Notes under the pieces: generated by a model
The model's database searches: none
Told to the model about the DNA's origin: nothing
The model's input: the letters and a program-made list of their open reading frames with translations, nothing else
In this document: one piece after another, positions 1-64,000 of the stretch
How the letters are laid out: each line of letters starts with the position of its first letter
Position numbering within the stretch: position 1 is the stretch's first letter
Source of the DNA: Rhizobium sp. Q54
GTDB lineage: Bacteria; Pseudomonadota; Alphaproteobacteria; Micropepsales; Micropepsaceae
Length of the DNA: 64,000 nt
Direction: 5' to 3'
Assembly: GCA_945860165.1 (NCBI GenBank)
Contig: CAMAPL010000001.1
Coordinates: forward strand, 1-64,000
Translations under genes and position numbers: made by a program

Positions 1-699
1 GAGAATCTGCATGCGCCAAGGCTGGCCTGGTTCTACGACCATGCCGGCGATGCCGATTTTCGCAAGGGCAAAGTTCGTCTCGAGATCGCTCCTGATGGCA
101 ACGCCAAGGGCCTGATCGGCGGCTATCGCGACTGGCGCAAGATCTACACGGAAAACACCTTCGCCCAGGACGGCGGCCAGCAGGGCATTCGCGAGCATGA
201 AGACGGCGTCGCTCTTTTTTATGCCCTCAAGCGTAATGCGGACGGCATGGCCGATCCCAAGACGGGCGAGAAGATGGGCATTTCGTCCACTTACCGGGTC
301 ACGGCGATGCCGGCCTATGTGGTGGATTCCGAAAAGCCTGTCGGCGTGACAGTCATAGCGGCGGAGGAGCGTCGCAAGGGCGCCTTCCTCGCCATCCGCG
401 CCGCCACCATCAAGTCCTCACTGACCAGAGCAGTGCAGGGCGTGCCGCCCGGTACGTCGCAGGGTGCGTTTCCCGCACTGGAACGGAACATCTCCGATCT
501 GCCGAGCAGGGAGTTTTTTCTGAAAACTCTGGATCGCCCGCACTATACCGCCGAGGTCACCGAATATGAATTTGAAGGTGAGCGGGTCAATAACAAAACC
601 GGCCTTGATGAGCCCGAGCCCAATGTAAAACCGGCGCCCGACAAGCAGGTGCGCAACGATGTGGCTCCGGCTCAGCTAGCCGACGCCAGAAAGCGTTAA
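1..699 (+). CDS. C-terminal part of an unrecognised exported protein family (5' end outside window)
   Basis: The reading frame is open from the first base of the window and ends at TAA 697-699, so the visible 232 residues are the C-terminal part of a longer protein. It aligns along its whole length with the C-terminal half of the protein at 8208-9716: both have a tryptophan-phenylalanine-tyrosine-aspartate stretch, a glycine-rich YRDWR/YRNWR segment, then a near-identical block reading ENTFAQDGGQQGIREHED. The ATG at 247 is internal to this conserved frame and is not the real start. The last 40 residues are charged and proline-rich. I do not recognise the family. It converges on the acetamidase-like gene with a 45-base gap. 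Function unknown; export is inferred from its full-length paralogue, which has a signal peptide. Confidence 0.85.
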   Translation, partial: ENLHAPRLAWFYDHAGDADFRKGKVRLEIAPDGNAKGLIGGYRDWRKIYTENTFAQDGGQQGIREHEDGVALFYALKRNADGMADPKTGEKMGISSTYRVTAMPAYVVDSEKPVGVTVIAAEERRKGAFLAIRAATIKSSLTRAVQGVPPGTSQGAFPALERNISDLPSREFFLKTLDRPHYTAEVTEYEFEGERVNNKTGLDEPEPNVKPAPDKQVRNDVAPAQLADARKR

Positions 700-744
700 T
701 CTGAGGCGTTGCGTGCTGACGGGGCGGCGCGCCCGTCAGAGGCC

Positions 745-2043
745 TCACTTTCGAATCTGGCTCAGCGTGTCCTTACGGACCTTGGCAACGACATTGTATT
801 CGGAATCCACCACTTCGGCGATTTCGTATTGCATGGCGGTGCCTAAGAGAGGGGCGATTTCCTGCGGCGATAGCTGATAGGTCGTCGCCAACCAGCGGCT
901 CATCTCGGTGGTCGCGCTTTTCATGGCTGCGTCCAGTGTCACGCCTGTCCCCATGATCATCATGAAATCGGCGCTCTCGACCCTGGTTTGGCCACCCGCC
1001 TGGCCCGGGATGACATCCACGGTGAATTGCACGTCCATCGAGGTTTCCAGGCCCTGGCCCGGCAATTCGCCGTCGCCCTGCTGGGCATGGCCATCCCCGA
1101 TGAACAGCAAGGCGCCGGGCTGGAACACCGGTAGGTAGACCGTGACCCCTTCGCGCATCTGCGCGGTATCCAGATTGCCGCCATAAGGGCCCAGGCGGCC
1201 GCTTACGAAGGTTTCATCGCGGGGCGGCGCTACGCCGATACCGCCCAGCATGGGGTCCAGCGTGACCTTGTAGTCCGCCAGCGCGGCTGTGGGATTGATG
1301 ATGGTGGCGACGCCTGCAGCGGCGTCGATCTTCCACTGGGTGAAGCCGCTTTCGAACTTCGCCAGCTCCCGCAGATAGCCAGGTTCCAGCGCGTTGCTGG
1401 AGATCAGGTTGCTCTGATAGGCGGTATCCCGGTTGGTGCGTATCCGGTCCAGGCGCACCACCAGCGTATCGCCCGGCATGGCGCCTTCCACATAGAAAGG
1501 TCCCGTCTGGGGGTTGCCGCGCGGCGCCCGCGGCTTGCCGTCCCGGTCGAAGCCGCGGCTGTCGAGCGTGTGCGTCTTGACACTGTCGCCGGGGAATATC
1601 CGCAGAGCCGGCGGGATCGTGCCTGAGAAAAATGTATGGAATTTCTGCGGGTTGAATTCGTGGATTCTTGGCGCGGGCCGAGCTGTGGGCCGCTTGCCCT
1701 CGATGGTCACCGGTAGATCCTGCAATGTGCCGCTGCCCGTCAGCTGATTACCGGACAGGTGAAGGACAAAAGACCCGCAAGGCTTGCCATTGTCGTCGCA
1801 GGTCAGATGCAGGCCATCCTTTTTCACCTGGCCTGTGAAAAGTGCCCGCTGATTATAGGACGCAACGGTGCGGCCTTCGCGTTGCTCCACGGTCAGGCGC
1901 CCGTCGACCATCGGGAGGTAGTAGTTTTTCTGTCCAAATTCGCGGACCGAGACTTCCCAGGTGCCGAAATAGCCGGTCTGGGCGAAGGCGGCCGCAGAAC
2001 CTGACATCAGCAGGATCAGCGACAGTGAAACCGGACGGATCAT
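745..2043 (-). CDS. exported acetamidase/formamidase family protein
   Basis: The 432-residue product begins with a Sec signal peptide (hydrophobic stretch in the first 21 residues, cleavage near AFAQ). An N-terminal beta-rich extension to about residue 115 is followed by an acetamidase/formamidase-like domain; its clearest signature is GDGHAQQGDGE, in which the GDGH and QGDGE elements are typical of FmdA/AmdA proteins. Family members hydrolyse short amides to ammonia and the acid, normally in the cytoplasm; here the enzyme would act in the periplasm. It lies 40 bases downstream of the NHL propeller gene on the same strand and is probably cotranscribed with it. The N-terminal extension and the signal peptide are departures from classical cytoplasmic FmdA. 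The natural substrate cannot be inferred. Confidence 0.8.
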   Translation of the reverse strand: MIRPVSLSLILLMSGSAAAFAQTGYFGTWEVSVREFGQKNYYLPMVDGRLTVEQREGRTVASYNQRALFTGQVKKDGLHLTCDDNGKPCGSFVLHLSGNQLTGSGTLQDLPVTIEGKRPTARPAPRIHEFNPQKFHTFFSGTIPPALRIFPGDSVKTHTLDSRGFDRDGKPRAPRGNPQTGPFYVEGAMPGDTLVVRLDRIRTNRDTAYQSNLISSNALEPGYLRELAKFESGFTQWKIDAAAGVATIINPTAALADYKVTLDPMLGGIGVAPPRDETFVSGRLGPYGGNLDTAQMREGVTVYLPVFQPGALLFIGDGHAQQGDGELPGQGLETSMDVQFTVDVIPGQAGGQTRVESADFMMIMGTGVTLDAAMKSATTEMSRWLATTYQLSPQEIAPLLGTAMQYEIAEVVDSEYNVVAKVRKDTLSQIRK

Positions 2044-2083
2044 GCATTAAAGCTCCCAGACGCCAAAATTTTCCGTCGCAAGA

Positions 2084-3214
2084 CTAGCGCGACACACCCT
2101 TGAACGTGAATTTCTGCACCCGACCGTCCCGTCCGTCGCCCGTATAAATGTTCCCCTTAGAATCGGTGGCGATGATGTGCAGTCCCAGGAACATGCCCGG
2201 CTGCGCACCGACATGGCCGAACTTGCCCTGCGGGATTTCCTGCAGCGTCTGACGGTCCAGCACCCGGATGCGCTGCTGGTGTCCTTCACAGACATAGAGG
2301 AAGCGCTGCTCCTTGTCGCCTGACAGCGCCACGCTGTTGACGGTGCCGAAGCCCACCATGGGAATTTCTCGGGCAACAAAAGCTTCCTTGAGGAACTTGC
2401 CATCCAGGCTGAAAGCCTGGACGCGGTTGTTGTTGCGGTCGGCGACATAGACGATGCCGTCTTTGGAGATGGTGAGGCCGTGCACCAGGTTGAATTGCTG
2501 CGGCACAGGATCGTAGGTCCGCTCCTTGGAGGCGCTGTCGTCCGGCGCCTTGCCATAGGCGCCCCACATCCGCTTGAACTTGCCGGTGTCGGCATCAACC
2601 ACGATCACGCGCCGGTTGCCATAGCCGTCGGAAATGAACATCTCGTTGGTGGCGGCCCAATAGACCGGCTGTGAGGGGTGATTGAGGTTTTCGGTGTCGA
2701 GGCTGCCCTTGCTTTGCGCAGACCTTCCGATCTGCAACAGGAATTTGCCGTTATTGGTGAACTTCAGACACTGATTGTCGTCCAGTTTGAGCTTGGCGTC
2801 GCGGCCATTGCCGCAGACCCAGACATTCTCCTTGGAATCCACGGCGATACCATGCTCTGCGATGGGCCAGTCGAATTTGGCGCGCTCGGGATCGCTCATC
2901 GCGAATGGTCCGCCCCAGCCCTTCAGGAATTTTCCGGTCGCGTCGAACGCCACCACCGACGGGGCAGGGACGCCGGACGCTTCCTGTGGCGGTTCATCGA
3001 TCTGCGGGATAATGCGGCGAGGCCGGGAGATCACCCAGAGATTGTCATGGTCATCAACGGTCAGGCCGGCGATCTGCCCGAAGAAATAGCCCTTGGGCAT
3101 CTGCCTGGGCCAGTTCGGATCGACCTCGAATCTTGGATATGTCTGCGCATGCGCCGACGTGATTAGCGCAGCCAGTCCAAATAGAACCGATGACGCCCAA
3201 GTGCCTGTTTTCAT
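2084..3214 (-). CDS. exported NHL-repeat (six-bladed beta-propeller) protein
   Basis: I place the start at the ATG at 3214 (MKTGTW...), because this gives a clean Sec signal peptide ending ITSAHAQ; the open frame extends further upstream but without a plausible start region. The mature 355 residues carry repeated NHL-like units such as 'DDHDNLWV', 'DSKENVWV', 'DGIVYVADRNNNRVQ' and 'DSKGNIYTGDGRDGRVQKF'. NHL propellers of this type are periplasmic scaffolds or lyases; catalysis cannot be claimed here. The protein is a close paralogue of the one at 3371-4534, which is transcribed in the opposite direction from the same 156-base region. It is the first gene of a two-gene unit with the acetamidase-like protein. 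Confidence 0.85.
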   Translation of the reverse strand: MKTGTWASSVLFGLAALITSAHAQTYPRFEVDPNWPRQMPKGYFFGQIAGLTVDDHDNLWVISRPRRIIPQIDEPPQEASGVPAPSVVAFDATGKFLKGWGGPFAMSDPERAKFDWPIAEHGIAVDSKENVWVCGNGRDAKLKLDDNQCLKFTNNGKFLLQIGRSAQSKGSLDTENLNHPSQPVYWAATNEMFISDGYGNRRVIVVDADTGKFKRMWGAYGKAPDDSASKERTYDPVPQQFNLVHGLTISKDGIVYVADRNNNRVQAFSLDGKFLKEAFVAREIPMVGFGTVNSVALSGDKEQRFLYVCEGHQQRIRVLDRQTLQEIPQGKFGHVGAQPGMFLGLHIIATDSKGNIYTGDGRDGRVQKFTFKGVSR

Positions 3215-3370
3215 GGTTTTTCTCTTTTCGCGGCAGTGACTGGGAGTATGCCACACGTACAAAAACGGATAAATCATGCGCTGCAACAACGGCATTGACG
3301 GTGGAAAACTGGAACAGGCCGGGCAACTGGGCCATATTGCGGGCAACAAGAACAATGCAGGGAGGTTGGG
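3215..3370. promoter_or_regulatory. shared intergenic region between divergent NHL paralogues
   Basis: These 156 bases lie between the starts of two paralogous NHL genes read in opposite directions and must carry both promoters. I see no clean consensus -35/-10 pair or strong dyad by eye. The upstream extension of the left gene's open frame across this region is taken to be a non-coding shadow, because the signal peptide starts at 3214. Confidence 0.5.
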
Positions 3371-4534
3371 ATGACACGCCTTTTTTCAGGGCATGGGTGG
3401 AAAAGCGGTTTCGGCCTTTTCGCTTTGGCGCTGATCGTGCATCCCGTTGTCGCGCTGGCGCAAAGCTATCCGGTCTTTGAAGTGGACTTCAGCTGGCCCC
3501 GACAATTGCCGCACGGCTACGTTTTTGGTCCCAGCGGGGGCGTCACCGTCGATGCCAAAGGCAACATCTGGGCCTATTCGCGTCCGACCCAGCTTCGGAT
3601 CGCCATAAACGATCCGCCGGAAGAAGAATCAGGCGTCCCGGCGCCTTCGGTGATTGAACTGACCCCAGACGGGCGCTTTGTCAGGGGCTGGGGCGGCAAG
3701 GTCGCGATGAGCAAGGCCGAACTGGCCAAGTTCGACTGGCCGATCCAGGAGCATGGCATCGCCCTGGATGGCAAGGACCGCGTCTGGGTGTGCGGCAATG
3801 GCCGCGATCCCCAAGGTGAGAAAGAAAAGCGCAGCAAGGAAGACAATCAATGCCTGGTGTTCACCGCCGCCGGAAAGTTCGTGATGCAGATTGGCAAGGC
3901 CGGGCAGAACAGGGGCAGCCTGGACATGGAAAATCTCGGCCGCCCTTCGCAGCCGGTCTATTGGGCTGCCACCAACGAGATGTTCATTTCCGACGGCTAC
4001 GGTAACCGGCGGGTAATGGTGCTGGACGCCAACACCGGCAAGTTCAAGCGGATGTGGGGCGCCTATGGCCGGCCGCCGGACGACAGCTATTCCAGGGACA
4101 GAGTTTATAAACCGGTGCAGCAGCAATTCAATCTGCTTCACGGCATGGGCATTTCGCAGGACGGCACCGTGTATGTCGCCGACCGCAACGCTAACCGCGT
4201 CCAGTCCTTCACGCTGGAAGGCAAGTTCTTAAACGAAAGCGTGATTGGTCCGAACTCACCGATGACAGGCAACGGCTCGGCTTTTGGCGTCGCATTTTCC
4301 GGCGACAAGGAGCAGCGGTTTCTCTATGTCGCCGACGGCCATAGTCAGAAAGTGCGCATACTGGACCGCAAGACGCTGGCGGAAATTCCCGGCTCGGCTT
4401 TCGGTCGTATCGGGCTGGGCAACGGACAGCTCGCAAATATTCACGTCATCGCCAATGACGCGCAGGGCAATCTCTATATCGGCGATGGCGGCGGGCGCTT
4501 CCAGAAGTTCGTGTTCAAGGGACTATCGAAATAG
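3371..4534 (+). CDS. exported NHL-repeat (six-bladed beta-propeller) protein, divergent paralogue
   Basis: The 387-residue protein has a signal peptide (hydrophobic run around residues 13-30, ending VVALAQ) and then follows the same plan as the divergent 2084-3214 protein, starting with YPVFEVDFSWPRQLPHGY against YPRFEVDPNWPRQMPKGY. Shared landmarks include SRPTQLR..INDPPEEESGVPAPSV, KFDWPIQEHGIA, the NEMFISDGYGNRRV block and a terminal GGGRFQKFVFKG. It carries a short lysine/glutamate-rich insertion (around residue 155) absent from its sister. It leads a plus-strand unit with creatininase, TPR-oxygenase and PLP enzyme genes; the gap to the next start is 19 bases. Likely a periplasmic binding or scaffold propeller; a catalytic role is not shown. 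Confidence 0.85.
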   Translation: MTRLFSGHGWKSGFGLFALALIVHPVVALAQSYPVFEVDFSWPRQLPHGYVFGPSGGVTVDAKGNIWAYSRPTQLRIAINDPPEEESGVPAPSVIELTPDGRFVRGWGGKVAMSKAELAKFDWPIQEHGIALDGKDRVWVCGNGRDPQGEKEKRSKEDNQCLVFTAAGKFVMQIGKAGQNRGSLDMENLGRPSQPVYWAATNEMFISDGYGNRRVMVLDANTGKFKRMWGAYGRPPDDSYSRDRVYKPVQQQFNLLHGMGISQDGTVYVADRNANRVQSFTLEGKFLNESVIGPNSPMTGNGSAFGVAFSGDKEQRFLYVADGHSQKVRILDRKTLAEIPGSAFGRIGLGNGQLANIHVIANDAQGNLYIGDGGGRFQKFVFKGLSK

Positions 4535-4553
4535 TTTTCATTAGGAGACTGCA

Positions 4554-5351
4554 ATGTACCGATACCTACTGCTGATCGCTGCGCTTTGCGTGGCAAGTCC
4601 GGCCCTGGCGCAGGCGCCCGATACGGTCTTCCTGGAGCGGATGACCTGGGATGAAGTGCGCGATGCTATTGCCGCTGGCAAGACGACCATCATCATCCCG
4701 ACGGGCGGTACCGAGCAGAATGGCCCGCATATGGCGCTCGGCAAGCACAATGTCCGGGTCACCGCCAACGCCAACACCATCGCGCGCCGGCTAGGCAATG
4801 CATTGGTCGCTCCTGTGATGGCTTATGTTCCCGAGGGGGGCATCGATCCGCCCACCGGCCATATGCGTTTCGCCGGCACCATCGGTCTTCCCGACCCCGT
4901 TTACCGGCAGGTTCTGGAGTATGCCGCCCGCAGTCTGAAACAGCATGGCTTCCGCGATGTCGTCTTTCTGGGTGACAGTGGCGGCAACCAGCCCGGCCAG
5001 ACCGCGGTCGCCGCCACGCTCAATGCGGAGTGGGCCGGTTCCAATGTGCGGGTCCATACCTTTTTCAACTATTATCGCGGCGATCCCGAAGGCAGCGCTG
5101 TCCTGATGATGCAGCGCGGCATCCGCAGGGACGAGATTGGCGACCATGCTGATGTGCGCGACACATCTTTGATGATGGCAATTGATCCCAGTATGGTCCG
5201 CACGAACAAGTTGCAGGCGGGAGACGGGAAGAACGGGGTGGTGGGCGATCCGCGCCGTGCAAGCGCGGAAATCGGCCGCGCCCTTATCGAGAACACGGTA
5301 ACGCGCACAGTCGAGGAAATCCGGGCATCCATCGCCGCAGCACGAAAGTAG
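4554..5351 (+). CDS. exported creatininase-family protein with altered metal ligands
   Basis: A strong ribosome-binding site (TAGGAGA) precedes the ATG. The product has a 20-residue signal peptide ending ALAQ and a creatininase-like domain with the hallmark GGTEQNGPH at residues 51-59 and an SGGNQ loop near residue 144. Canonical creatininases bind two metals through Glu34, His36, Asp45 and His120 (Pseudomonas numbering). By eye, Glu54 keeps the first, but Asn56 replaces His36, His65 stands where Asp45 is expected, and a serine stands in the place of His120 (GDSGGN instead of GHGGN-type). It therefore belongs to a distinct, probably periplasmic subfamily. The family also includes amidohydrolases acting on cyclic amides. 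It is coupled to the NHL gene upstream and to the TPR-oxygenase 3 bases downstream. Confidence 0.8.
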   Translation: MYRYLLLIAALCVASPALAQAPDTVFLERMTWDEVRDAIAAGKTTIIIPTGGTEQNGPHMALGKHNVRVTANANTIARRLGNALVAPVMAYVPEGGIDPPTGHMRFAGTIGLPDPVYRQVLEYAARSLKQHGFRDVVFLGDSGGNQPGQTAVAATLNAEWAGSNVRVHTFFNYYRGDPEGSAVLMMQRGIRRDEIGDHADVRDTSLMMAIDPSMVRTNKLQAGDGKNGVVGDPRRASAEIGRALIENTVTRTVEEIRASIAAARK

Positions 5352-5354
5352 CTC

Positions 5355-6800
5355 ATGCTTCATGTTGGCGATGCTCTGGGCAACGCCCGCTCGCTGCTTG
5401 AGCGTGGCCGGAGCGGCGAAGCATGCGACCTTCTACTCCAGGCCATGGCAGGTGGGCTGGAAGGCCCACAGGTCCGAAGCCTGATGGGATTTATCCTGCA
5501 CCAGCAGGGCGACTTGACTGGCTGCGAGCGCGAGTTGCGTCACGCGGTGCGCCTGGCGCCGGACGATGGCGCCGCGGAATTCGCGCTGGCCTCGATTTCT
5601 TTCCGGCTGGGCAACGAAGCTGAGGCAGAGGCCGCCACCTGCCGCGCCATCGCCAAGGGCATGGACGATGTCCATTCGCACCAGCTACTGGGGCGCATTC
5701 TGGGCAAGCAGGGCCGCTTCGCCGAAGCAGCAAGCGCCTATCGCAAAGCGGTGCGGCACGATCCGTCCTCGCTCCAGGCCCAACGTGAGCTGGCCGATCT
5801 GGTCTGGATGCTGACTGGCGATCTGGCGAAGGCGCGCGCCGAATTGGACGTCGCCCCACAGACGCATGAAATCATCGCGATCACCGTGCGTCTGCTACAG
5901 GCCGCCGGCGAGGATGAGGCCGCCTATGCGCTGGCGGCAGCGCGGGCCGAGCGCGATCCCACGCTTAACGTGCTGGCCGCGCGGGCCGGGCTGCGGATCG
6001 ATCCTCAAGCCGCCGACCGGCATCTGGGGGCGGTCCTGCCGAGCGTCCCCCCGGGCGCGCGCGCCAAGGCCGAGATCGAGGTCGATCTGGCGCTTGGGCG
6101 CATCACGCAGGCCGTCAGGCGCAGTGAAGCCCTGCACGCGGCACAGCCGGACGATCAACACGCCACCGCCTTGTTGGCCACCGCCTGGCGGCTGGCGGGT
6201 GATCCCCGCTACCATGCGCTTTACGACTATGACCGGCTGGTTAAAACCTATCGCATTGATCCGCCCGAGGGCTGGAACAGCCTGGCGAGCTATCTTGGTG
6301 ATCTCAGCCTAGCTCTCGACAAAAATCATGGACCTCTGACCCACCCGGTGGGGCAATCACTCCGGCATGGCAGCCAGACCCCGCGCGCTTTGGCCGATTA
6401 TCCCGATGCAGCGATCCGCGCCCTGTTTGGTGCCATTGCCCCATTGATCCGCCGCCACATCACTGCCATCGGAACGCCTGACCAGACTTACAAAATCGCC
6501 AGCGCCTGGTCCGTGCGGCTGAACAGCGGCGGCTTCCACATCAATCACATCCATCCCGAAGGCTGGCTCTCCTCGGCATTCTATGTCCGCACGCCGAGCG
6601 CACTAGAAGGAATAGAAGGTGCCCTCAAGTTCGGCGAGCCCGGCCCGCCGACGTCTCCGGTCTTGCGCGAAGACCATCTGGTCAGGCCCGAGCCGGGAAT
6701 GCTGGTGCTGTTTCCGGCTTATATGTGGCACGGCACGGTTCCGTTTTCGTCGGGGGATACCAGGCTGTCCTGCGCTTTTGATATCGTGCGCCAGCGATGA
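5355..6800 (+). CDS. TPR protein with C-terminal 2OG-Fe(II) oxygenase-like domain
   Basis: The start ATG follows the creatininase stop by 3 bases. The 481 residues contain tetratricopeptide repeats over about residues 10-300 and a C-terminal double-stranded beta-helix domain of the putative 2OG-Fe(II) oxygenase type. The visible catalytic signature is HINHIHPEGWLSSAFYV (His395, His398, His400), followed by MWHGT (His459) and a downstream arginine in TRLSCAFD that could bind 2-oxoglutarate. No signal peptide is seen, so it is cytoplasmic, unlike its neighbours. It is a paralogue of the protein at 32678-34510, which has the same C-terminal block. Such TPR-oxygenases probably hydroxylate a peptide or protein, but the target is unknown. 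Confidence 0.8.
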   Translation: MLHVGDALGNARSLLERGRSGEACDLLLQAMAGGLEGPQVRSLMGFILHQQGDLTGCERELRHAVRLAPDDGAAEFALASISFRLGNEAEAEAATCRAIAKGMDDVHSHQLLGRILGKQGRFAEAASAYRKAVRHDPSSLQAQRELADLVWMLTGDLAKARAELDVAPQTHEIIAITVRLLQAAGEDEAAYALAAARAERDPTLNVLAARAGLRIDPQAADRHLGAVLPSVPPGARAKAEIEVDLALGRITQAVRRSEALHAAQPDDQHATALLATAWRLAGDPRYHALYDYDRLVKTYRIDPPEGWNSLASYLGDLSLALDKNHGPLTHPVGQSLRHGSQTPRALADYPDAAIRALFGAIAPLIRRHITAIGTPDQTYKIASAWSVRLNSGGFHINHIHPEGWLSSAFYVRTPSALEGIEGALKFGEPGPPTSPVLREDHLVRPEPGMLVLFPAYMWHGTVPFSSGDTRLSCAFDIVRQR

Positions 6801-6831
6801 GATGCCTGCTTGAAACACGGGAGAAGCGTTC

Positions 6832-8091
6832 ATGACAATTTTCGGATCACGTCGCGGGTTTTTTTCCTGGACACGGAACGCCATGGCTGCCGCTGGCGTA
6901 TCGGTTGCGACACCCAGCCTCGCGGCAGTCGATACGACCCGTTCCGCACTTGCCGGTGGTGAGGATTATTACGACAAGCTTGGTGTTTCAAAGATCATCA
7001 ATGCTGCGGGAACATTCACGGCGCTCACCGCCTCGATTATGCCACCCTCGGTGCAAGCCGCGGTCTCCAACGCCGCCAAGTATCCGGTCAGGCTGGCCGA
7101 ATTGCAGAAAAGGGCTGGCGAATATATTGCGCAGCGCCTGATGTGTGATGCCGCGCTGGTGAGTTCGGGCGCGTCTGCGGCTCTCACATTGGGCACGGCG
7201 GCCTGCATGACGGTGGGCAATCGCCCGGCGGCGCGGTTGCTGCCTCTGGATGTGTCTGGACTGAAGAACGAGGTGATCGTCCAGAAATCCCATCGCTATG
7301 GCTACGATCAGGCCATACGCAATTGCGGCATCCGGTTTGTGGAAGTCGAGACATTGCAGCAGTACGAGGCTGCTTTCACTGACCGCAGCGTGATGTGTCA
7401 CTTCTTCAATGCGGCCGAGCAGGGGCAGATCACAGCCGAGCAATGGGTTGCCGTGGCGCACCGCCACGGCGTGCCGTGCTTCAACGATGCCGCCGCCGAC
7501 GTGCCGCCAATTTCAAACTTGTGGAAATTCACCCGGATGGGCTTCGACCTTGTGACGTTTTCGGGTGGCAAGGGGCTGCGCGGCCCGCAAAATGCCGGCC
7601 TACTGCTGGGCCGCAAGGATCTGATCGAAGCCGCGACCTGGAGCAACAGTCCAAACAGCGACAGTGTTGGCCGGGGCCTGAAAGTCGCAAAGGAACAGAT
7701 CGTCGGCATGGTGGCCGCTGTCGACTGGATACTGGCGCAGGACGAAGGCACGATACAGGCAGAATTCCGCCAGAGGGCGGACCGTATCGCCGCGCATCTC
7801 AAGGACATTCCTGGCCTGACGCCGGAGATATTTGTGCCGCCGATCGCCAATGTCGTGCCGCACCTCGTGCTGCGCTGCGATCCAGCGAAAATCGGAAAGA
7901 CGCCCATCGAGATTTCGGAAATTCTGCGCAAGAGTTCGCCCTCGATAGAATTGAACCCATGGACGGGGCGGAAATCCGCTGGGGCAGGCACCCCCGAGGC
8001 CGAAAATGCCATTGTTGTCGGGGTCTGGATGCTGCAGCCGGGCGAAGACATGATCGTCGGACGGCGTTTGCGGGAGGTGCTTTCTGTTTAA
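6832..8091 (+). CDS. Tat-exported PLP-dependent enzyme of the SelA/DgaE-like group
   Basis: A ribosome-binding site (GGGAGAAG) lies 8 bases before the ATG. The N-terminus carries a twin-arginine motif (SRRGFF, residues 6-11) and a hydrophobic segment ending SLAAV, so the folded holoenzyme is probably exported by Tat. The body has fold-type I PLP features seen in SelA-like and D-glucosaminate-6-phosphate ammonia-lyase-like proteins: INAAGTFT near residue 56, SSGASAA near 110, and SGGKGLRGPQNAG, in which Lys247 is the likely Schiff-base lysine. Family reactions include beta-eliminations on amino-sugar or amino-acid substrates; the substrate here is unknown. It ends the 3371-8091 unit. PLP normally binds in the cytoplasm, which fits Tat rather than Sec export. 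Confidence 0.78.
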   Translation: MTIFGSRRGFFSWTRNAMAAAGVSVATPSLAAVDTTRSALAGGEDYYDKLGVSKIINAAGTFTALTASIMPPSVQAAVSNAAKYPVRLAELQKRAGEYIAQRLMCDAALVSSGASAALTLGTAACMTVGNRPAARLLPLDVSGLKNEVIVQKSHRYGYDQAIRNCGIRFVEVETLQQYEAAFTDRSVMCHFFNAAEQGQITAEQWVAVAHRHGVPCFNDAAADVPPISNLWKFTRMGFDLVTFSGGKGLRGPQNAGLLLGRKDLIEAATWSNSPNSDSVGRGLKVAKEQIVGMVAAVDWILAQDEGTIQAEFRQRADRIAAHLKDIPGLTPEIFVPPIANVVPHLVLRCDPAKIGKTPIEISEILRKSSPSIELNPWTGRKSAGAGTPEAENAIVVGVWMLQPGEDMIVGRRLREVLSV

Positions 8092-8207
8092 GGCAATGGC
8101 TGTTGTCGAAATAGGGGCATCCTGCTTGCTGCTGCGCTGCACACCGCATTAGCATGGCAGGGCGGCGCCAAGCCAAGACTCGGGTATAATCGCGAGCGGA
8201 GGAGTAC

Positions 8208-9716
8208 ATGATCCTGAAACAGCGACTTCTGGCGTCCGCCATGACCATATTGATGGCATGCGCAGTTGTGCCGCCGGCAACAGCCGCGCCCTGGATGCGT
8301 GGTTTTGTGGTCGGTTCCTACGAGTATGCTTTCCGCTATGGCGGACGGGCCGGTTTCACCCGCGAAGGCGAGATCGAGCCAGGCGCGGACTGCCGCCATG
8401 GCAGCAGTACCCATTTCGCCGATGACGTCCGCACCAAGCACGCCGTGGCGAGCCAGACATGGCGCACGCAGCAAGAGATCGACTGGATCTCCGCGCCGCC
8501 GGGATTGGAAAAGGTGCGCGCCCCCAACCTGACACGTTTCTATATCTGGGACCGCGCGCTGTCGCATCGCGGCTACAAGAAAGAGATTGAAACATACGTC
8601 AATCCTTTCGCCGCCGAGGATCCCGGCCAGCCCGAGGTCACTAGCCGCATTGGCGACGGCTTCAATCTGGACGGCAAGGTCAAGGTTGACGACTTTGTCA
8701 GTGCTGACGGCGAGCAGGGTATCGACAATGCCCTGTACCGGGCCTGGGGATGCGATGCGCCCTGGCGCGGTAATGGCAATGCCACCTTGCACCTGCGTGC
8801 CAACGACAAGATGCAGGGCGGACTGTACACGATGGTGGTCCGCATCTCTGGCAACAAAGACCCGATGAATGATGACAACGCCACGGTCGAGATCGGCTAT
8901 TCGCCCGACAAGATCACCCAGAATGCCCGCAGCGAAGTGGCGACCGATTTTTCCTACCGGATTGTCAAAAGCGAGCAATATACGAAACTGAAGGCTAAAA
9001 TTCGCAATGGCGTGGTCGAAACGCAGCAGGTAGCGGCGCTGCATACGCCCCGCATCGCCTGGTTCTATGACCAGACCGGGGATACGAACTTCACCCAGGG
9101 CCGCATTCGCCTCAACATCGCTGCAGACGGCCAGTCGGCCACGGGCCTTGTCGGCGGCTATCGCAACTGGCGCGACCTGTATGCCGAGAACACTTTCGCC
9201 CAGGATGGCGGCCAGCAGGGCATCCGCGAACATGAAGATCATGTCGCGCTTTACTACGCCCTGCGGCGCAATGCCGACGGCATGTACAATGCCAAGACAC
9301 GAAAATATGACGGCATCTCCAGCGTCTATCGTATCAAACTGGCCACGGCCTATGTGATCGATCCGGACAAGCCGGTGGAACTCTCCAAGCTGCTGGTGGA
9401 AGAAGACCGCAAGGCCGCTTTTGAAGCCACCAAATTTGCCGTGATCAAGGGCACCGACACCCGCATCCCGCAACTGGTGCCGCCCGGCACAACCCAGGCT
9501 GCGATCGGGATCATGGAACGGCTGGTGGTTGATCTGCCGAGCAAGGATTTCTTTCTTAAAACCCTGTATCGTCAACGCTTTCCTGGCGAGGACGAAGAGG
9601 GCATTCCGCCCTGGTTGCAGGACAGTTTCGGCCGCACGAAACCGCAACTTCCGCCGCAGCCTACAAAGCCACAGCAGGAGGCGAGGGAAATAGGCATTCC
9701 GTTGGCAAAGCCTTAG
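8208..9716 (+). CDS. exported protein of unrecognised family, full-length paralogue of the 1-699 fragment
   Basis: The 502-residue product has a good Sec signal peptide (MILKQRLL..., cleavage near ATAAP at about residue 26) preceded by GGAGGAG. I recognise no catalytic motif. The N-terminal third is rich in aromatic residues and includes an EGEIEPGADCRHG segment; the C-terminal half matches the truncated copy at the left edge of the window, with a shared ENTFAQDGGQQGIREHED core. The C-terminal 30 residues are a proline/glutamine-rich tail. A small exported protein gene begins directly after its stop codon. A 634-residue open frame on the opposite strand overlaps it but is a high-GC shadow. 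Periplasmic or outer-membrane-associated location is inferred; the function is unknown. Confidence 0.85.
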   Translation: MILKQRLLASAMTILMACAVVPPATAAPWMRGFVVGSYEYAFRYGGRAGFTREGEIEPGADCRHGSSTHFADDVRTKHAVASQTWRTQQEIDWISAPPGLEKVRAPNLTRFYIWDRALSHRGYKKEIETYVNPFAAEDPGQPEVTSRIGDGFNLDGKVKVDDFVSADGEQGIDNALYRAWGCDAPWRGNGNATLHLRANDKMQGGLYTMVVRISGNKDPMNDDNATVEIGYSPDKITQNARSEVATDFSYRIVKSEQYTKLKAKIRNGVVETQQVAALHTPRIAWFYDQTGDTNFTQGRIRLNIAADGQSATGLVGGYRNWRDLYAENTFAQDGGQQGIREHEDHVALYYALRRNADGMYNAKTRKYDGISSVYRIKLATAYVIDPDKPVELSKLLVEEDRKAAFEATKFAVIKGTDTRIPQLVPPGTTQAAIGIMERLVVDLPSKDFFLKTLYRQRFPGEDEEGIPPWLQDSFGRTKPQLPPQPTKPQQEAREIGIPLAKP

Positions 9717-10064
9717 ATGGCCAAAACCCGGCTGCCGTCTCTCGCCGTCGCTATCCTGATGACCATCATGCTGGCTAACCCGACTGTGACCCGGGCGGAT
9801 GCCGGGTCGGGCAGGCCATCGCCAGCCCCCCGATCTGGCGATGGTATTGTCTACAATGCGGGTGGGTGCCCTACGGGGCAGATACGGCAGTATTCGGAAG
9901 GCGGCGCAGGCCCCGGCTCGGACTGCGGGACCTGGAAATTCGACGACACGGTAATTGCCTATGTTCACAAAATGCCAAAGCATAACCTGCACTGGGTCTG
10001 CGCCGTCCCATTTGCGTCGTGTGACGAGGGTGGGGCAAGCCGTTCGATGGAGATCAACGAGTGA
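9717..10064 (+). CDS. small exported protein, unknown function
   Basis: The ATG immediately follows the TAG of the upstream gene with no spacer, suggesting translational coupling. The 115 residues start with a signal peptide (residues 1 to about 27, ending VTRADA). The mature part is about 88 residues and contains four cysteines (GGCPTG, SDCGTW, WVCAVP, ASCDEG), which could form two disulfides in the periplasm. The N-terminal mature section echoes the upstream family's 'GCP...G..R.Y..GG.GPGSDCGTW' style but no domain is recognised. The coupling implies it works with the 8208-9716 protein. Confidence 0.7.
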   Translation: MAKTRLPSLAVAILMTIMLANPTVTRADAGSGRPSPAPRSGDGIVYNAGGCPTGQIRQYSEGGAGPGSDCGTWKFDDTVIAYVHKMPKHNLHWVCAVPFASCDEGGASRSMEINE

Positions 10065-10134
10065 TGATCGACGGTCGGTTTTGAAGTAAGCAAAAGAACA
10101 ACGCGTCTAACGATCGCGTGTTCAGGAGGAAAAG

Positions 10135-11391
10135 TTGGGTCACGTGAGATTCGCCGTTCGCCATCGCGTTGTCTCTTTCACAGTCGCGCTTGCCGCCGTC
10201 ACCTATCTCGACCGCGTTTGCATCGCGGTCCTCGCGCCCCAGATCAGCGCCGAGCTGGAATTATCGCGTATCCAGATGGGCTATATTTTCAGCGCCTTCG
10301 CGGTCGCCTATGCCCTGTTCGAAGTGCCCACGGCCTGGTGGGCCGATCGCGACGGCGCCCGCCGGGTGCTCAGCCGCATCGTGCTGTGGTGGTCGGTCTT
10401 CACGGTAGCAACCGCCTTCGCCTGGAACTTCGCTTCCCTGCTGGTCATCCGTTTTCTGTTTGGTGCGGGTGAGGCGGGGGCATGGCCCTGTGTCGCGCGC
10501 GTGTTCTCGCGCTGGGTTCCCCTCACCGAGCGTGGCCGCATCCAAGGAATTTTCTTCGCCGGCGCACATCTTTCCGGTGGCCTGACGCCGCTGCTCGTCG
10601 CCTTACTCGCGGGTCTCCTGGAATGGCGTGCGATATTCATTATGTTTGGGTTCATCGGCGTGCTGTGGAGCTTAGGATGGTATGTCTGGTTCCGGGACGA
10701 GCCGCGCGAGCATCCTGCTGTGCCGGCGGAGGAGCGCGATCATATCGAGGCGACGCGCGGGCTGTCCGCTGGCCACACCGGCAGCTGGACCGCCGTGTTC
10801 CGCACGCCTACCGTGGCCCCGCTTTGCCTGGCAGCCTTTGCTAACAGTTACGGCTTTTATTTCTTCATCACCTGGCTTCCGACCTATCTGGGGCAGGCGC
10901 GCGGCATGACGGGGATGCAGCTGGCGATCTTTTCGGGCCTGCCGCTCTTGTTCAGCGTTATTGCCGATCTTGTCGGCGGCGAGGGCTCCGACAGGTTGGC
11001 TCGTGTAATCTCGTTGCGCAACGCGCGCCGGACGTTCGGAACAGGCGGCTACGCCCTGGCCGCGATTGCGATTTTCTGCGCCACGCAAATGAACAACGGC
11101 CTTATGGCGGGATTCTTGATCGCCATCGGCGGCGCCTGTTCGATGCTGACGCTGGCGCCGGCCTGGGCGACGGCGGTCGATGTCGGTGGCCGCCATGCCG
11201 GCGTGACAGCCGCGACCATGAACACGATGGGGCAGGTCGGCGGCATCCTCAGCCCGCTCGCGCTGGCGTATCTGGTGGATGCGACAAACGACTGGAACAT
11301 CCCGCTGATGGTCCTGGCGGGCATCTATGCCATCGCCGGTGTGGCATGGCTGGCGATCAACCCCGATCAACGGGTCGAGGTCAGGGCGTAG
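10135..11391 (+). CDS. MFS permease, anion:cation symporter-like (ACS/ExuT group)
   Basis: AGGAGGA at 10124-10130 sets the start at TTG 10135; a GTG at 10144 is the alternative. The 418 residues show about twelve hydrophobic segments. YLDRVCIAVLAPQI at the first membrane segment and the following GYIFSAFAVAYALFEVP..WWADRDGARRVL match the MFS cytoplasmic loop 2-3 signature (G-x-x-x-D-R-x-G-x-R), and RFLFGAGEAGAWPCVARV is typical of the ACS family that includes hexuronate, glucarate and tartrate carriers. It sits at the end of the exported catabolic region, so it probably imports the product made in the periplasm. The transported compound cannot be named. Confidence 0.85.
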   Translation: MGHVRFAVRHRVVSFTVALAAVTYLDRVCIAVLAPQISAELELSRIQMGYIFSAFAVAYALFEVPTAWWADRDGARRVLSRIVLWWSVFTVATAFAWNFASLLVIRFLFGAGEAGAWPCVARVFSRWVPLTERGRIQGIFFAGAHLSGGLTPLLVALLAGLLEWRAIFIMFGFIGVLWSLGWYVWFRDEPREHPAVPAEERDHIEATRGLSAGHTGSWTAVFRTPTVAPLCLAAFANSYGFYFFITWLPTYLGQARGMTGMQLAIFSGLPLLFSVIADLVGGEGSDRLARVISLRNARRTFGTGGYALAAIAIFCATQMNNGLMAGFLIAIGGACSMLTLAPAWATAVDVGGRHAGVTAATMNTMGQVGGILSPLALAYLVDATNDWNIPLMVLAGIYAIAGVAWLAINPDQRVEVRA

Positions 11392-11732
11392 TCTGCCGCA
11401 GAATTGGCGGATGGGGTGTCCGGTTTTAAGCAATCCGTCCCTAACCACACGCGTCTACAATATTGGTATAAAAGCCATGTATATATAGCTTTTGAAGCCA
11501 CACAGGTCCACGACCGTCTATTTGCCTCTAATTGTAATTTTCTAGTTGTGAAAGTACAGCGCTAGAAATTTAGCCTATGAGTTTACCCTCTACTGCCATG
11601 CCAGAGTTTTTTGTTGGTCTTCATTTTTGGCTGGCTGGAGACCGTTCCATTTTAGGAAAATGAAGATTCAAGTTGTAAGCCGCCTCTGTATGTCAAAAGA
11701 ATTGGGAAATACCCTAGAGAAGGTTTAATTCC
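11392..11732. other. AT-rich intergenic region without a gene
   Basis: This 341-base stretch is much richer in A+T than its surroundings. No credible reading frame, RNA gene or repeat was found. A weak dyad (AAAAGC at about 11470, GCTTTT at about 11490) is separated by an AT-rich loop. It probably contains the promoter of the fatty-acid-hydroxylase gene at 11733 and marks the left edge of a compositionally different segment. Confidence 0.5.
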
Positions 11733-12842
11733 ATGTCGCAACCAGCCATACAATCAAATACAATATACTTAAAAGTCTTAAGGCCGTTTTGGGTCTGGTT
11801 TGGTCGAGCAGCCGAGCGCGTATTCCACCCGGTCGAGAAACTTTTCTATGTCGCAGTTGTAAAGCAAATCAGCTGGTTGCTCGACCACATTGATCCTTTA
11901 AGTCATAGGATTGAAGGCACACTCTTCAAAAAAATTCTGCAGGTTACGATCTTTCCGCTGTTCATGACGGCCACCGTCGTAATCGGTTTCAATTTGGTCA
12001 AGGGCGGCTATACAAGCCAGACCTTCATTGCATCCATAGGCATGTATCTTATCTATGGTGCGATATGGATGCCACTTGAGCGGCTGATTCCGTTTAGTAG
12101 GAAGTGGCTGAAAAACTCCGACGGGTCGACCGACGTCATGCTGCTGTTCGGCAACAAGATTTGCGGCGACTGGATTATAGTGCCGCTGCAATTCGCGACC
12201 ATCGCCATTGTGGTGCAGGAGATATCGCCAGCGATAGGGCAATCCATTTGGCCATCATCGCTCCCGCTCTTGGCGCAAGTCTTTTTGCTTCTGGTGATTA
12301 ACGATTTCTTCCGCTACTGGTACCACCGGTGGATGCATGAAAACAGTTTCATGTGGCGCTGGCACGCCGTGCACCATTCCTCGGAACGCCTGTACTGGTT
12401 CAACGGCACCAGGTCCCACCCGCTCGAAAGACTTGTGAATGGCTTCCTGTGGGCAATCCCGCTGGCGTTCGTAAAAGCGCCTGTCGAAATCGTGTTCGTG
12501 GCCTACCTGGTCAGTCGCACGATCGGCCGCTTCCAGCACACCAATATGGACGTGATCCTGGGACCATTTGATTACATTTTCTCCTCGCCGAAAAATCATC
12601 GTTATCACCATTCGAAAAACATGCGGGAAGGCAACACCAATTACGGCGGCGACGTCATAATCTGGGATCTTCTATTCGGCACCTTCTATTTGCCAAAAGG
12701 CAAACAGCCCAGCGATGATATCGGTGTCGGGGACGTGGTTAATTATCCGCAGTCGTTCGTCGGCTTGATGTTGGCCCCCTTCAATCACCGCGCTTTGCAG
12801 AAACAGTCGCAAGCGCCTGTAAAAATCGTCGCAGCTGAATGA
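11733..12842 (+). CDS. sterol desaturase / fatty acid hydroxylase superfamily membrane protein
   Basis: The 369 residues contain several membrane segments (about residues 70-120, 150-200, 240-265) and the eight-histidine pattern of the di-iron hydroxylase family: HRWMH (His198, His202), HAVHH (His211, His214, His215) and HRYHHS (His289, His292, His293). Members insert oxygen into lipid or sterol alkyl chains at the membrane, and this one most likely acts on a lipid. By eye its base composition is lower in GC than the flanking genes, with more AT-ending codons. It stands alone, with no cotranscribed partner. The lipid substrate is not inferable; other members include carotenoid hydroxylase-type and alkylglycerol-monooxygenase-like proteins. 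Confidence 0.82.
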   Translation: MSQPAIQSNTIYLKVLRPFWVWFGRAAERVFHPVEKLFYVAVVKQISWLLDHIDPLSHRIEGTLFKKILQVTIFPLFMTATVVIGFNLVKGGYTSQTFIASIGMYLIYGAIWMPLERLIPFSRKWLKNSDGSTDVMLLFGNKICGDWIIVPLQFATIAIVVQEISPAIGQSIWPSSLPLLAQVFLLLVINDFFRYWYHRWMHENSFMWRWHAVHHSSERLYWFNGTRSHPLERLVNGFLWAIPLAFVKAPVEIVFVAYLVSRTIGRFQHTNMDVILGPFDYIFSSPKNHRYHHSKNMREGNTNYGGDVIIWDLLFGTFYLPKGKQPSDDIGVGDVVNYPQSFVGLMLAPFNHRALQKQSQAPVKIVAAE

Positions 12843-13017
12843 CTAACCATGCCGCAGGCAGTTCCATCCAGATACAGCGGCTTCGAAGACAGCAAGTTGC
12901 GATGTGTCAGAACGCCAGATCACTCTCCGTGATTAATTTGCGTTCCTTGAACCGTCTTATAGGGCAGGGCGGTGAAGCGGTGTGGACGGGGCCATCACCT
13001 GCCGCTAGTTTGGTGCC

Positions 13018-14100
13018 ATGAATTCTTCCTTGACACGTCGCATCGTCCTGGGAGCGTGCCTTTCAATTTCGGCGCGCCCGGCCTTCGCCGCGCCGCAACG
13101 AATTTTCACGGTAGTGGGCACGGGCGTGCAGGGCATAGCTCATGACGGGGACGCCGCTGCCACCGCAAACATAAATCAGCCCTTTGGCGTGGAAAGCGCC
13201 CCGGATGGATCGCTCTGTTGGGCTGACTTCGGGAGCAACCGTGTGCTGCAATTGCGCCGCGGCAAGGTCTTCGTCGTGGCAGGCACGGGCGAAAAAGGCC
13301 ATGGCGGCGATGGCGGCCTGGCCAAGGCAGCGCGCCTTAGCGTGCCCCATGAAATCCGTTTCGACCAAGGCGGCAACATGCTTGTGGCCGAGCGCGACAC
13401 CCATTTGATCCGCAAGATCACGCGCGGCGGGATGATCTCGACCCTGGCCGGCACCGGCGCCCCGGGCTTTGGCGGCGATGGCGGCCCGTCGGAGACCGCC
13501 CAGCTCAATCAGCCGCACAGCATTGTGCTGGACCGGCGCGGCGACCTTTATATTTGTGACATCAAGAACAATCGCATCCGCAAGCGCAATGCCGCTACCG
13601 GCATCATAACCACCTGGGCGGGAACAGGGGGGGCGGCGGACACGCCGGATGGCGCGCCCCTGCTGTCGCCGCTCAATGGCCCGCGCTCCATCGATATCGG
13701 GCCGGACGGGACCATGTATTTAATCCTGCGTGAGGGTAACAAAGTCTATGCCCTTGATCCGCGCGCCGGGTGGATGCGGCACATCGCGGGCACAGGCGCC
13801 AAGGGCTATGCCGGCGATGGCGGGCCGGCGCGGGATGCGACATGGAACGGGCCCAAGGGCATCGCCTACGCGCCGGACGGCAGTCTTTATATCGCCGACA
13901 CCGAGAACCATGTGATCCGACGCGTGTCCTTGCGCGACGGTCTGGTCACCACCGTGGCGGGTACCGGGGCGCGGGGTGACGGGCCTGATGGTGATCCGTT
14001 GCGATGTTCGCTGGCGCGGCCGCACGGGCTGCATGTCCGTAATGGGCTGCTCTATATCGGGGACTCGGAAAACAACCGTATCCGGGCGTTGCGCTTATGA
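13018..14100 (+). CDS. exported NHL-repeat protein
   Basis: The 360-residue product starts with a signal peptide containing an arginine pair (TRRIVLG, residues 5-11) and ends its export region near AFAAP. The mature part has six regular NHL repeats of the pattern 'AGTG..G..GDGG.A..A.l..P......DG.lyiaD..NnriR', e.g. around residues 90-140, 150-190, 250-310. This repeat style differs from the propellers at 2084-4534 and resembles the NHL domain found in teneurin-like and bacterial surface proteins. It ends at 14100, directly against an HNH-gene remnant. Binding or scaffold role inferred; no catalytic residue can be picked out. Confidence 0.82.
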   Translation: MNSSLTRRIVLGACLSISARPAFAAPQRIFTVVGTGVQGIAHDGDAAATANINQPFGVESAPDGSLCWADFGSNRVLQLRRGKVFVVAGTGEKGHGGDGGLAKAARLSVPHEIRFDQGGNMLVAERDTHLIRKITRGGMISTLAGTGAPGFGGDGGPSETAQLNQPHSIVLDRRGDLYICDIKNNRIRKRNAATGIITTWAGTGGAADTPDGAPLLSPLNGPRSIDIGPDGTMYLILREGNKVYALDPRAGWMRHIAGTGAKGYAGDGGPARDATWNGPKGIAYAPDGSLYIADTENHVIRRVSLRDGLVTTVAGTGARGDGPDGDPLRCSLARPHGLHVRNGLLYIGDSENNRIRALRL

Positions 14101-14112
14101 CGCTTCTCTTCG

Positions 14113-14262
14113 TGGCATTGCCCAGCCGCGCATCTGCCGACAGGGCCATGTCCCGGCTACATCATTGATCATGTCACAGCCCTGAAGCGCGGCGGGTCGG
14201 ACCCCCCGGCCTATATGAAGTGGCAGACCGTCGAAGAGGCTAAGGCGAAGGATCGCGTTTAA
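14113..14262 (+). pseudogene. 3' fragment of an HNH-endonuclease-like gene
   Basis: Read in frame up to TAA 14260-14262, this segment gives PAAHLPTGPCPGYIIDHV followed by ALKRGG, MKWQTV and EEAKAKDRV, which matches the C-terminal 48 or so residues of the intact protein encoded at 21110-21427. Nucleotide similarity is high and starts within a few bases of the stop codon of the NHL gene. The 5' part (signal peptide and first cysteine region) is missing and no start codon or ribosome site is present. It is therefore a truncated direct repeat of the 21110 gene, with cluster I lying between the copies. Confidence 0.8.
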
Positions 14263-14509
14263 TAGCCCGCTATACAGTCTCTGAGGACTCCGCTGGCAGC
14301 CATTCGCCCTGGTTGAATTCCATGCCTAGCTGGGCGGTCGGATGGGACTGGGCGAGTCTGGGGATGGCTGTGGCGGGCTAATCCCAGCGGGCCTGTCAGT
14401 GCGGCGTTTCTGAACAGAGCTTGATGCCGTCCCAGCTTGGCGATATCAGCCGAAGGCGAGGCAGAGCCGGTTGAGTTGATTGTGAGATGGGCGGGATCGT
14501 GACAGGCTG

Positions 14510-14539
14510 AATGTCCGCTTTGCGCCAAAAGCGGACATT
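14510..14539. repeat. 30-base palindromic repeat, copy 1
   Basis: A perfect inverted repeat with 12-base arms, AATGTCCGCTTT and AAAGCGGACATT, encloses the loop GCGCCA. A second copy with the same loop lies at 15567-15596, on the other side of the methyltransferase gene. It looks like a REP/MITE-type element; no T-tract follows on either strand, so it is not an obvious terminator. Confidence 0.75.
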
Positions 14540-14576
14540 GGCCCTGCCGGCTAATCCAGGACACCCTTAAGAAGGG

Positions 14577-15380
14577 TCAGTGTGGCTTTCTGAAGCGCAA
14601 AGTCATGCGGTCGCTTTCGCCAATTACGTCGTATTTGGCGTGGTCGAAACTTGGATTGGGTGGCTGGCCGGAAGGCGCATCGCGGCGAATCGGAGGCAAG
14701 GTCCAGACGCCAAATGGATGATCCTTAGCGTCCTTTGAATTGGCATTGATCTCCGAGTTGGCCTCCAACACGAAGCCAGCTTTTCTTGCCAAACTCACCA
14801 CAGTCGCCGTAGCCACATACCCGTCACGGGCTTCAGTGACCTGCGGCTTCGGGTCAGCCCGATGTTCTTCTACAGCTAGAATTCCCCCGGGCTTAAGCAC
14901 AGAAAAAAAGGCCTGCATGCTTTTTTCCGCCATGCCGGGCACCCACATCCAATTGTGAATGTTGCGCGCCGTCAAAACCAAGTCGGCAGAACTGGCGGGC
15001 CCCAGCGCGCTGCCTGTCTGATCAAATACCGTGAATTTTACGTTGCTATAAAGAGCGCCATTAGTGAATTTCGCGCGGTCCTTAAGGTCTATTTCTCGAA
15101 TAGCGGCGATATAGTCCCCTCTCGTCGCCTTGGCATATGGTGCAAGAATCTCGAACCAATAACCGCCGACACCGGGCGCCACTTCTAAGACAGTTTGGCC
15201 TGGCTTCAGACCCCAGAATAAGAGGCTCGCGGAGGGATGACGTGCGCCATCGCGCCCTGCATTTGCCTTAGTGCGTGTCGGCGCCGCGATCGCGGTATCC
15301 AGGTCGACATCGGCCGCCATGGCCGAAATCGGCATCGAAGAGATCAGCGCAATCGCTAGAAGTATCACCCGCGGCGTCAT
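14577..15380 (-). CDS. exported class I SAM-dependent methyltransferase-like protein
   Basis: The 267-residue protein starts with a Sec-type signal peptide (residues 1-23, ending ISAMAAD), then has a Rossmann-like methyltransferase domain: motif I reads LEVAPGVGGYW near residue 65, followed by acidic and hydrophobic elements (AAIREIDL, SADLVLTARNIHNWM) and a late LKPGGILAVEEHR block. The C-terminus ends in a beta-strand-like MTLRFRKP. SAM is made in the cytoplasm, so a secreted methyltransferase is unusual, although related proteins with signal peptides are common in proteobacteria. It is isolated, on the minus strand, between two copies of the palindromic repeat. Activity and substrate are unproven. 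Confidence 0.8.
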   Translation of the reverse strand: MTPRVILLAIALISSMPISAMAADVDLDTAIAAPTRTKANAGRDGARHPSASLLFWGLKPGQTVLEVAPGVGGYWFEILAPYAKATRGDYIAAIREIDLKDRAKFTNGALYSNVKFTVFDQTGSALGPASSADLVLTARNIHNWMWVPGMAEKSMQAFFSVLKPGGILAVEEHRADPKPQVTEARDGYVATATVVSLARKAGFVLEANSEINANSKDAKDHPFGVWTLPPIRRDAPSGQPPNPSFDHAKYDVIGESDRMTLRFRKPH

Positions 15381-15890
15381 CTTCCAGTTCCTTTTCCCGT
15401 TGATCTTTTACTATTGTCGCGTGCGCCAACCGTTCTAACTATAGCGAGCTGTGCGTATCTCTTCCAGTTGTGAATCAATCAGTGCTGCCGCGGGGCTAGG
15501 GCTTCGGTACTACAACGAACGGAATGTGGAAGGCCATGAGCACAACATCACCTGCTCCCTGAGCCGAATGTCCACTATGCGCCAATAGCGGACATTCATT
15601 AACTCCCAGCCTAAGCCCCGCCACGAAAGGCGCAAAGGACATGACGTATCTTGGGGGCTGGCGTGCCTATATTGAAAGCCTTCTGGAATAGAGTGCTGCT
15701 CAGGATCGCGCTTTTCATGCCGAGACGGACTGATGGTTCCCCCTTGTTTCCCTTGGCGGTAATTTTTCCAGAGAATCCGCTGAAATAGCTACCGCAAGTT
15801 GCCAGTCTGATCGTTTGCAGGCATCCTTCCGCGAAACGAGGCGGGGGCCACAGGTCCTCGGCCCATGCTCACAGGGGGCGCGTCAACTGC
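15381..15890. other. intergenic region upstream of cluster I and of the methyltransferase
   Basis: These 510 bases hold the second palindromic repeat (15567-15596) and must contain the promoters for the minus-strand methyltransferase and the plus-strand cluster I. I found no gene, tRNA or recognisable remnant in the rest of it; short frames here lack ribosome sites and conserved content. Confidence 0.5.
15567..15596. repeat. 30-base palindromic repeat, copy 2
   Basis: The arms AATGTCCACTAT and ATAGCGGACATT enclose the same GCGCCA loop as copy 1. One base of the arms mismatches. Relative to copy 1 the inner stem has changed on both sides together (CTTT/AAAG there, CTAT/ATAG here), so the pairing is conserved although the sequence is not. 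Confidence 0.7.
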
Positions 15891-18386
15891 ATGCGTCATT
15901 GGCTGCCAGGTCTGGTTATTGCGGCAAGCATCGCATCGCCCCTTCATGCGCAGACGCCGGACGCCACTTTCTTCGAAACCAAGATACGCCCGGTCCTGGC
16001 GACTAATTGCTATGGCTGCCATAACTCTGCCATGGCCGCCCCGAAGGGCAATCTCGTCCTTGATACACGCGAAGGCCTGCGCAGCAAGCTTGAGTCGGGC
16101 AAGCCCGACGAAAGCCGGTTGCTGAAAGTCCTCAGCTTCACGGATCCCGTCGTGCAGATGCCACCAAAAGGCAAGCTGGCTGACTCCATTCTGGCCGATT
16201 TCCGGCAATGGATCGCGGCGGGTGCGATAGACCCTCGCGGTGCCGCGCCCGCCACGGCAGTCGCGTCGTCAGCGTCCCAGTATAAAGGCTTGTCGCTGGA
16301 TGAAGGCCGCAAATGGTGGGCGTTCCAGCCTGTCGCGACCAAGCCTGCACCGAACGTCGCGGCTGCGCATGGTCCGCGCAACAACAAGGTAGACAGCTTC
16401 ATTCTTGCAAAATTGGCGGACAGGAAGCTGGCGCCATCCCCGAAGGCCGACAAGCGCACGCTGGTGACGCGCGCCTATGCGGACCTTGTGGGCTACAAGC
16501 CAACCTTTGGCGAAGTGCAGGCTTTCCTGGCCGATCAGAAGCTAGACGCCTATGCCCGGCTGGTCGATCGCCTGATGGCCTCACCGCAATATGGTGAACG
16601 CTGGGGCCGCCGCTGGATGGACGTGGTGCGCTATGCCGAGGATAATCCGACCTCGGAAGCGACCAATCCGCCTTATCCCTTTGCCTGGCGTTATCGCGAC
16701 TGGATCGTGGAAGCCATCAATGCGGACATGCCCTATGACCGCTTCGTCAAGCTGCAGCTGGCGGCCGACCTGATGCCGAACACCAAGCGCAGTGACATGC
16801 GGGCGCTGGGCTATCTGGGCGCGGCACCGGTCTATCATCACGACCTGCGGCTGTCGGGCGACGTCATTGGCGGTTTTATGACCGACGATTGGGACGAGCG
16901 GATCGATGCGGTGTCGCGCGGCCTGCTGGGCGTTTCGATCAGTTGCGCCCGCTGCCACGACCACAAGTTCGATCCCTTCAGCCAGAAGGACTACACCGCA
17001 CTGATGGGGGTGTTTGCCTCCACCACCCGTGCCGAGCGGCCCATGTTCGCAGTGGATTCGAAGACCGAGCAGAGCTACATGCTGCTGCAGCGCAAGCTGT
17101 TCGACCTGTCCTATTCCGCAAACCTGCTGGTGAATGAAACTTCGACCTTCACCAACCCATCCGAAAAGTCCGTCAAGTGGAAGTCGGTGATTGACGTTCT
17201 GAAGGCGCAGGCCAATGCGGCGCTCGCCAAATATCCGCAGCTTGTTGCAACGCTGGAACTATACTGGACGCCGCGCGCGCGTGGTGGCGCAGCGCCGCCG
17301 CCACCACCAGCCCCAGTCCGCCTCGCGGCCGGTGCCAAGCCCGCGCCTGCCGCACCGCCAGCGGCCGGCCGTGGTGGCCGTGGCAACGCCAGTTCTACAG
17401 ACCCCTACATGAATGCCGTGTTCGAGGCGGCACGCGATGTGGACGTGTCGGACCTTACCTACACCTTCATCACCTATAAGCCCGGCGAAACGCGGGACAT
17501 GCCGGTGTTCCGCGCCGGCAACTATGCGTCGCCCGGTGCTATCGTGCCGCGCGGCTTCCCGGCGGTGCTGGCGAAGGGCGACACGAACTTTCGCCAAGGC
17601 TCCGGTCGGCGCGAGCTGGCGGATCGCATCTTCACTGACTCGAAGGGGCTGGCGGCGCGCGTGATTGTCAACCGGGTCTGGGCCTGGCATTTCGGGCAGG
17701 GGCTTGTGACCACGCCAAGTGATTTCGGCACCCAGGGCGAAAAAGCTTCGCATCCGGAACTGCTGGACGATCTGGCCGCGCGTTTCATTGCCAATCGCTG
17801 GTCGCTGAAGTGGCTGAACCGGGAAATCATGCTGTCGGCGACCTATCAGCAGGCGAGCCGACCGCGTGCCGACGGTATGGTGGCCGATCAGGCGAACGCG
17901 CTGTTGTGGCGCCAAAACCCGCAGCGCCTCGATAGTGAGGCCTATCGTGACACGCTGGTGCGCGCTGCCGGTATTCTCGACCTGCAGGTGGGCGGGGCGC
18001 CGGGCGACCTGGATGACAGCACCTATTTCCGCCGGGCGATCTATGGCCGTGTCAGCCGCGCTCGTTCTTCGCAGATGCAGACGCTGTTCGATTTCCCCGC
18101 GCCCACGCAGACGGCGCCGAACCGTGATGTCACGACTTCGACGCTGCAGCAGGTTTTCCTGATGAACAGCGAATTCGTGCAGAATTTGTCGGCTGCTGCC
18201 GTGAAGACCGCGACGGCGAAGGTAACCAGCCAGCCGCAACAGGTGGTCGCGCTCTATCGGCAGGTGCTGGCGCGCAATCCTACCGCGGCCGAAACGGAAG
18301 CGGCGCTCACCTATTTGCAGAAAGGCACGCTGGTGCGCTTCGCCCAGATCCTGCTTTCGACCAATGAAGAGATTTTCCTGCCATGA
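15891..18386 (+). CDS. cluster I PSC1-DUF1549-DUF1553 protein with two CxxCH motifs
   Basis: The 831-residue product starts with a signal peptide ending LHAQ and an N-terminal planctomycete-type cytochrome c domain (PSC1) with CYGCH at residues 40-44. DUF1549 follows (about residues 175-410), containing a second CxxCH, CARCHDHKFDPF at residues 352-356 onward, which is a family hallmark. An alanine/proline/glycine-rich linker spans about residues 461-503, and DUF1553 occupies the rest. DUF1549/DUF1553 have no established biochemical function; the heme sites point to redox. It overlaps the DUF1501 gene by 4 bases (ATGA). Proline-rich linkers of this sort separate independently folding domains. 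Periplasmic location inferred. Confidence 0.85.
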   Translation: MRHWLPGLVIAASIASPLHAQTPDATFFETKIRPVLATNCYGCHNSAMAAPKGNLVLDTREGLRSKLESGKPDESRLLKVLSFTDPVVQMPPKGKLADSILADFRQWIAAGAIDPRGAAPATAVASSASQYKGLSLDEGRKWWAFQPVATKPAPNVAAAHGPRNNKVDSFILAKLADRKLAPSPKADKRTLVTRAYADLVGYKPTFGEVQAFLADQKLDAYARLVDRLMASPQYGERWGRRWMDVVRYAEDNPTSEATNPPYPFAWRYRDWIVEAINADMPYDRFVKLQLAADLMPNTKRSDMRALGYLGAAPVYHHDLRLSGDVIGGFMTDDWDERIDAVSRGLLGVSISCARCHDHKFDPFSQKDYTALMGVFASTTRAERPMFAVDSKTEQSYMLLQRKLFDLSYSANLLVNETSTFTNPSEKSVKWKSVIDVLKAQANAALAKYPQLVATLELYWTPRARGGAAPPPPPAPVRLAAGAKPAPAAPPAAGRGGRGNASSTDPYMNAVFEAARDVDVSDLTYTFITYKPGETRDMPVFRAGNYASPGAIVPRGFPAVLAKGDTNFRQGSGRRELADRIFTDSKGLAARVIVNRVWAWHFGQGLVTTPSDFGTQGEKASHPELLDDLAARFIANRWSLKWLNREIMLSATYQQASRPRADGMVADQANALLWRQNPQRLDSEAYRDTLVRAAGILDLQVGGAPGDLDDSTYFRRAIYGRVSRARSSQMQTLFDFPAPTQTAPNRDVTTSTLQQVFLMNSEFVQNLSAAAVKTATAKVTSQPQQVVALYRQVLARNPTAAETEAALTYLQKGTLVRFAQILLSTNEEIFLP

Positions 18387-19762
18387 GCATCAGACTCTCG
18401 CGACGGCATATGATCGAATCCATTGGCGGCGGTCTTGGCGCTGTTGGCCTGGCCGGCTTGTGGTCGGATGTATTCGGGGCGGAGCCGGGCGCGGCGAACC
18501 TGGCGCACTATGCAGGCCCCAAGCTGCCCGCCAAGGCCAAGCACGTCATCATGCTGTACCTGAATGGCGGGCCGTCTCAGCTCGACATGTTCGATCCGAA
18601 ACCGGCGCTGTTCAAATATGCCGGGCAGCGTCCCAATGCGGTGGATTTGCGCACCGAACGCACCACGGGGGGCCTGATGCCGTCGCCCTTCGAATTTAAG
18701 CGTTATGGTCGTGGCGGTATCGAGGTGAGCGAGCTGCTGCCACAGCTGGCCAGCGTGATCGACGAGATTACCGTGATCCGCTCGATGTACACCTTCAATC
18801 CCACGCACACGCCTGGCCGCGCCATCCTGCATACGGGCAGCGTGCTGGCGACGCGGCCCTCCATTGGCTCGTGGGTGACCTATGGCCTGGGCACCGAGAA
18901 CCAGAACCTGCCGTCCTTCGTCGCGCTGGGCAGTGCGCCGCCCGGCGGCCCTCAAACGCGCGCCGGTTTTCTTCCGGCCGAATTCCAGGGCGTGGGTTTT
19001 GGCGTCGCTGATCCGGACCCCGAGCGGATTATTCCCAACCTGCGCAACAAGCTGATTGATCCGGCCTCGCAGCGGATAGACATGGATGCCCTGCTGGCCC
19101 TGAACCAGGCGCAGGAAAAATCCTTTGGCCATGACCAGTTCCTGGAAGGTCGCATCAAGTCGATGGAAACGGCCTATCGCATGCAGTTCGAGGCGCTGGA
19201 CCTGTTCGACATCCGTAAAGAACCGCAGAATATCCGTGATGAATATGGCCCCACTGCCTTTGGCACTGGCTGTCTTCTGGCGCGGCGGCTGGTCGAGGCT
19301 GGCGTGCGCTATGTCAATGTCGAGTATCCGGGCGGCCAGGCCTGGGACGATCATTCGAACCTCAACAACAATCTACGCAAGCGTTGCCCGGACATGGACC
19401 AGGCGGCGGCGGCGCTGATCCGCGACCTCAAGCGCCGGGGCAAGCTGGACGAGACCATTGTGGTGTGGGGCGGCGAGTTTGGCCGCACGCCGGTTTCCGA
19501 AAGCGGTTCGGGACGCGACCACAATCCCTATGGCTACACCATGTTCGTGGCAGGCGGCGGCTTCAAGGGCGGCATGGCTTACGGTGCCACGGACGAATTC
19601 GGCTTCAAGGCAGAGCAGAACCGCGTCTCGGTCCATGACCTGCATGCGACGTTGCTGGGCCAGCTTGGCATGGATCACACCAAGTTGACCTATCGCTATG
19701 CGGGCCGGGATTTCCGTCTCACCGACGTGCATGGCGAGATCGTGAGGGACATCCTTGCGTAA
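18383..19762 (+). CDS. cluster I DUF1501 protein, Tat-exported
   Basis: The start ATG overlaps the stop of the DUF1549/1553 gene (ATGA). The N-terminus LSRRHMIES carries a twin-arginine motif and a glycine-rich hydrophobic stretch, so Tat export is likely. The 459 residues hold the DUF1501 signatures: NGGPSQLDMFDPKP near residue 56, SWVTYGLGTENQNLPSF near 155, WDDHSN near 320, WGGEFGRTP near 365 and a GRDHNP element close behind. DUF1501 is related to the sulfatase/alkaline-phosphatase fold, whose histidine/aspartate sites bind metals, but its reaction is unknown. It is consistently paired with DUF1549/1553 genes, as here and in cluster II. Confidence 0.87.
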   Translation: MSIRLSRRHMIESIGGGLGAVGLAGLWSDVFGAEPGAANLAHYAGPKLPAKAKHVIMLYLNGGPSQLDMFDPKPALFKYAGQRPNAVDLRTERTTGGLMPSPFEFKRYGRGGIEVSELLPQLASVIDEITVIRSMYTFNPTHTPGRAILHTGSVLATRPSIGSWVTYGLGTENQNLPSFVALGSAPPGGPQTRAGFLPAEFQGVGFGVADPDPERIIPNLRNKLIDPASQRIDMDALLALNQAQEKSFGHDQFLEGRIKSMETAYRMQFEALDLFDIRKEPQNIRDEYGPTAFGTGCLLARRLVEAGVRYVNVEYPGGQAWDDHSNLNNNLRKRCPDMDQAAAALIRDLKRRGKLDETIVVWGGEFGRTPVSESGSGRDHNPYGYTMFVAGGGFKGGMAYGATDEFGFKAEQNRVSVHDLHATLLGQLGMDHTKLTYRYAGRDFRLTDVHGEIVRDILA

Positions 19763-20519
19763 GATGTTTGCCGGATGCGCGGCGCTTGCCTGCCTGACTG
19801 TCGCTGTCGCGGCGCAGCAGCCTGAGCCTGCGCGCAAGACCGTGACGCGCGATCCAGTGTTCACCGCGGCACAGGCAGAACGTGGCAATCAGGTGTACCA
19901 GGCCAACTGTGTTGGCTGCCATCTTCCGGGGTTGGACGGTTCGGGCAATCCGAAGGTGACGGCCACGGGTGCGCCCCTGGTTGGCCCACGATTCGTGCAG
20001 GATTTCGGCGAAGGCAAGGTCGCTGCGCTGCTGAACAAGATCACGCGCGACATGCCAGCGGGCGCAGGCAAGGCAGGGTCGCTGACAGAGCAGCAATATC
20101 TCGATGTCTCGTCTTATATCCTGCAGCAGAACAAGTTTCCGGCCGGATCATCTGACCTGACGGTAGATTTAGCCAATGATGTCTGGATTCCCGGCGCTGG
20201 CGGCGCGGAAGGGTTGGCGGACTATACCTATGTCACGGGCGTCGGATGCCTGAGCCAAGACCCGACACGCTCATGGATGCTCACAGCCGCGCAGGAACTG
20301 AAGAAGACCGATGTGCCCGCGCCAGGTAGCATGCCTGCTGCTGCGACAGCGTCCGATGTGCCCGGCGAATATAATTTCCGCCTGCTCAACGCGTATAATT
20401 TCGGTCCCGAGCCGCATAATCAACGCAAGGTGCGTGTGTCCGGATACCTGGCGCGGGTCGGTGCCGAGATACGCGTCAATGTGCAGGCACTGCAGATGGT
20501 CAGCGCCTCGTGCAAGTGA
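19755..20519 (+). CDS. cluster I exported mono-heme c-type cytochrome
   Basis: GAGGGA at 19744-19749 lies 5 bases before TTG 19755, which favours that start over the in-frame ATG at 19764; it overlaps the DUF1501 stop. The 254 residues have a signal peptide (MRKMFAGCAALAC..., ending VAA), then CVGCH at residues 52-56, and an RDMPAG..GSL methionine-bearing segment that may give the distal ligand. The last 100 residues form a second domain with paired cysteines (VGCLSQ and SASCK) resembling cytochrome-associated beta-domains. It probably shuttles electrons from the DUF1549 hemes in the periplasm. Confidence 0.8.
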   Translation: MRKMFAGCAALACLTVAVAAQQPEPARKTVTRDPVFTAAQAERGNQVYQANCVGCHLPGLDGSGNPKVTATGAPLVGPRFVQDFGEGKVAALLNKITRDMPAGAGKAGSLTEQQYLDVSSYILQQNKFPAGSSDLTVDLANDVWIPGAGGAEGLADYTYVTGVGCLSQDPTRSWMLTAAQELKKTDVPAPGSMPAAATASDVPGEYNFRLLNAYNFGPEPHNQRKVRVSGYLARVGAEIRVNVQALQMVSASCK

Positions 20520-20956
20520 CAGTCTGGCGCTGGTCGCTTATCGCCGCGTTGGTCTGGGCGGGCGGCCTGACCCAGATCAGGGCCCAGCCCGCCGACACGC
20601 CCGCACAGACGGTGTGGAGCGGTGTCTATAGCGAGGCCCAGGCCTATCGCGGCGAGAAAGTCGTAGACACGGTCTGTCTTGGCTGCCATGGCGCCGGGCT
20701 TGAGGGCGGTGACTCGGGCCCAAGGCTTGTCGGCGAACATTTCCTGTCGGCCTGGAACAAAAAATCCGTTGGCGATCTCTTCGATTTCATTTTCGAGACG
20801 ATGCCGAAGAACGCGCCGCGCACGATGAGGAAAGAGGATATCGCGTCGGTCATCGCCTATATGCTCAAGCACAATGACCTTCCCGCCGGCCGGCAGGAAT
20901 TGTCGGCTGAGCGTGACGCGCTGGCGCAGATCACTATTTTCGCCACCAAGCCTTGA
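20510..20956 (+). CDS. cluster I small exported c-type cytochrome
   Basis: The GTG at 20510 overlaps the previous stop; a second GTG at 20516 is the alternative start. The 148-residue product has a signal peptide (VWRWSLIAALVWAG..., ending IRAQ) and CLGCH at residues 56-60, followed by an FETMPKNAPRTM region that supplies methionines for axial ligation. Sequence organisation is close to that of the heme domain of the 19755 protein and of the PQQ dehydrogenase at 47699. It ends cluster I and most likely carries electrons in the periplasm. Confidence 0.82.
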   Translation: MQVTVWRWSLIAALVWAGGLTQIRAQPADTPAQTVWSGVYSEAQAYRGEKVVDTVCLGCHGAGLEGGDSGPRLVGEHFLSAWNKKSVGDLFDFIFETMPKNAPRTMRKEDIASVIAYMLKHNDLPAGRQELSAERDALAQITIFATKP

Positions 20957-21109
20957 GACCGGCCCAGTTCCCTGCCTAATTCGGTGTGCTGCTGTCCTGC
21001 CGGATATTTTGTACCAGCGTGATTTAGGCTACTGCATAGCTGGCGATCCATCTAGGTGATGGTGTCACGGATACAAAAGTCAGAGGCGCAGGTGTTATAG
21101 GTCAAACGA

Positions 21110-21427
21110 ATGCCGCCCCGCCGCCTAAAACTCCCGCTGATCCTAGCCGTCGCCCTGCTATCGGCTTGCACGATTGTCCAGTCGGCACCGGCGCCGTCAG
21201 CCCCCGCCATCCACCGCGATGCCCACGGGCGCATAGAGCGCAGCGGAGCCGCCAGGGCCGCCTTCAAGCGTGAGCATCCTTGCCCAGCTACGCATCTGCT
21301 GACAGGGCCATGCCCCGGCTACATCATCGACCACGTGAACGCACTGAAGCGCGGCGGGCCGGATAGCCCGGCTAACATGCAATGGCAGACCGTCGACGAG
21401 GCTAAGGCGAAGGATCGGGTGGAGTAG
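21110..21427 (+). CDS. HNH-endonuclease-like small lipoprotein or exported protein
   Basis: The 105 residues start with a positively charged, hydrophobic N-terminus ending LLSAC, a possible lipobox. The C-terminal half has the small HNH-like pattern: paired cysteines (HPCPA, GPCPG), IIDHVNALKRGG with the key histidine, and NMQWQTVDEAKAKD, in which the asparagine and downstream residues complete the site. Similar proteins are annotated as HNH endonucleases in many proteobacteria, often with a signal peptide. A 3' fragment of a second copy lies at 14113-14262. Whether it cuts DNA outside the cytoplasm is unclear. Confidence 0.75.
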   Translation: MPPRRLKLPLILAVALLSACTIVQSAPAPSAPAIHRDAHGRIERSGAARAAFKREHPCPATHLLTGPCPGYIIDHVNALKRGGPDSPANMQWQTVDEAKAKDRVE

Positions 21428-21536
21428 TCTGCCACTGCTGAGCAATCATGCCGACCCAAAGGGCCGGCGAGCCATCCAGACCGGCTGCACAGGGCGGGCG
21501 TAAGGGCTATGCTCGGCGGAAATGGGGACCGCCGCC

Positions 21537-21734
21537 ATGAACCGCAAACGCACCGCACTAATGATCTCAGCCGTTTTCGCCGGTATCGGGCTGCTCCATT
21601 TTGCAAGGATTTACTATGACTGGTCGGCCATCATCGGCGGCTGGGCGGTCCCTATGTGGTTAAGCTGGATCGCAGTGATGGCGTGTGGCGCGTTAAGCTA
21701 TTTCGCGCTGGGGCTTCTTCGGAAGGGTAAATAG
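21537..21734 (+). CDS. small two-helix inner-membrane protein
   Basis: I choose ATG 21537 (MNRKRT...) because it gives a positively charged start ahead of the first hydrophobic segment; an in-frame ATG lies 15 bases upstream. The 65 residues form two membrane helices, about residues 7-25 and 34-60, ending in basic LLRKGK. No domain is recognised and no partner is obvious. Similar two-helix proteins are common and mostly uncharacterised. Confidence 0.55.
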   Translation: MNRKRTALMISAVFAGIGLLHFARIYYDWSAIIGGWAVPMWLSWIAVMACGALSYFALGLLRKGK

Positions 21735-21796
21735 GCCAGTAGGTCTAGCGGATACTGCCCCACCGCCTCAAAGCCCCGCCCATCCTATACATCTCC

Positions 21797-22024
21797 CTAC
21801 TCATGGACTTTGTTTATCCTTGCATCTCGAGTTGCCTTCCAAGCGTCATAATGCCCATCCCCCGGCGATGGATGCATTGCGAAGTTGACGTCTGTTAAAA
21901 GATTCATCGCCTCGTGCACCGACCAACCCCTGCAAGTGGCCGCTATTATTCCACCCGCCAAGGAGGAGGCAGCACTACTGCGTACCGCTGCAATAATCTG
22001 ATTTTCTGCTGAACTGTGGGGCAT
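21797..22024 (-). CDS. small hypothetical protein
   Basis: ATG at 22024 sits 8 bases after AAGGA; the ATG at 22030 is too close to it. The 75-residue product is acidic-to-neutral with a hydrophobic/alanine-rich middle and a C-terminal HPSPGDGHYDAWKATRDAR segment whose composition looks like true coding sequence. No known domain. It lies next to a broken gene and an IS scar in a lower-GC strip, so it could itself be a relic. Confidence 0.5.
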   Translation of the reverse strand: MPHSSAENQIIAAVRSSAASSLAGGIIAATCRGWSVHEAMNLLTDVNFAMHPSPGDGHYDAWKATRDARINKVHE

Positions 22025-22118
22025 TTGCATTATCCTTTTTATTAGATGTTGGCAGAGCCATCCAGCGACGACGACTGACCTGTGCCAGCCGCCGCCACTA
22101 GAAGATAAAAGCTATTGG

Positions 22119-22361
22119 CTACTGCTTGTCGTAAACGGCGGTCATTGTGACCGTAGTACCGTCGACATTTGTATAATTCGCAGTGCTTGTTCGCGTTTTA
22201 CCATCAGCTGAAATTACTGTGGTGGTATTACGTGTTCCTATTTTTTTTCAAAACTGCCGAATAAAAATAAGCATTAATGCGCGTCAAGGCGATTAAACCG
22301 GTATTTACCCCACTAGTGGGATAAGGCTTCCCATCAAAGTTTACGGTCCAGACTATATCTG
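22119..22361 (-). pseudogene. 5'-truncated, frameshifted gene for a small secreted protein (family ending VYDKQ)
   Basis: Read on the minus strand from 22361, the frame gives IVWTVNFDGKPYPTSG and then TRINAYFYSAVLKK; it then runs into a tract of eight A (plus-strand T at 22241-22248) where the frame breaks. In another frame it continues GTRNTTTVISADGKTRTSTA and ends AVYDKQ at 22119. The pattern FDGK.YP...K..GK...TVSADGKTRT...VYDKQ is one I recall from small secreted proteins of unknown function in proteobacteria. A single-base length change in the A tract restores the frame. Its 5' part ends where the IS3 scar begins. Confidence 0.72.
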
Positions 22362-22544
22362 CGTGACGAGCTTCTCAATGGAGAGATCTTCTACAGCCTG
22401 AAGGAGGCCAAGGCGGTGATTGGGCAATGGCGCAGTAACTACAACACTGCCAGACCCCACTCATCGCTGGGATATCGGCCACCAGCACCACAGGTATTTA
22501 GCCCAGCTACCCCACCTCTGGACCAGGTGAGTGCCATGCAATAG
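22362..22544 (+). mobile_element. IS3-family transposase (OrfB) C-terminal remnant
   Basis: The frame RDELLNGEIFYSLKEAK, continuing with WRSNYNTARPHSSLGYRPPAP, ends at TAG 22542-22544. This is the characteristic C-terminal end of IS3-group integrase-type transposases (rve core, RPHSSLGY motif). About 60 codons remain; the catalytic DDE residues and both terminal inverted repeats are missing. The left boundary abuts the opposite-strand pseudogene, pointing to an old insertion followed by deletion. Confidence 0.85.
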
Positions 22545-22654
22545 TCTCTCTATGCCGATGTTACAAAATATCCGCCAGGTCAGTGTTTTGTGATAATATT
22601 GGCGGATCTGAAAAACCCGGCCTGAGGCATTGGTGTAGGGTTTGAGGCATCAGC

Positions 22655-25600
22655 ATGGCCAGCATAGTTAAGAGCAGGACGGTGTTGTTGATGGCTGCGG
22701 CCGTCCTGATCGCGGTGATGGGAGGCGTGAGCGCTACGATCTTCGGCCATTCCACGCCCTCGCAGCCGCAAATTGAGTTCAACCGCGACATCCGCCCGAT
22801 CCTGAATGCCAACTGCATGGCCTGCCATGGCGGCGTAAAGCAGGCTGCCAATGTTTCCTTCTCTTATCGCGAGCAGGTGCTGGGCAAAGGCAAGTCCGGT
22901 CGCCCGACCGTGGTGCCGGGAAATCCCCGGGCTTCGGAGCTAATGGCCAGAATCACGTCGAAGGATGACGACGTGCGCATGCCGCTGCATACGGCGCCGC
23001 TATCGCAAAAGCAGATCGCGCTGCTGCGGCAATGGATCGAGGAAGGGGCGCACTGGTCGGACTATTGGGCTTTCGTGTCACCCAAACCGCAGCCGCTGCC
23101 GGCGGTGAAGCGGGCTGCCTGGGTACGCCGGCCGCTGGACCGTTTCATTCTGGCGCGCCTCGAGAAGGAACATCTTTTCCCTTCGGCCGAGGCTGGCAAG
23201 GCCGAGCTTTTGCGGCGGGCCTCGCTGGACTTGACGGGCTTGCCGTCCACGCCGCAGGAGCAGGCGAATTTTCTCGCCGATACCTCCCCGGCCGCGTATG
23301 AAAAACAGGTGGACCGGTTGCTTGCGTCGCCGCGCTATGGCGAGCGCTGGGCGACCATGTGGCTGGATGTTGCCCGCTATGGAGACAGCAAGGGCTTTGA
23401 GAAAGACAGAAGCCGCACGGTCTGGCCGTATCGCGACTGGGTGATTGACGCCTTCAACCGCAACATGCCCTTCGACCAGTTTGTCATCAGGCAGTTGGGG
23501 GGCGACCTGTTCCCCAAGCCCAGCTTTGGTGACCTTATCGCCACCTCTTTCCATCGCCAGACCCAGGCCAATGACGAGGGCGGCACCGATGATGAGGAAT
23601 TCCGCATTGCCGCGATGATGGACCGCACGTCCACGACCTGGTCTGCATTGAACGGGGTCAGCTTCAACTGCGTGCAGTGCCATTCGCACCCTTACGACCC
23701 CATCCGCCACGATGAATATTATAAGTTCATGGCGTTCTTCAATACACAACGTGACGCGGACATTGCCTTCGACAATGCCAGGCCGGATGACTGGCCCGTG
23801 CTGAACGTGCCCATCGACAAGGCACAGTATGGTGCGGCCGACCGACTGCAGAAACAGATCAGTGCGGTGCGCGAAACCGTCGTGGCCGCCAGCCGGGCCG
23901 CGGAGGCCCGCACGCAATGGAAGCCGCTGCCGATCCAGCAGGCCGGCATTAGCGAGGTGCTGGCAATCAAGGCATTGCTGGCTAAGGCCCTGGCCAAGGG
24001 CGGGGACGGCGAAGACAAGCGCGCCAAGCAGATCGAACGGCTGCAGAAGGAACTCGCCCGCGCCGAACTGCATCCGCCGCAGGCATCGTTGCAGATCAGA
24101 AACGGCATGGCCGAAAGCAAGGGCACCGTTCCCCGCAACACGGTGTTCGAGCTCACCGCGACACTAGACACCCCGACACTGACTGCCATCCGGATCGAAG
24201 TCCCGCCCGCCAATTCCGAGGCGGCCCATACGCCGGAGAAGGGCTTCATCGTCAACCATGTCGATGCCTGGATTGTCAGGACCGGTGGCGGCGCTGACAA
24301 GATCACCTTCCGCCTGATGGCGCCCGATGCGGCGGACAGCCTGATCGCCGATGTCGCGCGCGACATGAAGGCCAACGGGAAGATCAAGGCCAAGGAATAC
24401 GGCAAGGACAAGACCGGCCGACCGGTCGAGAAAATGGTCGGGACCAGCCAGCCGGAGGCCAAGCCGCGCACGCCGGACGAGGTGATGCAGAGCGTCGCCG
24501 CCAACAGCGGTCTTCTGGCCGATCCTAGTCTTTTCTATGCGCGCTGGGTGGTGGCGGTTCCCGATCGTCCAATCCAGTTGCTCGCCGGCGCCAGGCTGCG
24601 GTTGCAGCTGACCCAGACGGAATCTGTCAACCAGACCATCGGCGCCGCGCCGCGCGTGCGACTGTTCACCAGCAACGATAAGCGCTGGACGGCGCTGGCG
24701 CATTCTTCGCAGATTGCCAGTTCGCTGGCCGACCTGGAACAAATGGACCACGACCTCTCGGCCATTCCCGCAGTGCTGGTGCCGGTGATGGCAGAGCAGG
24801 CCGGTTACGAAAAGCGGCAAACCCTGGAATATGATCGCGGCAGTTTCCTCACCCAGGCCGGCCCCAACCTCGCACCCGACACGCCCGCCTTGTTCCCGAG
24901 AATGCCCACCAACGCGCCGCACAATCGCCTGACCCTGGCGAAATGGTTCTTCCAGCCCGGCCAACCCCTTACGGCGCGCGTGGCGGTGAACCGCTACTGG
25001 GAGCAGTTGTTCGGCACCGGCATTGTGGAGTCACAGGAAGATTTCGGCAGCGCTGGCGACCCGCCCAGCCATCCTGAACTACTGGACTGGCTGGCGCTGC
25101 GTTTCCAGAACGACCTGCATTGGAACCAGAAGGCGCTGGTGCGGGAGATCGTGACCAGCGCCACCTATCGACAGAGCGCCGGCTCGACAGCGGCGCTACG
25201 CGACAAGGATCCGCGCAACCGCCTCTTGGCGCGCGGGCCGCAGCAACGCTTGTCGGCCGAGATGGTGCGCGACCAGGCGATGCTGTCCAGTGGCTTGCTC
25301 AATCCGCAGATGGGCGGCCCGCCCGTCATGCCCGCCCAGCCCGAGAATATCTGGAACGTAGTGTCCAACAATCCGGAACGCTGGGTTAACGCCACCGGAC
25401 CTGACCGCTATCGCCGCGCAGTCTATACCTTCGTCAAGCGCACCTCGCTGTATCCCAGCTTCGTCACGTTCGATGCCGCGGATCGCACCCAGACGACCCC
25501 ACGCCGCATCACCACCAACACGCCGTTGCAGGCGCTGGTGACCCTGAATGATCCGGTCTATCACGAGGCTGCCATCGCCCTGTCCGGGCGCATGCTGAAG

Positions 25601-25798
25601 GAAGGCAAGGGGCCGCTGGACACCCGCCTAAACTATGGTGCCAACCTAGTGCTGTCGCGCGATCTCACGCCAGAAGAACTGGCGCCGCTGCACCGTCTTT
25701 ATGTGCAGGCGGGTGGCGGTGCGTCGCCCAACAGCCTGGCCGGCTATACCGCGGTAGGCACCGCCCTGCTCAACCTCGACGCCGCGCTGACAAGGTAA
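22655..25798 (+). CDS. cluster II PSC1-DUF1549-DUF1553 protein with two CxxCH motifs
   Basis: The 1047 residues begin with a hydrophobic signal or membrane anchor (about residues 10-28), then PSC1 with CMACH at residues 54-58 and an axial-ligand-bearing DDDVRMPLH segment. DUF1549 (about residues 140-365) contains RYGERWATMWLDVARYGDS and a second heme-like CVQCHSHPYDPI (CxxCH at 339-343). A long middle region (about residues 400-720) has a charged helical part and a beta-rich part absent from the cluster I homologue. DUF1553 follows (about 740-1040). It is coupled to the DUF1501 gene by a 1-base stop-start overlap. Probably a periplasmic redox protein; the reaction is unknown. Confidence 0.87.
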   Translation: MASIVKSRTVLLMAAAVLIAVMGGVSATIFGHSTPSQPQIEFNRDIRPILNANCMACHGGVKQAANVSFSYREQVLGKGKSGRPTVVPGNPRASELMARITSKDDDVRMPLHTAPLSQKQIALLRQWIEEGAHWSDYWAFVSPKPQPLPAVKRAAWVRRPLDRFILARLEKEHLFPSAEAGKAELLRRASLDLTGLPSTPQEQANFLADTSPAAYEKQVDRLLASPRYGERWATMWLDVARYGDSKGFEKDRSRTVWPYRDWVIDAFNRNMPFDQFVIRQLGGDLFPKPSFGDLIATSFHRQTQANDEGGTDDEEFRIAAMMDRTSTTWSALNGVSFNCVQCHSHPYDPIRHDEYYKFMAFFNTQRDADIAFDNARPDDWPVLNVPIDKAQYGAADRLQKQISAVRETVVAASRAAEARTQWKPLPIQQAGISEVLAIKALLAKALAKGGDGEDKRAKQIERLQKELARAELHPPQASLQIRNGMAESKGTVPRNTVFELTATLDTPTLTAIRIEVPPANSEAAHTPEKGFIVNHVDAWIVRTGGGADKITFRLMAPDAADSLIADVARDMKANGKIKAKEYGKDKTGRPVEKMVGTSQPEAKPRTPDEVMQSVAANSGLLADPSLFYARWVVAVPDRPIQLLAGARLRLQLTQTESVNQTIGAAPRVRLFTSNDKRWTALAHSSQIASSLADLEQMDHDLSAIPAVLVPVMAEQAGYEKRQTLEYDRGSFLTQAGPNLAPDTPALFPRMPTNAPHNRLTLAKWFFQPGQPLTARVAVNRYWEQLFGTGIVESQEDFGSAGDPPSHPELLDWLALRFQNDLHWNQKALVREIVTSATYRQSAGSTAALRDKDPRNRLLARGPQQRLSAEMVRDQAMLSSGLLNPQMGGPPVMPAQPENIWNVVSNNPERWVNATGPDRYRRAVYTFVKRTSLYPSFVTFDAADRTQTTPRRITTNTPLQALVTLNDPVYHEAAIALSGRMLKEGKGPLDTRLNYGANLVLSRDLTPEELAPLHRLYVQAGGGASPNSLAGYTAVGTALLNLDAALTR

Positions 25799-27309
25799 TG
25801 ACCATGCGCAAGACCCCATCCGATCTGTTCGAACAGCTGCACCGGGAGCAGCAGACCCGCCGCCAGTTCGTGGGCTGGGGCGCCGGCGGGCTGGGCGCCT
25901 TCTTCATGAACACGGCAATGGCGGCGCAGCAGCCCACCACCTCGACCGGCCTCAGCTTCAAGCGCGATCCCTCGGCGCCGCTGTCGGCGCTGCCGCCCCA
26001 ATTCCCTGCCAAGGTCAAGCGGGTGATCTATCTACATATGGGCGGTGCACCCAGCCAGCTGGAGCTGTTCGACCATAAGCCCACGCTCAGCCGCTTCGGC
26101 GGCCAGCTTTGTCCGGAATCCTTCGTAAAGGGCAAGCGCTTCGCCTTCATCCGCGGCGTGCCCAAGTTGCTGGGGCCGCAGTTTCCCTTCCATCAGACCG
26201 GCAGGAACGGCACCTGGATTTCCGATCGCATGCCGCACACCGAGAAACTGATCGACGATCTGTGCCTGATCAAGTCGATGAAGACCGACCAGTTCAATCA
26301 TGCGCCGGCGCAGCTTCTGGTGCAGACCGGCGATGCGCGCACCGGCCATGCTTCGCTGGGATCATGGGTCACCTATGGCCTTGGCTCCGAGAACCAGAAC
26401 CTGCCGGGTTTCATCGTGCTGGCCTCGTCGGGGCCGGGTCCCACCGCCAATGCCGGCAAGCCGCTCTGGGGCTCGGGTTTCCTGCCCAGTGTCTATCAGG
26501 GTGTGGAATGCCGCTCGGCCGGCGAGCCGATCCTGTATCTCAACAATCCCCATGACGTTAGCCGCGCCTCGCGCCGGCAGGTGCTGGATGCGGTGGATGC
26601 GATCAACCAGCAGACCCGCAAGGAATTCGGCAATCCCGAGACCGTGGCACGGATCGCGCAATATGAACTGGCATTCCGCATGCAGATGGAAGCCAGCGAA
26701 GCGATGGACATCCGCCGTGAGCCGGGGGCGGTGCTAGCCCGTTATGGCGCCGAACCCGGCAAGACCAGCTACGCCAACAACTGCCTTGTGGCGCGGCGAC
26801 TGGCTGAACGTGGTGTGCGATTCATCCAGCTCTATCACTGGGGCTGGGATTCCCATGGGTCGCCGACGGACGAGGGCATCAATATCGGCTTCGTAAAACG
26901 CTGCAAGGAAACCGACCAGCCCACCGCCGCGCTGCTGCGGGATCTGAAGGAGCGCGGCCTGCTGGAGGATACACTGGTGGTGTGGGGTGGCGAGTTCGGC
27001 CGCACGCCGATGGAAGACAATCACGGCGGTTCCACGGAGGCGTCGAAATATGTCGGCCGCGACCATCACACGGCAGCCTTCACCATCTGGATGACCGGCG
27101 GCGGCGTGCGCACAGGCATGGTGCATGGCGAGACCGATGACATGGGCTATGACGTGGTGAAGGATCCGGTGGAGGTGCGCGACCTGCATGCCACCATCCT
27201 CTACCTGCTGGGCTTTGACTATCAGAAGCTGAATTTCGCCTATCAGGGGCTCGACCAGAAGCTGACGGGCGTCAAGCCAGCACGCGTCGTCTCGCAGATC
27301 CTGGCATAG
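25798..27309 (+). CDS. cluster II DUF1501 protein, Tat-exported
   Basis: The ATG overlaps the preceding TAA by one base. The 503-residue product has a twin-arginine motif (TRRQFVGWG, around residues 20-28) and hydrophobic segment ending AMAAQ. The same signatures occur as in the cluster I copy: GGAPSQLELFDHKP, SWVTYGLGSENQNLPGF, WDSHGS, WGGEFGRTP and GRDHHT. Compared with the cluster I copy it has an extra region (around residues 95-150) after the first signature. It belongs to the sulfatase/alkaline-phosphatase-like superfamily; metal-binding histidines and aspartates are visible but the reaction is unknown. It sits between the heme protein and the PSC1 cytochrome of the same operon. Confidence 0.87.
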   Translation: MTMRKTPSDLFEQLHREQQTRRQFVGWGAGGLGAFFMNTAMAAQQPTTSTGLSFKRDPSAPLSALPPQFPAKVKRVIYLHMGGAPSQLELFDHKPTLSRFGGQLCPESFVKGKRFAFIRGVPKLLGPQFPFHQTGRNGTWISDRMPHTEKLIDDLCLIKSMKTDQFNHAPAQLLVQTGDARTGHASLGSWVTYGLGSENQNLPGFIVLASSGPGPTANAGKPLWGSGFLPSVYQGVECRSAGEPILYLNNPHDVSRASRRQVLDAVDAINQQTRKEFGNPETVARIAQYELAFRMQMEASEAMDIRREPGAVLARYGAEPGKTSYANNCLVARRLAERGVRFIQLYHWGWDSHGSPTDEGINIGFVKRCKETDQPTAALLRDLKERGLLEDTLVVWGGEFGRTPMEDNHGGSTEASKYVGRDHHTAAFTIWMTGGGVRTGMVHGETDDMGYDVVKDPVEVRDLHATILYLLGFDYQKLNFAYQGLDQKLTGVKPARVVSQILA

Positions 27310-27312
27310 CGC

Positions 27313-28263
27313 ATGGCCCGGTCGATTGCCGCAGGGCCTCGCATGTCGGCGCTCGCCTATTTCGGCGGCGTGACCGTGGCCACGGTATTGGGCCTGGGAA
27401 TCGCGATGCTGCTGCGTCCAGGGTTTGCGCATGCCGTGCTACAATCAGCCGGCCTGGAAAGCATTCCCATTTCCGATGGCCTTTCCTTTTATGCGGTGCG
27501 CGTTCAGCCTCTGTTCGATGCCCATTGCATCAGTTGCCACGGTGCGGCGCGGGAAAAAGGCGGGCTACGGCTGGACAGTTTCGCCGGTACGATGCGCGGT
27601 GGGAAGCACGGCGCGGTGATCGCAGCGGGCAAGGCGCAGCACAGCGAACTCTTCACCCGGATCACGCTTCCGGCGACGGATGACAAGGCGATGCCGCCCA
27701 GCGGCAAGACGCCCATGAACACCGACGATGTGACTGTGATCCGGCTGTGGATCGCCGCCGGCGCTTCGGGCACGCTGCCGGTCGGCGCGATCAAGGGCGC
27801 GCCGCGGCTGGTGACGCCGGTGAAGATGCCGGAAATCAATCCCATCGCTGTGCGTAAGCTGCGCGCGCCGCTCGCCGGCCAGGTGGCAGAGCTGCAAAAC
27901 CGGCTCCCCGGCGTCATTGCATACGACTCGCGCAGTTCGGCCGACCTGATACTTGACGCATCTCTGAAGCGCGAGGCCTTTGGCGATGCCGACCTGCGCC
28001 TATTGGCGCCCCTGCGGGCGCGCATCGTCGAGGCCAATCTCTCCTTCACGGCCGTCACCGATGCCTCCGCACCGCAAATTGCCGCCATGACTGCGCTGCG
28101 AACGCTGCGCCTGGCGGACACGAAAACGAGCGATGCCACCATCCGGACGCTGGCATCTCTGAAAGCCCTCAGAGTTTTGGCGGTGGCGAATGCGTCATCG
28201 GCCACGCTGACGGCGCTGCGCGAAAAAGGCGTGCGCGTATACGGTGACGTCAATGGCGAATGA
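27313..28263 (+). CDS. PSC1 c-type cytochrome with LRR-like C-terminal tail
   Basis: A single N-terminal membrane segment (about residues 14-36) anchors a PSC1 domain with CISCH at residues 72-76 and a DDKAMPPSG segment for the methionine ligand. After about residue 155 the protein changes into leucine-rich repeat-like units, e.g. MTALRTLRLADTKTSD and SLKALRVLAVANASS. LRR tails on planctomycete-type cytochromes usually mediate binding. It starts 3 bases after the DUF1501 stop and its own stop overlaps the b561 start. Proposed role: a membrane-tethered electron carrier between the DUF1549/1501 proteins and b561. Confidence 0.83.
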   Translation: MARSIAAGPRMSALAYFGGVTVATVLGLGIAMLLRPGFAHAVLQSAGLESIPISDGLSFYAVRVQPLFDAHCISCHGAAREKGGLRLDSFAGTMRGGKHGAVIAAGKAQHSELFTRITLPATDDKAMPPSGKTPMNTDDVTVIRLWIAAGASGTLPVGAIKGAPRLVTPVKMPEINPIAVRKLRAPLAGQVAELQNRLPGVIAYDSRSSADLILDASLKREAFGDADLRLLAPLRARIVEANLSFTAVTDASAPQIAAMTALRTLRLADTKTSDATIRTLASLKALRVLAVANASSATLTALREKGVRVYGDVNGE

Positions 28264-28939
28264 CCTGCGCGAACACACGCCGCACGTCCAGGTATGGGAC
28301 GCGCCGACGCGGCTGTTCCACTGGGCCATCGTGATCCTGGTATTTGTGTCGTGGCTAAGCGTCGACCAGGGCTTCATGACCGTGCATCTGTGCTCCGGCC
28401 TTGCCTTGCTGGCGCTGCTGGTGTTTCGCATCGGCTGGGGCCTGATCGGTTCCACCACGGCACGGTTCCGCGATTTTCTGCACCCGCCGCGGACTGTGCT
28501 GGCCTATCTGCGCAATGGCGCCGGGATGTATGCCGGCCACAATCCGGCCGGCGGGCTGATGGTCATAGCGCTTATCCTGGTGCTTCTGGCCCAGGCCGTG
28601 ACGGGCCTGTTTGCCAATGACGGCCTGCATTTCAGCGGTCCCCTGGCGCTGCTGGTCGGTGACGACGCCTCGACCCGGCTGACCGCTGTGCACAGCACGA
28701 TCTTCAATGTGATCCTGCTGCTGGTCTGGAGCCATGTGGTGGCAGTGGGCTTCTATCTGTTCGTCAAGGGCCACAACCTGGTGAAGGCCATGGTCACGGG
28801 CAAAAAGCCTCACGCTCATGTTCCAGCAGAGGCGCGCATTACCTTCACCCGCTCGTATATCGCATTGCTGTTGCTGTTGCTGGTACTGACGGCGGGGGCT
28901 GTGGCATGGTTCACGATCCAGGGAGGGGCTTTCCTATGA
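28253..28939 (+). CDS. cytochrome b561 family membrane protein
   Basis: I use ATG 28253 rather than GTG 28244; it overlaps the end of the previous gene. Four hydrophobic segments hold the b-heme histidines expected for the family: FHWAIVI (His23), TVHLCSG (His45), and later HSTIFNVILLLVWSHVVAVGF. PTRLFHWA and NPAGGLMVIALI are typical of small b561 proteins. A terminal fifth hydrophobic stretch (about residues 200-225) is unusual in length. Such proteins exchange electrons between quinone and periplasmic cytochromes. It is the only clear integral redox protein in the cluster and gives it a route to the respiratory chain. Confidence 0.87.
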   Translation: MANDLREHTPHVQVWDAPTRLFHWAIVILVFVSWLSVDQGFMTVHLCSGLALLALLVFRIGWGLIGSTTARFRDFLHPPRTVLAYLRNGAGMYAGHNPAGGLMVIALILVLLAQAVTGLFANDGLHFSGPLALLVGDDASTRLTAVHSTIFNVILLLVWSHVVAVGFYLFVKGHNLVKAMVTGKKPHAHVPAEARITFTRSYIALLLLLLVLTAGAVAWFTIQGGAFL

Positions 28940-29913
28940 AGACATTTGCGCATGCACTTGCGCTGCTGGCGCTCACGTCGATGGCGGCGCTGGCAGCTGA
29001 CAGCTTCAGCATGAACTCGCATTACTTCACGCCGCCGGGAAACCGGGCGGTACCGGGCGACTTGCATGGCGACATCGCCGTCTCGCCCAAGGGGGAGGTC
29101 TATGCCAGCGTGCAGGGCGGGCCTTATGCCGGCATCCAGGTCTATTCCGCCCAGGGCAAATACCTGCGCAACGTCCCGAACGCGCCGACCGATCTACATG
29201 GCTTCATCATCGCCAAGGGAATGGGTGACAAGGCCGTTATCTTCGGCGTCAGCCGGCTGGCGCAGAAGATCGTGGAGATGAGCCTGGACGGAAAGGTGCT
29301 GCTGTCTATCCCGGCGGCGGAGGCAATCCCCGACCAGTACCGCAACCATCGCGGCAAGGCGCCGGCCACAAACCTGACGGGAATCGCGGTGGCGCCGAAC
29401 GGCGACATCTATGTCGTGGACGGCTATGGGCTGAGCTATATCCACCGCTTCGACAGTAGCGGCAAATACATCACTTCCTTCGGCGGCCAAGGTGCGCCCT
29501 GGAGCTTCGACCAGGCCCACAAGATCGCCATCGACACGCGTTTTTCGCCCGTGCGGCTGCTGGTCACCGACCGGCGCCATCGTCGCCTGGTGGCGATGGA
29601 CCTGGATGGAAAAATCCTCAGCGTGTTTGGCGAAGGCCTCCGCCTGCCCAGCGCCTTCTCGGTGCGCGGCGACGAATTGGCGGTGGCCGAGCTGGAAGGC
29701 CGCGTCACCATCTTGGACAAGGACGGCAAGGTGATCGCCCATATTGGCCAGAACGACAATGCCGGCGAGGTCCATGTAAACACCACGCCGCCGTCGGTTT
29801 GGAAGGAAGGGATGTTCTACGAACCGCATGGCCTGACCTTCGACGCGGCGGGCAATCTGCTTGTGACGGAGTTCAACCGCTATGGCCGGATCACCCGCGT
29901 GACTCGGAATTAG
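28936..29913 (+). CDS. exported NHL-repeat protein ending cluster II
   Basis: ATG 28936 overlaps the b561 stop (ATGA) and is preceded by GGGAGGGG; the upstream in-frame ATG lacks this. The 325-residue protein has a signal peptide (residues 1-20, ending ALAAD) and NHL-type propeller units including SPKGEVYASVQGGPYAGIQVY, APNGDIYVVDGYGLSYIHRFDS and DAAGNLLVTEFNRYGRITRV. It resembles SMP-30/NHL propellers. The coupling to b561 argues it belongs to the same function, perhaps as a docking or substrate-binding protein in the periplasm. A catalytic role cannot be excluded. Confidence 0.8.
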   Translation: MKTFAHALALLALTSMAALAADSFSMNSHYFTPPGNRAVPGDLHGDIAVSPKGEVYASVQGGPYAGIQVYSAQGKYLRNVPNAPTDLHGFIIAKGMGDKAVIFGVSRLAQKIVEMSLDGKVLLSIPAAEAIPDQYRNHRGKAPATNLTGIAVAPNGDIYVVDGYGLSYIHRFDSSGKYITSFGGQGAPWSFDQAHKIAIDTRFSPVRLLVTDRRHRRLVAMDLDGKILSVFGEGLRLPSAFSVRGDELAVAELEGRVTILDKDGKVIAHIGQNDNAGEVHVNTTPPSVWKEGMFYEPHGLTFDAAGNLLVTEFNRYGRITRVTRN

Positions 29914-29916
29914 GGA

Positions 29917-30033
29917 ATGGGCGTGATGCGGACACAAGGGGCGTGGTTGGTGGTGGGCCTAATCGCACTGGTGGCGCCGCCGGCGCTAGCCCGTGGCCGG
30001 GACGAGGTGATGACGCGGCTTGCGTTGGGCTAG
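29917..30033 (+). pseudogene. truncated exported mini-ORF at the end of cluster II, followed by gene-free sequence
   Basis: A 38-codon frame begins 3 bases after the NHL stop and encodes what reads as a complete signal peptide (MGVMRTQGAWLVVGLIALVA, cleaved near PALARG) followed by only about a dozen residues, GRDEVMTRLALG. A signal peptide with so short a mature part suggests a gene interrupted just after the export signal, or a decayed cytochrome or similar protein. The remaining sequence to 30322 carries no convincing frame, repeat or RNA. Confidence 0.4.
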
Positions 30034-30322
30034 CGGATAAGGAGGTGCCTACGCGCCCATCGGGCCATCATGGTGGCGCTTGAGCGCCCTACGGCTCAAC
30101 CCGGTCCGGGTCACATCGCGAGAGCGGATTTCGATTCAGGCTTTGGTGATCGCGGATCTCGCGCGGGTCGAAGCCGCAAATCAGAACTACAAAAGGCACC
30201 GCACCGCCGATCTGCGAGAAATTAGGCCGCATTCCCATCAAATAAATATTGTGGGTTAGATCGTGGGTAATTCGTGCGGAAGTGAAGAATATCGTTTATT
30301 TACAATATGTTATCAATTATTA

Positions 30323-30412
30323 TGGCGGATGGGGTGAGATTCGAACTCACGGGACCCTTGCAGGCCCGGCGGTTTTCAAGACCGCTGCCTTAAACCACTC
30401 GGCCACCCATCC
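30323..30412 (-). tRNA. tRNA-Ser, anticodon UGA
   Basis: On the minus strand a 90-base serine tRNA can be folded: acceptor GGATGGG pairs with CCCATCC, followed by G and an encoded CCA. The anticodon loop reads CTTGAAA with UGA, decoding UCA. The long variable arm typical of type II tRNAs is present, and the T-arm contains GTTCGAATC. It lies between cluster II and a hypothetical exported protein. No integrase or attachment-site duplicate was seen near it. Confidence 0.95.
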
Positions 30413-30527
30413 GTGTAACTGGAGCAAATACTTGGAACCCCGCCAGGGCGCAACCCTTCAGTCATATGCTGGGATGCCGTCGCAGGCTTTCGATCAGAAT
30501 GCTTCAAGGAGGGCTAGCCAATGGCTG

Positions 30528-31088
30528 TTACCTCACGCGCTGCACCTTGTAGGTGCGGGGATTGTCGTCGGTGCGCATGAGGAAGTTTCCGAAAACGCCT
30601 GGAGTGATCGTAACAAGATACCTGGATGGCGGCTTGACCCAAGACGCAGGTTCTCCTTCCAAATTGGCTTGACGCCATTCTTGACCGTTTACGAGACTGA
30701 CAACAAAAGCGCCGCTCGTTTCGTAGTGGTAAGATGCCATTCGAGAGGTCGCGACAGGTGGGACGTTGCCAATAAGCGTCTGGAAAAAGCCTGCCTTCTT
30801 GCGAGGGACCTGCTGGGCCGAGGAACGGAGTTCGGGTGCGGCGATACCGGGTTGCGAAAGAGGCACGAGGCGCTGCTGAGATTCCGGGGCCGGTGGAAGC
30901 CTGAGCTGGGCCCGCATCGGCTGGTGGGCGCCATAAAGGCACTCCAGCCAAGTCCGGTCATCGCGTATGGCGCCGCATCGCTGTATGCCCGACAGGACAT
31001 CCTCACGCGTATCCGCTCTAACTGGCGACTCCGTCGCCGCTGTAATTCCCGCGCAAATCAATGCCAGGCTGAATTTCTTGATGTTCAC
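30528..31088 (-). CDS. exported hypothetical protein
   Basis: GTG start with an upstream purine-rich stretch. The 186-residue protein has a signal peptide (residues 1-25, ending VRADT) and a mature region of about 160 residues with no known domain. One segment, CGAIRDDRTWLECLYGAHQPMRAQLRLPPAP, resembles the N-terminal part of short proteins found next to tRNA-Ser and cell-envelope genes in related alphaproteobacteria, from memory only. The C-terminal half is beta-rich. Mature cysteines occur in CGAIRDDRTWLEC and may form a disulfide. A plus-strand frame spanning the tRNA is a shadow. Confidence 0.7.
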   Translation of the reverse strand: MNIKKFSLALICAGITAATESPVRADTREDVLSGIQRCGAIRDDRTWLECLYGAHQPMRAQLRLPPAPESQQRLVPLSQPGIAAPELRSSAQQVPRKKAGFFQTLIGNVPPVATSRMASYHYETSGAFVVSLVNGQEWRQANLEGEPASWVKPPSRYLVTITPGVFGNFLMRTDDNPRTYKVQRVR

Positions 31089-31416
31089 GCCCCATTCCCC
31101 GCAATGTCCATGCTCAACTCTGCTGCGTGTCTGTGACAGCTCCGATGCTCCGAACCGTGCACCACATCATTGAAAAACTGGAAGCGATGCTAGTTCAGTA
31201 ACGCTATTCGCGCTAGGTGGTTGATGGCCGACTAATCCTTGATCGAAAGGACAAACGCGGGGATTTCCAGACCGGAGGCCGCACTGTATGTCATATTTTG
31301 TGGGAAAAGCTGGGATGCTTCCAACGATTTGGATAAAGATAAAACCTGCCCGGCATAGCCTACGGCAAGTGCAGCCATTATAGTTGAGCTCTCTACTGGC
31401 AGGCTGAATTCTAGAG
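31089..31416. other. intergenic region without a supported gene
   Basis: This 328-base stretch separates divergently oriented genes, so it should contain both promoters. A 48-codon minus-strand frame ending at 31232 has plausible composition but no ribosome site or recognisable content. Nothing else stands out. Confidence 0.45.
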
Positions 31417-32634
31417 ATGAATCGCAAGCAGCGCCGAGCAAAGGGAAAAGCGCGCCAACCTTCTCCAGCCGAGATCGCCGATTCTCGTGACCCAATCACC
31501 TTGCATGCCGCCGGCGTTCAATCCTATCGCGCGGGTCGTCTCGAAATGGCTGCCGGCCTGATTGCCAAAGCAATTGCAGCGAACCGGCATATGCCAGATT
31601 TTCACTACAATCTGGCCATAGTACTGCGGGCACAGGGCAAGCTGAAGGAGGCAGTTGCAGGCTATCAACGCGCGATCGATCTCAAGCCAGACTATGCCGA
31701 GGCGTATAACAATCTAGGTAATGTTTGGAAAACACTAGGCGAACTGGACAGCGCCCGAGCCTGTTTCGAACAGGCGTTGCGCTGCAAGCCCGGCAATGCC
31801 GATACTCACTACAGTCTGGGCATTCTTTGCAGCGATTTAGGAGACCGCAGTGGAGCGGCTCTCCATTTCCATCGCTGTCTGGACCATGACCCGGACGATT
31901 CTCGGGGCGTCAGCATGCTTTTGGCGCATCTGGGTCTGGCAATTGCTCCGGAACGGACACCGCAAGCCCAATTGCTAAACTTATACGATGTTCGCTCGCG
32001 ATTTTGGGACCGGGAAAGCTCCTATTTTGGACACGTACTGGTCGCAGAGGGACTCCAGAAACATGCGGCCCGTACCAATCTGGACATTCTGGATATCGGT
32101 TGCGGCACCGGGTTGGTTGGCGCCCAAATTCGCCATTTGGCAGGCAAGCTTGATGGCGTCGATATCTCGCTCCCCATGCTAGAAAAAGCACGCGACAAAG
32201 AAATCTATGACAGCTTGGATCAAGCCGATTTCGTGTCCTTCATGTGCGCGCACCCAGACAGTTATGACGCCATCCTTGGTGCGGCAACACTGATCCATTT
32301 CGGCGACTTGCATGCTGTATTTCAGGCCGCCGCCAAGTGTTTGCGAGATGGAGGCCTGTTTGTTTTTACACTCTTCTCAAATGAGCCGGGCGTTTCCATT
32401 GAGGCAGGTAGGATGGGCTTTTCCGTCGCCACGAATGACAAGCTTGCCAAAAGCGGTTGTTACACGCACAGCGCCAACTATGTGGAACGCCTGGCGGCTG
32501 GAAGTGAATTTTCGATACAAATGCTGCAAGAAGTGGTTCAGGAATATGATCAGAACGACAATCGGATTCCGGGCATTCTTGTAGTGCTGCGGAGAGGGGG
32601 ACAGGAGAGCACTGGCCCGGGAGAGCTGGCGTAG
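31417..32634 (+). CDS. TPR protein fused to a SAM-dependent methyltransferase
   Basis: The 405-residue protein has a basic N-terminus (MNRKQRRAKGKARQ), tetratricopeptide repeats over about residues 25-175 (e.g. AVAGYQRAIDLKPDYAEAYNN), and a class I methyltransferase domain from about 195, with motif I LDILDIGCGTGLVGAQI, GVDIS as the ribose-binding acidic residue, and a late LRDGGLFVFTLF block. No signal peptide, so cytoplasmic. TPR-methyltransferases of this kind are thought to modify proteins or small molecules bound by the TPR; the target here is unknown. Converges with the second TPR-oxygenase gene. Confidence 0.82.
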   Translation: MNRKQRRAKGKARQPSPAEIADSRDPITLHAAGVQSYRAGRLEMAAGLIAKAIAANRHMPDFHYNLAIVLRAQGKLKEAVAGYQRAIDLKPDYAEAYNNLGNVWKTLGELDSARACFEQALRCKPGNADTHYSLGILCSDLGDRSGAALHFHRCLDHDPDDSRGVSMLLAHLGLAIAPERTPQAQLLNLYDVRSRFWDRESSYFGHVLVAEGLQKHAARTNLDILDIGCGTGLVGAQIRHLAGKLDGVDISLPMLEKARDKEIYDSLDQADFVSFMCAHPDSYDAILGAATLIHFGDLHAVFQAAAKCLRDGGLFVFTLFSNEPGVSIEAGRMGFSVATNDKLAKSGCYTHSANYVERLAAGSEFSIQMLQEVVQEYDQNDNRIPGILVVLRRGGQESTGPGELA

Positions 32635-32677
32635 CCCCGCGCCCTGCAGCGGCGTGATCAGAACGTATCCACCGTCC

Positions 32678-34510
32678 TTATACCGTCGGGCCATCGGGCA
32701 CGGCATCAAAAGCGATAGTGGTGCGCACCGCCGGGGCGTGAAACGGCGTTGTCCCGTGCCACATATAAGACGGAAACAGGACCAGGCGACCTGGCACAGG
32801 CTGAATGGCGCGGCGGACGGGATTTTTCAGGGGCACGTTGAGCGACGGCTCGCCGAACTTGATCCACCCCTGCTTTGCGTCTTGATCCTTGGTCACCTCC
32901 GGCACGGCTACATAATAGCTGGAACTGATCCAGCCTTCAGGATGCAAGTGATTCACATGGAAACCCTGACCCCGCATCAGGCATGACCACGCGCCGGAAT
33001 ATCGAAGATTCGTGCTGAGGCGAGCCAGGAATGGATGCCGGTCATCCGGCGCCAGATCGGCAACGTAATAGGAGATCGCCTCCTCAATGCGCACCCGCAG
33101 TTTTTCCACCAGGGCATGGCCCGCTCCAAACAGGTGGCCTTCGGTTTGCGAGCCGCCATGAAGCGATTGCTCCAGATACGCCTCGGTTTTGGGATGCAGA
33201 CACTCCAGATATGTCCCGAGTTCGGCGTTGAAATTTTCCATGCTGGAAAAGCCGTCCGGCGGCTCCAGGTCAAAGAAACGGATCAAGCTGTCGTAGCAGT
33301 TCAGAGTTTCATCCTGTTCATCGCCCTGTAACCGCCAGGCGGTTCCCAGAAGCGCCAGGCACGCCTGATCATGCGGCTTAAGGCGCAGTCCCGCCTGGCA
33401 GAAATATTCCGCCTTTTGCGCGTCGCCAGCCATGAGTGCGGCTCCAGCAGCGCCAATGAAAACCGATGCGCTGTCGCCATGGCGCTTTATAACGCCTTCG
33501 AATGCCGTTACGGCGTCGCCGTAGCGCTCCATCAACATCAGGCAGCTGGCGAAACCTGCCGCGGCCGTCATGTCAAGCGGATCGCGGGCCAGCAAGCTAT
33601 TGTAGATCTCCTGCGCTTCAGCACCTCGCTTTTGCAACGACAGCATGCCGGCTTTTCCCAGCAACAGGTCGCGTGTCTGCGGCGCCCGGTTATAGGATGC
33701 GAGGTAATCCTCAGTCCGGCCCAGGCGGTAGAGCAGGCTGTTGTACGCGCGGTGAAGGTCCGGATCGGACGGATTACGTTCCAGCAGCTTTTGGTAAAGC
33801 TGCTTGCAGTCTTCGAAGCGGCCGAGTTTAAAGAGGAGATCAATGCGGCGCTGATCCATATTTGGCAGTTCCGGCGCCAATGCGTGGGCGCGTTCCACGC
33901 TTTCCAGTGCTTCATCAGTCCGGTTCTGGTTGCCCAATGACAGTGACAAGTTGTTGTGCAGCACGGCCTGGGTTTTTTTGTCCTGGACATGAAGCAGTGC
34001 CTTGCGCAGCGGCGCTTCGGCATTGGCAGGCTGACCCATTTCCATCAGTACCGAACTCAGCGCCAAAAGGCCGTCCACATTGTTCGGCGCAAGGCGCAGC
34101 AGCTTGCGGAAGGTTGCTTGTGCCGCAGGCAACTGACCCAGCTTACGTTGCACATTGCCCAAGCCGAGATAGGCCGGCCCCATATTGGGCTCCCGCTTGA
34201 TGGCCTCCCGATAGGCAGGGACAGCCTTATCCAGTTGGCCCATGCCGCCGAGCGCGGTGCCGTGCAGAAAAGAAAAATGCGCGTTATGCGGATACATCGC
34301 CCGTGCCCGTTCGAACATCTGTGCGGCTTCAGGGAAGCGCCTTTGCTGCAGTCTGATCATGGCAAGTGTTGGCATAAGCTCGTCCGGGATGCCGTGGATA
34401 AGCAGTGGCCTTATGACGTCTTCGGCTGCAGCAGGATTGCCGTTCTGCAGCAGCTGCCCGGCCAGAGCTTGGGCTTGATGCAGTCCAGATGCGGAATTTC
34501 CTGCAGTCAT
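32678..34510 (-). CDS. large TPR protein with 2OG-Fe(II) oxygenase-like C-terminus
   Basis: ATG 34510 is preferred because AGGA lies 5 bases upstream; an ATG 36 bases upstream lacks it. The 610-residue product has about eight tetratricopeptide repeats (residues 10-370) and a C-terminal oxygenase-like domain with FHVNHLHPEGWISSSYYV, MWHGTTPF and a late RTTIAFD, giving the same pattern of histidines and arginine as the 5355-6800 protein. Both copies are cytoplasmic by lack of a signal. The longer repeat region suggests a larger bound partner. The gene lies next to the TonB receptor gene, a frequent association of such TPR-oxygenases that is known from general experience rather than shown here. 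Confidence 0.82.
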   Translation of the reverse strand: MTAGNSASGLHQAQALAGQLLQNGNPAAAEDVIRPLLIHGIPDELMPTLAMIRLQQRRFPEAAQMFERARAMYPHNAHFSFLHGTALGGMGQLDKAVPAYREAIKREPNMGPAYLGLGNVQRKLGQLPAAQATFRKLLRLAPNNVDGLLALSSVLMEMGQPANAEAPLRKALLHVQDKKTQAVLHNNLSLSLGNQNRTDEALESVERAHALAPELPNMDQRRIDLLFKLGRFEDCKQLYQKLLERNPSDPDLHRAYNSLLYRLGRTEDYLASYNRAPQTRDLLLGKAGMLSLQKRGAEAQEIYNSLLARDPLDMTAAAGFASCLMLMERYGDAVTAFEGVIKRHGDSASVFIGAAGAALMAGDAQKAEYFCQAGLRLKPHDQACLALLGTAWRLQGDEQDETLNCYDSLIRFFDLEPPDGFSSMENFNAELGTYLECLHPKTEAYLEQSLHGGSQTEGHLFGAGHALVEKLRVRIEEAISYYVADLAPDDRHPFLARLSTNLRYSGAWSCLMRGQGFHVNHLHPEGWISSSYYVAVPEVTKDQDAKQGWIKFGEPSLNVPLKNPVRRAIQPVPGRLVLFPSYMWHGTTPFHAPAVRTTIAFDAVPDGPTV

Positions 34511-35093
34511 TGGTTTCCTGCCGCCTGGCTTAATAATCCATGTCAATCTGACGCCTGGCCAAAGCTATCATGGTCTTGCCATGCACAGCATGTTCGGTCT
34601 TCAGGGCCGTGACATTCGGGCTTAGGCAGGCTCGTAAGTCAGTATGCACCTTGCATAGCTTGATTTTCACCGAGCTTGTGGGGCGTGTCCATCTGACTGT
34701 AAGGGCTAGTCGCCTGGACAGGTCCCAGAGGCCATTTCTGTAAATTTACTTGCTGTATAAATCTCTGGCTTGCCTCCGGAACCCCGGAGCGAACCTTGCA
34801 GCGCAGCAATTTTGAATGATATCGCCCGCGATGTTGTGCGAAATCCCCGGTATTCGTGCTGTTCGGTTTCACACTTGCGGACTTAAAAAATGTTCACCGC
34901 CGAATTGGAGGATTTGTCAGTGCGCGCGATCAGCGAATTTTCGTGCTGAAACTCGGACGTTTGCGGACGACGCCCGGCGAAACATCGCTTGACAAGCACT
35001 AAATATTGGGATGAAAATTCTGACGCATAATTGTTATAAAACGAAAGTTACGGGCAAACGATCAGCTAAATCAATACATACCTGGGGGGCACA
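34511..35093. other. long intergenic region upstream of the TonB receptor
   Basis: This 583-base stretch holds no convincing gene. A candidate -35 TTGACA at 34989-34994 with GAAAAT 18 bases downstream (35013-35018) and an AT-rich stretch near 35030 would be a promoter for the receptor gene; the match is weak. The region also carries the start-side control of the TPR-oxygenase gene. A 77-codon minus-strand frame (34639-34872) lacks support. Confidence 0.4.
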
Positions 35094-38000
35094 ATGGGAA
35101 ATCTCTGCAAGCGTCTAATGCTTGGCGGCTCGGTGGTTGCCATGGTTTCCGCGATATCGGGGAGCGCGGTCGCGCAGGACCCCGCGGTGGAGTCGGTAAC
35201 GGTTTCCGGGTCTCGCATCCGAGTCCAAGGCTATGAAGCGCCCACCCCGGTTACCGTTATCGGCCTGGAAACACTACAGCGCGACGCCAAGTTCTCTATC
35301 GGCGACTCGATCCGCGAACTGCCTTCGATGGGTATTTCCGATTCCCCCGGTAATGGTTCCCATTCCGGCAATGCCTCTCAAGGCGATGCCGGTCTCGATA
35401 CCGTCAATCTGCGCAACTTAGGCGTGGTACGCACATTGGTGTTGTTTGACGGCCAGCGTGTCGTTACATCGAACCCCAACTCCGATGGGCCGCCTGCAAT
35501 CGGCGGCGTTGACCTTTCGACACTCCCCACCAGCATTATCGAGCGCGTGGATGTGGTAACCGGCGGCGCTAGCGCCCAATGGGGCTCTGACGCCGTGGCC
35601 GGCGTGGTCAATCTGGTGATCAACAAGCGCTTCAACGGCATCAGAAGTAATCTCTCCTATGGCGATTCCCAGCATCAGGATCACCAGAGCACCAAGGCCG
35701 AATTGTCCGCCGGCTTCGATTTCCTGGGTGGCCGTGCCCATACCGTAATGGCGGGCACCTACACCATGAGCCCAAATGCCTTTTTCGGCTGGGATCGCAG
35801 CTGGTACCGGCCCCAAGCCCTGTATCCTTGCGCTTTGGTCGGCAAGACTGGGCCTACCCTTTGTCATGTCAGCGGTATCGGCAGTGCGACCCAAACCAAT
35901 GGCGGTCTGATCACCGCCAGCACGGCATCTTCCGCCGCCAATATAGCCGCCATCACGGCGCTTGGGTATGCGGGGGCTGGTACGAACCCAGCAGCCGCCA
36001 ATGCACTGCGCGGCCTCCAGTTCGTTGGGCAGGGGAACGTGACGGCCATTCCGTTCAACTTCGGCATCACCTCGGGCAGCAGCTGCATAAATTGTTCAGG
36101 CTATAACCAGATTGGCGGAGGAAGTAGCATCAGCAATCCGCCGCTCTTTGCGGTGCCATTTCACAATCTGACGCTGTTTAACTACACCAGCTTTAAGCTC
36201 ACCGACAATATCAGCATGTCGGTCCAGTTAAATTACGGCAAGAACTCCGAACAGAACCAGGCCAATAACGGCCGGCAGGGCAACACCACCATCAAGGTCG
36301 ATAATCCCTACCTTCCCAGTTCGGTACAGCAGGCGATGATCGCCGGCGGCATTCCAAGCATCACGGTTGGCGTTTCCGGCATGGGCAACATGGTGCCCGG
36401 CGATGTGACGCTTAAAAATTATGAAAAGGCCATCTCGCAGAACTTTATCCAGAACAACCGCGAGCTGAAGCGTGGCGTATTCACCCTCGAGGGCGGGATG
36501 AAGCTCTTCGGCAAAAACTGGACGTGGGAATCCTATGCACAGCACAGCAGCGTGCGCGAGACCCAGCGCGCACCCTACAACACCTATAACGTGAACTATG
36601 CTAATGCCATCGATCCGGTGTTGGTGACGGCGACCGGACCCAATTCTCTGGGCGGAGGCAATGCCGCAGCGGCGGCCACAGTGCGCAACGCGCTGACAAC
36701 GGCGGGCGCGCATGTTCCGGTGGTGGGCGAGATCGCCTGCCGTTCGGCCCTGACCGCGACCTCTTGGGGCACCAATATCAATTCGTTCGGCTACAACGTG
36801 ATCCAGCCCGGTGGCTTGATGGCCGGATGCGAGCCGCTGAACCTTTTCGGCTCGGGTAATGCTTCGCAGGCCGGGCTCAACTATGTTGCGCCTGGCCGTC
36901 AAAACCTTGCGATCATGGACCAGGCACTCTACATCATGAACCAGGCGGTGTTTTCTGCCTCGGCCTCGGGTGAGCTGCCCTTTGGCTTGCCCGCTGGCGA
37001 CATCGCGATGGCGGCCGGGTTTGAATACCGGCTGGAGCAAATGCGGGTCCGGCGCGATCCCCTGCAACTGGGCGCGTCCGGAGTATATCATTCCGGAAAT
37101 TTCGCCCAATTTGCCGGACAATATAATGTGAAAGAGGGCTTCTTGGAACTCAGCGTTCCAATCCTCCAGAACCAGTTAGTCGACTCCCTGGACTTTAGCG
37201 CCGCGGGCCGCATGACCGATTATTCCAGCAGCGGACTGGTGAATACTTGGAAGCTAGGCGCTACCAGCCAGATCAATCAGGACTTCAAGGTCCGCACCAG
37301 CCTGTCATCCGACATTCGCGCGCCAGGTATCGGGGAGCTTTACGCCAGTGCTCTCATCAGCACACAGACGGTCACTTATCCGCCTGGCGCTGCTGGCAAA
37401 TCGTACAACGTCAGATATGGCTCGCCGGGCAATCGAAATCTGAAGCCCGAAGAGTCTAGCACGGTTTCGGGCGGCGTTGTTTGGACACCGCACTGGATCG
37501 AAAATCTGTCGCTGTCACTCGACTGGTATTCAATCTCGATCAACAAAGGGATATTCACTTATTCGGCTAACCAGATTTTCGACCAGTGTGGAAACAAGGG
37601 TAATAAAGAATTTTGCTCACTGGTCTTCTTTGCCAAGGGCTGGCCGGGCAACAACTCAACACCGGTGACGGCGCAGGTTGACGGCAACGGCAACTCGCCG
37701 GGCCTGTCAGCCGGGCTGGGCACCTTCAGCGCCGATGCCGAAGGCGCGCTGAATTTTTATCTCAGAGCGCCAGTTAATGCGAACAGTGAAACCGTTTCGG
37801 GTCTGGATTTCCAGGCCGACTATTTCCACGACCTTTGGACCGGTGCGCTGAGCTGGCACCTTGTGGGCAACTACACCGACCAGAAAACCCGAACCTCGCT
37901 AGGGATAATCTCCGCCGGGGCGGGCGCAGTCAGCGGCGATGCCTCGGTCAATCCTTTGACCGGGTTTACCATGCCCAAGCTGCGCTCCACGCTCTCGACC

Positions 38001-38300
38001 AGTTATACTGAGGATAAATGGTCGGTGACGGCTCAGGCTCGTATTTTCGGCTCTGCGCGGCTCAGCAACCAGTACCGGGAGGGCATTGATGTAGATGATA
38101 ACAGCGTCGAGGCAGTCATCTATGGCGACCTGCGGGCGTCCTGGTACTTTAACGACAGTATCCAGCTCTATAGCGCGGTCGACAATGTGCTCAACCAGTC
38201 GCCGCCCATCATTGCCACCACGGGCGGTGGAACGACAGATTGCCGAATTTACGACTGTATCGGCCGGTCGTACCGGATCGGCGTAAGGTTCAACAATTGA
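35094..38300 (+). CDS. TonB-dependent outer-membrane receptor
   Basis: GGGGGG lies just before ATG 35094. The 1068-residue product has a signal peptide (ending AVAQ, about residue 27), a TonB-box-like ESVTVSG near residue 34, and a plug domain with SIGDSIRELP, VNLRNLG...TLVLFDGQRV and ERVDVVTGGASAQWGSDAVAGVVNLV signatures. The rest forms the beta-barrel, ending in aromatic-plus-asparagine RIGVRFNN. Long extracellular loops rich in asparagine and glycine (e.g. residues 190-330) fit recognition of a large ligand such as a glycan or peptide. The ligand is unknown. It stands alone, followed by a clear terminator. Members in related bacteria often sit beside TPR-oxygenase genes. Confidence 0.92.
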   Translation: MGNLCKRLMLGGSVVAMVSAISGSAVAQDPAVESVTVSGSRIRVQGYEAPTPVTVIGLETLQRDAKFSIGDSIRELPSMGISDSPGNGSHSGNASQGDAGLDTVNLRNLGVVRTLVLFDGQRVVTSNPNSDGPPAIGGVDLSTLPTSIIERVDVVTGGASAQWGSDAVAGVVNLVINKRFNGIRSNLSYGDSQHQDHQSTKAELSAGFDFLGGRAHTVMAGTYTMSPNAFFGWDRSWYRPQALYPCALVGKTGPTLCHVSGIGSATQTNGGLITASTASSAANIAAITALGYAGAGTNPAAANALRGLQFVGQGNVTAIPFNFGITSGSSCINCSGYNQIGGGSSISNPPLFAVPFHNLTLFNYTSFKLTDNISMSVQLNYGKNSEQNQANNGRQGNTTIKVDNPYLPSSVQQAMIAGGIPSITVGVSGMGNMVPGDVTLKNYEKAISQNFIQNNRELKRGVFTLEGGMKLFGKNWTWESYAQHSSVRETQRAPYNTYNVNYANAIDPVLVTATGPNSLGGGNAAAAATVRNALTTAGAHVPVVGEIACRSALTATSWGTNINSFGYNVIQPGGLMAGCEPLNLFGSGNASQAGLNYVAPGRQNLAIMDQALYIMNQAVFSASASGELPFGLPAGDIAMAAGFEYRLEQMRVRRDPLQLGASGVYHSGNFAQFAGQYNVKEGFLELSVPILQNQLVDSLDFSAAGRMTDYSSSGLVNTWKLGATSQINQDFKVRTSLSSDIRAPGIGELYASALISTQTVTYPPGAAGKSYNVRYGSPGNRNLKPEESSTVSGGVVWTPHWIENLSLSLDWYSISINKGIFTYSANQIFDQCGNKGNKEFCSLVFFAKGWPGNNSTPVTAQVDGNGNSPGLSAGLGTFSADAEGALNFYLRAPVNANSETVSGLDFQADYFHDLWTGALSWHLVGNYTDQKTRTSLGIISAGAGAVSGDASVNPLTGFTMPKLRSTLSTSYTEDKWSVTAQARIFGSARLSNQYREGIDVDDNSVEAVIYGDLRASWYFNDSIQLYSAVDNVLNQSPPIIATTGGGTTDCRIYDCIGRSYRIGVRFNN

Positions 38301-38347
38301 GCCGCATCCACCTGAGCGCAAGCGAAGGGCCTGGATACAACTGAAAG

Positions 38348-38382
38348 TGCGGCGCGGGAGAAATCTCGCGCCGCAGCTTTTT
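38348..38382 (+). terminator. intrinsic terminator of the TonB receptor gene
   Basis: A GC-rich hairpin, TGCGGCGCG pairing with CGCGCCGCA around a short loop, is followed directly by GCTTTTTG. It lies 48 bases after the receptor stop codon. Confidence 0.8.
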
Positions 38383-38502
38383 GCTCTGACCTGCTCCCGT
38401 AATGCCCGCTTTTACCCCTTTTATGGGGAGCGTCTTTTCTGGTGTGCCCTGGCTGAGGGCAGGGATGTGCTCGTTGAGCCCGCCCCGCCGGTCCAGTAGC
38501 CT

Positions 38503-39474
38503 ATGTCGGTAACTCCGGGCATGATTCGGACCATGTGGTCTGTTGCAAGATTTCCTGTTGCCGGTGCTGTCGCCCTGCTGGCGGCTTCCTGCGCCGGCCA
38601 GCCTGCGCCAGCGCCGCCCCGGGAAGATAATAGCGTGCGGGTGCCGGCCAACGCCGGGGTCTACAAGGTCGGCCAGCCCTACCAGATCGACAATGTTTGG
38701 TACTATCCGCGCGAGCAGCCCGATTATGACGAAACCGGCATCGCCTCCTGGTATGGCCCGGCTTTTTACGGCCGCAAAACCGCCAATGGTGAAATCTACA
38801 CCGGTGACATGCTGACGGCCGCCCACAAGACCCTGCCCATGCCGGTCAATGTCCGGGTCACTAATCTGGACAATGGCAAGTCGCTGGTGGTGCGGGTGAA
38901 TGATCGCGGTCCCTATGCCCGGGGGCGCATCATCGATCTGTCCAAGCGCGCCGCTGAGCTTTTGGATGTGGTCAAGGCCGGCACGGCGCGGGTACGCGTC
39001 ACCTATATGGGCAGGTCTAACCTGAATGGCGGCGTCCCCCCGTCCGAAACACCGCCGGCCATCGCCGACGCCTTGCCGGCTGCGCCAAGCGGCAAAGTGG
39101 ACAGTGCAGCTCTGGGCATCCTTCCCGGCGCCGCTGTGTCGGCGCCGGCCAGGGTTGCCAGCCTGCCTTCGCCCACGTCTATACCGGCGGAGATGTTTGC
39201 CGACGCCCAGCCGACAGGACAGGTCACCAATGTTGCGGTGCCTGCTGCCACCCGCCTGTATGTTCAGGTCGGCGCTTTCTCCAAAATGGAAAATGCCCAG
39301 GCGATGCTGAAAAAGCTGGGGGGAGACCTGCGGATTTCGCCCCTTCAACGCGGCGGCCAGACCCTTTATAGGGTGCGCAGCAACGCGCTGGGTTCTGTCA
39401 AGGAAGCCGACACCGCCTTGTCGCGCATCAGCGCTGCCGGCGCCAACGACGCCCATATTGTCGTAGACCAATAA
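38503..39474 (+). CDS. rlpA: RlpA-like lipoprotein (septal ring lytic transglycosylase family)
   Basis: The N-terminus has a lipobox (LLAASC near residue 31), so this is probably an outer-membrane lipoprotein. A double-psi beta-barrel domain follows, with ASWYGPAFYGRKTANGE, MPVNVRVTNLDNG and RVNDRGPYARGRIIDLS landmarks, and a C-terminal SPOR domain (about residues 248-322) that binds denuded peptidoglycan at division sites. RlpA family members cut glycan strands lacking stem peptides. Start choice is uncertain: ATG 38503, 38521 and 38533 are all in frame with no strong ribosome site. It is followed by the carboxypeptidase gene, a common order in alphaproteobacteria. Confidence 0.88.
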   Translation: MSVTPGMIRTMWSVARFPVAGAVALLAASCAGQPAPAPPREDNSVRVPANAGVYKVGQPYQIDNVWYYPREQPDYDETGIASWYGPAFYGRKTANGEIYTGDMLTAAHKTLPMPVNVRVTNLDNGKSLVVRVNDRGPYARGRIIDLSKRAAELLDVVKAGTARVRVTYMGRSNLNGGVPPSETPPAIADALPAAPSGKVDSAALGILPGAAVSAPARVASLPSPTSIPAEMFADAQPTGQVTNVAVPAATRLYVQVGAFSKMENAQAMLKKLGGDLRISPLQRGGQTLYRVRSNALGSVKEADTALSRISAAGANDAHIVVDQ

Positions 39475-39491
39475 CCCTCTTGGGAGACGCC

Positions 39492-40637
39492 ATGCTTCGC
39501 CGTTTCTGTCTGCTTCTGGCCGTGTTCGCCGCGAACCCGGCGTTCGCCGCGATCCAGACCAGCGCCGAACACGCCCTCTTAATGGACGCGCAGACAGGGC
39601 AGGTGCTGTGGCAGAAGGACGGCCTGCTGGCGATGCCGCCCGCCTCTATGTCCAAGCTGATGACCATCGATCTGCTGTTCAGCCGGCTCAAGGACGGCCG
39701 CGTCAAGCTGACCGATACCTTCCCGGTGTCGGAGCGCGCCTGGCGCACCCAGGGCTCCAAGATGTTCGTCGAGCTGGGATCGCGCATCGCGGTCGAAGAC
39801 CTGATCCGCGGCATCGTCATCCAGTCCGGCAACGATGCCTGCGTCGTGGTGGCCGAAGCGCTGGGCGGCACGGTGGAAGGCTTTGTCGCGATGATGAATG
39901 TCCGTGCCAAGCAGTTGGGACTGGCGCAGTCCACTTTCGTCAATCCCGATGGCCTGCCGGACCCGCCCGGCCAGCTGATGAGCGCGCTTGATCTGGCAAA
40001 GCTGTCGCGCCACATCATCACCGAATATTCGCAATATTATCATTTCTTCAGCGAGCGGGAATTCATCTGGCACAAGATCCGCCAACCCAACCGCGATCTG
40101 GTGATCGGCATGCTGCCCGGCGCCGACGGCCTCAAGACAGGCCACACCGATGCCGCCGGTTACGGCATTACTGTCTCCGCCAAGCGCGGCGAACAGCGCC
40201 TGATCCTGGTGCTGAACGGACTGCGCTATCCCCAATACAAGAACGACTATTTCCCAAACATTCGCCGCGCCGAAGAAGCGGTGCGGGTGATGGAGGTGGC
40301 GTTCCGGGAATTCCGTTCCTATCCGGTGCTGCAGACCAACCAGATCGTCGGCAGTGTGCCGGTGGCGGACGGGACGGATCCGACCGTGACGGCGACCGCC
40401 GCCAAGCCGCTTGCCGTCACCATGCAGGTGGAATCTCGCCCCGGCATGAAGACCCAACTCAAGCCTTTGCCGGGCCTCGCCGCACCGATCCATCTTGGCC
40501 AGCGTGTCGGCACCCTGGTGGTCACCGCACCGGAATTCCCGCCGCTGAGCGTGCCGGTCTATGCGGCGCAATCGGTGTCCAAGGTCGGATTGATCGGCGG
40601 CTTGTGGAACAGCGCCAAGCGCAAGGTCTGGAAGTGA
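39492..40637 (+). CDS. D-alanyl-D-alanine carboxypeptidase (class C PBP5/6-like)
   Basis: ATG 39492 is chosen because GGGAGA precedes it and the signal peptide (MLRRFCLLLAVFAANPAFA) starts there; the frame extends to TTG 39480. The penicillin-binding motifs are SMSK (Ser52-Lys55, the catalytic serine and lysine), SGN (residues 112-114) and KTG (215-217). The C-terminal beta-domain (about 290-360) of the PBP5 type is followed by a basic amphipathic tail that anchors the enzyme to the membrane. It trims the terminal D-alanine from peptidoglycan stem peptides in the periplasm. The gene sits between rlpA and tmk. Confidence 0.92.
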   Translation: MLRRFCLLLAVFAANPAFAAIQTSAEHALLMDAQTGQVLWQKDGLLAMPPASMSKLMTIDLLFSRLKDGRVKLTDTFPVSERAWRTQGSKMFVELGSRIAVEDLIRGIVIQSGNDACVVVAEALGGTVEGFVAMMNVRAKQLGLAQSTFVNPDGLPDPPGQLMSALDLAKLSRHIITEYSQYYHFFSEREFIWHKIRQPNRDLVIGMLPGADGLKTGHTDAAGYGITVSAKRGEQRLILVLNGLRYPQYKNDYFPNIRRAEEAVRVMEVAFREFRSYPVLQTNQIVGSVPVADGTDPTVTATAAKPLAVTMQVESRPGMKTQLKPLPGLAAPIHLGQRVGTLVVTAPEFPPLSVPVYAAQSVSKVGLIGGLWNSAKRKVWK

Positions 40638-40647
40638 CGGTATTCCG

Positions 40648-41274
40648 GTGACCGGGCGCTTCATCACCCTGGAAGGCGGCGAGGGCACCGGCAAGTCCAC
40701 CCAGATACGCCGGTTGGCAGCGACGCTTGGGGAAAAAGGCATTGCCACCCTGTGCACGCGCGAACCGGGCGGCTCTCCAGGGGCAGAGGAAATTCGCAAG
40801 CTGCTGGTGGAAGGCGAACCCGGCCGTTGGGACGCGGTCACCGAAACCCTGCTGGTGTATGCGGCCCGCGCCGACCATGTGGCGCGCACCATCGGCCCGG
40901 CGCTGCTGACGGACACATGGGTGATTTCCGACCGCTTCAATGACTCCACCTTCGCCTATCAGGGCGTGGGGCGCGGGCTGGCGCGCGAAACCATCCGGCG
41001 CATTGACAGCGCAGTGCTGGACGATTTCGCCCCGGATCTGACTTTGATTTTTGACCTGGATGTGAAGATCAGCCTGGACCGGGCGATGGCGCGCGGGGCG
41101 GCGGAAAACCGCTTTGAGAAATTCGGGCTCGAGTTCCACGAAAGGCTGCGCCAGGCCTTTCTGGATATCGCCAAGCGCAGCCCTGAACGCTGCCGGGTAA
41201 TCGACGCGTCGGGCAGTGAGGAACAGGTGGCGGAGGCGATTTTCGCCGCCGTCAGCCGGCGTTTCGATCTATAA
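40648..41274 (+). CDS. tmk: thymidylate kinase
   Basis: GTG start 10 bases after the carboxypeptidase stop. The 208-residue product has the P-loop EGGEGTGKST (residues 9-18), the TREPGG motif that positions dTMP, and ISDRFNDST with the conserved DR pair. It phosphorylates dTMP to dTDP in DNA precursor synthesis. Length and motifs match bacterial TMK. Confidence 0.95.
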   Translation: MTGRFITLEGGEGTGKSTQIRRLAATLGEKGIATLCTREPGGSPGAEEIRKLLVEGEPGRWDAVTETLLVYAARADHVARTIGPALLTDTWVISDRFNDSTFAYQGVGRGLARETIRRIDSAVLDDFAPDLTLIFDLDVKISLDRAMARGAAENRFEKFGLEFHERLRQAFLDIAKRSPERCRVIDASGSEEQVAEAIFAAVSRRFDL

Positions 41275-41280
41275 AACCGG

Positions 41281-42336
41281 ATGGCCAAGCGTTCGCAAGC
41301 TCCCGAACCCAATGACAGCGACCGGATCGAGGGTTTCGCCCATCCCCGCGAGACCGGCACACTGCTGGGACAGGATGTGGCGTTGGCCCGCGCCGCAAGG
41401 GCGCTTCGGGCAGGGCGGCCACCCAGCGCCTGGCTGATCACCGGCCCGCCAGGGATCGGTAAGGCGACCCTGGCTTACCGCATCGCGCGCTACCTGCTGG
41501 CCCATGGCGCAACCGACAAGGGTGAGGGTGATCTGCAGGTAGCCCCGGACGATCCGGCGGCGCGGCAAGTCGTTGCCCAGTCGCATCCCGGCCTGCTGGT
41601 GCTGAAGCGGGCGATCAATTCCAAGACCGGCAAGCTGATGACGGTGCTGTCGGTAGACGAGATACGGCGGCTGGCGGATTTCTTCGGTATGACCAGTGGC
41701 GCAGGCGGCTGGCGGGTCGCCATCATCGATACCGCCGACGACATGAACGACAATGCCGCCAACGCGCTGCTCAAGATGCTGGAAGAGCCGCCGGGCAATG
41801 CCATGCTGCTGCTGCTGTCCAACACGCCGGGACGGTTGCTGCCCACCATCCGCTCGCGCTGCCAGCGCCTGGACTTGCGTCCGCTGGACGATGCCACCCT
41901 GGAAAAAGCGCTGGCGCAGCATCTGCCGGATTCAAGCGCGGCGGAGCGGGCATCGCTGGCGCGTCTGGCGGGGGGCAGCATCGGCGCGGCCCTGACCCTG
42001 GCGACCGGTGAGGGCGGCGCCCTGGCGCAGGAAGCCGACCGGCTGATCGACAATGCCCGTGAGCCCGATCTTCTGGCGCTGCTGACTCTGGGAGAAAAGC
42101 TGTTTCGGATGCGCGACGGACTGGAGCTGTTTGGAAACTTCCTCACCGAATCCCTGGCGGATCGCATTCGCGCCAAAGCCCATGGCGGGAGCGCGGGGCT
42201 GGAACGCTGGGTACAATTGCTGGGCCGTCTGGAACATGCGTTCGGCCGCGCCACCGGCTTGCATCTGGAGCCGCGCCAGACCGTGCTGAGCGTGGCGCGC
42301 GATTTTTCGCAAATTGCGCGGGGCGGAACGCTTTAG
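41281..42336 (+). CDS. holB: DNA polymerase III delta' subunit
   Basis: The 351-residue AAA+-like protein has the P-loop GPPGIGKAT (residues 55-63), a DEIRRLADFF region, NDNAANALLKMLEEPP typical of clamp-loader subunits, and SRCQRLDLRPL. It is a stator subunit of the clamp loader that loads the sliding clamp at replication forks. It starts 6 bases after tmk, an order conserved in alphaproteobacteria, where metG often follows; here tatD follows directly. Confidence 0.92.
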   Translation: MAKRSQAPEPNDSDRIEGFAHPRETGTLLGQDVALARAARALRAGRPPSAWLITGPPGIGKATLAYRIARYLLAHGATDKGEGDLQVAPDDPAARQVVAQSHPGLLVLKRAINSKTGKLMTVLSVDEIRRLADFFGMTSGAGGWRVAIIDTADDMNDNAANALLKMLEEPPGNAMLLLLSNTPGRLLPTIRSRCQRLDLRPLDDATLEKALAQHLPDSSAAERASLARLAGGSIGAALTLATGEGGALAQEADRLIDNAREPDLLALLTLGEKLFRMRDGLELFGNFLTESLADRIRAKAHGGSAGLERWVQLLGRLEHAFGRATGLHLEPRQTVLSVARDFSQIARGGTL

Positions 42337-42350
42337 ATGCTGGTCGCCCC

Positions 42351-43136
42351 ATGCTTGTAGACTCGCATTGCCATCTCGATTTCCCGGAATATGAGGGCAA
42401 GGTAGAAGACGTGCTGGCGCGCGCGCGCGCCGCCGGGGTTGGCGTCTGTGTCAGCATCGGCACCGAACTGAAGCGCTTTCCCGGCGTGAAGGCAGTGGCG
42501 GAAGCCCATGCCAATGTCTGGTGCAGCGTCGGCGTGCATCCGCATGAAGCGGAAAAAGAATTGCTGGACGACGAGGCGGCGCTGGTCGCAGAGGCTGCCC
42601 ATCCCAAGGTCGTTGCCATCGGCGAAACCGGCCTGGATTATTATTACGAACATTCCCCCCGCGCGCCGCAGCAGGAGAATTTCCGTAGCCATATTGCGGC
42701 GGCGCGGCGGACTGGGCTGCCGGTTATTGTCCATACGCGCGACGCCGATGACGACACGATCGACATCCTGCGCGAGGAGATGGCCAAGGGCGCCTTTACC
42801 GGGTTGATCCATTGTTTCACCGGCACCCAGAAGCTGGCCGATGCCGCGCTGGAACTGGGTCTTTATATATCGGTGTCGGGCATCGCCACCTTCAAGAACT
42901 CGACGCCTTTGCGCGACGTGATCAAGAGCGTGCCGCTGGACCGGCTGCTGGTGGAGACCGACGCGCCGTACTTGGCGCCGGTGCCGCACCGGGGCAAGAC
43001 CAATGAGCCGTCCTTCGTGGTCCACACCGCCGCCATGCTGGCGGAACTGAAGGGCGTCAGCGAGAAAGAACTGGCCGCGGCCACCACCGCGAATTTCTTC
43101 CGACTGTTTTCCAAGGTTCTCCCGCCCGATGCTTGA
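42351..43136 (+). CDS. TatD-family metal-dependent DNase
   Basis: The 261 residues hold the family motifs: DSHCHLDFPE (His-x-His metal ligands), VGVHPHEAE, AIGETGLDYYY (bridging glutamate), VIVHTRDADDD, LIHCFTG and VETDAPYLAPVPHRG. TatD enzymes are 3'-5' exonucleases of the amidohydrolase fold. The stop overlaps the start of the MBL gene by 8 bases. Usual position after holB/metG in this group of bacteria. Confidence 0.9.
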   Translation: MLVDSHCHLDFPEYEGKVEDVLARARAAGVGVCVSIGTELKRFPGVKAVAEAHANVWCSVGVHPHEAEKELLDDEAALVAEAAHPKVVAIGETGLDYYYEHSPRAPQQENFRSHIAAARRTGLPVIVHTRDADDDTIDILREEMAKGAFTGLIHCFTGTQKLADAALELGLYISVSGIATFKNSTPLRDVIKSVPLDRLLVETDAPYLAPVPHRGKTNEPSFVVHTAAMLAELKGVSEKELAAATTANFFRLFSKVLPPDA

Positions 43137-43935
43137 AGTTCGCATCTTGGGTTGTGGCTCATCGGGCGGCGTGCCGCGGGTGGCAGAGGGCGCGCCCAAC
43201 TGGGGCGTCTGCGATCCCAGCAATCCGAAAAACCGCCGCCTGCGCTGCTCTATTCTGGTGACGCAACGCGGGCCGGACGGCGAGACCCGGGCGCTGGTGG
43301 ATACTTCGCCCGACCTGCGCGAGCAGTTGCTGGCAGCAAGGGTTGGCCGGCTGGAAGGGATTTTGATCACCCATGACCATGCCGACCAGACACACGGCAT
43401 GGACGATCTGCGGGTTCTGGTGCTGCAGCAGCAGGGCAAGAAAATTGACCTGTGGTCCGACAAGTTTGCGCTGGACAGCCTGAACAACAAGTTCAGCTAT
43501 ATCTTCAAGACCCCCGACAATGGCGATTATCCGCCCATTCTCGCCGCGCACGAGCTTGCTGAACCCTTCGCGCCGTTCGAGATCGCCGGTCCCGGCGGGA
43601 CGCTGCCGGTGCTGGCCATCGGGCACGGCCATGGCCGCATCCGCAGTCTGGGATTCCGTTTCGGCAACATCGCCTATTCGCCGGATGTCGACGCGCTGGA
43701 CGAAGCCGCCTTCGCGGCGCTGGAAGGGCTGGACTGCTGGATCGTGGATGCCCTGCGGCACACGCCCCATCCCAGCCATGCCCATCTGGGACGCACGCTG
43801 GAATGGATCGCGCGGGTGAAACCCCGGCGCGCCGTCCTTACCAACATGCATGTCGACATGGATTACGATGCCCTGAAGCGCGAGCTGCCACCGGGCGTCG
43901 ATCCTGGGTATGACGGCATGACCATCACAGCCTGA
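43129..43935 (+). CDS. MBL-fold metallohydrolase (PhnP-like)
   Basis: The 268-residue protein has the metallo-beta-lactamase signature THDHADQTHGMDD (zinc ligands His, His, Asp, His), an upstream VDTSPDLREQLL and a late TNMHVDMDYDALK. GSGTS-like loop GCGSSGGVPR at the start is typical of the RNase Z/PhnP group of phosphodiesterases. It overlaps tatD and probably ends the rlpA-to-MBL run; the terminator behind it serves the opposite strand. The natural substrate is unclear, probably a cyclic phosphodiester or a nucleotide. Confidence 0.85.
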   Translation: MLEVRILGCGSSGGVPRVAEGAPNWGVCDPSNPKNRRLRCSILVTQRGPDGETRALVDTSPDLREQLLAARVGRLEGILITHDHADQTHGMDDLRVLVLQQQGKKIDLWSDKFALDSLNNKFSYIFKTPDNGDYPPILAAHELAEPFAPFEIAGPGGTLPVLAIGHGHGRIRSLGFRFGNIAYSPDVDALDEAAFAALEGLDCWIVDALRHTPHPSHAHLGRTLEWIARVKPRRAVLTNMHVDMDYDALKRELPPGVDPGYDGMTITA

Positions 43936-43979
43936 AAAGAAAAAGCCCGCCTCCCTCCATGCGGAGAGAGACGGGCTTG
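43932..43979 (-). terminator. intrinsic terminator of the bicupin gene pair
   Basis: On the minus strand a hairpin of AAGCCCG...CGGGCTT with a GC-rich inner part and a four-base loop is followed by TTTTTCTTTT. It ends transcription of the minus-strand genes at 43993-45912, and because of the T-tract direction it does not serve the plus-strand gene, with whose stop codon its tail overlaps. Confidence 0.8.
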
Positions 43980-43992
43980 AAGCGGATTGCCG

Positions 43993-44946
43993 TTACTGCC
44001 GGCCTTGCGCATTCTCGGCATAGTTGTGCTGCAGGGTCGGGCTGCGATTAAAGGCAAGCCTTGTGTCGATCTGTCCCGCAGCAAAGCTGGCGCGATGGTA
44101 ACGGCCCGGGGTGGCATAAACGATATCCCCGGCATTGGCGGTGATCAGGCCGACGCCTTCGATCAGGTAATCGATCTTGCCTTCCGGAATGAACCAGAAT
44201 TCGTCTGTGTTGATGTGGAAATGACCCCGGTTGGTGCTGGGGGGTGTGGGAACGCCCATGCCGCGGATGATGGCGAGCTGGTTTTCGTTGTCGTTGACGA
44301 AATAGCGCGGCCAGCCGGTACCGCCGTTCGGATATTTGGCGATCACGTCCTTGAAGAAGTCCAGATAGGCTTTGTTGATGTCGTCATAGGGCACGTTGCC
44401 GCCGGCGCGCAGGCCCGGCGGATAGCTGACCTTTTCATACTTCTGGACGCCAACGGAGGCCGGCACCGGCTCGCCTTCATTGAAGGCATAGCTGGGCAGG
44501 GTGTCGTTGCGGCGGACTTCGAAGAACAGCGCCGGTTCGTCGCCCACCACTTCCAGACTGTAGCGCATGCGCAGCGGGGTCTGGACCAGGAAGCCCTTGG
44601 TGGCGATGAACGGCTCCTGACCCTGGATGTTGAAGCGGACCTGACCGCCCCACACCACCCACACCGTGCGGTCGTCGGCAAAGAAGATGGTTCGGGTCTT
44701 TTCGCCCGGCGCCATCTGGATCCACTGGGCGTGATAGCGGTCGGTCTTGACCACATCTTCCTTCCAGCTCTTCTGGCCCTTGTGCTTGGCCAGTACCTCG
44801 GTGATGCGGGTGATCGGCTTGTTGGGCGCGGAATAGGCAACCATCTTCTTGGGCACCCAGGACATATAGAGCTTGCGTTCCTGCGCGGCGGCCGGAATGA
44901 CCAACAGTGCAAGCGCCAGGGCCGCAAATTTCGTGATGTTTCTCAT
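43993..44946 (-). CDS. exported bicupin protein, copy 2
   Basis: The 317-residue product has a signal peptide (residues 1-21, ending PAAAQ) and two cupin-like domains. The C-terminal one keeps GHFHINTDEFWFI...G, with the HxH and downstream ligands of a metal-binding cupin; the N-terminal one is degenerate (WVVWGGQVRFNIQGQEPF, without the histidine pair). It is a tandem paralogue of 44959-45912, separated by 12 bases. Periplasmic cupins bind or convert small acids or sugars; nothing more specific can be said. Terminator at 43932-43979. Confidence 0.82.
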   Translation of the reverse strand: MRNITKFAALALALLVIPAAAQERKLYMSWVPKKMVAYSAPNKPITRITEVLAKHKGQKSWKEDVVKTDRYHAQWIQMAPGEKTRTIFFADDRTVWVVWGGQVRFNIQGQEPFIATKGFLVQTPLRMRYSLEVVGDEPALFFEVRRNDTLPSYAFNEGEPVPASVGVQKYEKVSYPPGLRAGGNVPYDDINKAYLDFFKDVIAKYPNGGTGWPRYFVNDNENQLAIIRGMGVPTPPSTNRGHFHINTDEFWFIPEGKIDYLIEGVGLITANAGDIVYATPGRYHRASFAAGQIDTRLAFNRSPTLQHNYAENAQGRQ

Positions 44947-44958
44947 GTTTGCGGTCCT

Positions 44959-45912
44959 TTACTGCTCGCCGCCGGCTTCAGGGCCGAAAGCGTGGAATGT
45001 GTAGGGATTGGCGTTGAAGGAAAGACGCGTATCGGTCTGGCCGTCGACGAAGCTGGCGCGGTGCCAGCGGCCGGGCGGCACGAAGACGATGTCACCGGCA
45101 TCGGATTTGACCAGACCGATATCCTCGATCAGGTGCTCGATCTTGCCTTCCAGGATGAACCAGAACTCGTCACGCCCGACATGGAAGTGTCCCTTGTTGG
45201 TCGGCGGCGGCGTCGGCACGCCCTTACCGCGGATGATGTTGGACATGTTGCCTTCGTCCATCATCACCAGTGAGGGATTGGGGCCCTTGACCGGGTCCTT
45301 AGCCACCACATCCTTGAAGAAATCCACGAAGGGCTTGTTTACGCCCTGATAGGTGTCGGGCGCGTCGCGGGTGGAGATCTTGATGTATTCGGTGCCGTCC
45401 GGCGCATTGGGCGGCTTGGGTTCGCCATTGTCGGCCGGGAAGTTTGGATGCATGCCCGCGCGCGTCACTTCATAGCGCAACGCCGGTTCGCTGCCGACAT
45501 TCTCCATGCTGTAGCGCACGCGCTGCGGTACCTGCACCAGGAAGCCCTTGGTCACCGTGAACGGCTCCTGGCCCTCGATGTTGAAGCGAATCTGGCCCTG
45601 CCACACCACCCACATCACGCGGTCGTCGCCGTAATAGCGGGTCGAGAGTTTCTCGCCCGGCGCCATCGACACCCAGCGGGTGTCGAAGCGGTCGGTCTTG
45701 ATCACCTGCTCGGTCCAGCTAGCCTGGCCCTTATGCTTGGCGAGAACTTCCGACAGGCGGACGACCGGCTTGTTGCTGCCATAGGCCGGAAGCTTGGTCG
45801 GCCTGGGCGAATAGGCCAGCAACGACTTGGCGGGTTGCGCCAGCGCGGGCAGGGCCGCGGCCGCCACCAGGGCGGCGGCACAGCCCAGCATGAGTTGCTT
45901 CGAAATACGCAT
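44959..45912 (-). CDS. exported bicupin protein, copy 1
   Basis: ATG 45912 (MRISKQLM...) follows GGAG by 8 bases; the frame extends upstream by three codons to GTG 45921. The signal peptide ends ALPALAQ. As in copy 2, a degenerate N-terminal cupin (WVVWQGQIRFNIEGQEPF) and a C-terminal one with GHFHVGRDEFWFILEGKIEHLIEDIG are present. Identity with copy 2 is high in the cupin cores, low at the ends. Divergent from the Tat-exported isomerase gene; the two share a 250-base region with dyads. Probably a duplicated pair acting on the same periplasmic substrate. Confidence 0.83.
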   Translation of the reverse strand: MRISKQLMLGCAAALVAAAALPALAQPAKSLLAYSPRPTKLPAYGSNKPVVRLSEVLAKHKGQASWTEQVIKTDRFDTRWVSMAPGEKLSTRYYGDDRVMWVVWQGQIRFNIEGQEPFTVTKGFLVQVPQRVRYSMENVGSEPALRYEVTRAGMHPNFPADNGEPKPPNAPDGTEYIKISTRDAPDTYQGVNKPFVDFFKDVVAKDPVKGPNPSLVMMDEGNMSNIIRGKGVPTPPPTNKGHFHVGRDEFWFILEGKIEHLIEDIGLVKSDAGDIVFVPPGRWHRASFVDGQTDTRLSFNANPYTFHAFGPEAGGEQ

Positions 45913-46020
45913 GCATGACACTCCAGTTACGTGAAAAGGGAAATTCGCTGTCGGCCCCCGCGCATTTGATGCGCTCTTGAAGTTAGGCTCTCATTTTTGG
46001 TCGGGGGAGTAAATCGGGCG

Positions 46021-46077
46021 GCAACAGCGCACCTGTCGCAAACCTTCGCACCGTAATGCACTTGTTGCGTTGCAACA
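46021..46077. promoter_or_regulatory. dyad symmetry pair in the bicupin/isomerase divergent region
   Basis: A perfect inverted repeat TGTTGC-GTT-GCAACA lies at 46063-46077. A second, imperfect one, GCAACAG...CTGTCGC, lies at 46021-46038. The GCAACAG half-site occurs in both. The region (45913-46174) separates two divergent catabolic genes, so these look like operator sites for one regulator, but no regulator gene is present in the window. Confidence 0.45.
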
Positions 46078-46174
46078 GAAAGTCGGCGCCGCGCGCATTA
46101 CGCCGCACTTGACTTAATGTCACCCGCGCCCAAACGTCATGCCAAACAAGACAAGCTGTTCGAGGAAAACCACC

Positions 46175-47233
46175 ATGAAAAACCTGCAACGCCGCCACTT
46201 TATCGTCGGCGCCACCGCTGCGGCCGCGACACTGTCCGCCGGGCTGACCACCAGCGCGTCGGCCTGGGCGCAGAAGATCAAGCACATCCCGCTTGATCCG
46301 GTGAACCCCAATATCCGGTTCGGCACCACCGGTTCGATCTGGGGCGAGGCGGGCGTGGGCGCCACGCGCATCTATTCCACCGAGCAGGCGATCAAGATGT
46401 GCTCGAAGGTCGGCCTGCAGGGCGTCGAGCCCTATGCCGGCGGCTGGGAAGAGTATCGCAACAAGCCCGAAGAGCTGATGAAGATCTGCACCGAAAACAA
46501 CGTCCAGCTGATCGACGCCTCGAATGGCGGCAAGACTCAGTCGACCAACTTCATCGACAAGGAGCAGATTCCCAAGACCCTTGCCGACCATGTCGCCTTC
46601 GCCCGCGACTTCCTGCAGGTGTTCGGATGCGCCCAGTGGAAGATCAACATGGGCGCGCGTCCGCCGGGTGGCCCCAATCCCGACCAGATGAAGCAACTCT
46701 GCAATACGCTGAACGAGCTGGGCCGCCGTACCCTGGAGTATGGCATCAAGCTCGCGCCGCATCCGCACATCTGGGGGCCGCTGGAACGCGAAGAGGAAAT
46801 CCGCCGCGCGCTCGAACTGACCGATCCGAAGTATGTCTGGTTCACCTTCGACACCGGTCACCTGACCCTGGGCGGCGCCGACGCGGTGCAGATGCTCAGC
46901 GACTATTTCCCGCGCGTCGCGAAGATCCACATGAAGGATACCTACGCCAAGTATCGCGGCAACAAGCAGACCCCGACGCCGGAAATGCACAAGGAAGCCA
47001 GCGTCTATCACAATTTCGGCGGCGGCGGCGTCGACTTTCCGGCTCTGTTCAAGGTGCTGCGCGACCGCAAGTTCAACGGCTGGGTGGTGATGGACGTGGA
47101 TGGGCCGCGCAAGGGCGATGACGGATTCGACGCCATCGGCGGCAACATGCATGTCGCGACCGACAATTACATCATGAACAACATCAACTATCTGCGTCAC
47201 GTGCTGGGCGTGAAGCTGCCGCCGCAGATCTAG
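46175..47233 (+). CDS. Tat-exported sugar phosphate isomerase/epimerase-like protein
   Basis: ATG 46175 is preferred because GAGGAAAA precedes it and the twin-arginine motif QRRHFIVG follows at once; the open frame starts 36 bases earlier. The 352-residue product is exported by Tat (hydrophobic segment ending ASAWAQ). The remainder is an AP-endonuclease-2-type TIM barrel as in xylose isomerase-like sugar isomerases/epimerases: EPYAGGWEEY, the metal-site segments WFTFDTGHLTLGGAD and KIHMKDTY, and GWVVMDVDGPRKGDD. It probably binds divalent metal and changes a sugar or polyol in the periplasm. It opens the unit with CHRD and PQQ-dehydrogenase genes. Confidence 0.82.
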   Translation: MKNLQRRHFIVGATAAAATLSAGLTTSASAWAQKIKHIPLDPVNPNIRFGTTGSIWGEAGVGATRIYSTEQAIKMCSKVGLQGVEPYAGGWEEYRNKPEELMKICTENNVQLIDASNGGKTQSTNFIDKEQIPKTLADHVAFARDFLQVFGCAQWKINMGARPPGGPNPDQMKQLCNTLNELGRRTLEYGIKLAPHPHIWGPLEREEEIRRALELTDPKYVWFTFDTGHLTLGGADAVQMLSDYFPRVAKIHMKDTYAKYRGNKQTPTPEMHKEASVYHNFGGGGVDFPALFKVLRDRKFNGWVVMDVDGPRKGDDGFDAIGGNMHVATDNYIMNNINYLRHVLGVKLPPQI

Positions 47234-47258
47234 CAATCGGCGAAGGGGTGGGGGACTC

Positions 47259-47696
47259 ATGACACGCTTTTCGGGCGTTCTTGGAATCGTGGCTGCGATG
47301 CTGCTGGTCTGCGTGCCCGCCCGGGCCGCGGACTATGAAGCACAGCTTGATCCGGCGCCGTTCGATGCCAGCACGCGCGCCGACATCCTGGGCAGCATCG
47401 GGCAGGTCAGCGCCATGCTGAATGGCAACACCCTGACGGTGAACGGTACCTTCAAGGACATGACCTCGCCCGCCACCGCGGCATCGCTGCGGGTCGGATT
47501 GATGAAGGGCGTGCTGGGCGAGGCCATCGGCACGCTGACGGTGACACGCACGCCGCAAGGCACCGTGTCGGGCAGCGTGCATCTCACGCCCGCGCAGATC
47601 GAGGCCCTGAACCGCCAAGCCTTCTATGTCCGCGTCGACAGCGAAAAGGCGCCCGAGGGCAACCTGCAAGGCTGGCTGGAAGCCAAGGGGAACTAG
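47259..47696 (+). CDS. exported CHRD-domain protein
   Basis: The 145-residue protein has a signal peptide (residues 1-23, ending ARAAD) and one CHRD-type beta-domain: 'LNGNTLTVNGTFKDMTSPATAASLRVG', LTPAQIEALN and a late VDSEKAPEGNLQGWL. CHRD domains, first described in chordin, bind partners; the bacterial ones have no firm function. It lies 25 bases after the isomerase and 2 bases before the PQQ dehydrogenase, so is probably cotranscribed and serves the same pathway. Confidence 0.8.
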   Translation: MTRFSGVLGIVAAMLLVCVPARAADYEAQLDPAPFDASTRADILGSIGQVSAMLNGNTLTVNGTFKDMTSPATAASLRVGLMKGVLGEAIGTLTVTRTPQGTVSGSVHLTPAQIEALNRQAFYVRVDSEKAPEGNLQGWLEAKGN

Positions 47697-47698
47697 AA

Positions 47699-49867
47699 AT
47701 GTCTGTCACTGGAAGACTGCTTGCGGGCGCCGCTGTCATCATCGGCATTGGCGGGGCTTACGCCGTTGCCCAGCAAGCGCAGCAGCCTGCTATCTATACC
47801 GCCCAGCAGGCGGTCGCGGGCAGGACGGTGTATGCGCAGCAATGCGCCGGCTGCCACCGGGACAATCTGACGGGCAGCGCCGAGGCACCGCCGCTGGGCG
47901 GCAAGGGCTTCGTCAACGCCTGGGGCAGCCGCACCACTGCCGATTTCTACAAGTTCATCGCCGTGTCGATGCCGGTCGGCGCGCCCGCGAGCCTGAGCGA
48001 GGCCCAGTACACCAATGTCGTCGCGTACCTGCTGGCGGCCAACGGTGCGCGTCCCGGCGCCAAGCTCTTTAGCAAGACTGTCAGCGTCAGGATTTCCAGC
48101 GTGGCCACCGGCGCCCCGGCGCAGGTCGCCGCCGCCAAGCCGGCCGCATCCCGCGCGAAACCGGCGCCGGCGGCTCCGGCCCTGGTGCCGCTGAACCAGC
48201 GTACCGACCTGATGCCGCCGCCGTTCCAGCTTGGCCATACCGTGAAGGGCACGGTGAAGAATTACACCGATGTCAGCGACGAGATGCTGCGCAATCCGGC
48301 GGACGGCGACTGGCTGATGTACCGGCGCAATTACCAGGGCTGGAGCTACAGCCCGCTCAAGCAGATCACCACCGCCAACGTCAAAGGCCTGACGCTGAAA
48401 TGGGCGTGGAACATGAACGAGGGCGGCGCCAACCAGCCGACACCCATCGTCCATGCCGGGGTGATCTTCCTGGCCAACACATCGAACACGGTGCAGGCGC
48501 TGGATGCGAAGACCGGCGACCTGATTTGGGAAAACCGTCTGGGCCCGCAATCGCGCGTCGCCTATGGCGGCAACCGCAGCCTGGCCGTCTATGAAGACAA
48601 GGTCTATGTCGCCACCACCGACGCCAGGGTCCATGCCCTGGACGCGCGCACCGGCCGCGTGGTGTGGCAGCACATGCTGGGCCTCGAGCACAATTCCAGC
48701 ACCAGCGGCGTGATGGTGATGCGCGGCAAGCTTGTGACCGGTCTCACCGGTTGCGGCAGCTACTCGCTGAACAATTGCTATATCAGCGGACTGGATGCGC
48801 GGACCGGCGCGCCGGTCTGGAAGTTCTACACCACCGCGCTGGAAGGCCAGCCGGGCGGCGATACCTGGAACGGCCTGCCCAATCATTTGCGCGGCGGCGG
48901 CGATACCTGGATCGCGGGCACCTATGACCCTGATCTCAATACCACCTATTGGGGCGTGGCCCAGGCCAAGCCCTGGTTCCGCGCCAGCCGCAGAACCGGC
49001 GATGGCGCCACGCTCTATTCCAGTTCAACCCTGGCGCTCAATCCCGACGACGGAACGCTGAAATGGCATTTCCCGCATGCTCCCGGCGAGTCGCTGGACC
49101 TGGACGAAGTGTTCGAACGCGTGCTGGTCGATCACGGCAAGGACAAGACGCTGCTGACCATCGGCAAGCCCGGCATCCTGTGGAAGCTGGACCGCGTCAC
49201 CGGAAAGTTCATCGCCGCCAAGGAAACCATCTTCCAGAACGTCTTCTCGAAGATCGACCAGAAGACCGGCGAGGTGACGTACCGGGAAGACATTCTGAAG
49301 CATAAAACCAACGAATGGCTGTCGTCATGTCCTGGCCCCCAAGGCGGCCATGACTGGCAGGCCACCAGCTATCACCAGCCCACCGACCAGCTGATCATTC
49401 CGCTCAGCCAGAGCTGCGTGATGATCCGCGGGCTGGACGTGGACCCGAAGCTGGGCGGCGGCGGCACCGCGGCCCAGCAGAAGTTCTACTTCACCCCCGG
49501 ATCCAAACAGCAGCTTGGCCGCCTGTCGGCCTATCGCGCCAGTGACATGAAGGAGATGTGGACCTGGGAGCAGCGTTCGCCCTTCCTGTCGGCGGTGCTG
49601 TCGACCGCGGGCGGCGTCGCCTTCGTGGGCGACTTCGACCGCCGCTTCAAAGCGGTCGATGTGACGAATGGGAAGGTGATCTGGGAAACCCGGCTGGGCA
49701 ACACGGTGCAGGGCTATCCCGTCAGCTTCAGCCTGGACGGCAAGCAGTATATCGCCGTCACCACCGGGCTTGGCGGCGGCAGCCCTCAGCAGAAGCCGAC
49801 CATGCTGCTGAACGAGGTCCGCCGCCCCGCCACCGGCAACATGCTGTACGTCTTCGCCGTCGACTGA
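47699..49867 (+). CDS. PQQ-dependent dehydrogenase with N-terminal c-type cytochrome
   Basis: The 722 residues begin with a signal peptide (ending AVAQQ) and a c-type heme domain with CAGCH at residues 49-53; an alanine/proline-rich linker (about 140-165) separates this from an eight-bladed PQQ propeller. The propeller keeps the family sequence WSYSPLKQITTANVKGLTLKW and several 'ALDA.TG...W' blade repeats. Two cysteines near GCGSYSLNNC could form the family's ring, but the classical vicinal pair is absent. It oxidises an alcohol or sugar in the periplasm, electrons leaving through its own heme. PQQ alcohol dehydrogenases of the usual quinohemoprotein type carry the heme at the C-terminus, so an N-terminal heme is a less common arrangement. 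Confidence 0.88.
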   Translation: MSVTGRLLAGAAVIIGIGGAYAVAQQAQQPAIYTAQQAVAGRTVYAQQCAGCHRDNLTGSAEAPPLGGKGFVNAWGSRTTADFYKFIAVSMPVGAPASLSEAQYTNVVAYLLAANGARPGAKLFSKTVSVRISSVATGAPAQVAAAKPAASRAKPAPAAPALVPLNQRTDLMPPPFQLGHTVKGTVKNYTDVSDEMLRNPADGDWLMYRRNYQGWSYSPLKQITTANVKGLTLKWAWNMNEGGANQPTPIVHAGVIFLANTSNTVQALDAKTGDLIWENRLGPQSRVAYGGNRSLAVYEDKVYVATTDARVHALDARTGRVVWQHMLGLEHNSSTSGVMVMRGKLVTGLTGCGSYSLNNCYISGLDARTGAPVWKFYTTALEGQPGGDTWNGLPNHLRGGGDTWIAGTYDPDLNTTYWGVAQAKPWFRASRRTGDGATLYSSSTLALNPDDGTLKWHFPHAPGESLDLDEVFERVLVDHGKDKTLLTIGKPGILWKLDRVTGKFIAAKETIFQNVFSKIDQKTGEVTYREDILKHKTNEWLSSCPGPQGGHDWQATSYHQPTDQLIIPLSQSCVMIRGLDVDPKLGGGGTAAQQKFYFTPGSKQQLGRLSAYRASDMKEMWTWEQRSPFLSAVLSTAGGVAFVGDFDRRFKAVDVTNGKVIWETRLGNTVQGYPVSFSLDGKQYIAVTTGLGGGSPQQKPTMLLNEVRRPATGNMLYVFAVD

Positions 49868-49886
49868 AGCGCTACTTCGCGGGCCC

Positions 49887-50333
49887 TTACTTGGCGGGTA
49901 CCGGCATGTGGATGGTCATCAGCGCCAGGCCCTGCGGGTTGGTAAACCAGTGCGGGGTGTTGGACGGGATCAGGGCATAGTCGCCCTTGGCGATCGGGCG
50001 CGAGGTGCCGCCCTCGATGGTGCCGTTGACCAGCTTGCCGCCGGTGATCAGCACGCAGCTGCCTTCCAGCACCTCGACCAGCTCGGACTGGGTGGGATGG
50101 TTGGAGGCGTTGGTCTGCTTGACGCGGAACTCCATCATCACCGGATAGCCATCGTCATTGGCGATCAGGATGTTCTTATTGCCGCCGCTGGCCTTGGCCT
50201 CGGCGATCATGGCCGCCACATCGGCGCCGGAGCTGAAGTGCTTGACCGGATGCTGGGTCTGGGCGGCGCCGGGCAGGGTGGCGCCCAGGACGAGGGCGAT
50301 GCCCAGGCCCGCGAACCTAAGAGACTGCTTCAT
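49887..50333 (-). CDS. exported small cupin protein
   Basis: The 148-residue product has a signal peptide (residues 1-24, ending GAAQT) and one cupin domain: SELVEVLEGSCVLITGG, GDYALIPSNTPHWFTNP and a late MTIHMPV. It is preceded on the minus strand by a purine-rich GAGGAAAC stretch. It converges on the PQQ dehydrogenase gene with a 19-base gap, and shows no close similarity to the bicupins beyond the fold. Binding or conversion of a small ligand is inferred. Confidence 0.78.
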   Translation of the reverse strand: MKQSLRFAGLGIALVLGATLPGAAQTQHPVKHFSSGADVAAMIAEAKASGGNKNILIANDDGYPVMMEFRVKQTNASNHPTQSELVEVLEGSCVLITGGKLVNGTIEGGTSRPIAKGDYALIPSNTPHWFTNPQGLALMTIHMPVPAK

Positions 50334-50457
50334 GTTTCCTCCTCAAACTCTTGTTTTTGTTGCGGGAATATTGTCTCAAAGACCCGCGCAAAACAATCCG
50401 CGCCGGCCGCCCGGACGGGTGTAAAATGCGCCGGCAACTTTCCCCTGGAGCATGGAT

Positions 50458-51024
50458 ATGAAGGTTCCGCTCGCACTATTCGTCGCCGCACTCGGACTGA
50501 CACTACCGACCGTGGCCCCGGCCCAGATCATCGTCTCGACCAAGAGCGGCCTGGCGCATGAGTGTTTTGTCTTGGCCAAGGCGGGCATCAAGGCCCGCGA
50601 GGGCGTGGAAGTCTGCAATGCCGCGCTACGGACGGCGGCTGTCAGCACCCGCGACCGGGCCGCGACCCATGGCAATCGCGGCGTGCTGCTGAACGTGATG
50701 GACAGGGTTGACCGGGCGGAGGCCGATTTCAGGGCGGCCATCCGGCTAGATCCGACGCTGGGCGATCCCTACGTCAATCTGGGCTCGATGATGATCCGCA
50801 AGAAGCAGTTCGAGCCGGCGATCACCCAGATCGACAAAGGCCTGGAACTGGGCATGAGCTTCCCGGCGATCGGCTATTACAACCGCGCCCTGGCCTGGGA
50901 TTATCTCGGCCGCTACTCTGAGGCCTATGCCGACTATCGCAAGGCGCTGGAACACGACCCCAGCTTCAAGCTGGCCAGCGACCGGCTGAAGGATTTCATC
51001 GTCACCCGCAAGCCGCAGGGTTAG
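50458..51024 (+). CDS. exported TPR protein
   Basis: ATG 50458 lies 7 bases after GGAG; the frame also has an ATG 6 bases earlier that overlaps this site. The 188-residue product has a signal peptide (residues 1-22, ending VAPAQ) and two to three tetratricopeptide repeats after a Cys-containing first helix (HECFVLAKAG...VEVCNAAL). Periplasmic TPR proteins act as assembly adaptors; the partner is not obvious. Its stop codon overlaps the stop of a small minus-strand gene (51021-51170). Confidence 0.75.
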   Translation: MKVPLALFVAALGLTLPTVAPAQIIVSTKSGLAHECFVLAKAGIKAREGVEVCNAALRTAAVSTRDRAATHGNRGVLLNVMDRVDRAEADFRAAIRLDPTLGDPYVNLGSMMIRKKQFEPAITQIDKGLELGMSFPAIGYYNRALAWDYLGRYSEAYADYRKALEHDPSFKLASDRLKDFIVTRKPQG

Positions 51025-51170
51025 AACAGCGGACCTTCGTCCAGCTTGGCCACAAGCTTTTCCCGGGCTTTCTTGCGCTTGACGGCCTTGGTCTTCGGCT
51101 GAGTTTGGGGCCGAGCTTGGGGGTGAACGCCTGGCTTGCGTTTGCCGGGAACTGTCTTAGCCGTGGCCAT
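51021..51170 (-). CDS. very basic 49-residue protein (too short for an ordinary ORF list)
   Basis: The frame starts at ATG 51170, seven bases after AGGAG, and ends at TAA overlapping the stop of the TPR gene. Product MATAKTVPGKRKPG continuing with many lysines, arginines and prolines (KAVKRKKAREKLVAKLDEGP) is highly basic. Composition and ribosome site argue for a real gene. Basic small proteins of this kind may bind nucleic acid or ribosomes; no function is assigned. Confidence 0.6.
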   Translation of the reverse strand: MATAKTVPGKRKPGVHPQARPQTQPKTKAVKRKKAREKLVAKLDEGPLF

Positions 51171-51214
51171 GCAATGCTCCTGAGGACATCAACTCGCAAT
51201 AGAGAACGCCTGTC

Positions 51215-51391
51215 ATGCTTGAAACCGACAAGATTCCCGTTTTCTGCATCCCGTGCGGCCGGGAGTCCTCCCACCAGATCGGATGGCTGAGAACCCAGGC
51301 CATGCTGGCCTGTCCGCTGTGCGGCAACGACATCACCGTGGAGATGGGCGAGGCGCTGGAAAAGGTACCGGCGCAGGATCGCGCGTCCTAG
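51215..51391 (+). CDS. 58-residue zinc-ribbon protein
   Basis: A short frame from ATG 51215 to TAG 51389-51391 encodes MLETDKIPVFCIPCGRESSH and a second pair of cysteines (ACPLCGN), i.e. CxxC-x19-CxxC spacing typical of a zinc ribbon. The C-terminus is acidic. It points toward the previous minus-strand gene's promoter side and converges head-on with the 51388-51495 gene. Zinc-ribbon mini-proteins are frequent and mostly uncharacterised; function not assigned. Confidence 0.65.
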   Translation: MLETDKIPVFCIPCGRESSHQIGWLRTQAMLACPLCGNDITVEMGEALEKVPAQDRAS

Positions 51392-51495
51392 GTTTTCCGG
51401 GGCGCCGGCTTGAAGGATGTCTTGTTGGAGCGCTTGAACGCGGCATGCTCCGCCTTGGTGGTAGGCAGACGTGAGCTCATCTTGGGCTTGGGCAT
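51388..51495 (-). CDS. 35-residue basic protein
   Basis: A 36-codon frame (ATG 51495 to TAG 51388-51390) encodes MPKPKMSSRLPTTKAEHAAF followed by KRSNKTSFKPAPRKT. It is very basic and low in hydrophobics. The two stops of this gene and of the zinc-ribbon gene overlap by three bases. There is no strong ribosome site, so confidence is moderate. Confidence 0.45.
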   Translation of the reverse strand: MPKPKMSSRLPTTKAEHAAFKRSNKTSFKPAPRKT

Positions 51496-51656
51496 AACAG
51501 GCTTTGGGGGCGTTTTTTCCATGCCGACTTGTACGCCAAGGCTAGCGCTTCGCGTAATCCGATATATAATTTCCCATAATATTACTTATACGATAATTTG
51601 GATGCTGCGGGCATATGGCGGCTTGCAGCGATGGTCGCCCGTCCCTCCAATGTCGC

Positions 51657-52508
51657 ATGACGAATCCCCCGAGCGTTGGCGAGAGCCAGAGCGACAAAAA
51701 TCAAGTGAAGCCAAGCCGCGACATTGCCGTTCTGCTGGAGGTGATGCGCCGGCTACGCGCCCCGGATGGCTGCCCCTGGGACCGCGTGCAGAGTTTCGCG
51801 ACCCTTGCGCCTTATACAATCGAGGAAGCCTATGAGGTTGCCAGCGTCATTGCCGACAAAGACCTCAAATCCCTGCCCGGCGAGCTGGGCGACCTGCTGT
51901 TCCAGGTGGTGTTCCATGCCCGCATGGCAGAGGATGCGGGGCTGTTCGATTTCGGCGATGTGGTCGAGGCTGTCATCGCCAAAATGATCCGCCGCCATCC
52001 CCATGTCTTCGGCAACGATGAAGCCAAGGCCGATGCGGCGGCCCAAAAGGACTTCTGGGAGAAACTCAAGGAAAGTGAACGCACGGCAGCCGGAAAAACC
52101 GGGCTGCTGGATGATGTTGCCAACGCGCTTCCCGCCCTGATGCGTGCCGAAAAGCTGCAGCGCCGGGCCTCCAGCGTCGGTTTCGACTGGAACGACAGCA
52201 ATATGGTGATCGAGAAAATCGCCGAGGAAGCGCGCGAAGTGGCAGCCGCCACGACCCAAGCCGAGCGTGAGGAAGAAATCGGCGACCTGCTGTTTGTGGT
52301 TGCCAACCTGGCCCGGCACCTCAAGGTCGATCCAGAGGCCGCCTTGCGGTCCGCCAACACAAAATTCACCCGCCGCTTCGGCCATATCGAAACCAGCCTG
52401 ACCGCTCGGGGTATCAAACCCTGCGATGCCAGCCTGGATGAAATGGAGGCGCTTTGGCAGGACGCCAAAAAACGGGAAAAAACAGCTCGCCCGAAGACTG
52501 AGGATTAG
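51657..52508 (+). CDS. mazG: nucleoside triphosphate pyrophosphohydrolase MazG
   Basis: ATG 51657 (MTNPPSVG...) is chosen; the frame extends upstream by 14 codons with poor composition. The 283-residue product holds two MazG domains: EEAYEVASVI...ELGDLLFQVVFHARMAED in the first and EEAREVAAAT...EEEIGDLLFVVANLARHL in the second, carrying the ExxE and ExxD magnesium motifs. It hydrolyses NTPs to NMP and pyrophosphate, clearing non-canonical or surplus nucleotides. Stop overlaps that of hflX. Confidence 0.92.
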   Translation: MTNPPSVGESQSDKNQVKPSRDIAVLLEVMRRLRAPDGCPWDRVQSFATLAPYTIEEAYEVASVIADKDLKSLPGELGDLLFQVVFHARMAEDAGLFDFGDVVEAVIAKMIRRHPHVFGNDEAKADAAAQKDFWEKLKESERTAAGKTGLLDDVANALPALMRAEKLQRRASSVGFDWNDSNMVIEKIAEEAREVAAATTQAEREEEIGDLLFVVANLARHLKVDPEAALRSANTKFTRRFGHIETSLTARGIKPCDASLDEMEALWQDAKKREKTARPKTED

Positions 52509-53827
52509 CCATCAATACCCTGCTCTACAATGATTTTCTTTGGGAATCGGCTTTCGAACCGGCCCAGGTCATCGGGGTGGATGCGTAAGGACAGGCTGAT
52601 ATTTTCGCCCCGCATCCGCCGCTCCAGCACCTGGGCGTGGCGATAGGAAAAGGCCAAGGCGCTGCCGTCGGCGGCATCCAGCTTCAGGGAAATCGTGATG
52701 TTACCACGCGTCACGCCTGCCTCGAACCCGGCCAGAAGCGCCGCAACGCCCTCGCCGGTCAGCGCCGACACCGCAAGCGCCTCGTCGCCCCGACGGTTCA
52801 GCAAGCCGGCGCGCTGGCTGGGCTCCAGCAGGTCGATCTTGTTGAGGGCCTCGAGCATGGGCCGATCCGGCGGCACGCCCAGCTCTTCCAGCACCGCCAT
52901 AACATCGGCCTTCTGGGCCTGCGTCTCGTCATGGGCGGCGTCACGGACATGGACGATCACATCCGCCTCCAGCACCTCTTCCAGCGTGGCGCGGAAGGCG
53001 GCAATCAGTTCAGTCGGCAGGTCGGCGATGAATCCCACCGTGTCCGACAGGATGATTTTCGTCCCCTGCGGCAGCTTCACGCCCCGCATGGTGGGGTCCA
53101 GGGTGGCGAACAACAGGTCCTTGGCAAAGACCTCGGATTCGGTGAGCCGGTTGAACAATGTGGACTTGCCGGCATTGGTGTAGCCGACCAGCGCCACCAC
53201 CGGGAACGGAACCTTGCGGCGCGCCTGGCGGCCGAGGCCCCGGGTGCGCTTGACCGTTTCCAGTTCCTTTTTGATCTTGGTGATGCGCTCGGCGATCAGG
53301 CGGCGGTCGGTTTCGATCTGGCTTTCACCCGGCCCGCCGAGGAAGCCGAAGCCGCCACGCTGGCGCTCCAGATGGGTCCATGACCGCACCAAGCGCGAAC
53401 GCTGATAGCTGAGATGGGCGAGTTCGACCTGCAAGCGCCCTTCCCTTGTGGCGGCCCGCGCGCCGAAAATTTCTAGGATGACGGCGGTGCGGTCCAGAAC
53501 CTTGCTGTTCCACGCCTTCTCCAGGTTGCGCTGCTGTACCGGTGTGAGATGGGCGTTGACGATGATGACATCGGGCTCGTGGGTCTTCGCCAGTAGGCCG
53601 ATCTCCTCCACCTTGCCGGTGCCCAGCAAGGTGGCGGGGGTTGGCCGCGCCAGCGGCGCGACTTGCGCCAGCACGACCTCAAGCTGGATGGCCGCCGTCA
53701 GCCCGACCGCTTCGGCCAGGCGCGCCTGCGCATCGCGCAAGGCGCGCGACGACACCGAGCGCCCTTTGGGCTCGACGTGAATGACAAAGGCGCGAGAGAC
53801 TCGCGGTCGGCGCTCGTCCACAGCCAA
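52505..53827 (-). CDS. hflX: GTPase HflX
   Basis: Start is TTG 53827, four bases after the hfq stop, with GTG 53821 as alternative. The 440 residues show the HflX N-terminal domain, the glycine-rich GGFGFLGGPGESQIE, a helical linker, then the GTPase motifs G1 GYTNAGKST, G3 DTVGFIADLP and G4 NKID. HflX splits stalled 70S ribosomes. It lies immediately downstream of hfq, as usual in alphaproteobacteria. Confidence 0.95.
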   Translation of the reverse strand: MAVDERRPRVSRAFVIHVEPKGRSVSSRALRDAQARLAEAVGLTAAIQLEVVLAQVAPLARPTPATLLGTGKVEEIGLLAKTHEPDVIIVNAHLTPVQQRNLEKAWNSKVLDRTAVILEIFGARAATREGRLQVELAHLSYQRSRLVRSWTHLERQRGGFGFLGGPGESQIETDRRLIAERITKIKKELETVKRTRGLGRQARRKVPFPVVALVGYTNAGKSTLFNRLTESEVFAKDLLFATLDPTMRGVKLPQGTKIILSDTVGFIADLPTELIAAFRATLEEVLEADVIVHVRDAAHDETQAQKADVMAVLEELGVPPDRPMLEALNKIDLLEPSQRAGLLNRRGDEALAVSALTGEGVAALLAGFEAGVTRGNITISLKLDAADGSALAFSYRHAQVLERRMRGENISLSLRIHPDDLGRFESRFPKKIIVEQGIDG

Positions 53828-53831
53828 ACGG

Positions 53832-54071
53832 TCAGCCTTCAGCCGGCTCGTCCTGAAGCTGCATCGGCCCCATCGGCATCACGGTCGAAATCGCGTGCTT
53901 GTAGACCAGCTGGGAATGGCCATCGCGGCGCAGCAAGACGCAGAAATTGTCGAACCAGGTGATGTTGCCCTGGAGCTTGACGCCATTGATCAGGAAGATG
54001 GTGACGGCAGCCTTGCTTTTACGGACCGCGTTTAAAAAGGTGTCTTGAAGGTTCTGTTGTTTATCGCTCAT
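53832..54071 (-). CDS. hfq: RNA chaperone Hfq
   Basis: The 79-residue form starts [13 protein letters not shown], the usual alphaproteobacterial N-terminus; a longer start at ATG 54083 (MGKP...) is possible. Sm1 ([17 protein letters not shown]) and Sm2 (YKHAIST) motifs are intact, including the lysine-histidine pair of the proximal face. The hexamer binds small RNAs and mRNAs. The C-terminal tail is short, typical for the class. It is immediately followed by hflX. Confidence 0.95.
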
Positions 54072-54172
54072 GGGTTTGCCCATTGTTTCAGCCTAACGGT
54101 GGTGTCCGCAGGCGTCTTGGCTTGCCAGTCTAACTCAATGCTGCAATTGCGAAAGGGGGGGGTGACGCCGCT

Positions 54173-55063
54173 TCAGGCGTTTTTAATGCCTGCTTTTGTT
54201 GCATACAGATCATGAATGCGGCGGGTCAGGGGGCCTGGCGTGCCATTCCCGATGGTTTTGCCATCAATTGTCACGACCGGAACCGCCGCACCCGTTGCCG
54301 ACGAAATAAAGGCTTCCCGCGCCGCCAGGGCCTCGGCCACGGTGAACTTGCGCTCAACCACCTTGATCTGCGCTTCGTCCATCGCTTCCAGCATGATCTT
54401 GCGCGTCACGCCCGGCAGGATGGCGTTGGAAAGATCGCGGGTGACGACATTGCCCACACCGTCCACGATCCAGGCATTGGTCGAAGCGCCTTCGGTCACA
54501 TAACCATCCGCGTCCACCAGCCAGGCTTCGAAGGCGCCCGCCTGTTTGGCCGCCTGCTTGGCCAGCAGGTTTGGCAGCAGCTGCACCGTCTTGATGTCAC
54601 AGCGGCCCCAGCGGATGTCGGGCTGGGTGGAAACTGCGATACCCTTCTCCATCCGCGTCGCAAAGGCGCCCACGTCCTGCGCCCGCATGGTAAGGATCAG
54701 GGTGGGGCGCGGAGGATTTTTTGGCGGCACATGATCGCGCTTCACCGCGCCGCGCGTCACCTGCAGATAGAGCAGCCCGTTGGCGATCCGGTTGCGGGCG
54801 ATCACCTCGCGCATCACCACTTTCAGCGCGGCGCGGCACATCGGAATCTCCATGCCGAGTTCGCGCAAGGAGCGTTCCATGCGGTCGAGATGAGGTTCCT
54901 CATCGATCGGCTTACCGCCCACCACATTGGTGACTTCATAGATGCCGTCGCCCAGTTGCAATGCGCGGTCCTCGATATGCACGCCCGCTGCGGCATGCGG
55001 CAGGTAACGGCCGTTGACATAAGCAATGCGCCCGACCGGATTGCGGGCCGTCCACTTCTGCAT
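54173..55063 (-). CDS. D-amino-acid aminotransferase (class IV, PLP)
   Basis: The 296-residue product is a fold-type IV aminotransferase: YVNGRYLPHAAAGVHIEDRALQLGDGIYEV, the Schiff-base lysine in DIKTVQLLPN (around residue 158), and EGASTNAWIV, GVTRKIMLEA and ISSATG. These match D-alanine aminotransferases and the related branched-chain enzymes; the RALQLGDGIYEV pattern and its place between ntrX and hfq favour Dat. It makes or uses D-amino acids, probably D-Ala/D-Glu for peptidoglycan. Its start overlaps the ntrX stop by one base. Confidence 0.88.
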   Translation of the reverse strand: MQKWTARNPVGRIAYVNGRYLPHAAAGVHIEDRALQLGDGIYEVTNVVGGKPIDEEPHLDRMERSLRELGMEIPMCRAALKVVMREVIARNRIANGLLYLQVTRGAVKRDHVPPKNPPRPTLILTMRAQDVGAFATRMEKGIAVSTQPDIRWGRCDIKTVQLLPNLLAKQAAKQAGAFEAWLVDADGYVTEGASTNAWIVDGVGNVVTRDLSNAILPGVTRKIMLEAMDEAQIKVVERKFTVAEALAAREAFISSATGAAVPVVTIDGKTIGNGTPGPLTRRIHDLYATKAGIKNA

Positions 55064-56460
55064 CAGCTGGGAACGCCCAGAGCAGAGCCCACGCCCAGGG
55101 ATTTCAGCTTACGATGCAGGGCCGAACGCTCCATGCCGATAAAGACGGCGGTACGAGAGACGTTGCCGCCGAAACGGTTGATCTGCGCCATCAGGTAATC
55201 GCGCTCGAAGATTTCACGCGCTTCGCGCAGCGGCAGGGAGATGGCGAGATCGCCGCTCTTGCCGCCGCCCATGCCCGAGCCCTGATCGGTGGGCAGCAGA
55301 TCGGCGGTGACGGCTTTGGTGACATCGTCGCTGGCCAGGATCAGCAGCCGCTCCACCATATTGCGCAACTGTCGGACATTGCCCGGCCAGCCATGGGTTT
55401 GCAGCACCGCCATGGCGTCATCGCCGATGATGCGCATGGGCAGGCCGCCCGCCGCCGACAGCCGCTTCATGAAATGGCTGACCAGCTCGGGAATATCGTC
55501 GCGACGCTCGGCCAGGGAGGGAACCCGAACGGGCACGACATTGAGGCGATGATAGAGGTCCTCGCGGAAGCGGCCGGCTTCGGTTTCACCCCGCAAGTCG
55601 CGGGTGGTGGAGCAGATCACGCGCGCATCCACCTGCACCCGGCTCTGGCCGCCGACGCGGGTGAAGGTCTGGTCGATCAGCACCCGCAGAATCTTGCCTT
55701 GGGTTTCCAGCGGCATGTCCGCCACTTCGTCCAGATACAGCGTGCCGTTATGCGCCAGCTCGAACAGGCCAGTCTTGCGCGGGCCGTCGGCACCTTCCTC
55801 GCCGAACAGTTCGGCTTCCAGGCGGTCGGGCTCCATAGTGGCGCAGTTGATGGCGACAAAGGCGTTGCCGGCGCGTCGCGAAAGGGCATGTATCAGGCGC
55901 GCCGCCACTTCCTTACCCGAACCGGCGGGGCCGGCGATCAACACGCGGCTGTTGGTCGGCGCGATCTTGTCGATGAGGACGCGCATCTGGGCGATGGCCG
56001 GGGAACTGCCTACCATCTCGCCCTCGTCGCCGGCCTTCAGTTTCAGTTCCTGGACTTCGCGCTTGAGACGCGCGGATTCCAGGGCCCGCTCCACCACATG
56101 CAGCAGCCAGTCGGCCTTGAAGGGCTTTTCCACGAAATCATAAGCGCCCTTCTTGATCGAGGCGACGGCCGTCTCGATGGTGCCGTGGCCGGAAATCATC
56201 ACCACCGGCAGGTCAGACTGCTCGCGCTTGATCATGTCCAGCACCTCGATGCCGTCCAGCTTGCTGCCCTGCAGCCAGATGTCCAGCACCACAAGCTGCG
56301 GCCGCCGGGCGCGGATGGCGGTCAGCGCGGATTCGGAATCACCCGCGACGCGGGTGGTATAGCCCTCGTCCTGCAGTATCCCTGAAATCAGATCGCGGAT
56401 ATCCTCTTCGTCATCGACGATGAGGATATCAGACGCGATCAGCAATCCGTTTTTGCTCAT
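55063..56460 (-). CDS. ntrX: nitrogen/redox response regulator NtrX
   Basis: ATG 56460 (MSKNGLLIASDILIVDDEED) follows GGGAAG; the frame reaches to 56466. The product has a receiver domain (acidic pair DDEED, phospho-acceptor in VVLDIWLQGSK, lysine in EKPFKADW), an AAA+ domain with GPAGSGKEVA and LYLDEVADM, and a C-terminal Fis-type helix-turn-helix. The sigma-54-contacting GAFTGA loop is replaced by GEEGADGPRKT, as usual for NtrX, so it probably does not act as a classical sigma-54 activator. It is the partner of NtrY, whose gene overlaps it by 32 bases. Confidence 0.93.
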   Translation of the reverse strand: MSKNGLLIASDILIVDDEEDIRDLISGILQDEGYTTRVAGDSESALTAIRARRPQLVVLDIWLQGSKLDGIEVLDMIKREQSDLPVVMISGHGTIETAVASIKKGAYDFVEKPFKADWLLHVVERALESARLKREVQELKLKAGDEGEMVGSSPAIAQMRVLIDKIAPTNSRVLIAGPAGSGKEVAARLIHALSRRAGNAFVAINCATMEPDRLEAELFGEEGADGPRKTGLFELAHNGTLYLDEVADMPLETQGKILRVLIDQTFTRVGGQSRVQVDARVICSTTRDLRGETEAGRFREDLYHRLNVVPVRVPSLAERRDDIPELVSHFMKRLSAAGGLPMRIIGDDAMAVLQTHGWPGNVRQLRNMVERLLILASDDVTKAVTADLLPTDQGSGMGGGKSGDLAISLPLREAREIFERDYLMAQINRFGGNVSRTAVFIGMERSALHRKLKSLGVGSALGVPS

Positions 56461-58702
56461 CTTCACTTCCCTTTGCTGAATTCTGGTCTTTCAGGTTCTT
56501 TTGCGCGAAGGGGAAGATCAGCGTGACCTCCGCCCCTCCTTCGCCTTCGACATCCGCGAGGGTGATGTCCCCGCCATGGTCTTCGATGATCTTGCGTACG
56601 ATCGCCAGGCCGAGGCCCATGCCCTTGGCGCGGGTGGTGACATAAGGCTCGGTCAGGCGGTGCTTGTGTTCCGGCGGCAGGCCGATGCCATTGTCGGTGA
56701 CGCGGAAGGCGAAGCTGGCGCCTCCATCTTTTCCATTGGTAATGCGCTGGACGGCGATGGTGATCTTGCCCGGCTCGTCATCGCCCTTGGCGATGCGCGC
56801 GGCAATCCCCTCGCCCGCATTCTTCAGCACATTGGTCAGGGCCTGGCTGATCAGCCTTCCGTCGCCCTCGAAATGCACCGGCTCCTTGGGCGCGTCGGTC
56901 AAGAAAGTGATGTTGGGATTGGCGACGCGTTGCAGGAACAGCGCCTGCTGCAGCAGCTCCTGGGCGTTCTCGCGCTTCATCACCGGCGCCGGCATCCGCG
57001 CGAAGGAGGAGAATTCGTCCACCATGCGGCCGATGTCGCCCACCTGGCGCACGATTGTGTCGGTGCATTGCTTGAAGACTTCAGGATCGGAAACGATCTC
57101 GTTGGCGTACTTGCGCTGAAGGCGCTCGGCGGAAAGCTGGATCGGGGTCAGCGGGTTCTTGATCTCATGGGCGATGCGGCGGGCGACATCGGCCCAGGCG
57201 GCGGTGCGCTGGGCGCCGACCAGATCGGTGATGTCGTCGAACGTGACGACCAAGCCCTCGGCGGTGCCGCGTTCGCTGGTGACCTGCACGCTAAGGGAGC
57301 GCGGTGAGCCTGCGCGCTTGATGGTGACTTCGCCGCCCGCCCTGCCCGCCGGCTCGGACATGGCGCGCAGGATAAGCGGCGCCAGTTCCGGTACGGCTTC
57401 GGAATAATGGCTGCTTTCCAGATCGTCCGGCGCGGCATCCAGCAGCCGGGCGGCGGCGCGGTTGATCAGGGTGATGCGCCCCTCATGGTCAACACCGATG
57501 ACGCCGGCGCTGACGCCCGACAGCACGGTTTCGGTGAAGCGGCGGCGAATGTCGATCATCCGGCCAGCGGCGACTAGGTCGGCGCGCTGGGCCGACAATT
57601 GCTGCGTCATGCGGTTGAAGGCGATTCCCAGGGTCGCCAGCTCGTCATCGTCACGTTCCACCAGGACCTGCGCAGCCAGGTCACCTTCCGAAACACGCTC
57701 CGCCGCGTCGATCAGGCCGGAAATCGGCCGCACCAGACGGTTCGCGGCCCACAGGCCAGACCAGATGGCCGCCAGCAGCACCACCAGCGACACCACCGCA
57801 TAGAGCAGCGCGAAGACCAGCACGACGGAGGAGCGGTCCTGATCCAGCCGGTCATATTCGCTGACCGCCGCCTTGGTGCGCTGGTAGTAACCAAACACGC
57901 GCGGATCGACCACACGCACCACTTCCAGATAGGCGTCGTTAAGCGATTGCAGCTGCACCAGCGCGGTGACTGTGCCGTTGTCGGGCGTGTCCACCACAAT
58001 GCCCTGGCGCGCCTGGGCGAAGTCGGCGGTGGTGGGCGAACGCGGGTCCTTCAGCGACTGTCTTTTGGTGCTGCCAAGAATATGGCCCTTGCTGTCCAGG
58101 ATGTAGGAGGCCTGCAAGCCGCGTTGCTGGGTCACGGTACCGAGCTTGGCGAACAGCATTCCGGCGCGGACGCGGCGCTCCTCGTCGAACAGCCGCGGGT
58201 CGCGCTGGATGGCGTCGGCGATATAGCGGATGTCGCCGAGCAGGCTGGCTTCATGTTCCTTGATATAGACCTGCGCCACACTGACCGCATTGCCGAGCGC
58301 GTTCTTGACGGGACTGGAGAAGATAGCGTCCAGGCCCAGATTCAATGTCACCGCCGCGAAGATGGCGACCAGGATGGCGGGCACCACCGCGATGGCGGAG
58401 AACCAGGCCACCAGCCGCACATGCAGCCGGGCGCCGGCGCGTCCCGAGCGCCGCGTCTCCCACGGCCGCGCCAAGCGCCAGCAGATCAGCGCCGCCAGCG
58501 ACAGGACCAGCGTCAGGTTGACCAGCAGCAGGGCGATCAGCCCGGCGCGATCTGGCGTGTAGGGCACCAGGCCGGTCAGCAGCGCATAGGTCACGCAGCC
58601 CGAAATCACCGCCAGGATTGCGACGCCGAAGGCCAATTGTGAAGGCCGGGATACCGCGCGCAAACCTGCGCGCTGCTCCTGGAGCGTTGTTTCGTTTGCC
58701 AT
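56429..58702 (-). CDS. ntrY: membrane sensor histidine kinase NtrY
   Basis: The 757-residue protein has N-terminal membrane segments (about residues 25-50, 60-80, 95-120), a periplasmic/extracellular loop region, another membrane segment near 300, then HAMP (residues 315-370), PAS, the DHp region [25 protein letters not shown] with the phospho-accepting histidine, and an ATPase domain with NVLKNAGEG, NGIGLPPEH and GMGLGLAIV. It senses nitrogen or redox state and phosphorylates NtrX. The C-terminal 30 bases overlap the start of ntrX, showing coupled translation. Confidence 0.93.
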   Translation of the reverse strand: MANETTLQEQRAGLRAVSRPSQLAFGVAILAVISGCVTYALLTGLVPYTPDRAGLIALLLVNLTLVLSLAALICWRLARPWETRRSGRAGARLHVRLVAWFSAIAVVPAILVAIFAAVTLNLGLDAIFSSPVKNALGNAVSVAQVYIKEHEASLLGDIRYIADAIQRDPRLFDEERRVRAGMLFAKLGTVTQQRGLQASYILDSKGHILGSTKRQSLKDPRSPTTADFAQARQGIVVDTPDNGTVTALVQLQSLNDAYLEVVRVVDPRVFGYYQRTKAAVSEYDRLDQDRSSVVLVFALLYAVVSLVVLLAAIWSGLWAANRLVRPISGLIDAAERVSEGDLAAQVLVERDDDELATLGIAFNRMTQQLSAQRADLVAAGRMIDIRRRFTETVLSGVSAGVIGVDHEGRITLINRAAARLLDAAPDDLESSHYSEAVPELAPLILRAMSEPAGRAGGEVTIKRAGSPRSLSVQVTSERGTAEGLVVTFDDITDLVGAQRTAAWADVARRIAHEIKNPLTPIQLSAERLQRKYANEIVSDPEVFKQCTDTIVRQVGDIGRMVDEFSSFARMPAPVMKRENAQELLQQALFLQRVANPNITFLTDAPKEPVHFEGDGRLISQALTNVLKNAGEGIAARIAKGDDEPGKITIAVQRITNGKDGGASFAFRVTDNGIGLPPEHKHRLTEPYVTTRAKGMGLGLAIVRKIIEDHGGDITLADVEGEGGAEVTLIFPFAQKNLKDQNSAKGSEDEQKRIADRV

Positions 58703-58806
58703 GTCTTCCGTTGCGACCGGTCACACCCCAACCCGGTTCTAAGGCGTGGAGTGTAACCAAGGCAGGGACTGTTGCAAGAATGCTGCGTTACAATTCCACC
58801 ACAGTA

Positions 58807-58827
58807 TTACTGGTAAGAATCCAGTAA
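58807..58827. promoter_or_regulatory. perfect dyad between ntrC and ntrY
   Basis: TTACTGG-N7-CCAGTAA (58807-58813 and 58821-58827) lies 105 bases upstream of the ntrY start in the AT-rich gap 58703-58936, which must carry the ntrYX promoter. The symmetry and position suggest a repressor or activator site; the factor is unknown. Confidence 0.4.
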
Positions 58828-58936
58828 ATCCGCACAATTATTATAGAATTGGAGAAAATAACTGCGCTGGCTTGGGGTAGTCCCGGGCTCTCACGGCTAA
58901 CTGAGCTGTCGCGCGCCGTGGTGCGTCGCTCAGAAG

Positions 58937-60378
<1,442 letters not shown>

Positions 60379-60379
<1 letters not shown>

Positions 60380-61491
60380 CAGATGTCCTCTGCCCGCGCC
60401 TTGGGCAATAATACGCAAAACATGGTGCGGCCCGGGACCGAGTCGCATTCGATCACGCCGCCATGGTCGCCCACGATCTTGGCGACCAACGCCAGCCCCA
60501 AGCCGGTGCCGCGCACCTTTGTGGTGACAAAGGGATCGAAAATATGCGGCAGCAAATCCTGTGGCACGCCCGAGCCGTTATCGCGCACGGTGACTTCTAG
60601 CGGCAGCGAGACGCGGTCACCCGCTAGGCCGGAGCCGAACTTGACGCCTGGACGGTAACCTGTGGTGAGGGTGATCTCGCCGCCCGCCTCGGGCAGCGCG
60701 TCGGATGCGTTGCGCACCAGATTGAGAAACACCTGGATCAGTTGATCGCGGTCGCCCAACACCGGCGGCAGTGACGGATCGAAGGTCTCGAGAATGGTGA
60801 CACCGCGCGCGAAGCTGGTTTCGGCCACCTTGCGCACCCGGTCCAGCACTTCGTGAATATTGACCGGACGGCGGGCGAAGGCGCGGGTGTCTCCGAAACT
60901 TTCCATCCGATCGATCAGGGTGCGGATGCGGTCGGACTCCACGATGATCAGCTGTGTCATTTCCCTTTCGTCGGGCGACAACACTTCTTCCAGCAATTGC
61001 GCGGCGCCGCGAATGCCCGCCAGCGGATTTTTGATTTCATGCGCCAGGACCGCCGCCATGCCGTGCATCGAGCGCACCGCGCCGCGCGACATCAACTGGC
61101 GATCCATCCGCTGCGCCAGACTGCGTTCCTGGATGGTTAGCAGCATCGCCCCTTCCGGGTCGGGCACCGGCGTGACCGTGACATCGGCAACGCGCTCGCC
61201 ATGACGCGGCGTGGAAAGATCAATGTCGCGCTCGGCGGTGGAGGCATTGCGCTCTGCGGCCTGCTCGACCAGCTGGAACAGCGGCGAGTGCTGCGCCATC
61301 AGATCGGCCAGGGTCTGCTTGCGCAGCAAGGTCAGGCCGGTGTCGAAGAACTGTTCGGCGGCGGGATTGGCGTAGAGCACTTCGAGTTTGCTGCTAAGCA
61401 GAATGATCGGCATGGGCAACGCATTGGCGATGGTCCCCGATACTGTTGGTTCGGTGGACTCTGTTCGCAATTGCTGAAGAATTCCTGTCAA
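60379..61491 (-). CDS. ntrB: nitrogen sensor kinase NtrB
   Basis: The frame begins at TTG 61491; no better start with a ribosome site is visible. The soluble 370-residue kinase has a PAS domain (residues 20-125), the DHp sequence [20 protein letters not shown] with the phospho-histidine, and ATPase motifs [23 protein letters not shown] and [13 protein letters not shown]. It controls NtrC in response to PII. In many alphaproteobacteria dusB precedes it; here ispDF lies divergent instead. Confidence 0.93.
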
Positions 61492-61503
61492 TTACTGCCC
61501 ATT

Positions 61504-61532
61504 TTTTGAGCAAAACATATTTTGTGTATAAT
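61504..61532 (+). promoter_or_regulatory. candidate promoter for ispDF
   Basis: A perfect TATAAT stands at 61527-61532. The -35 region is imperfect (TTTTGA at 61504-61509, spaced 17 bases, or TTGAGC at 61506-61511, spaced 15). It lies about 90 bases upstream of the ispDF start in an AT-rich strip shared with divergent ntrB. The sigma-70-like assignment is inference. Confidence 0.4.
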
Positions 61533-61618
61533 ATAGGCAATTCAAGGCTTGGCAACAATTTATCGCAGTTGCTCACTGTAAATGTTACGCAGGTTCTGGA
61601 TCGCCATTGGAAGACCTC

Positions 61619-62770
61619 ATGCCCCGCCTTGCTGTCCTGATCGTTGCCGCCGGAAAAGGTGAGCGCGCCGGGCTGGGCCTGCCCAAACAGTATCAACTTC
61701 TGGCCGGCCATCCGATGTTGCGCCGGACCGTGCAGGCTTTTGCAGACCAAAAATGTCATGTGCAGGTGGTGATCGGCCAAGGCCAGCATGCCCTGGCGCA
61801 GGCCGCCCTGCAGGGTCTGGAACTTCCTGAGCCGGTGACCGGCGGCGCCACGCGGCAGGAATCGGTGCGGCTGGGCCTGGCAGCCCTGGCGAAAGACGCG
61901 CCGGATTTCGTCCTGATCCATGACGCCGCCCGGCCGCTGATCTCAGCCAAGGTCATTGGCGAAGTGATCCGGGCGCTGGAAAATGGCGCGGACGGCGCCC
62001 TGCCGATGGTGGCGGCGTCCGATACATTGCGCCGGCGGGGCGATGACGGGCGCTGGACTCTGGTGCCGCGCGAAGATCTTTATCGCGCCCAGACACCGCA
62101 GGGCTTCGTCTATGCCAAGATCGCGGCGGCACATCGGGCGCACGCTGACAATGAAGTGACCGACGATGTTGCGCTGGCAGAACTGGCCGGGATGAAAGTG
62201 GAAATGGTCGAAGGCGAAGAGAAAAATATCAAAGTGACCCGCAAGGAAGATTTCGCGCTGGCCGAAAAATTGATGGCCAATGATCAAACAAGCGGCGATG
62301 TCCGCACCGCGACCGGCTACGACGTTCACAAATTCACCGATGGCGATCACATCTGGCTGTGCGGGGTAAAACTCGCGCACAGCCACGGGCTGGAAGGCCA
62401 TAGCGATGCCGATGTCGGGCTGCACGCCATCACCGATGCGCTACTCGGCTGTATCGGCGAAGGCGATATCGGCCAGCACTTCCCGCCGACCAACGAACGC
62501 TGGCGCGGCGTGGCGTCCTGGAATTTTCTCGACCACGCCGCATCACTGGTGCGCGAAAAAGGCGGTGTCATCAGCCATGTCGATGTGACCCTGATCTGTG
62601 AACGGCCCAAGGTCGGCCCGCACCGGGGTGCCATGCGCGAGAAGATCGCGGAGATTCTCAGGATCGAGCTGTCCCGCGTCAGCGTGAAGGCCACCACCAC
62701 AGAAGGCCTGGGTTTCACCGGCCGCCGTGAAGGCATCGCCGCCCAGGCCATCGCCACCGTCAAGCTGTGA
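61619..62770 (+). CDS. ispDF: bifunctional IspD/IspF (MEP pathway)
   Basis: ATG 61619 ([16 protein letters not shown]) is preferred over TTG 61607. The first 220 residues form IspD: the AAGKGERAG nucleotide site, and DD(V) motif TDDVALAEL. From about residue 228 the IspF domain follows, with DVHKF metal ligands, [18 protein letters not shown], and a C-terminal [13 protein letters not shown] signature. Fusion is common in alphaproteobacteria. The enzyme makes CDP-methylerythritol and then 2-C-methyl-D-erythritol 2,4-cyclodiphosphate for isoprenoids. The pgpA start overlaps its stop (TGATG). Confidence 0.96.
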
Positions 62771-63264
62771 TGAAGCTGCGCGCCTCCACGGTCGTCGCAT
62801 CGGTGTTCGGAATCGGTTATTTTCAGGTCGCGTCCGGCACCGTCATGAGCGCGGTGGCCGTCGCGCTGGCCATACTGATCGCCATCTACGGCGGCGGCGG
62901 CGTGGGACTTCTGGCGGCCAGCATCGCTGTATTTGCGATCGGTGTTCTGGCCTGCTCTGATCATGTCCGCGCAACCGGGCGCCAGGACCCTTCGGAATGC
63001 GTCATCGATGAACTGGCGGGGCAATGGCTGGCCTGCGCCTTCGCCGTCCTGCCCTTCGCCAGCCTGCCGGGCGATACCATCTCCCTGCCCGCTTTCGCTT
63101 TGGCCTTTGGGCTGTTCCGGCTGTTCGATATCTGGAAACCCTGGCCGGTGTCCTGGGCCGACACAAATCTCAAGGGCGGCATCGGCGTGATGACCGACGA
63201 CATGATCGCGGGCTTGATGGCAGGCGTTCTGGTCATGTTGGCCCGCCACTTCGGCCTGCCATGA
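62770..63264 (+). CDS. pgpA: phosphatidylglycerophosphatase A
   Basis: ATG 62770 overlaps the ispDF stop. The 164-residue membrane protein has about four hydrophobic segments and the PgpA signatures DPSECVIDELAGQW and RLFDIWKPWPV. It dephosphorylates phosphatidylglycerophosphate to phosphatidylglycerol in the inner membrane. It is coupled to cinA by an ATGA overlap. Confidence 0.92.
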   Translation: MKLRASTVVASVFGIGYFQVASGTVMSAVAVALAILIAIYGGGGVGLLAASIAVFAIGVLACSDHVRATGRQDPSECVIDELAGQWLACAFAVLPFASLPGDTISLPAFALAFGLFRLFDIWKPWPVSWADTNLKGGIGVMTDDMIAGLMAGVLVMLARHFGLP

Positions 63265-63755
63265 CTTTTTCCAGCGACCTGCGCGCCAAGGCGTTCACTC
63301 TACTGGCCGAGGCCCGCGCCAAGGGTTTGAAAATCGCCACGGCCGAAAGCTGCACCGGCGGATTGATCGCCGGCCTTCTGACCGAGATCGCAGGATCGTC
63401 AGATGTGTTCGAGCGCGGCTTTGTCACCTACTCCAATGACGCCAAGCACGACATGCTGGGAGTGCGCAAAGCGCTCATCGACAAGCATGGTGCGGTGTCG
63501 GAAGAAGTCGCCCGCGCCATGGCGCAAGGCGCGCTGAAACATTCCCAGGCCAGTCTCGCCATCGCGGTCACGGGCATCGCCGGACCGGGTGGCGGAACGG
63601 AGGCCAAGCCTGTCGGCCTGGTGCATATTGCCGCGGCGCGCAAGGACGGTGCCGTTACTCACCGCGTCTTCGATTTTGGCGACATCGGCCGCACCGGCAT
63701 TCGCCTGGGCAGTGTCGAGGCCGCGCTGGAGGTCCTGGAACAGCTCATGAAATGA
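63261..63755 (+). CDS. CinA-family nicotinamide-nucleotide amidohydrolase (PncC-type, single domain)
   Basis: The 164-residue protein contains only the C-terminal CinA domain: TAESCTGGLIAGLLTEIAGSSDVFERGFVTYSN, AMAQGAL, AVTGIAGPGGGTEAKPVGLVHIA. Such proteins deamidate nicotinamide mononucleotide in NAD recycling. The start overlaps the pgpA stop (ATGA). The order ispDF-pgpA-cinA is common in alphaproteobacteria. Confidence 0.93.
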   Translation: MTFSSDLRAKAFTLLAEARAKGLKIATAESCTGGLIAGLLTEIAGSSDVFERGFVTYSNDAKHDMLGVRKALIDKHGAVSEEVARAMAQGALKHSQASLAIAVTGIAGPGGGTEAKPVGLVHIAAARKDGAVTHRVFDFGDIGRTGIRLGSVEAALEVLEQLMK

Positions 63756-63760
63756 TTTTT

Positions 63761-63834
63761 CATTCCCGCGCAAGCGGGAATCCATTTCCCCACCTTGCCT
63801 ATGCCAGACATGGATTCCCGCTTGCGCGGGCATG
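63761..63834. repeat. long inverted repeat (REP/MITE-like), possibly bidirectional terminator
   Basis: Arms of 25 bases (63761-63785 and 63810-63834) match at 24 positions when one is reversed and complemented; each arm itself forms a hairpin (TTCCCGC-GCAA-GCGGGAA). The spacer is 24 bases. Mirror-image hairpins with this GCGGGAATCCAT core are widespread intergenic repeats in proteobacteria. It lies between converging genes, five bases after the cinA stop. Confidence 0.75.
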
Positions 63835-63845
63835 ACAAGTGAAAG

Positions 63846-64000
63846 TTATGGCGTCGCCGCCAACTCGTCATGGGCGATCTGCTGCAGCGCCCTAGTCTGG
63901 GGTTTGGAAAAGCCCATGTCATCCGCCACGGTTTCGTTCTCGCCCAGTGACAACGGGTTCTTGCCCGTCACCTTGCCGAACACCAGCAGCGCTTCCAGGT
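63846..64000 (-). CDS. C-terminal end of an unidentified protein (5' part outside window)
   Basis: Minus-strand frame that reads in from the right edge and ends at TAA 63846-63848. The visible 50 residues, LEALLVFGKVTGKNPLSLGE then DDMGFSKPQTRALQQIAHDE and a short tail, have the composition of a real gene. I do not recognise the family. An overlapping longer open frame (63659-63922) in another reading phase is a shadow. Confidence 0.5.
   Translation of the reverse strand, partial: LEALLVFGKVTGKNPLSLGENETVADDMGFSKPQTRALQQIAHDELAATP

Follow-up and report, generated by a model that had tools for sequence, protein, structure and literature searches.

The genes described here lie at the start of the window, the 64,000-nucleotide stretch of DNA that was analysed as a whole, and are arranged in two divergent arms with the following features.

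1–699 (+): another copy of X502 (C-terminal part, 58 % identical to X502), converging on the FmdA gene; the contig begins here
745–2043 (−): FmdA-like, predicted exported protein of the acetamidase/formamidase family (Pfam PF03069); second gene of the left arm
2084–3214 (−): NHL_L, predicted exported six-bladed PAL-like propeller (Pfam NHL, AF2, Foldseek); first gene of the left arm
3215–3370: divergent control region of 156 bp, common to NHL_L and NHL_R
3267–3289: 23-bp element GGATAAATCNTGCGCTGCANCAA, a possible operator or promoter part, kept in 4/4 relatives
3371–4534 (+): NHL_R, predicted exported PAL-like propeller and paralogue of NHL_L; first gene of the right arm
4554–5351 (+): predicted exported creatininase-family protein of a separate clade (EQNGP ... 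GKHN ... GDSGG; Pfam PF02633)
5355–6800 (+): TPR protein with a C-terminal putative 2OG-Fe(II) oxygenase domain (PF13759, 74.1 bits)
6832–8091 (+): SelA/DgaE-like PLP protein with a twin-arginine-like N-terminus (PF03841; TIGR01437)
8208–9716 (+): X502, predicted exported, multi-copy in the genome (nine places in G000), with no match in Pfam or NCBIfam

The first-pass annotation had described two paralogous NHL propellers lying back to back, each followed by an exported hydrolase, and this arrangement was confirmed by Pfam, by the gene order and by 60 % identity between NHL_L and NHL_R (379 alignment columns, E 2e-173). Intergenic gaps were 40 bp between FmdA and NHL_L, 156 bp between the propellers and 19 bp between NHL_R and the creatininase-family gene, followed on the right arm by 3, 31 and 116 bp before the TPR, SelA-like and X502 genes respectively. 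The mechanically called reading frame of NHL_L begins at TTG 3355, and ATG 3214 is the plausible start. Signal-peptide-like N-termini were seen by eye and by hydropathy on FmdA, both propellers and the creatininase-family protein, and all four are predicted to be exported. The description of the arms as mirror-image operons did not hold, since the right arm continues into three more genes; with two genes on the left and about five on the right, the arms are not true mirror images. The left enzyme also lies outside the interval 2084–5351 to which the pairings had been assigned. An exact mirror duplication was considered and rejected, as the partner enzymes come from different families and the arms are unequal in length.

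Blocks of the control region were conserved in 4/4 close relatives. With up to three mismatches allowed, G000 and G035 each contained the 23-bp element once. A sigma-70 scan of the spacer between NHL_L and NHL_R returned no site.

Peptidyl-alpha-hydroxyglycine lyase (PAL) completes peptide-hormone amidation in animals and has many bacterial relatives. The NHL domain was confirmed in both propellers (51.2 and 32.4 bits, cut-off 20), and both matched rat PAL (3fvz) in Phmmer searches (E 4e-17 and 2e-12). The AF2 model of NHL_L (pLDDT 92.2, 23 strands listed) had 3fvz as its best Foldseek match in the PDB (E 1.8e-20), and residues 19–376 aligned end to end with residues 492–815 of 3fvz at Z 33.8, identity to rat PAL being 24–26 % in these structural comparisons; the VIA Z for the NHL of Thin was 34.1, so that PAL is not separated from the Thin NHL by this score.

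The catalytic residues of PAL, which we take to be R533, H585, Y654, H690, R706 and H786, were used to define a candidate catalytic set in NHL_L comprising R64, H121, Y198, H245, R260 and H346. NHL_L was identical to PAL at H585, Y654, H690 and R706 in the Phmmer alignment. R533 was aligned to R64 by profile in a weak segment, and H346 was equated with H786 from the order of the blades and the structural alignment over the full length rather than from a residue-by-residue alignment. The three histidines lie near the start of strands 120–125, 244–249 and 345–350 of the model, each of which we take for the inner strand of its blade (blades 2, 4 and 6). Like PAL, the propellers are six-bladed, with three histidines in alternate blades and a tyrosine and two arginines in matching places.

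NHL_R has the same six residues (RHYHRH), and all six were kept in 80 of the 95 family rows, the exceptions being seven substitutions and eight gaps. Individually, conservation was 94/94, 90/95 and 87/88 for H121, H245 and H346, and 94/94, 92/94 and 93/93 for Y198, R64 and R260 (of the 96 NHL rows, the three under 250 aa did not enter the residue count). Of 12 further distant homologues, 11 keep the set as well, among them two of the three with a PAL-family annotation, and distant propeller homologues in a plasmid collection are named as PAL. The other NHL protein of the window, at 13018, does not keep the six residues. Both propellers look catalytic, a point missed by the first-pass annotation.

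There are also differences from PAL. The residue after H346 is I347, so the calcium ligand Asp787 of PAL is apparently not kept, and neither is the cysteine that follows the catalytic tyrosine of PAL. The propellers are stand-alone exported bacterial proteins for which no PHM partner was found: searches for a PHM-type copper monooxygenase (PF03712, PF01082) gave no match in the genome, and the control genomes likewise gave none. Neither propeller reached the equivalog NF035926 for ScyF, an NHL protein of scytonemin biosynthesis (64.3 and 62.4 bits, cut-off 350), a PHROGs search with both gave no match, and in the literature on bacterial PAL-like proteins nothing was found on the present locus. 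Unlike PAL, the propellers adjoin amidases, which would destroy the amide.

The FmdA-type protein matched PF03069 (FmdA_AmdA) at 82.5 bits (cut-off 27) and the acetamidase structures 2f4l (E 4e-30) and 3tkk (E 6e-29). It shares the family core of 2f4l, 3tkk and 2ii1 with the motifs GGN.D and GD.HA.QG.GE intact, and differs from these proteins in its signal-peptide-like N-terminus and in some 130 additional residues at the N-terminal end. Its score against the formamidase equivalog NF045496 was 43.5 bits, far under the cut-off of 500. Loss of an active-site histidine (HGGN to YGGN) was considered and discarded, the position being variable across 25 family rows.

The creatininase-family protein matched PF02633 at 149.4 bits (cut-off 31.3), with the family core covering residues 28–255 of 265. 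This core is shared with creatinine amidohydrolase (3a6g, 1j2t) and with the mycofactocin peptidase MftE, whereas the N-terminus is signal-peptide-like and the metal-site motif EQHGP.. D .. NGHGGN is replaced by EQNGP.. GKHN .. GDSGGN. Neither the creatininase equivalog TIGR04448 (78 bits, cut-off 235) nor the MftE equivalog TIGR03964 (86.6 bits, cut-off 172) was reached. The metal ligands of creatininase are presumably Glu34, His36, Asp45, His120 and Glu122, positions consistent with the alignment here; only Glu34 is kept, with His36 changed to Asn, Asp45 to His, His120 to Ser and Glu122 to Gly. With one of five ligands left, the enzyme could be inactive. The replaced residues were found in 19/19 rows of a separate exported clade (tree support 100/99; L133, the same place as L176, was left out of the tree).

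The first-pass annotation had proposed that propeller and hydrolase act together, and for the creatininase arm this gained independent support. Among the 18 other loci of the clade (G001 and G017, which are clade rows, and the more distant G014 were not counted among the 18), the creatininase-family gene adjoins that of an exported YncE propeller (PF21783) in 12 and that of an FG-GAP protein in one. YncE, encoded directly after a gene of the clade, is a different propeller family from NHL and adjoins the gene in other Alpha- and Betaproteobacteria, across which the clade with propeller neighbours extends, but not here. Among 13 canonical creatininase loci none had a detectable YncE or NHL relative, in shorter flanks of only about 1.5 kb. 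Eighteen plasmid records matched the creatininase-family protein with E values up to 1e-20, and four were examined. A search of open-licence papers gave none on a creatininase with a propeller or YncE.

These neighbourhoods bear on an alternative close to the view of the first-pass annotation, that the propeller is a non-catalytic partner, either a scaffold or a substrate-presenting subunit, for which any propeller fold suffices. Adjacency of one clade to three propeller families (YncE, FG-GAP and, in the window lineage, NHL), the placement of the propeller-adjoining members in separate parts of the clade tree and the contrast with the canonical loci all favour this explanation. However, the PAL catalytic residues are near-invariant in the NHL members and a scaffold has no need of them, 5/18 clade loci lack an adjoining propeller, and the 12 YncE cases may represent one event because all group on one branch (support 80/83). 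We consider this explanation unlikely.

Across the loci compared (excluding L109–L112, the same stretches as L039, L043, L047 and L048), NHL–FmdA adjacency was found in 4/88 and NHL–creatininase adjacency in 3/88, all in the same tight clade; in L038 the contig ends inside NHL_R. Both pairings are therefore conserved, as the proposal of the first-pass annotation requires, but shallowly, in close relatives only. Most members of the NHL family instead adjoin DUF1592/DUF1552, metallo-beta-lactamase, MmgE/PrpD or PQQ proteins or transport genes. Relatives of one amidase-signature (PF01425) seed within 3.5 kb of NHL in six loci (L052, L053, L059, L060, L117 and L118) were not counted as support for an enrichment, because they look like three sister pairs and the seed was also matched by 3/361 genes farther from NHL.

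NHL_L and NHL_R form sister clades in the tree (90 rows, with those under 300 aa left out). L043, from a relative, has the same divergent propeller pair, but there the left propeller is followed by a DUF1592 protein rather than FmdA, and the relatives of the creatininase and of FmdA are on other contigs of that genome. The head-to-head propeller pair is older than either enzyme pairing, and FmdA and the creatininase-family enzyme were recruited separately. The earlier proposal, in which recombination joined a duplicate of the propeller to another enzyme, is thus only partly right, since each enzyme was recruited on its own.

The restriction of both pairings to one tight clade would also be expected if the locus were a gene-shuffling, scavenging one in which unrelated exported catabolic enzymes share a control region, adjacency then not implying a common pathway. 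FmdA relatives (61–67 %) in five other genomes had no NHL on the stretch read. Consistent with shuffling, the relative in G001 and G036 adjoins X502 on a contig without NHL, the one in G030 is grouped with a TonB receptor, a 3-hydroxyacyl-CoA dehydrogenase and BKACE, and in G001 and G017 a SelA-like gene follows the creatininase-family gene. The G001 contigs with NHL_R and the creatininase-family gene showed no end overlap. Against this explanation, both arms and the control region with its 23-bp element are kept in close relatives at 77–92 % protein identity, and the gaps between genes are short. On balance, we regard it as rather doubtful.

Our preferred reading, held tentatively and falling somewhat short of probable, is that the propellers are PAL-like exported lyases and that each works with an exported enzyme that cleaves amides, the divergent region between the propellers controlling both pairs. 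In NHL_L, H121, H245 and H346 would hold a metal in the central channel, and Y198 with R64 and R260 would assist in breaking an N-acyl hemiaminal (alpha-hydroxyglycine-like) into an amide and an aldehyde or glyoxylate. A PAL-like lyase would leave an amide and may therefore fit the neighbouring amidase; on the left arm, the FmdA-type enzyme would hydrolyse this amide, giving ammonia and an acid. The creatininase-type enzyme of the right arm, whose separate clade often stands beside beta-propellers, would carry out a related step. The genes and their order, the PAL-like sequence and fold, the near-invariant residues, the local conservation of both pairings and the recurrent propellers beside the creatininase clade are observations; metal binding, lyase activity, substrate, sequential action and export are what we infer here. 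Weighing against this reading are the different neighbours of most NHL-family members, the FmdA relatives without NHL, the missing PHM match, the apparent loss of the calcium ligand, the altered metal site of the creatininase-family enzyme, the lack of a visible signal peptide on the 2OG-Fe(II) neighbour and the equally high Z for the NHL of Thin.

The locus places two bacterial PAL relatives next to enzymes that would consume the product expected of them, which opens the idea to a simple assay; the creatininase-family clade, whose metal site is altered and which repeatedly adjoins propellers, can be put to the test as well. A broader reading, in which an extracytoplasmic route makes an amide and then destroys it and the creatininase clade, being new and having a remodelled metal site, works with several unrelated propeller families, is one to which we assign a low probability. 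A bacterial two-step scheme with a dedicated lyase breaking a hydroxylated intermediate has been described for methylguanidine demethylation, in which the hydroxylase MdgH is followed by the lyase MdgL and which its authors liken to PAL; according to that paper, this lyase has no sequence homology to PAL (PMC12508155). The scheme does not involve a propeller operon like the present one.

For the remaining genes, the SelA-like protein scored 150.6 bits against TIGR01437, below the cut-off of 385. X502 was considered as a candidate for the missing hydroxylase; its predicted model had a pLDDT of 44.1, and no histidine was among its invariant columns; its convergence with FmdA, as in the window, was also seen in L040 and L168. 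The TPR/2OG-Fe(II) protein had no visible signal peptide and would therefore act in another compartment, and its gene also adjoins the NHL_L orthologues in L041 and L042.

The locus is real and locally conserved, and more interesting than first described on two counts: its propellers resemble peptidyl-alpha-hydroxyglycine lyase (PAL), and its creatininase belongs to a separate clade associated with propellers. The window is the first stretch of contig 1 in a 2.48-Mb genome of 42 contigs, and its closest named homologues were from binned alphaproteobacterial genomes. Gene calling and Pfam annotation gave the following features:

745-2043, minus strand, acetamidase/formamidase-like protein (FmdA)
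2084-3214, minus strand, left NHL propeller (NHL_L)
3371-4534, plus strand, right NHL propeller (NHL_R)
4554-5351, plus strand, creatininase-like protein

The two propellers were 60 % identical (E 2e-173). The short intergenic gaps (40 bp for FmdA/NHL_L, 156 bp for NHL_L/NHL_R and 19 bp for NHL_R/creatininase) and the N-termini of the four proteins, judged by eye to be signal-peptide-like, fit with two divergent exported units. The first-pass annotation described mirror-image operons, which holds for the back-to-back propellers, each with a hydrolase, but beyond the creatininase the right arm goes on to encode a TPR/2OG-Fe(II) protein, a SelA-like PLP protein and X502, which is exported and of unknown kind, so that only the first two genes of each arm are symmetrical. 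The 156-bp spacer contained identical blocks in 4/4 close relatives, including a 23-bp element found once each in the window's own genome and in G035 (at most 3 mismatches). A sigma-70 scan placed no site in the spacer, and the region showed no excess (2 found versus 2.0 expected).

The suggested search of other genomes for the two pairings recovered both. Among 88 NHL loci (71 from a one-genome-per-species scan, 16 from kinship-search genomes and the window), FmdA directly adjoined NHL in four (window, L038, L039 and L040) and creatininase in three (window, L039 and L040); the L038 contig stops inside NHL_R. A distant FmdA relative lay 2.5 kb from NHL in L057. In a tree of 90 rows, the 9 left-propeller rows and the 8 right-propeller rows each formed a clade (both 100/99), and the two clades were sisters. 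L043 (the contig G001 C239) carries one left and one right propeller in head-to-head arrangement, the left one followed by a DUF1592-type gene, indicating that the propeller pair predates its present partner genes. Left-clade relatives elsewhere had a TPR/2OG gene nearby (L041, L042) or DUF1592/DUF1552 (L043, L045). FmdA relatives of 61–67 % identity occurred in G001, G008, G016, G030 and G036 on stretches that, as far as read, carried no NHL, converging with X502 in G001 and G036 as in the window, and in G001 and G017 a creatininase relative was followed by a SelA-like gene. The occurrence of these components apart indicates assembly onto a pre-existing propeller pair. In one respect the locus is less interesting than first described: the mirror symmetry of the two arms is recent and incomplete. 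Separately, NHL genes from contigs labelled Candidatus Marinimicrobia or, in one case, Bifidobacterium breve (L049-L055, L063) grouped with alphaproteobacterial or acidobacterial ones; mislabelled contigs or mixed bins may be the cause.

Solved-structure matches of both propellers were generic NHL domains and the PAL domain of peptidylglycine amidating monooxygenase. The rat PAL catalytic residues, which we take to be R533, H585, Y654, H690, R706 and H786, agreed in letter at all six positions of structure 3fvz (chain position = residue number minus 491). NHL_L H121, Y198, H245 and R260 aligned with H585, Y654, H690 and R706 using phmmer, and R64 with R533 in a weak profile segment. The AF2 model of NHL_L (pLDDT 92.2) had 3fvz as its first Foldseek match (E 1.8e-20) and aligned with it end to end, residues 19..376 against 492..815 (293 residues, rmsd 3.0, Z 33.8). 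Blade 6 should therefore pair with blade 6, and H346 is expected to be the counterpart of H786 from blade order and modelled fold rather than residue-by-residue alignment. The generic NHL of Thin matched the model equally well (Z 34.1), so the fold alone is insufficient and the residues are decisive.

In the NHL family alignment (95 rows, drawn from L038-L108 and L113-L128 as well as the window), conservation among rows with a letter at the position was 92/94 for R64, 94/94 for H121 and Y198, 90/95 for H245, 93/93 for R260 and 87/88 for H346. All six were present together in 80/95 rows, the 15 exceptions being 8 with gaps only, mostly on cut contigs, and 7 with substitutions, and all six positions were among the 52/376 columns with at least 93 % conservation. 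RHYHRH was present in 11/12 more distant homologues, the exception being a Mesorhizobium protein (second Arg to Asp); three of the 12 carried a PAL-family annotation, two with the complete set. A further NHL protein, encoded at 13018 of the window, had QHIRRH. Four NHL rows from Acidobacteria contigs (L103, L105, L106), forming one clade, had channel His245 replaced by Leu. The PAL-family-annotated Mesorhizobium gene with the Arg to Asp change (L202, 4968-5879) adjoins ectoine uptake and breakdown genes.

PAL-type lyases convert R-CO-NH-CH(OH)-COOH to R-CO-NH2 and glyoxylate, and FmdA-family enzymes hydrolyse short primary amides. An exported putative lyase followed by an exported amidase would perform two consecutive steps, a sensible pairing since the lyase product and the FmdA substrate are both amides. 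This lyase-amidase mechanism is the most likely prediction for the locus. A search of the genome for the domains of the copper monooxygenase partner of PAL (PHM) gave no match, but nor did it in the control genomes, and the 2OG-Fe(II) neighbour protein had no signal peptide. In bacteria, MdgH/MdgL (PMC12508155) set a precedent, with a hydroxylase and then a dedicated lyase, although that lyase is no homologue of PAL.

The creatininase is of a separate clade that keeps company with propellers. In this CREATININASE clade, the window protein has EQNGP...GKHN...GDSGG where canonical members have EQHGP...D...NGHGGN. The altered pattern, EQ[NSK]GP with G[KR]HN and GD or GE, was found in 19/19 rows (the window and 18 loci, of which 14 came from the 398-genome search and 4 from plasmids), and EQHGP, the Asp and the NGH-motif His were retained in 13/13 canonical relatives, from which the altered-motif proteins were set apart with support of 100/99. 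The next gene encoded an exported YncE propeller at 12/18 loci, an FG-GAP protein at 1/18 and no propeller at 5/18. The YncE cases formed one branch (80/83) and the NHL cases another (98/94), with the FG-GAP case apart, giving three propeller associations rather than thirteen independent ones. Among open-licence papers, a literature search for creatininase with a propeller or YncE found none. At two of the five propeller-less loci, a fatty-acid-hydroxylase-type gene (PF04116) was directly before or fused to the GKHN-type creatininase (L225, 3694-5480; L228, 3665-5500); a PF04116 gene is also present in the window, at 11733-12842.

The X502 family, exported and without a Pfam or NCBIfam match, occurred at 9 places in the 2.5-Mb genome, several at contig ends (window 8208-9716 and 1-699; also L183-L190 and L194). 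In L194 it is the last gene of a cassette of DUF1592, DUF1552, a 165-aa protein, a cytochrome b561-like protein, a 205-aa protein and a cupredoxin-like protein; similar gene orders were seen in L040, L042 and L048. Two planctomycete-type PSCyt1-PSCyt2-PSD1 proteins were also encoded in this alphaproteobacterial genome, at 15891-18386 and 22655-25798 of the window.
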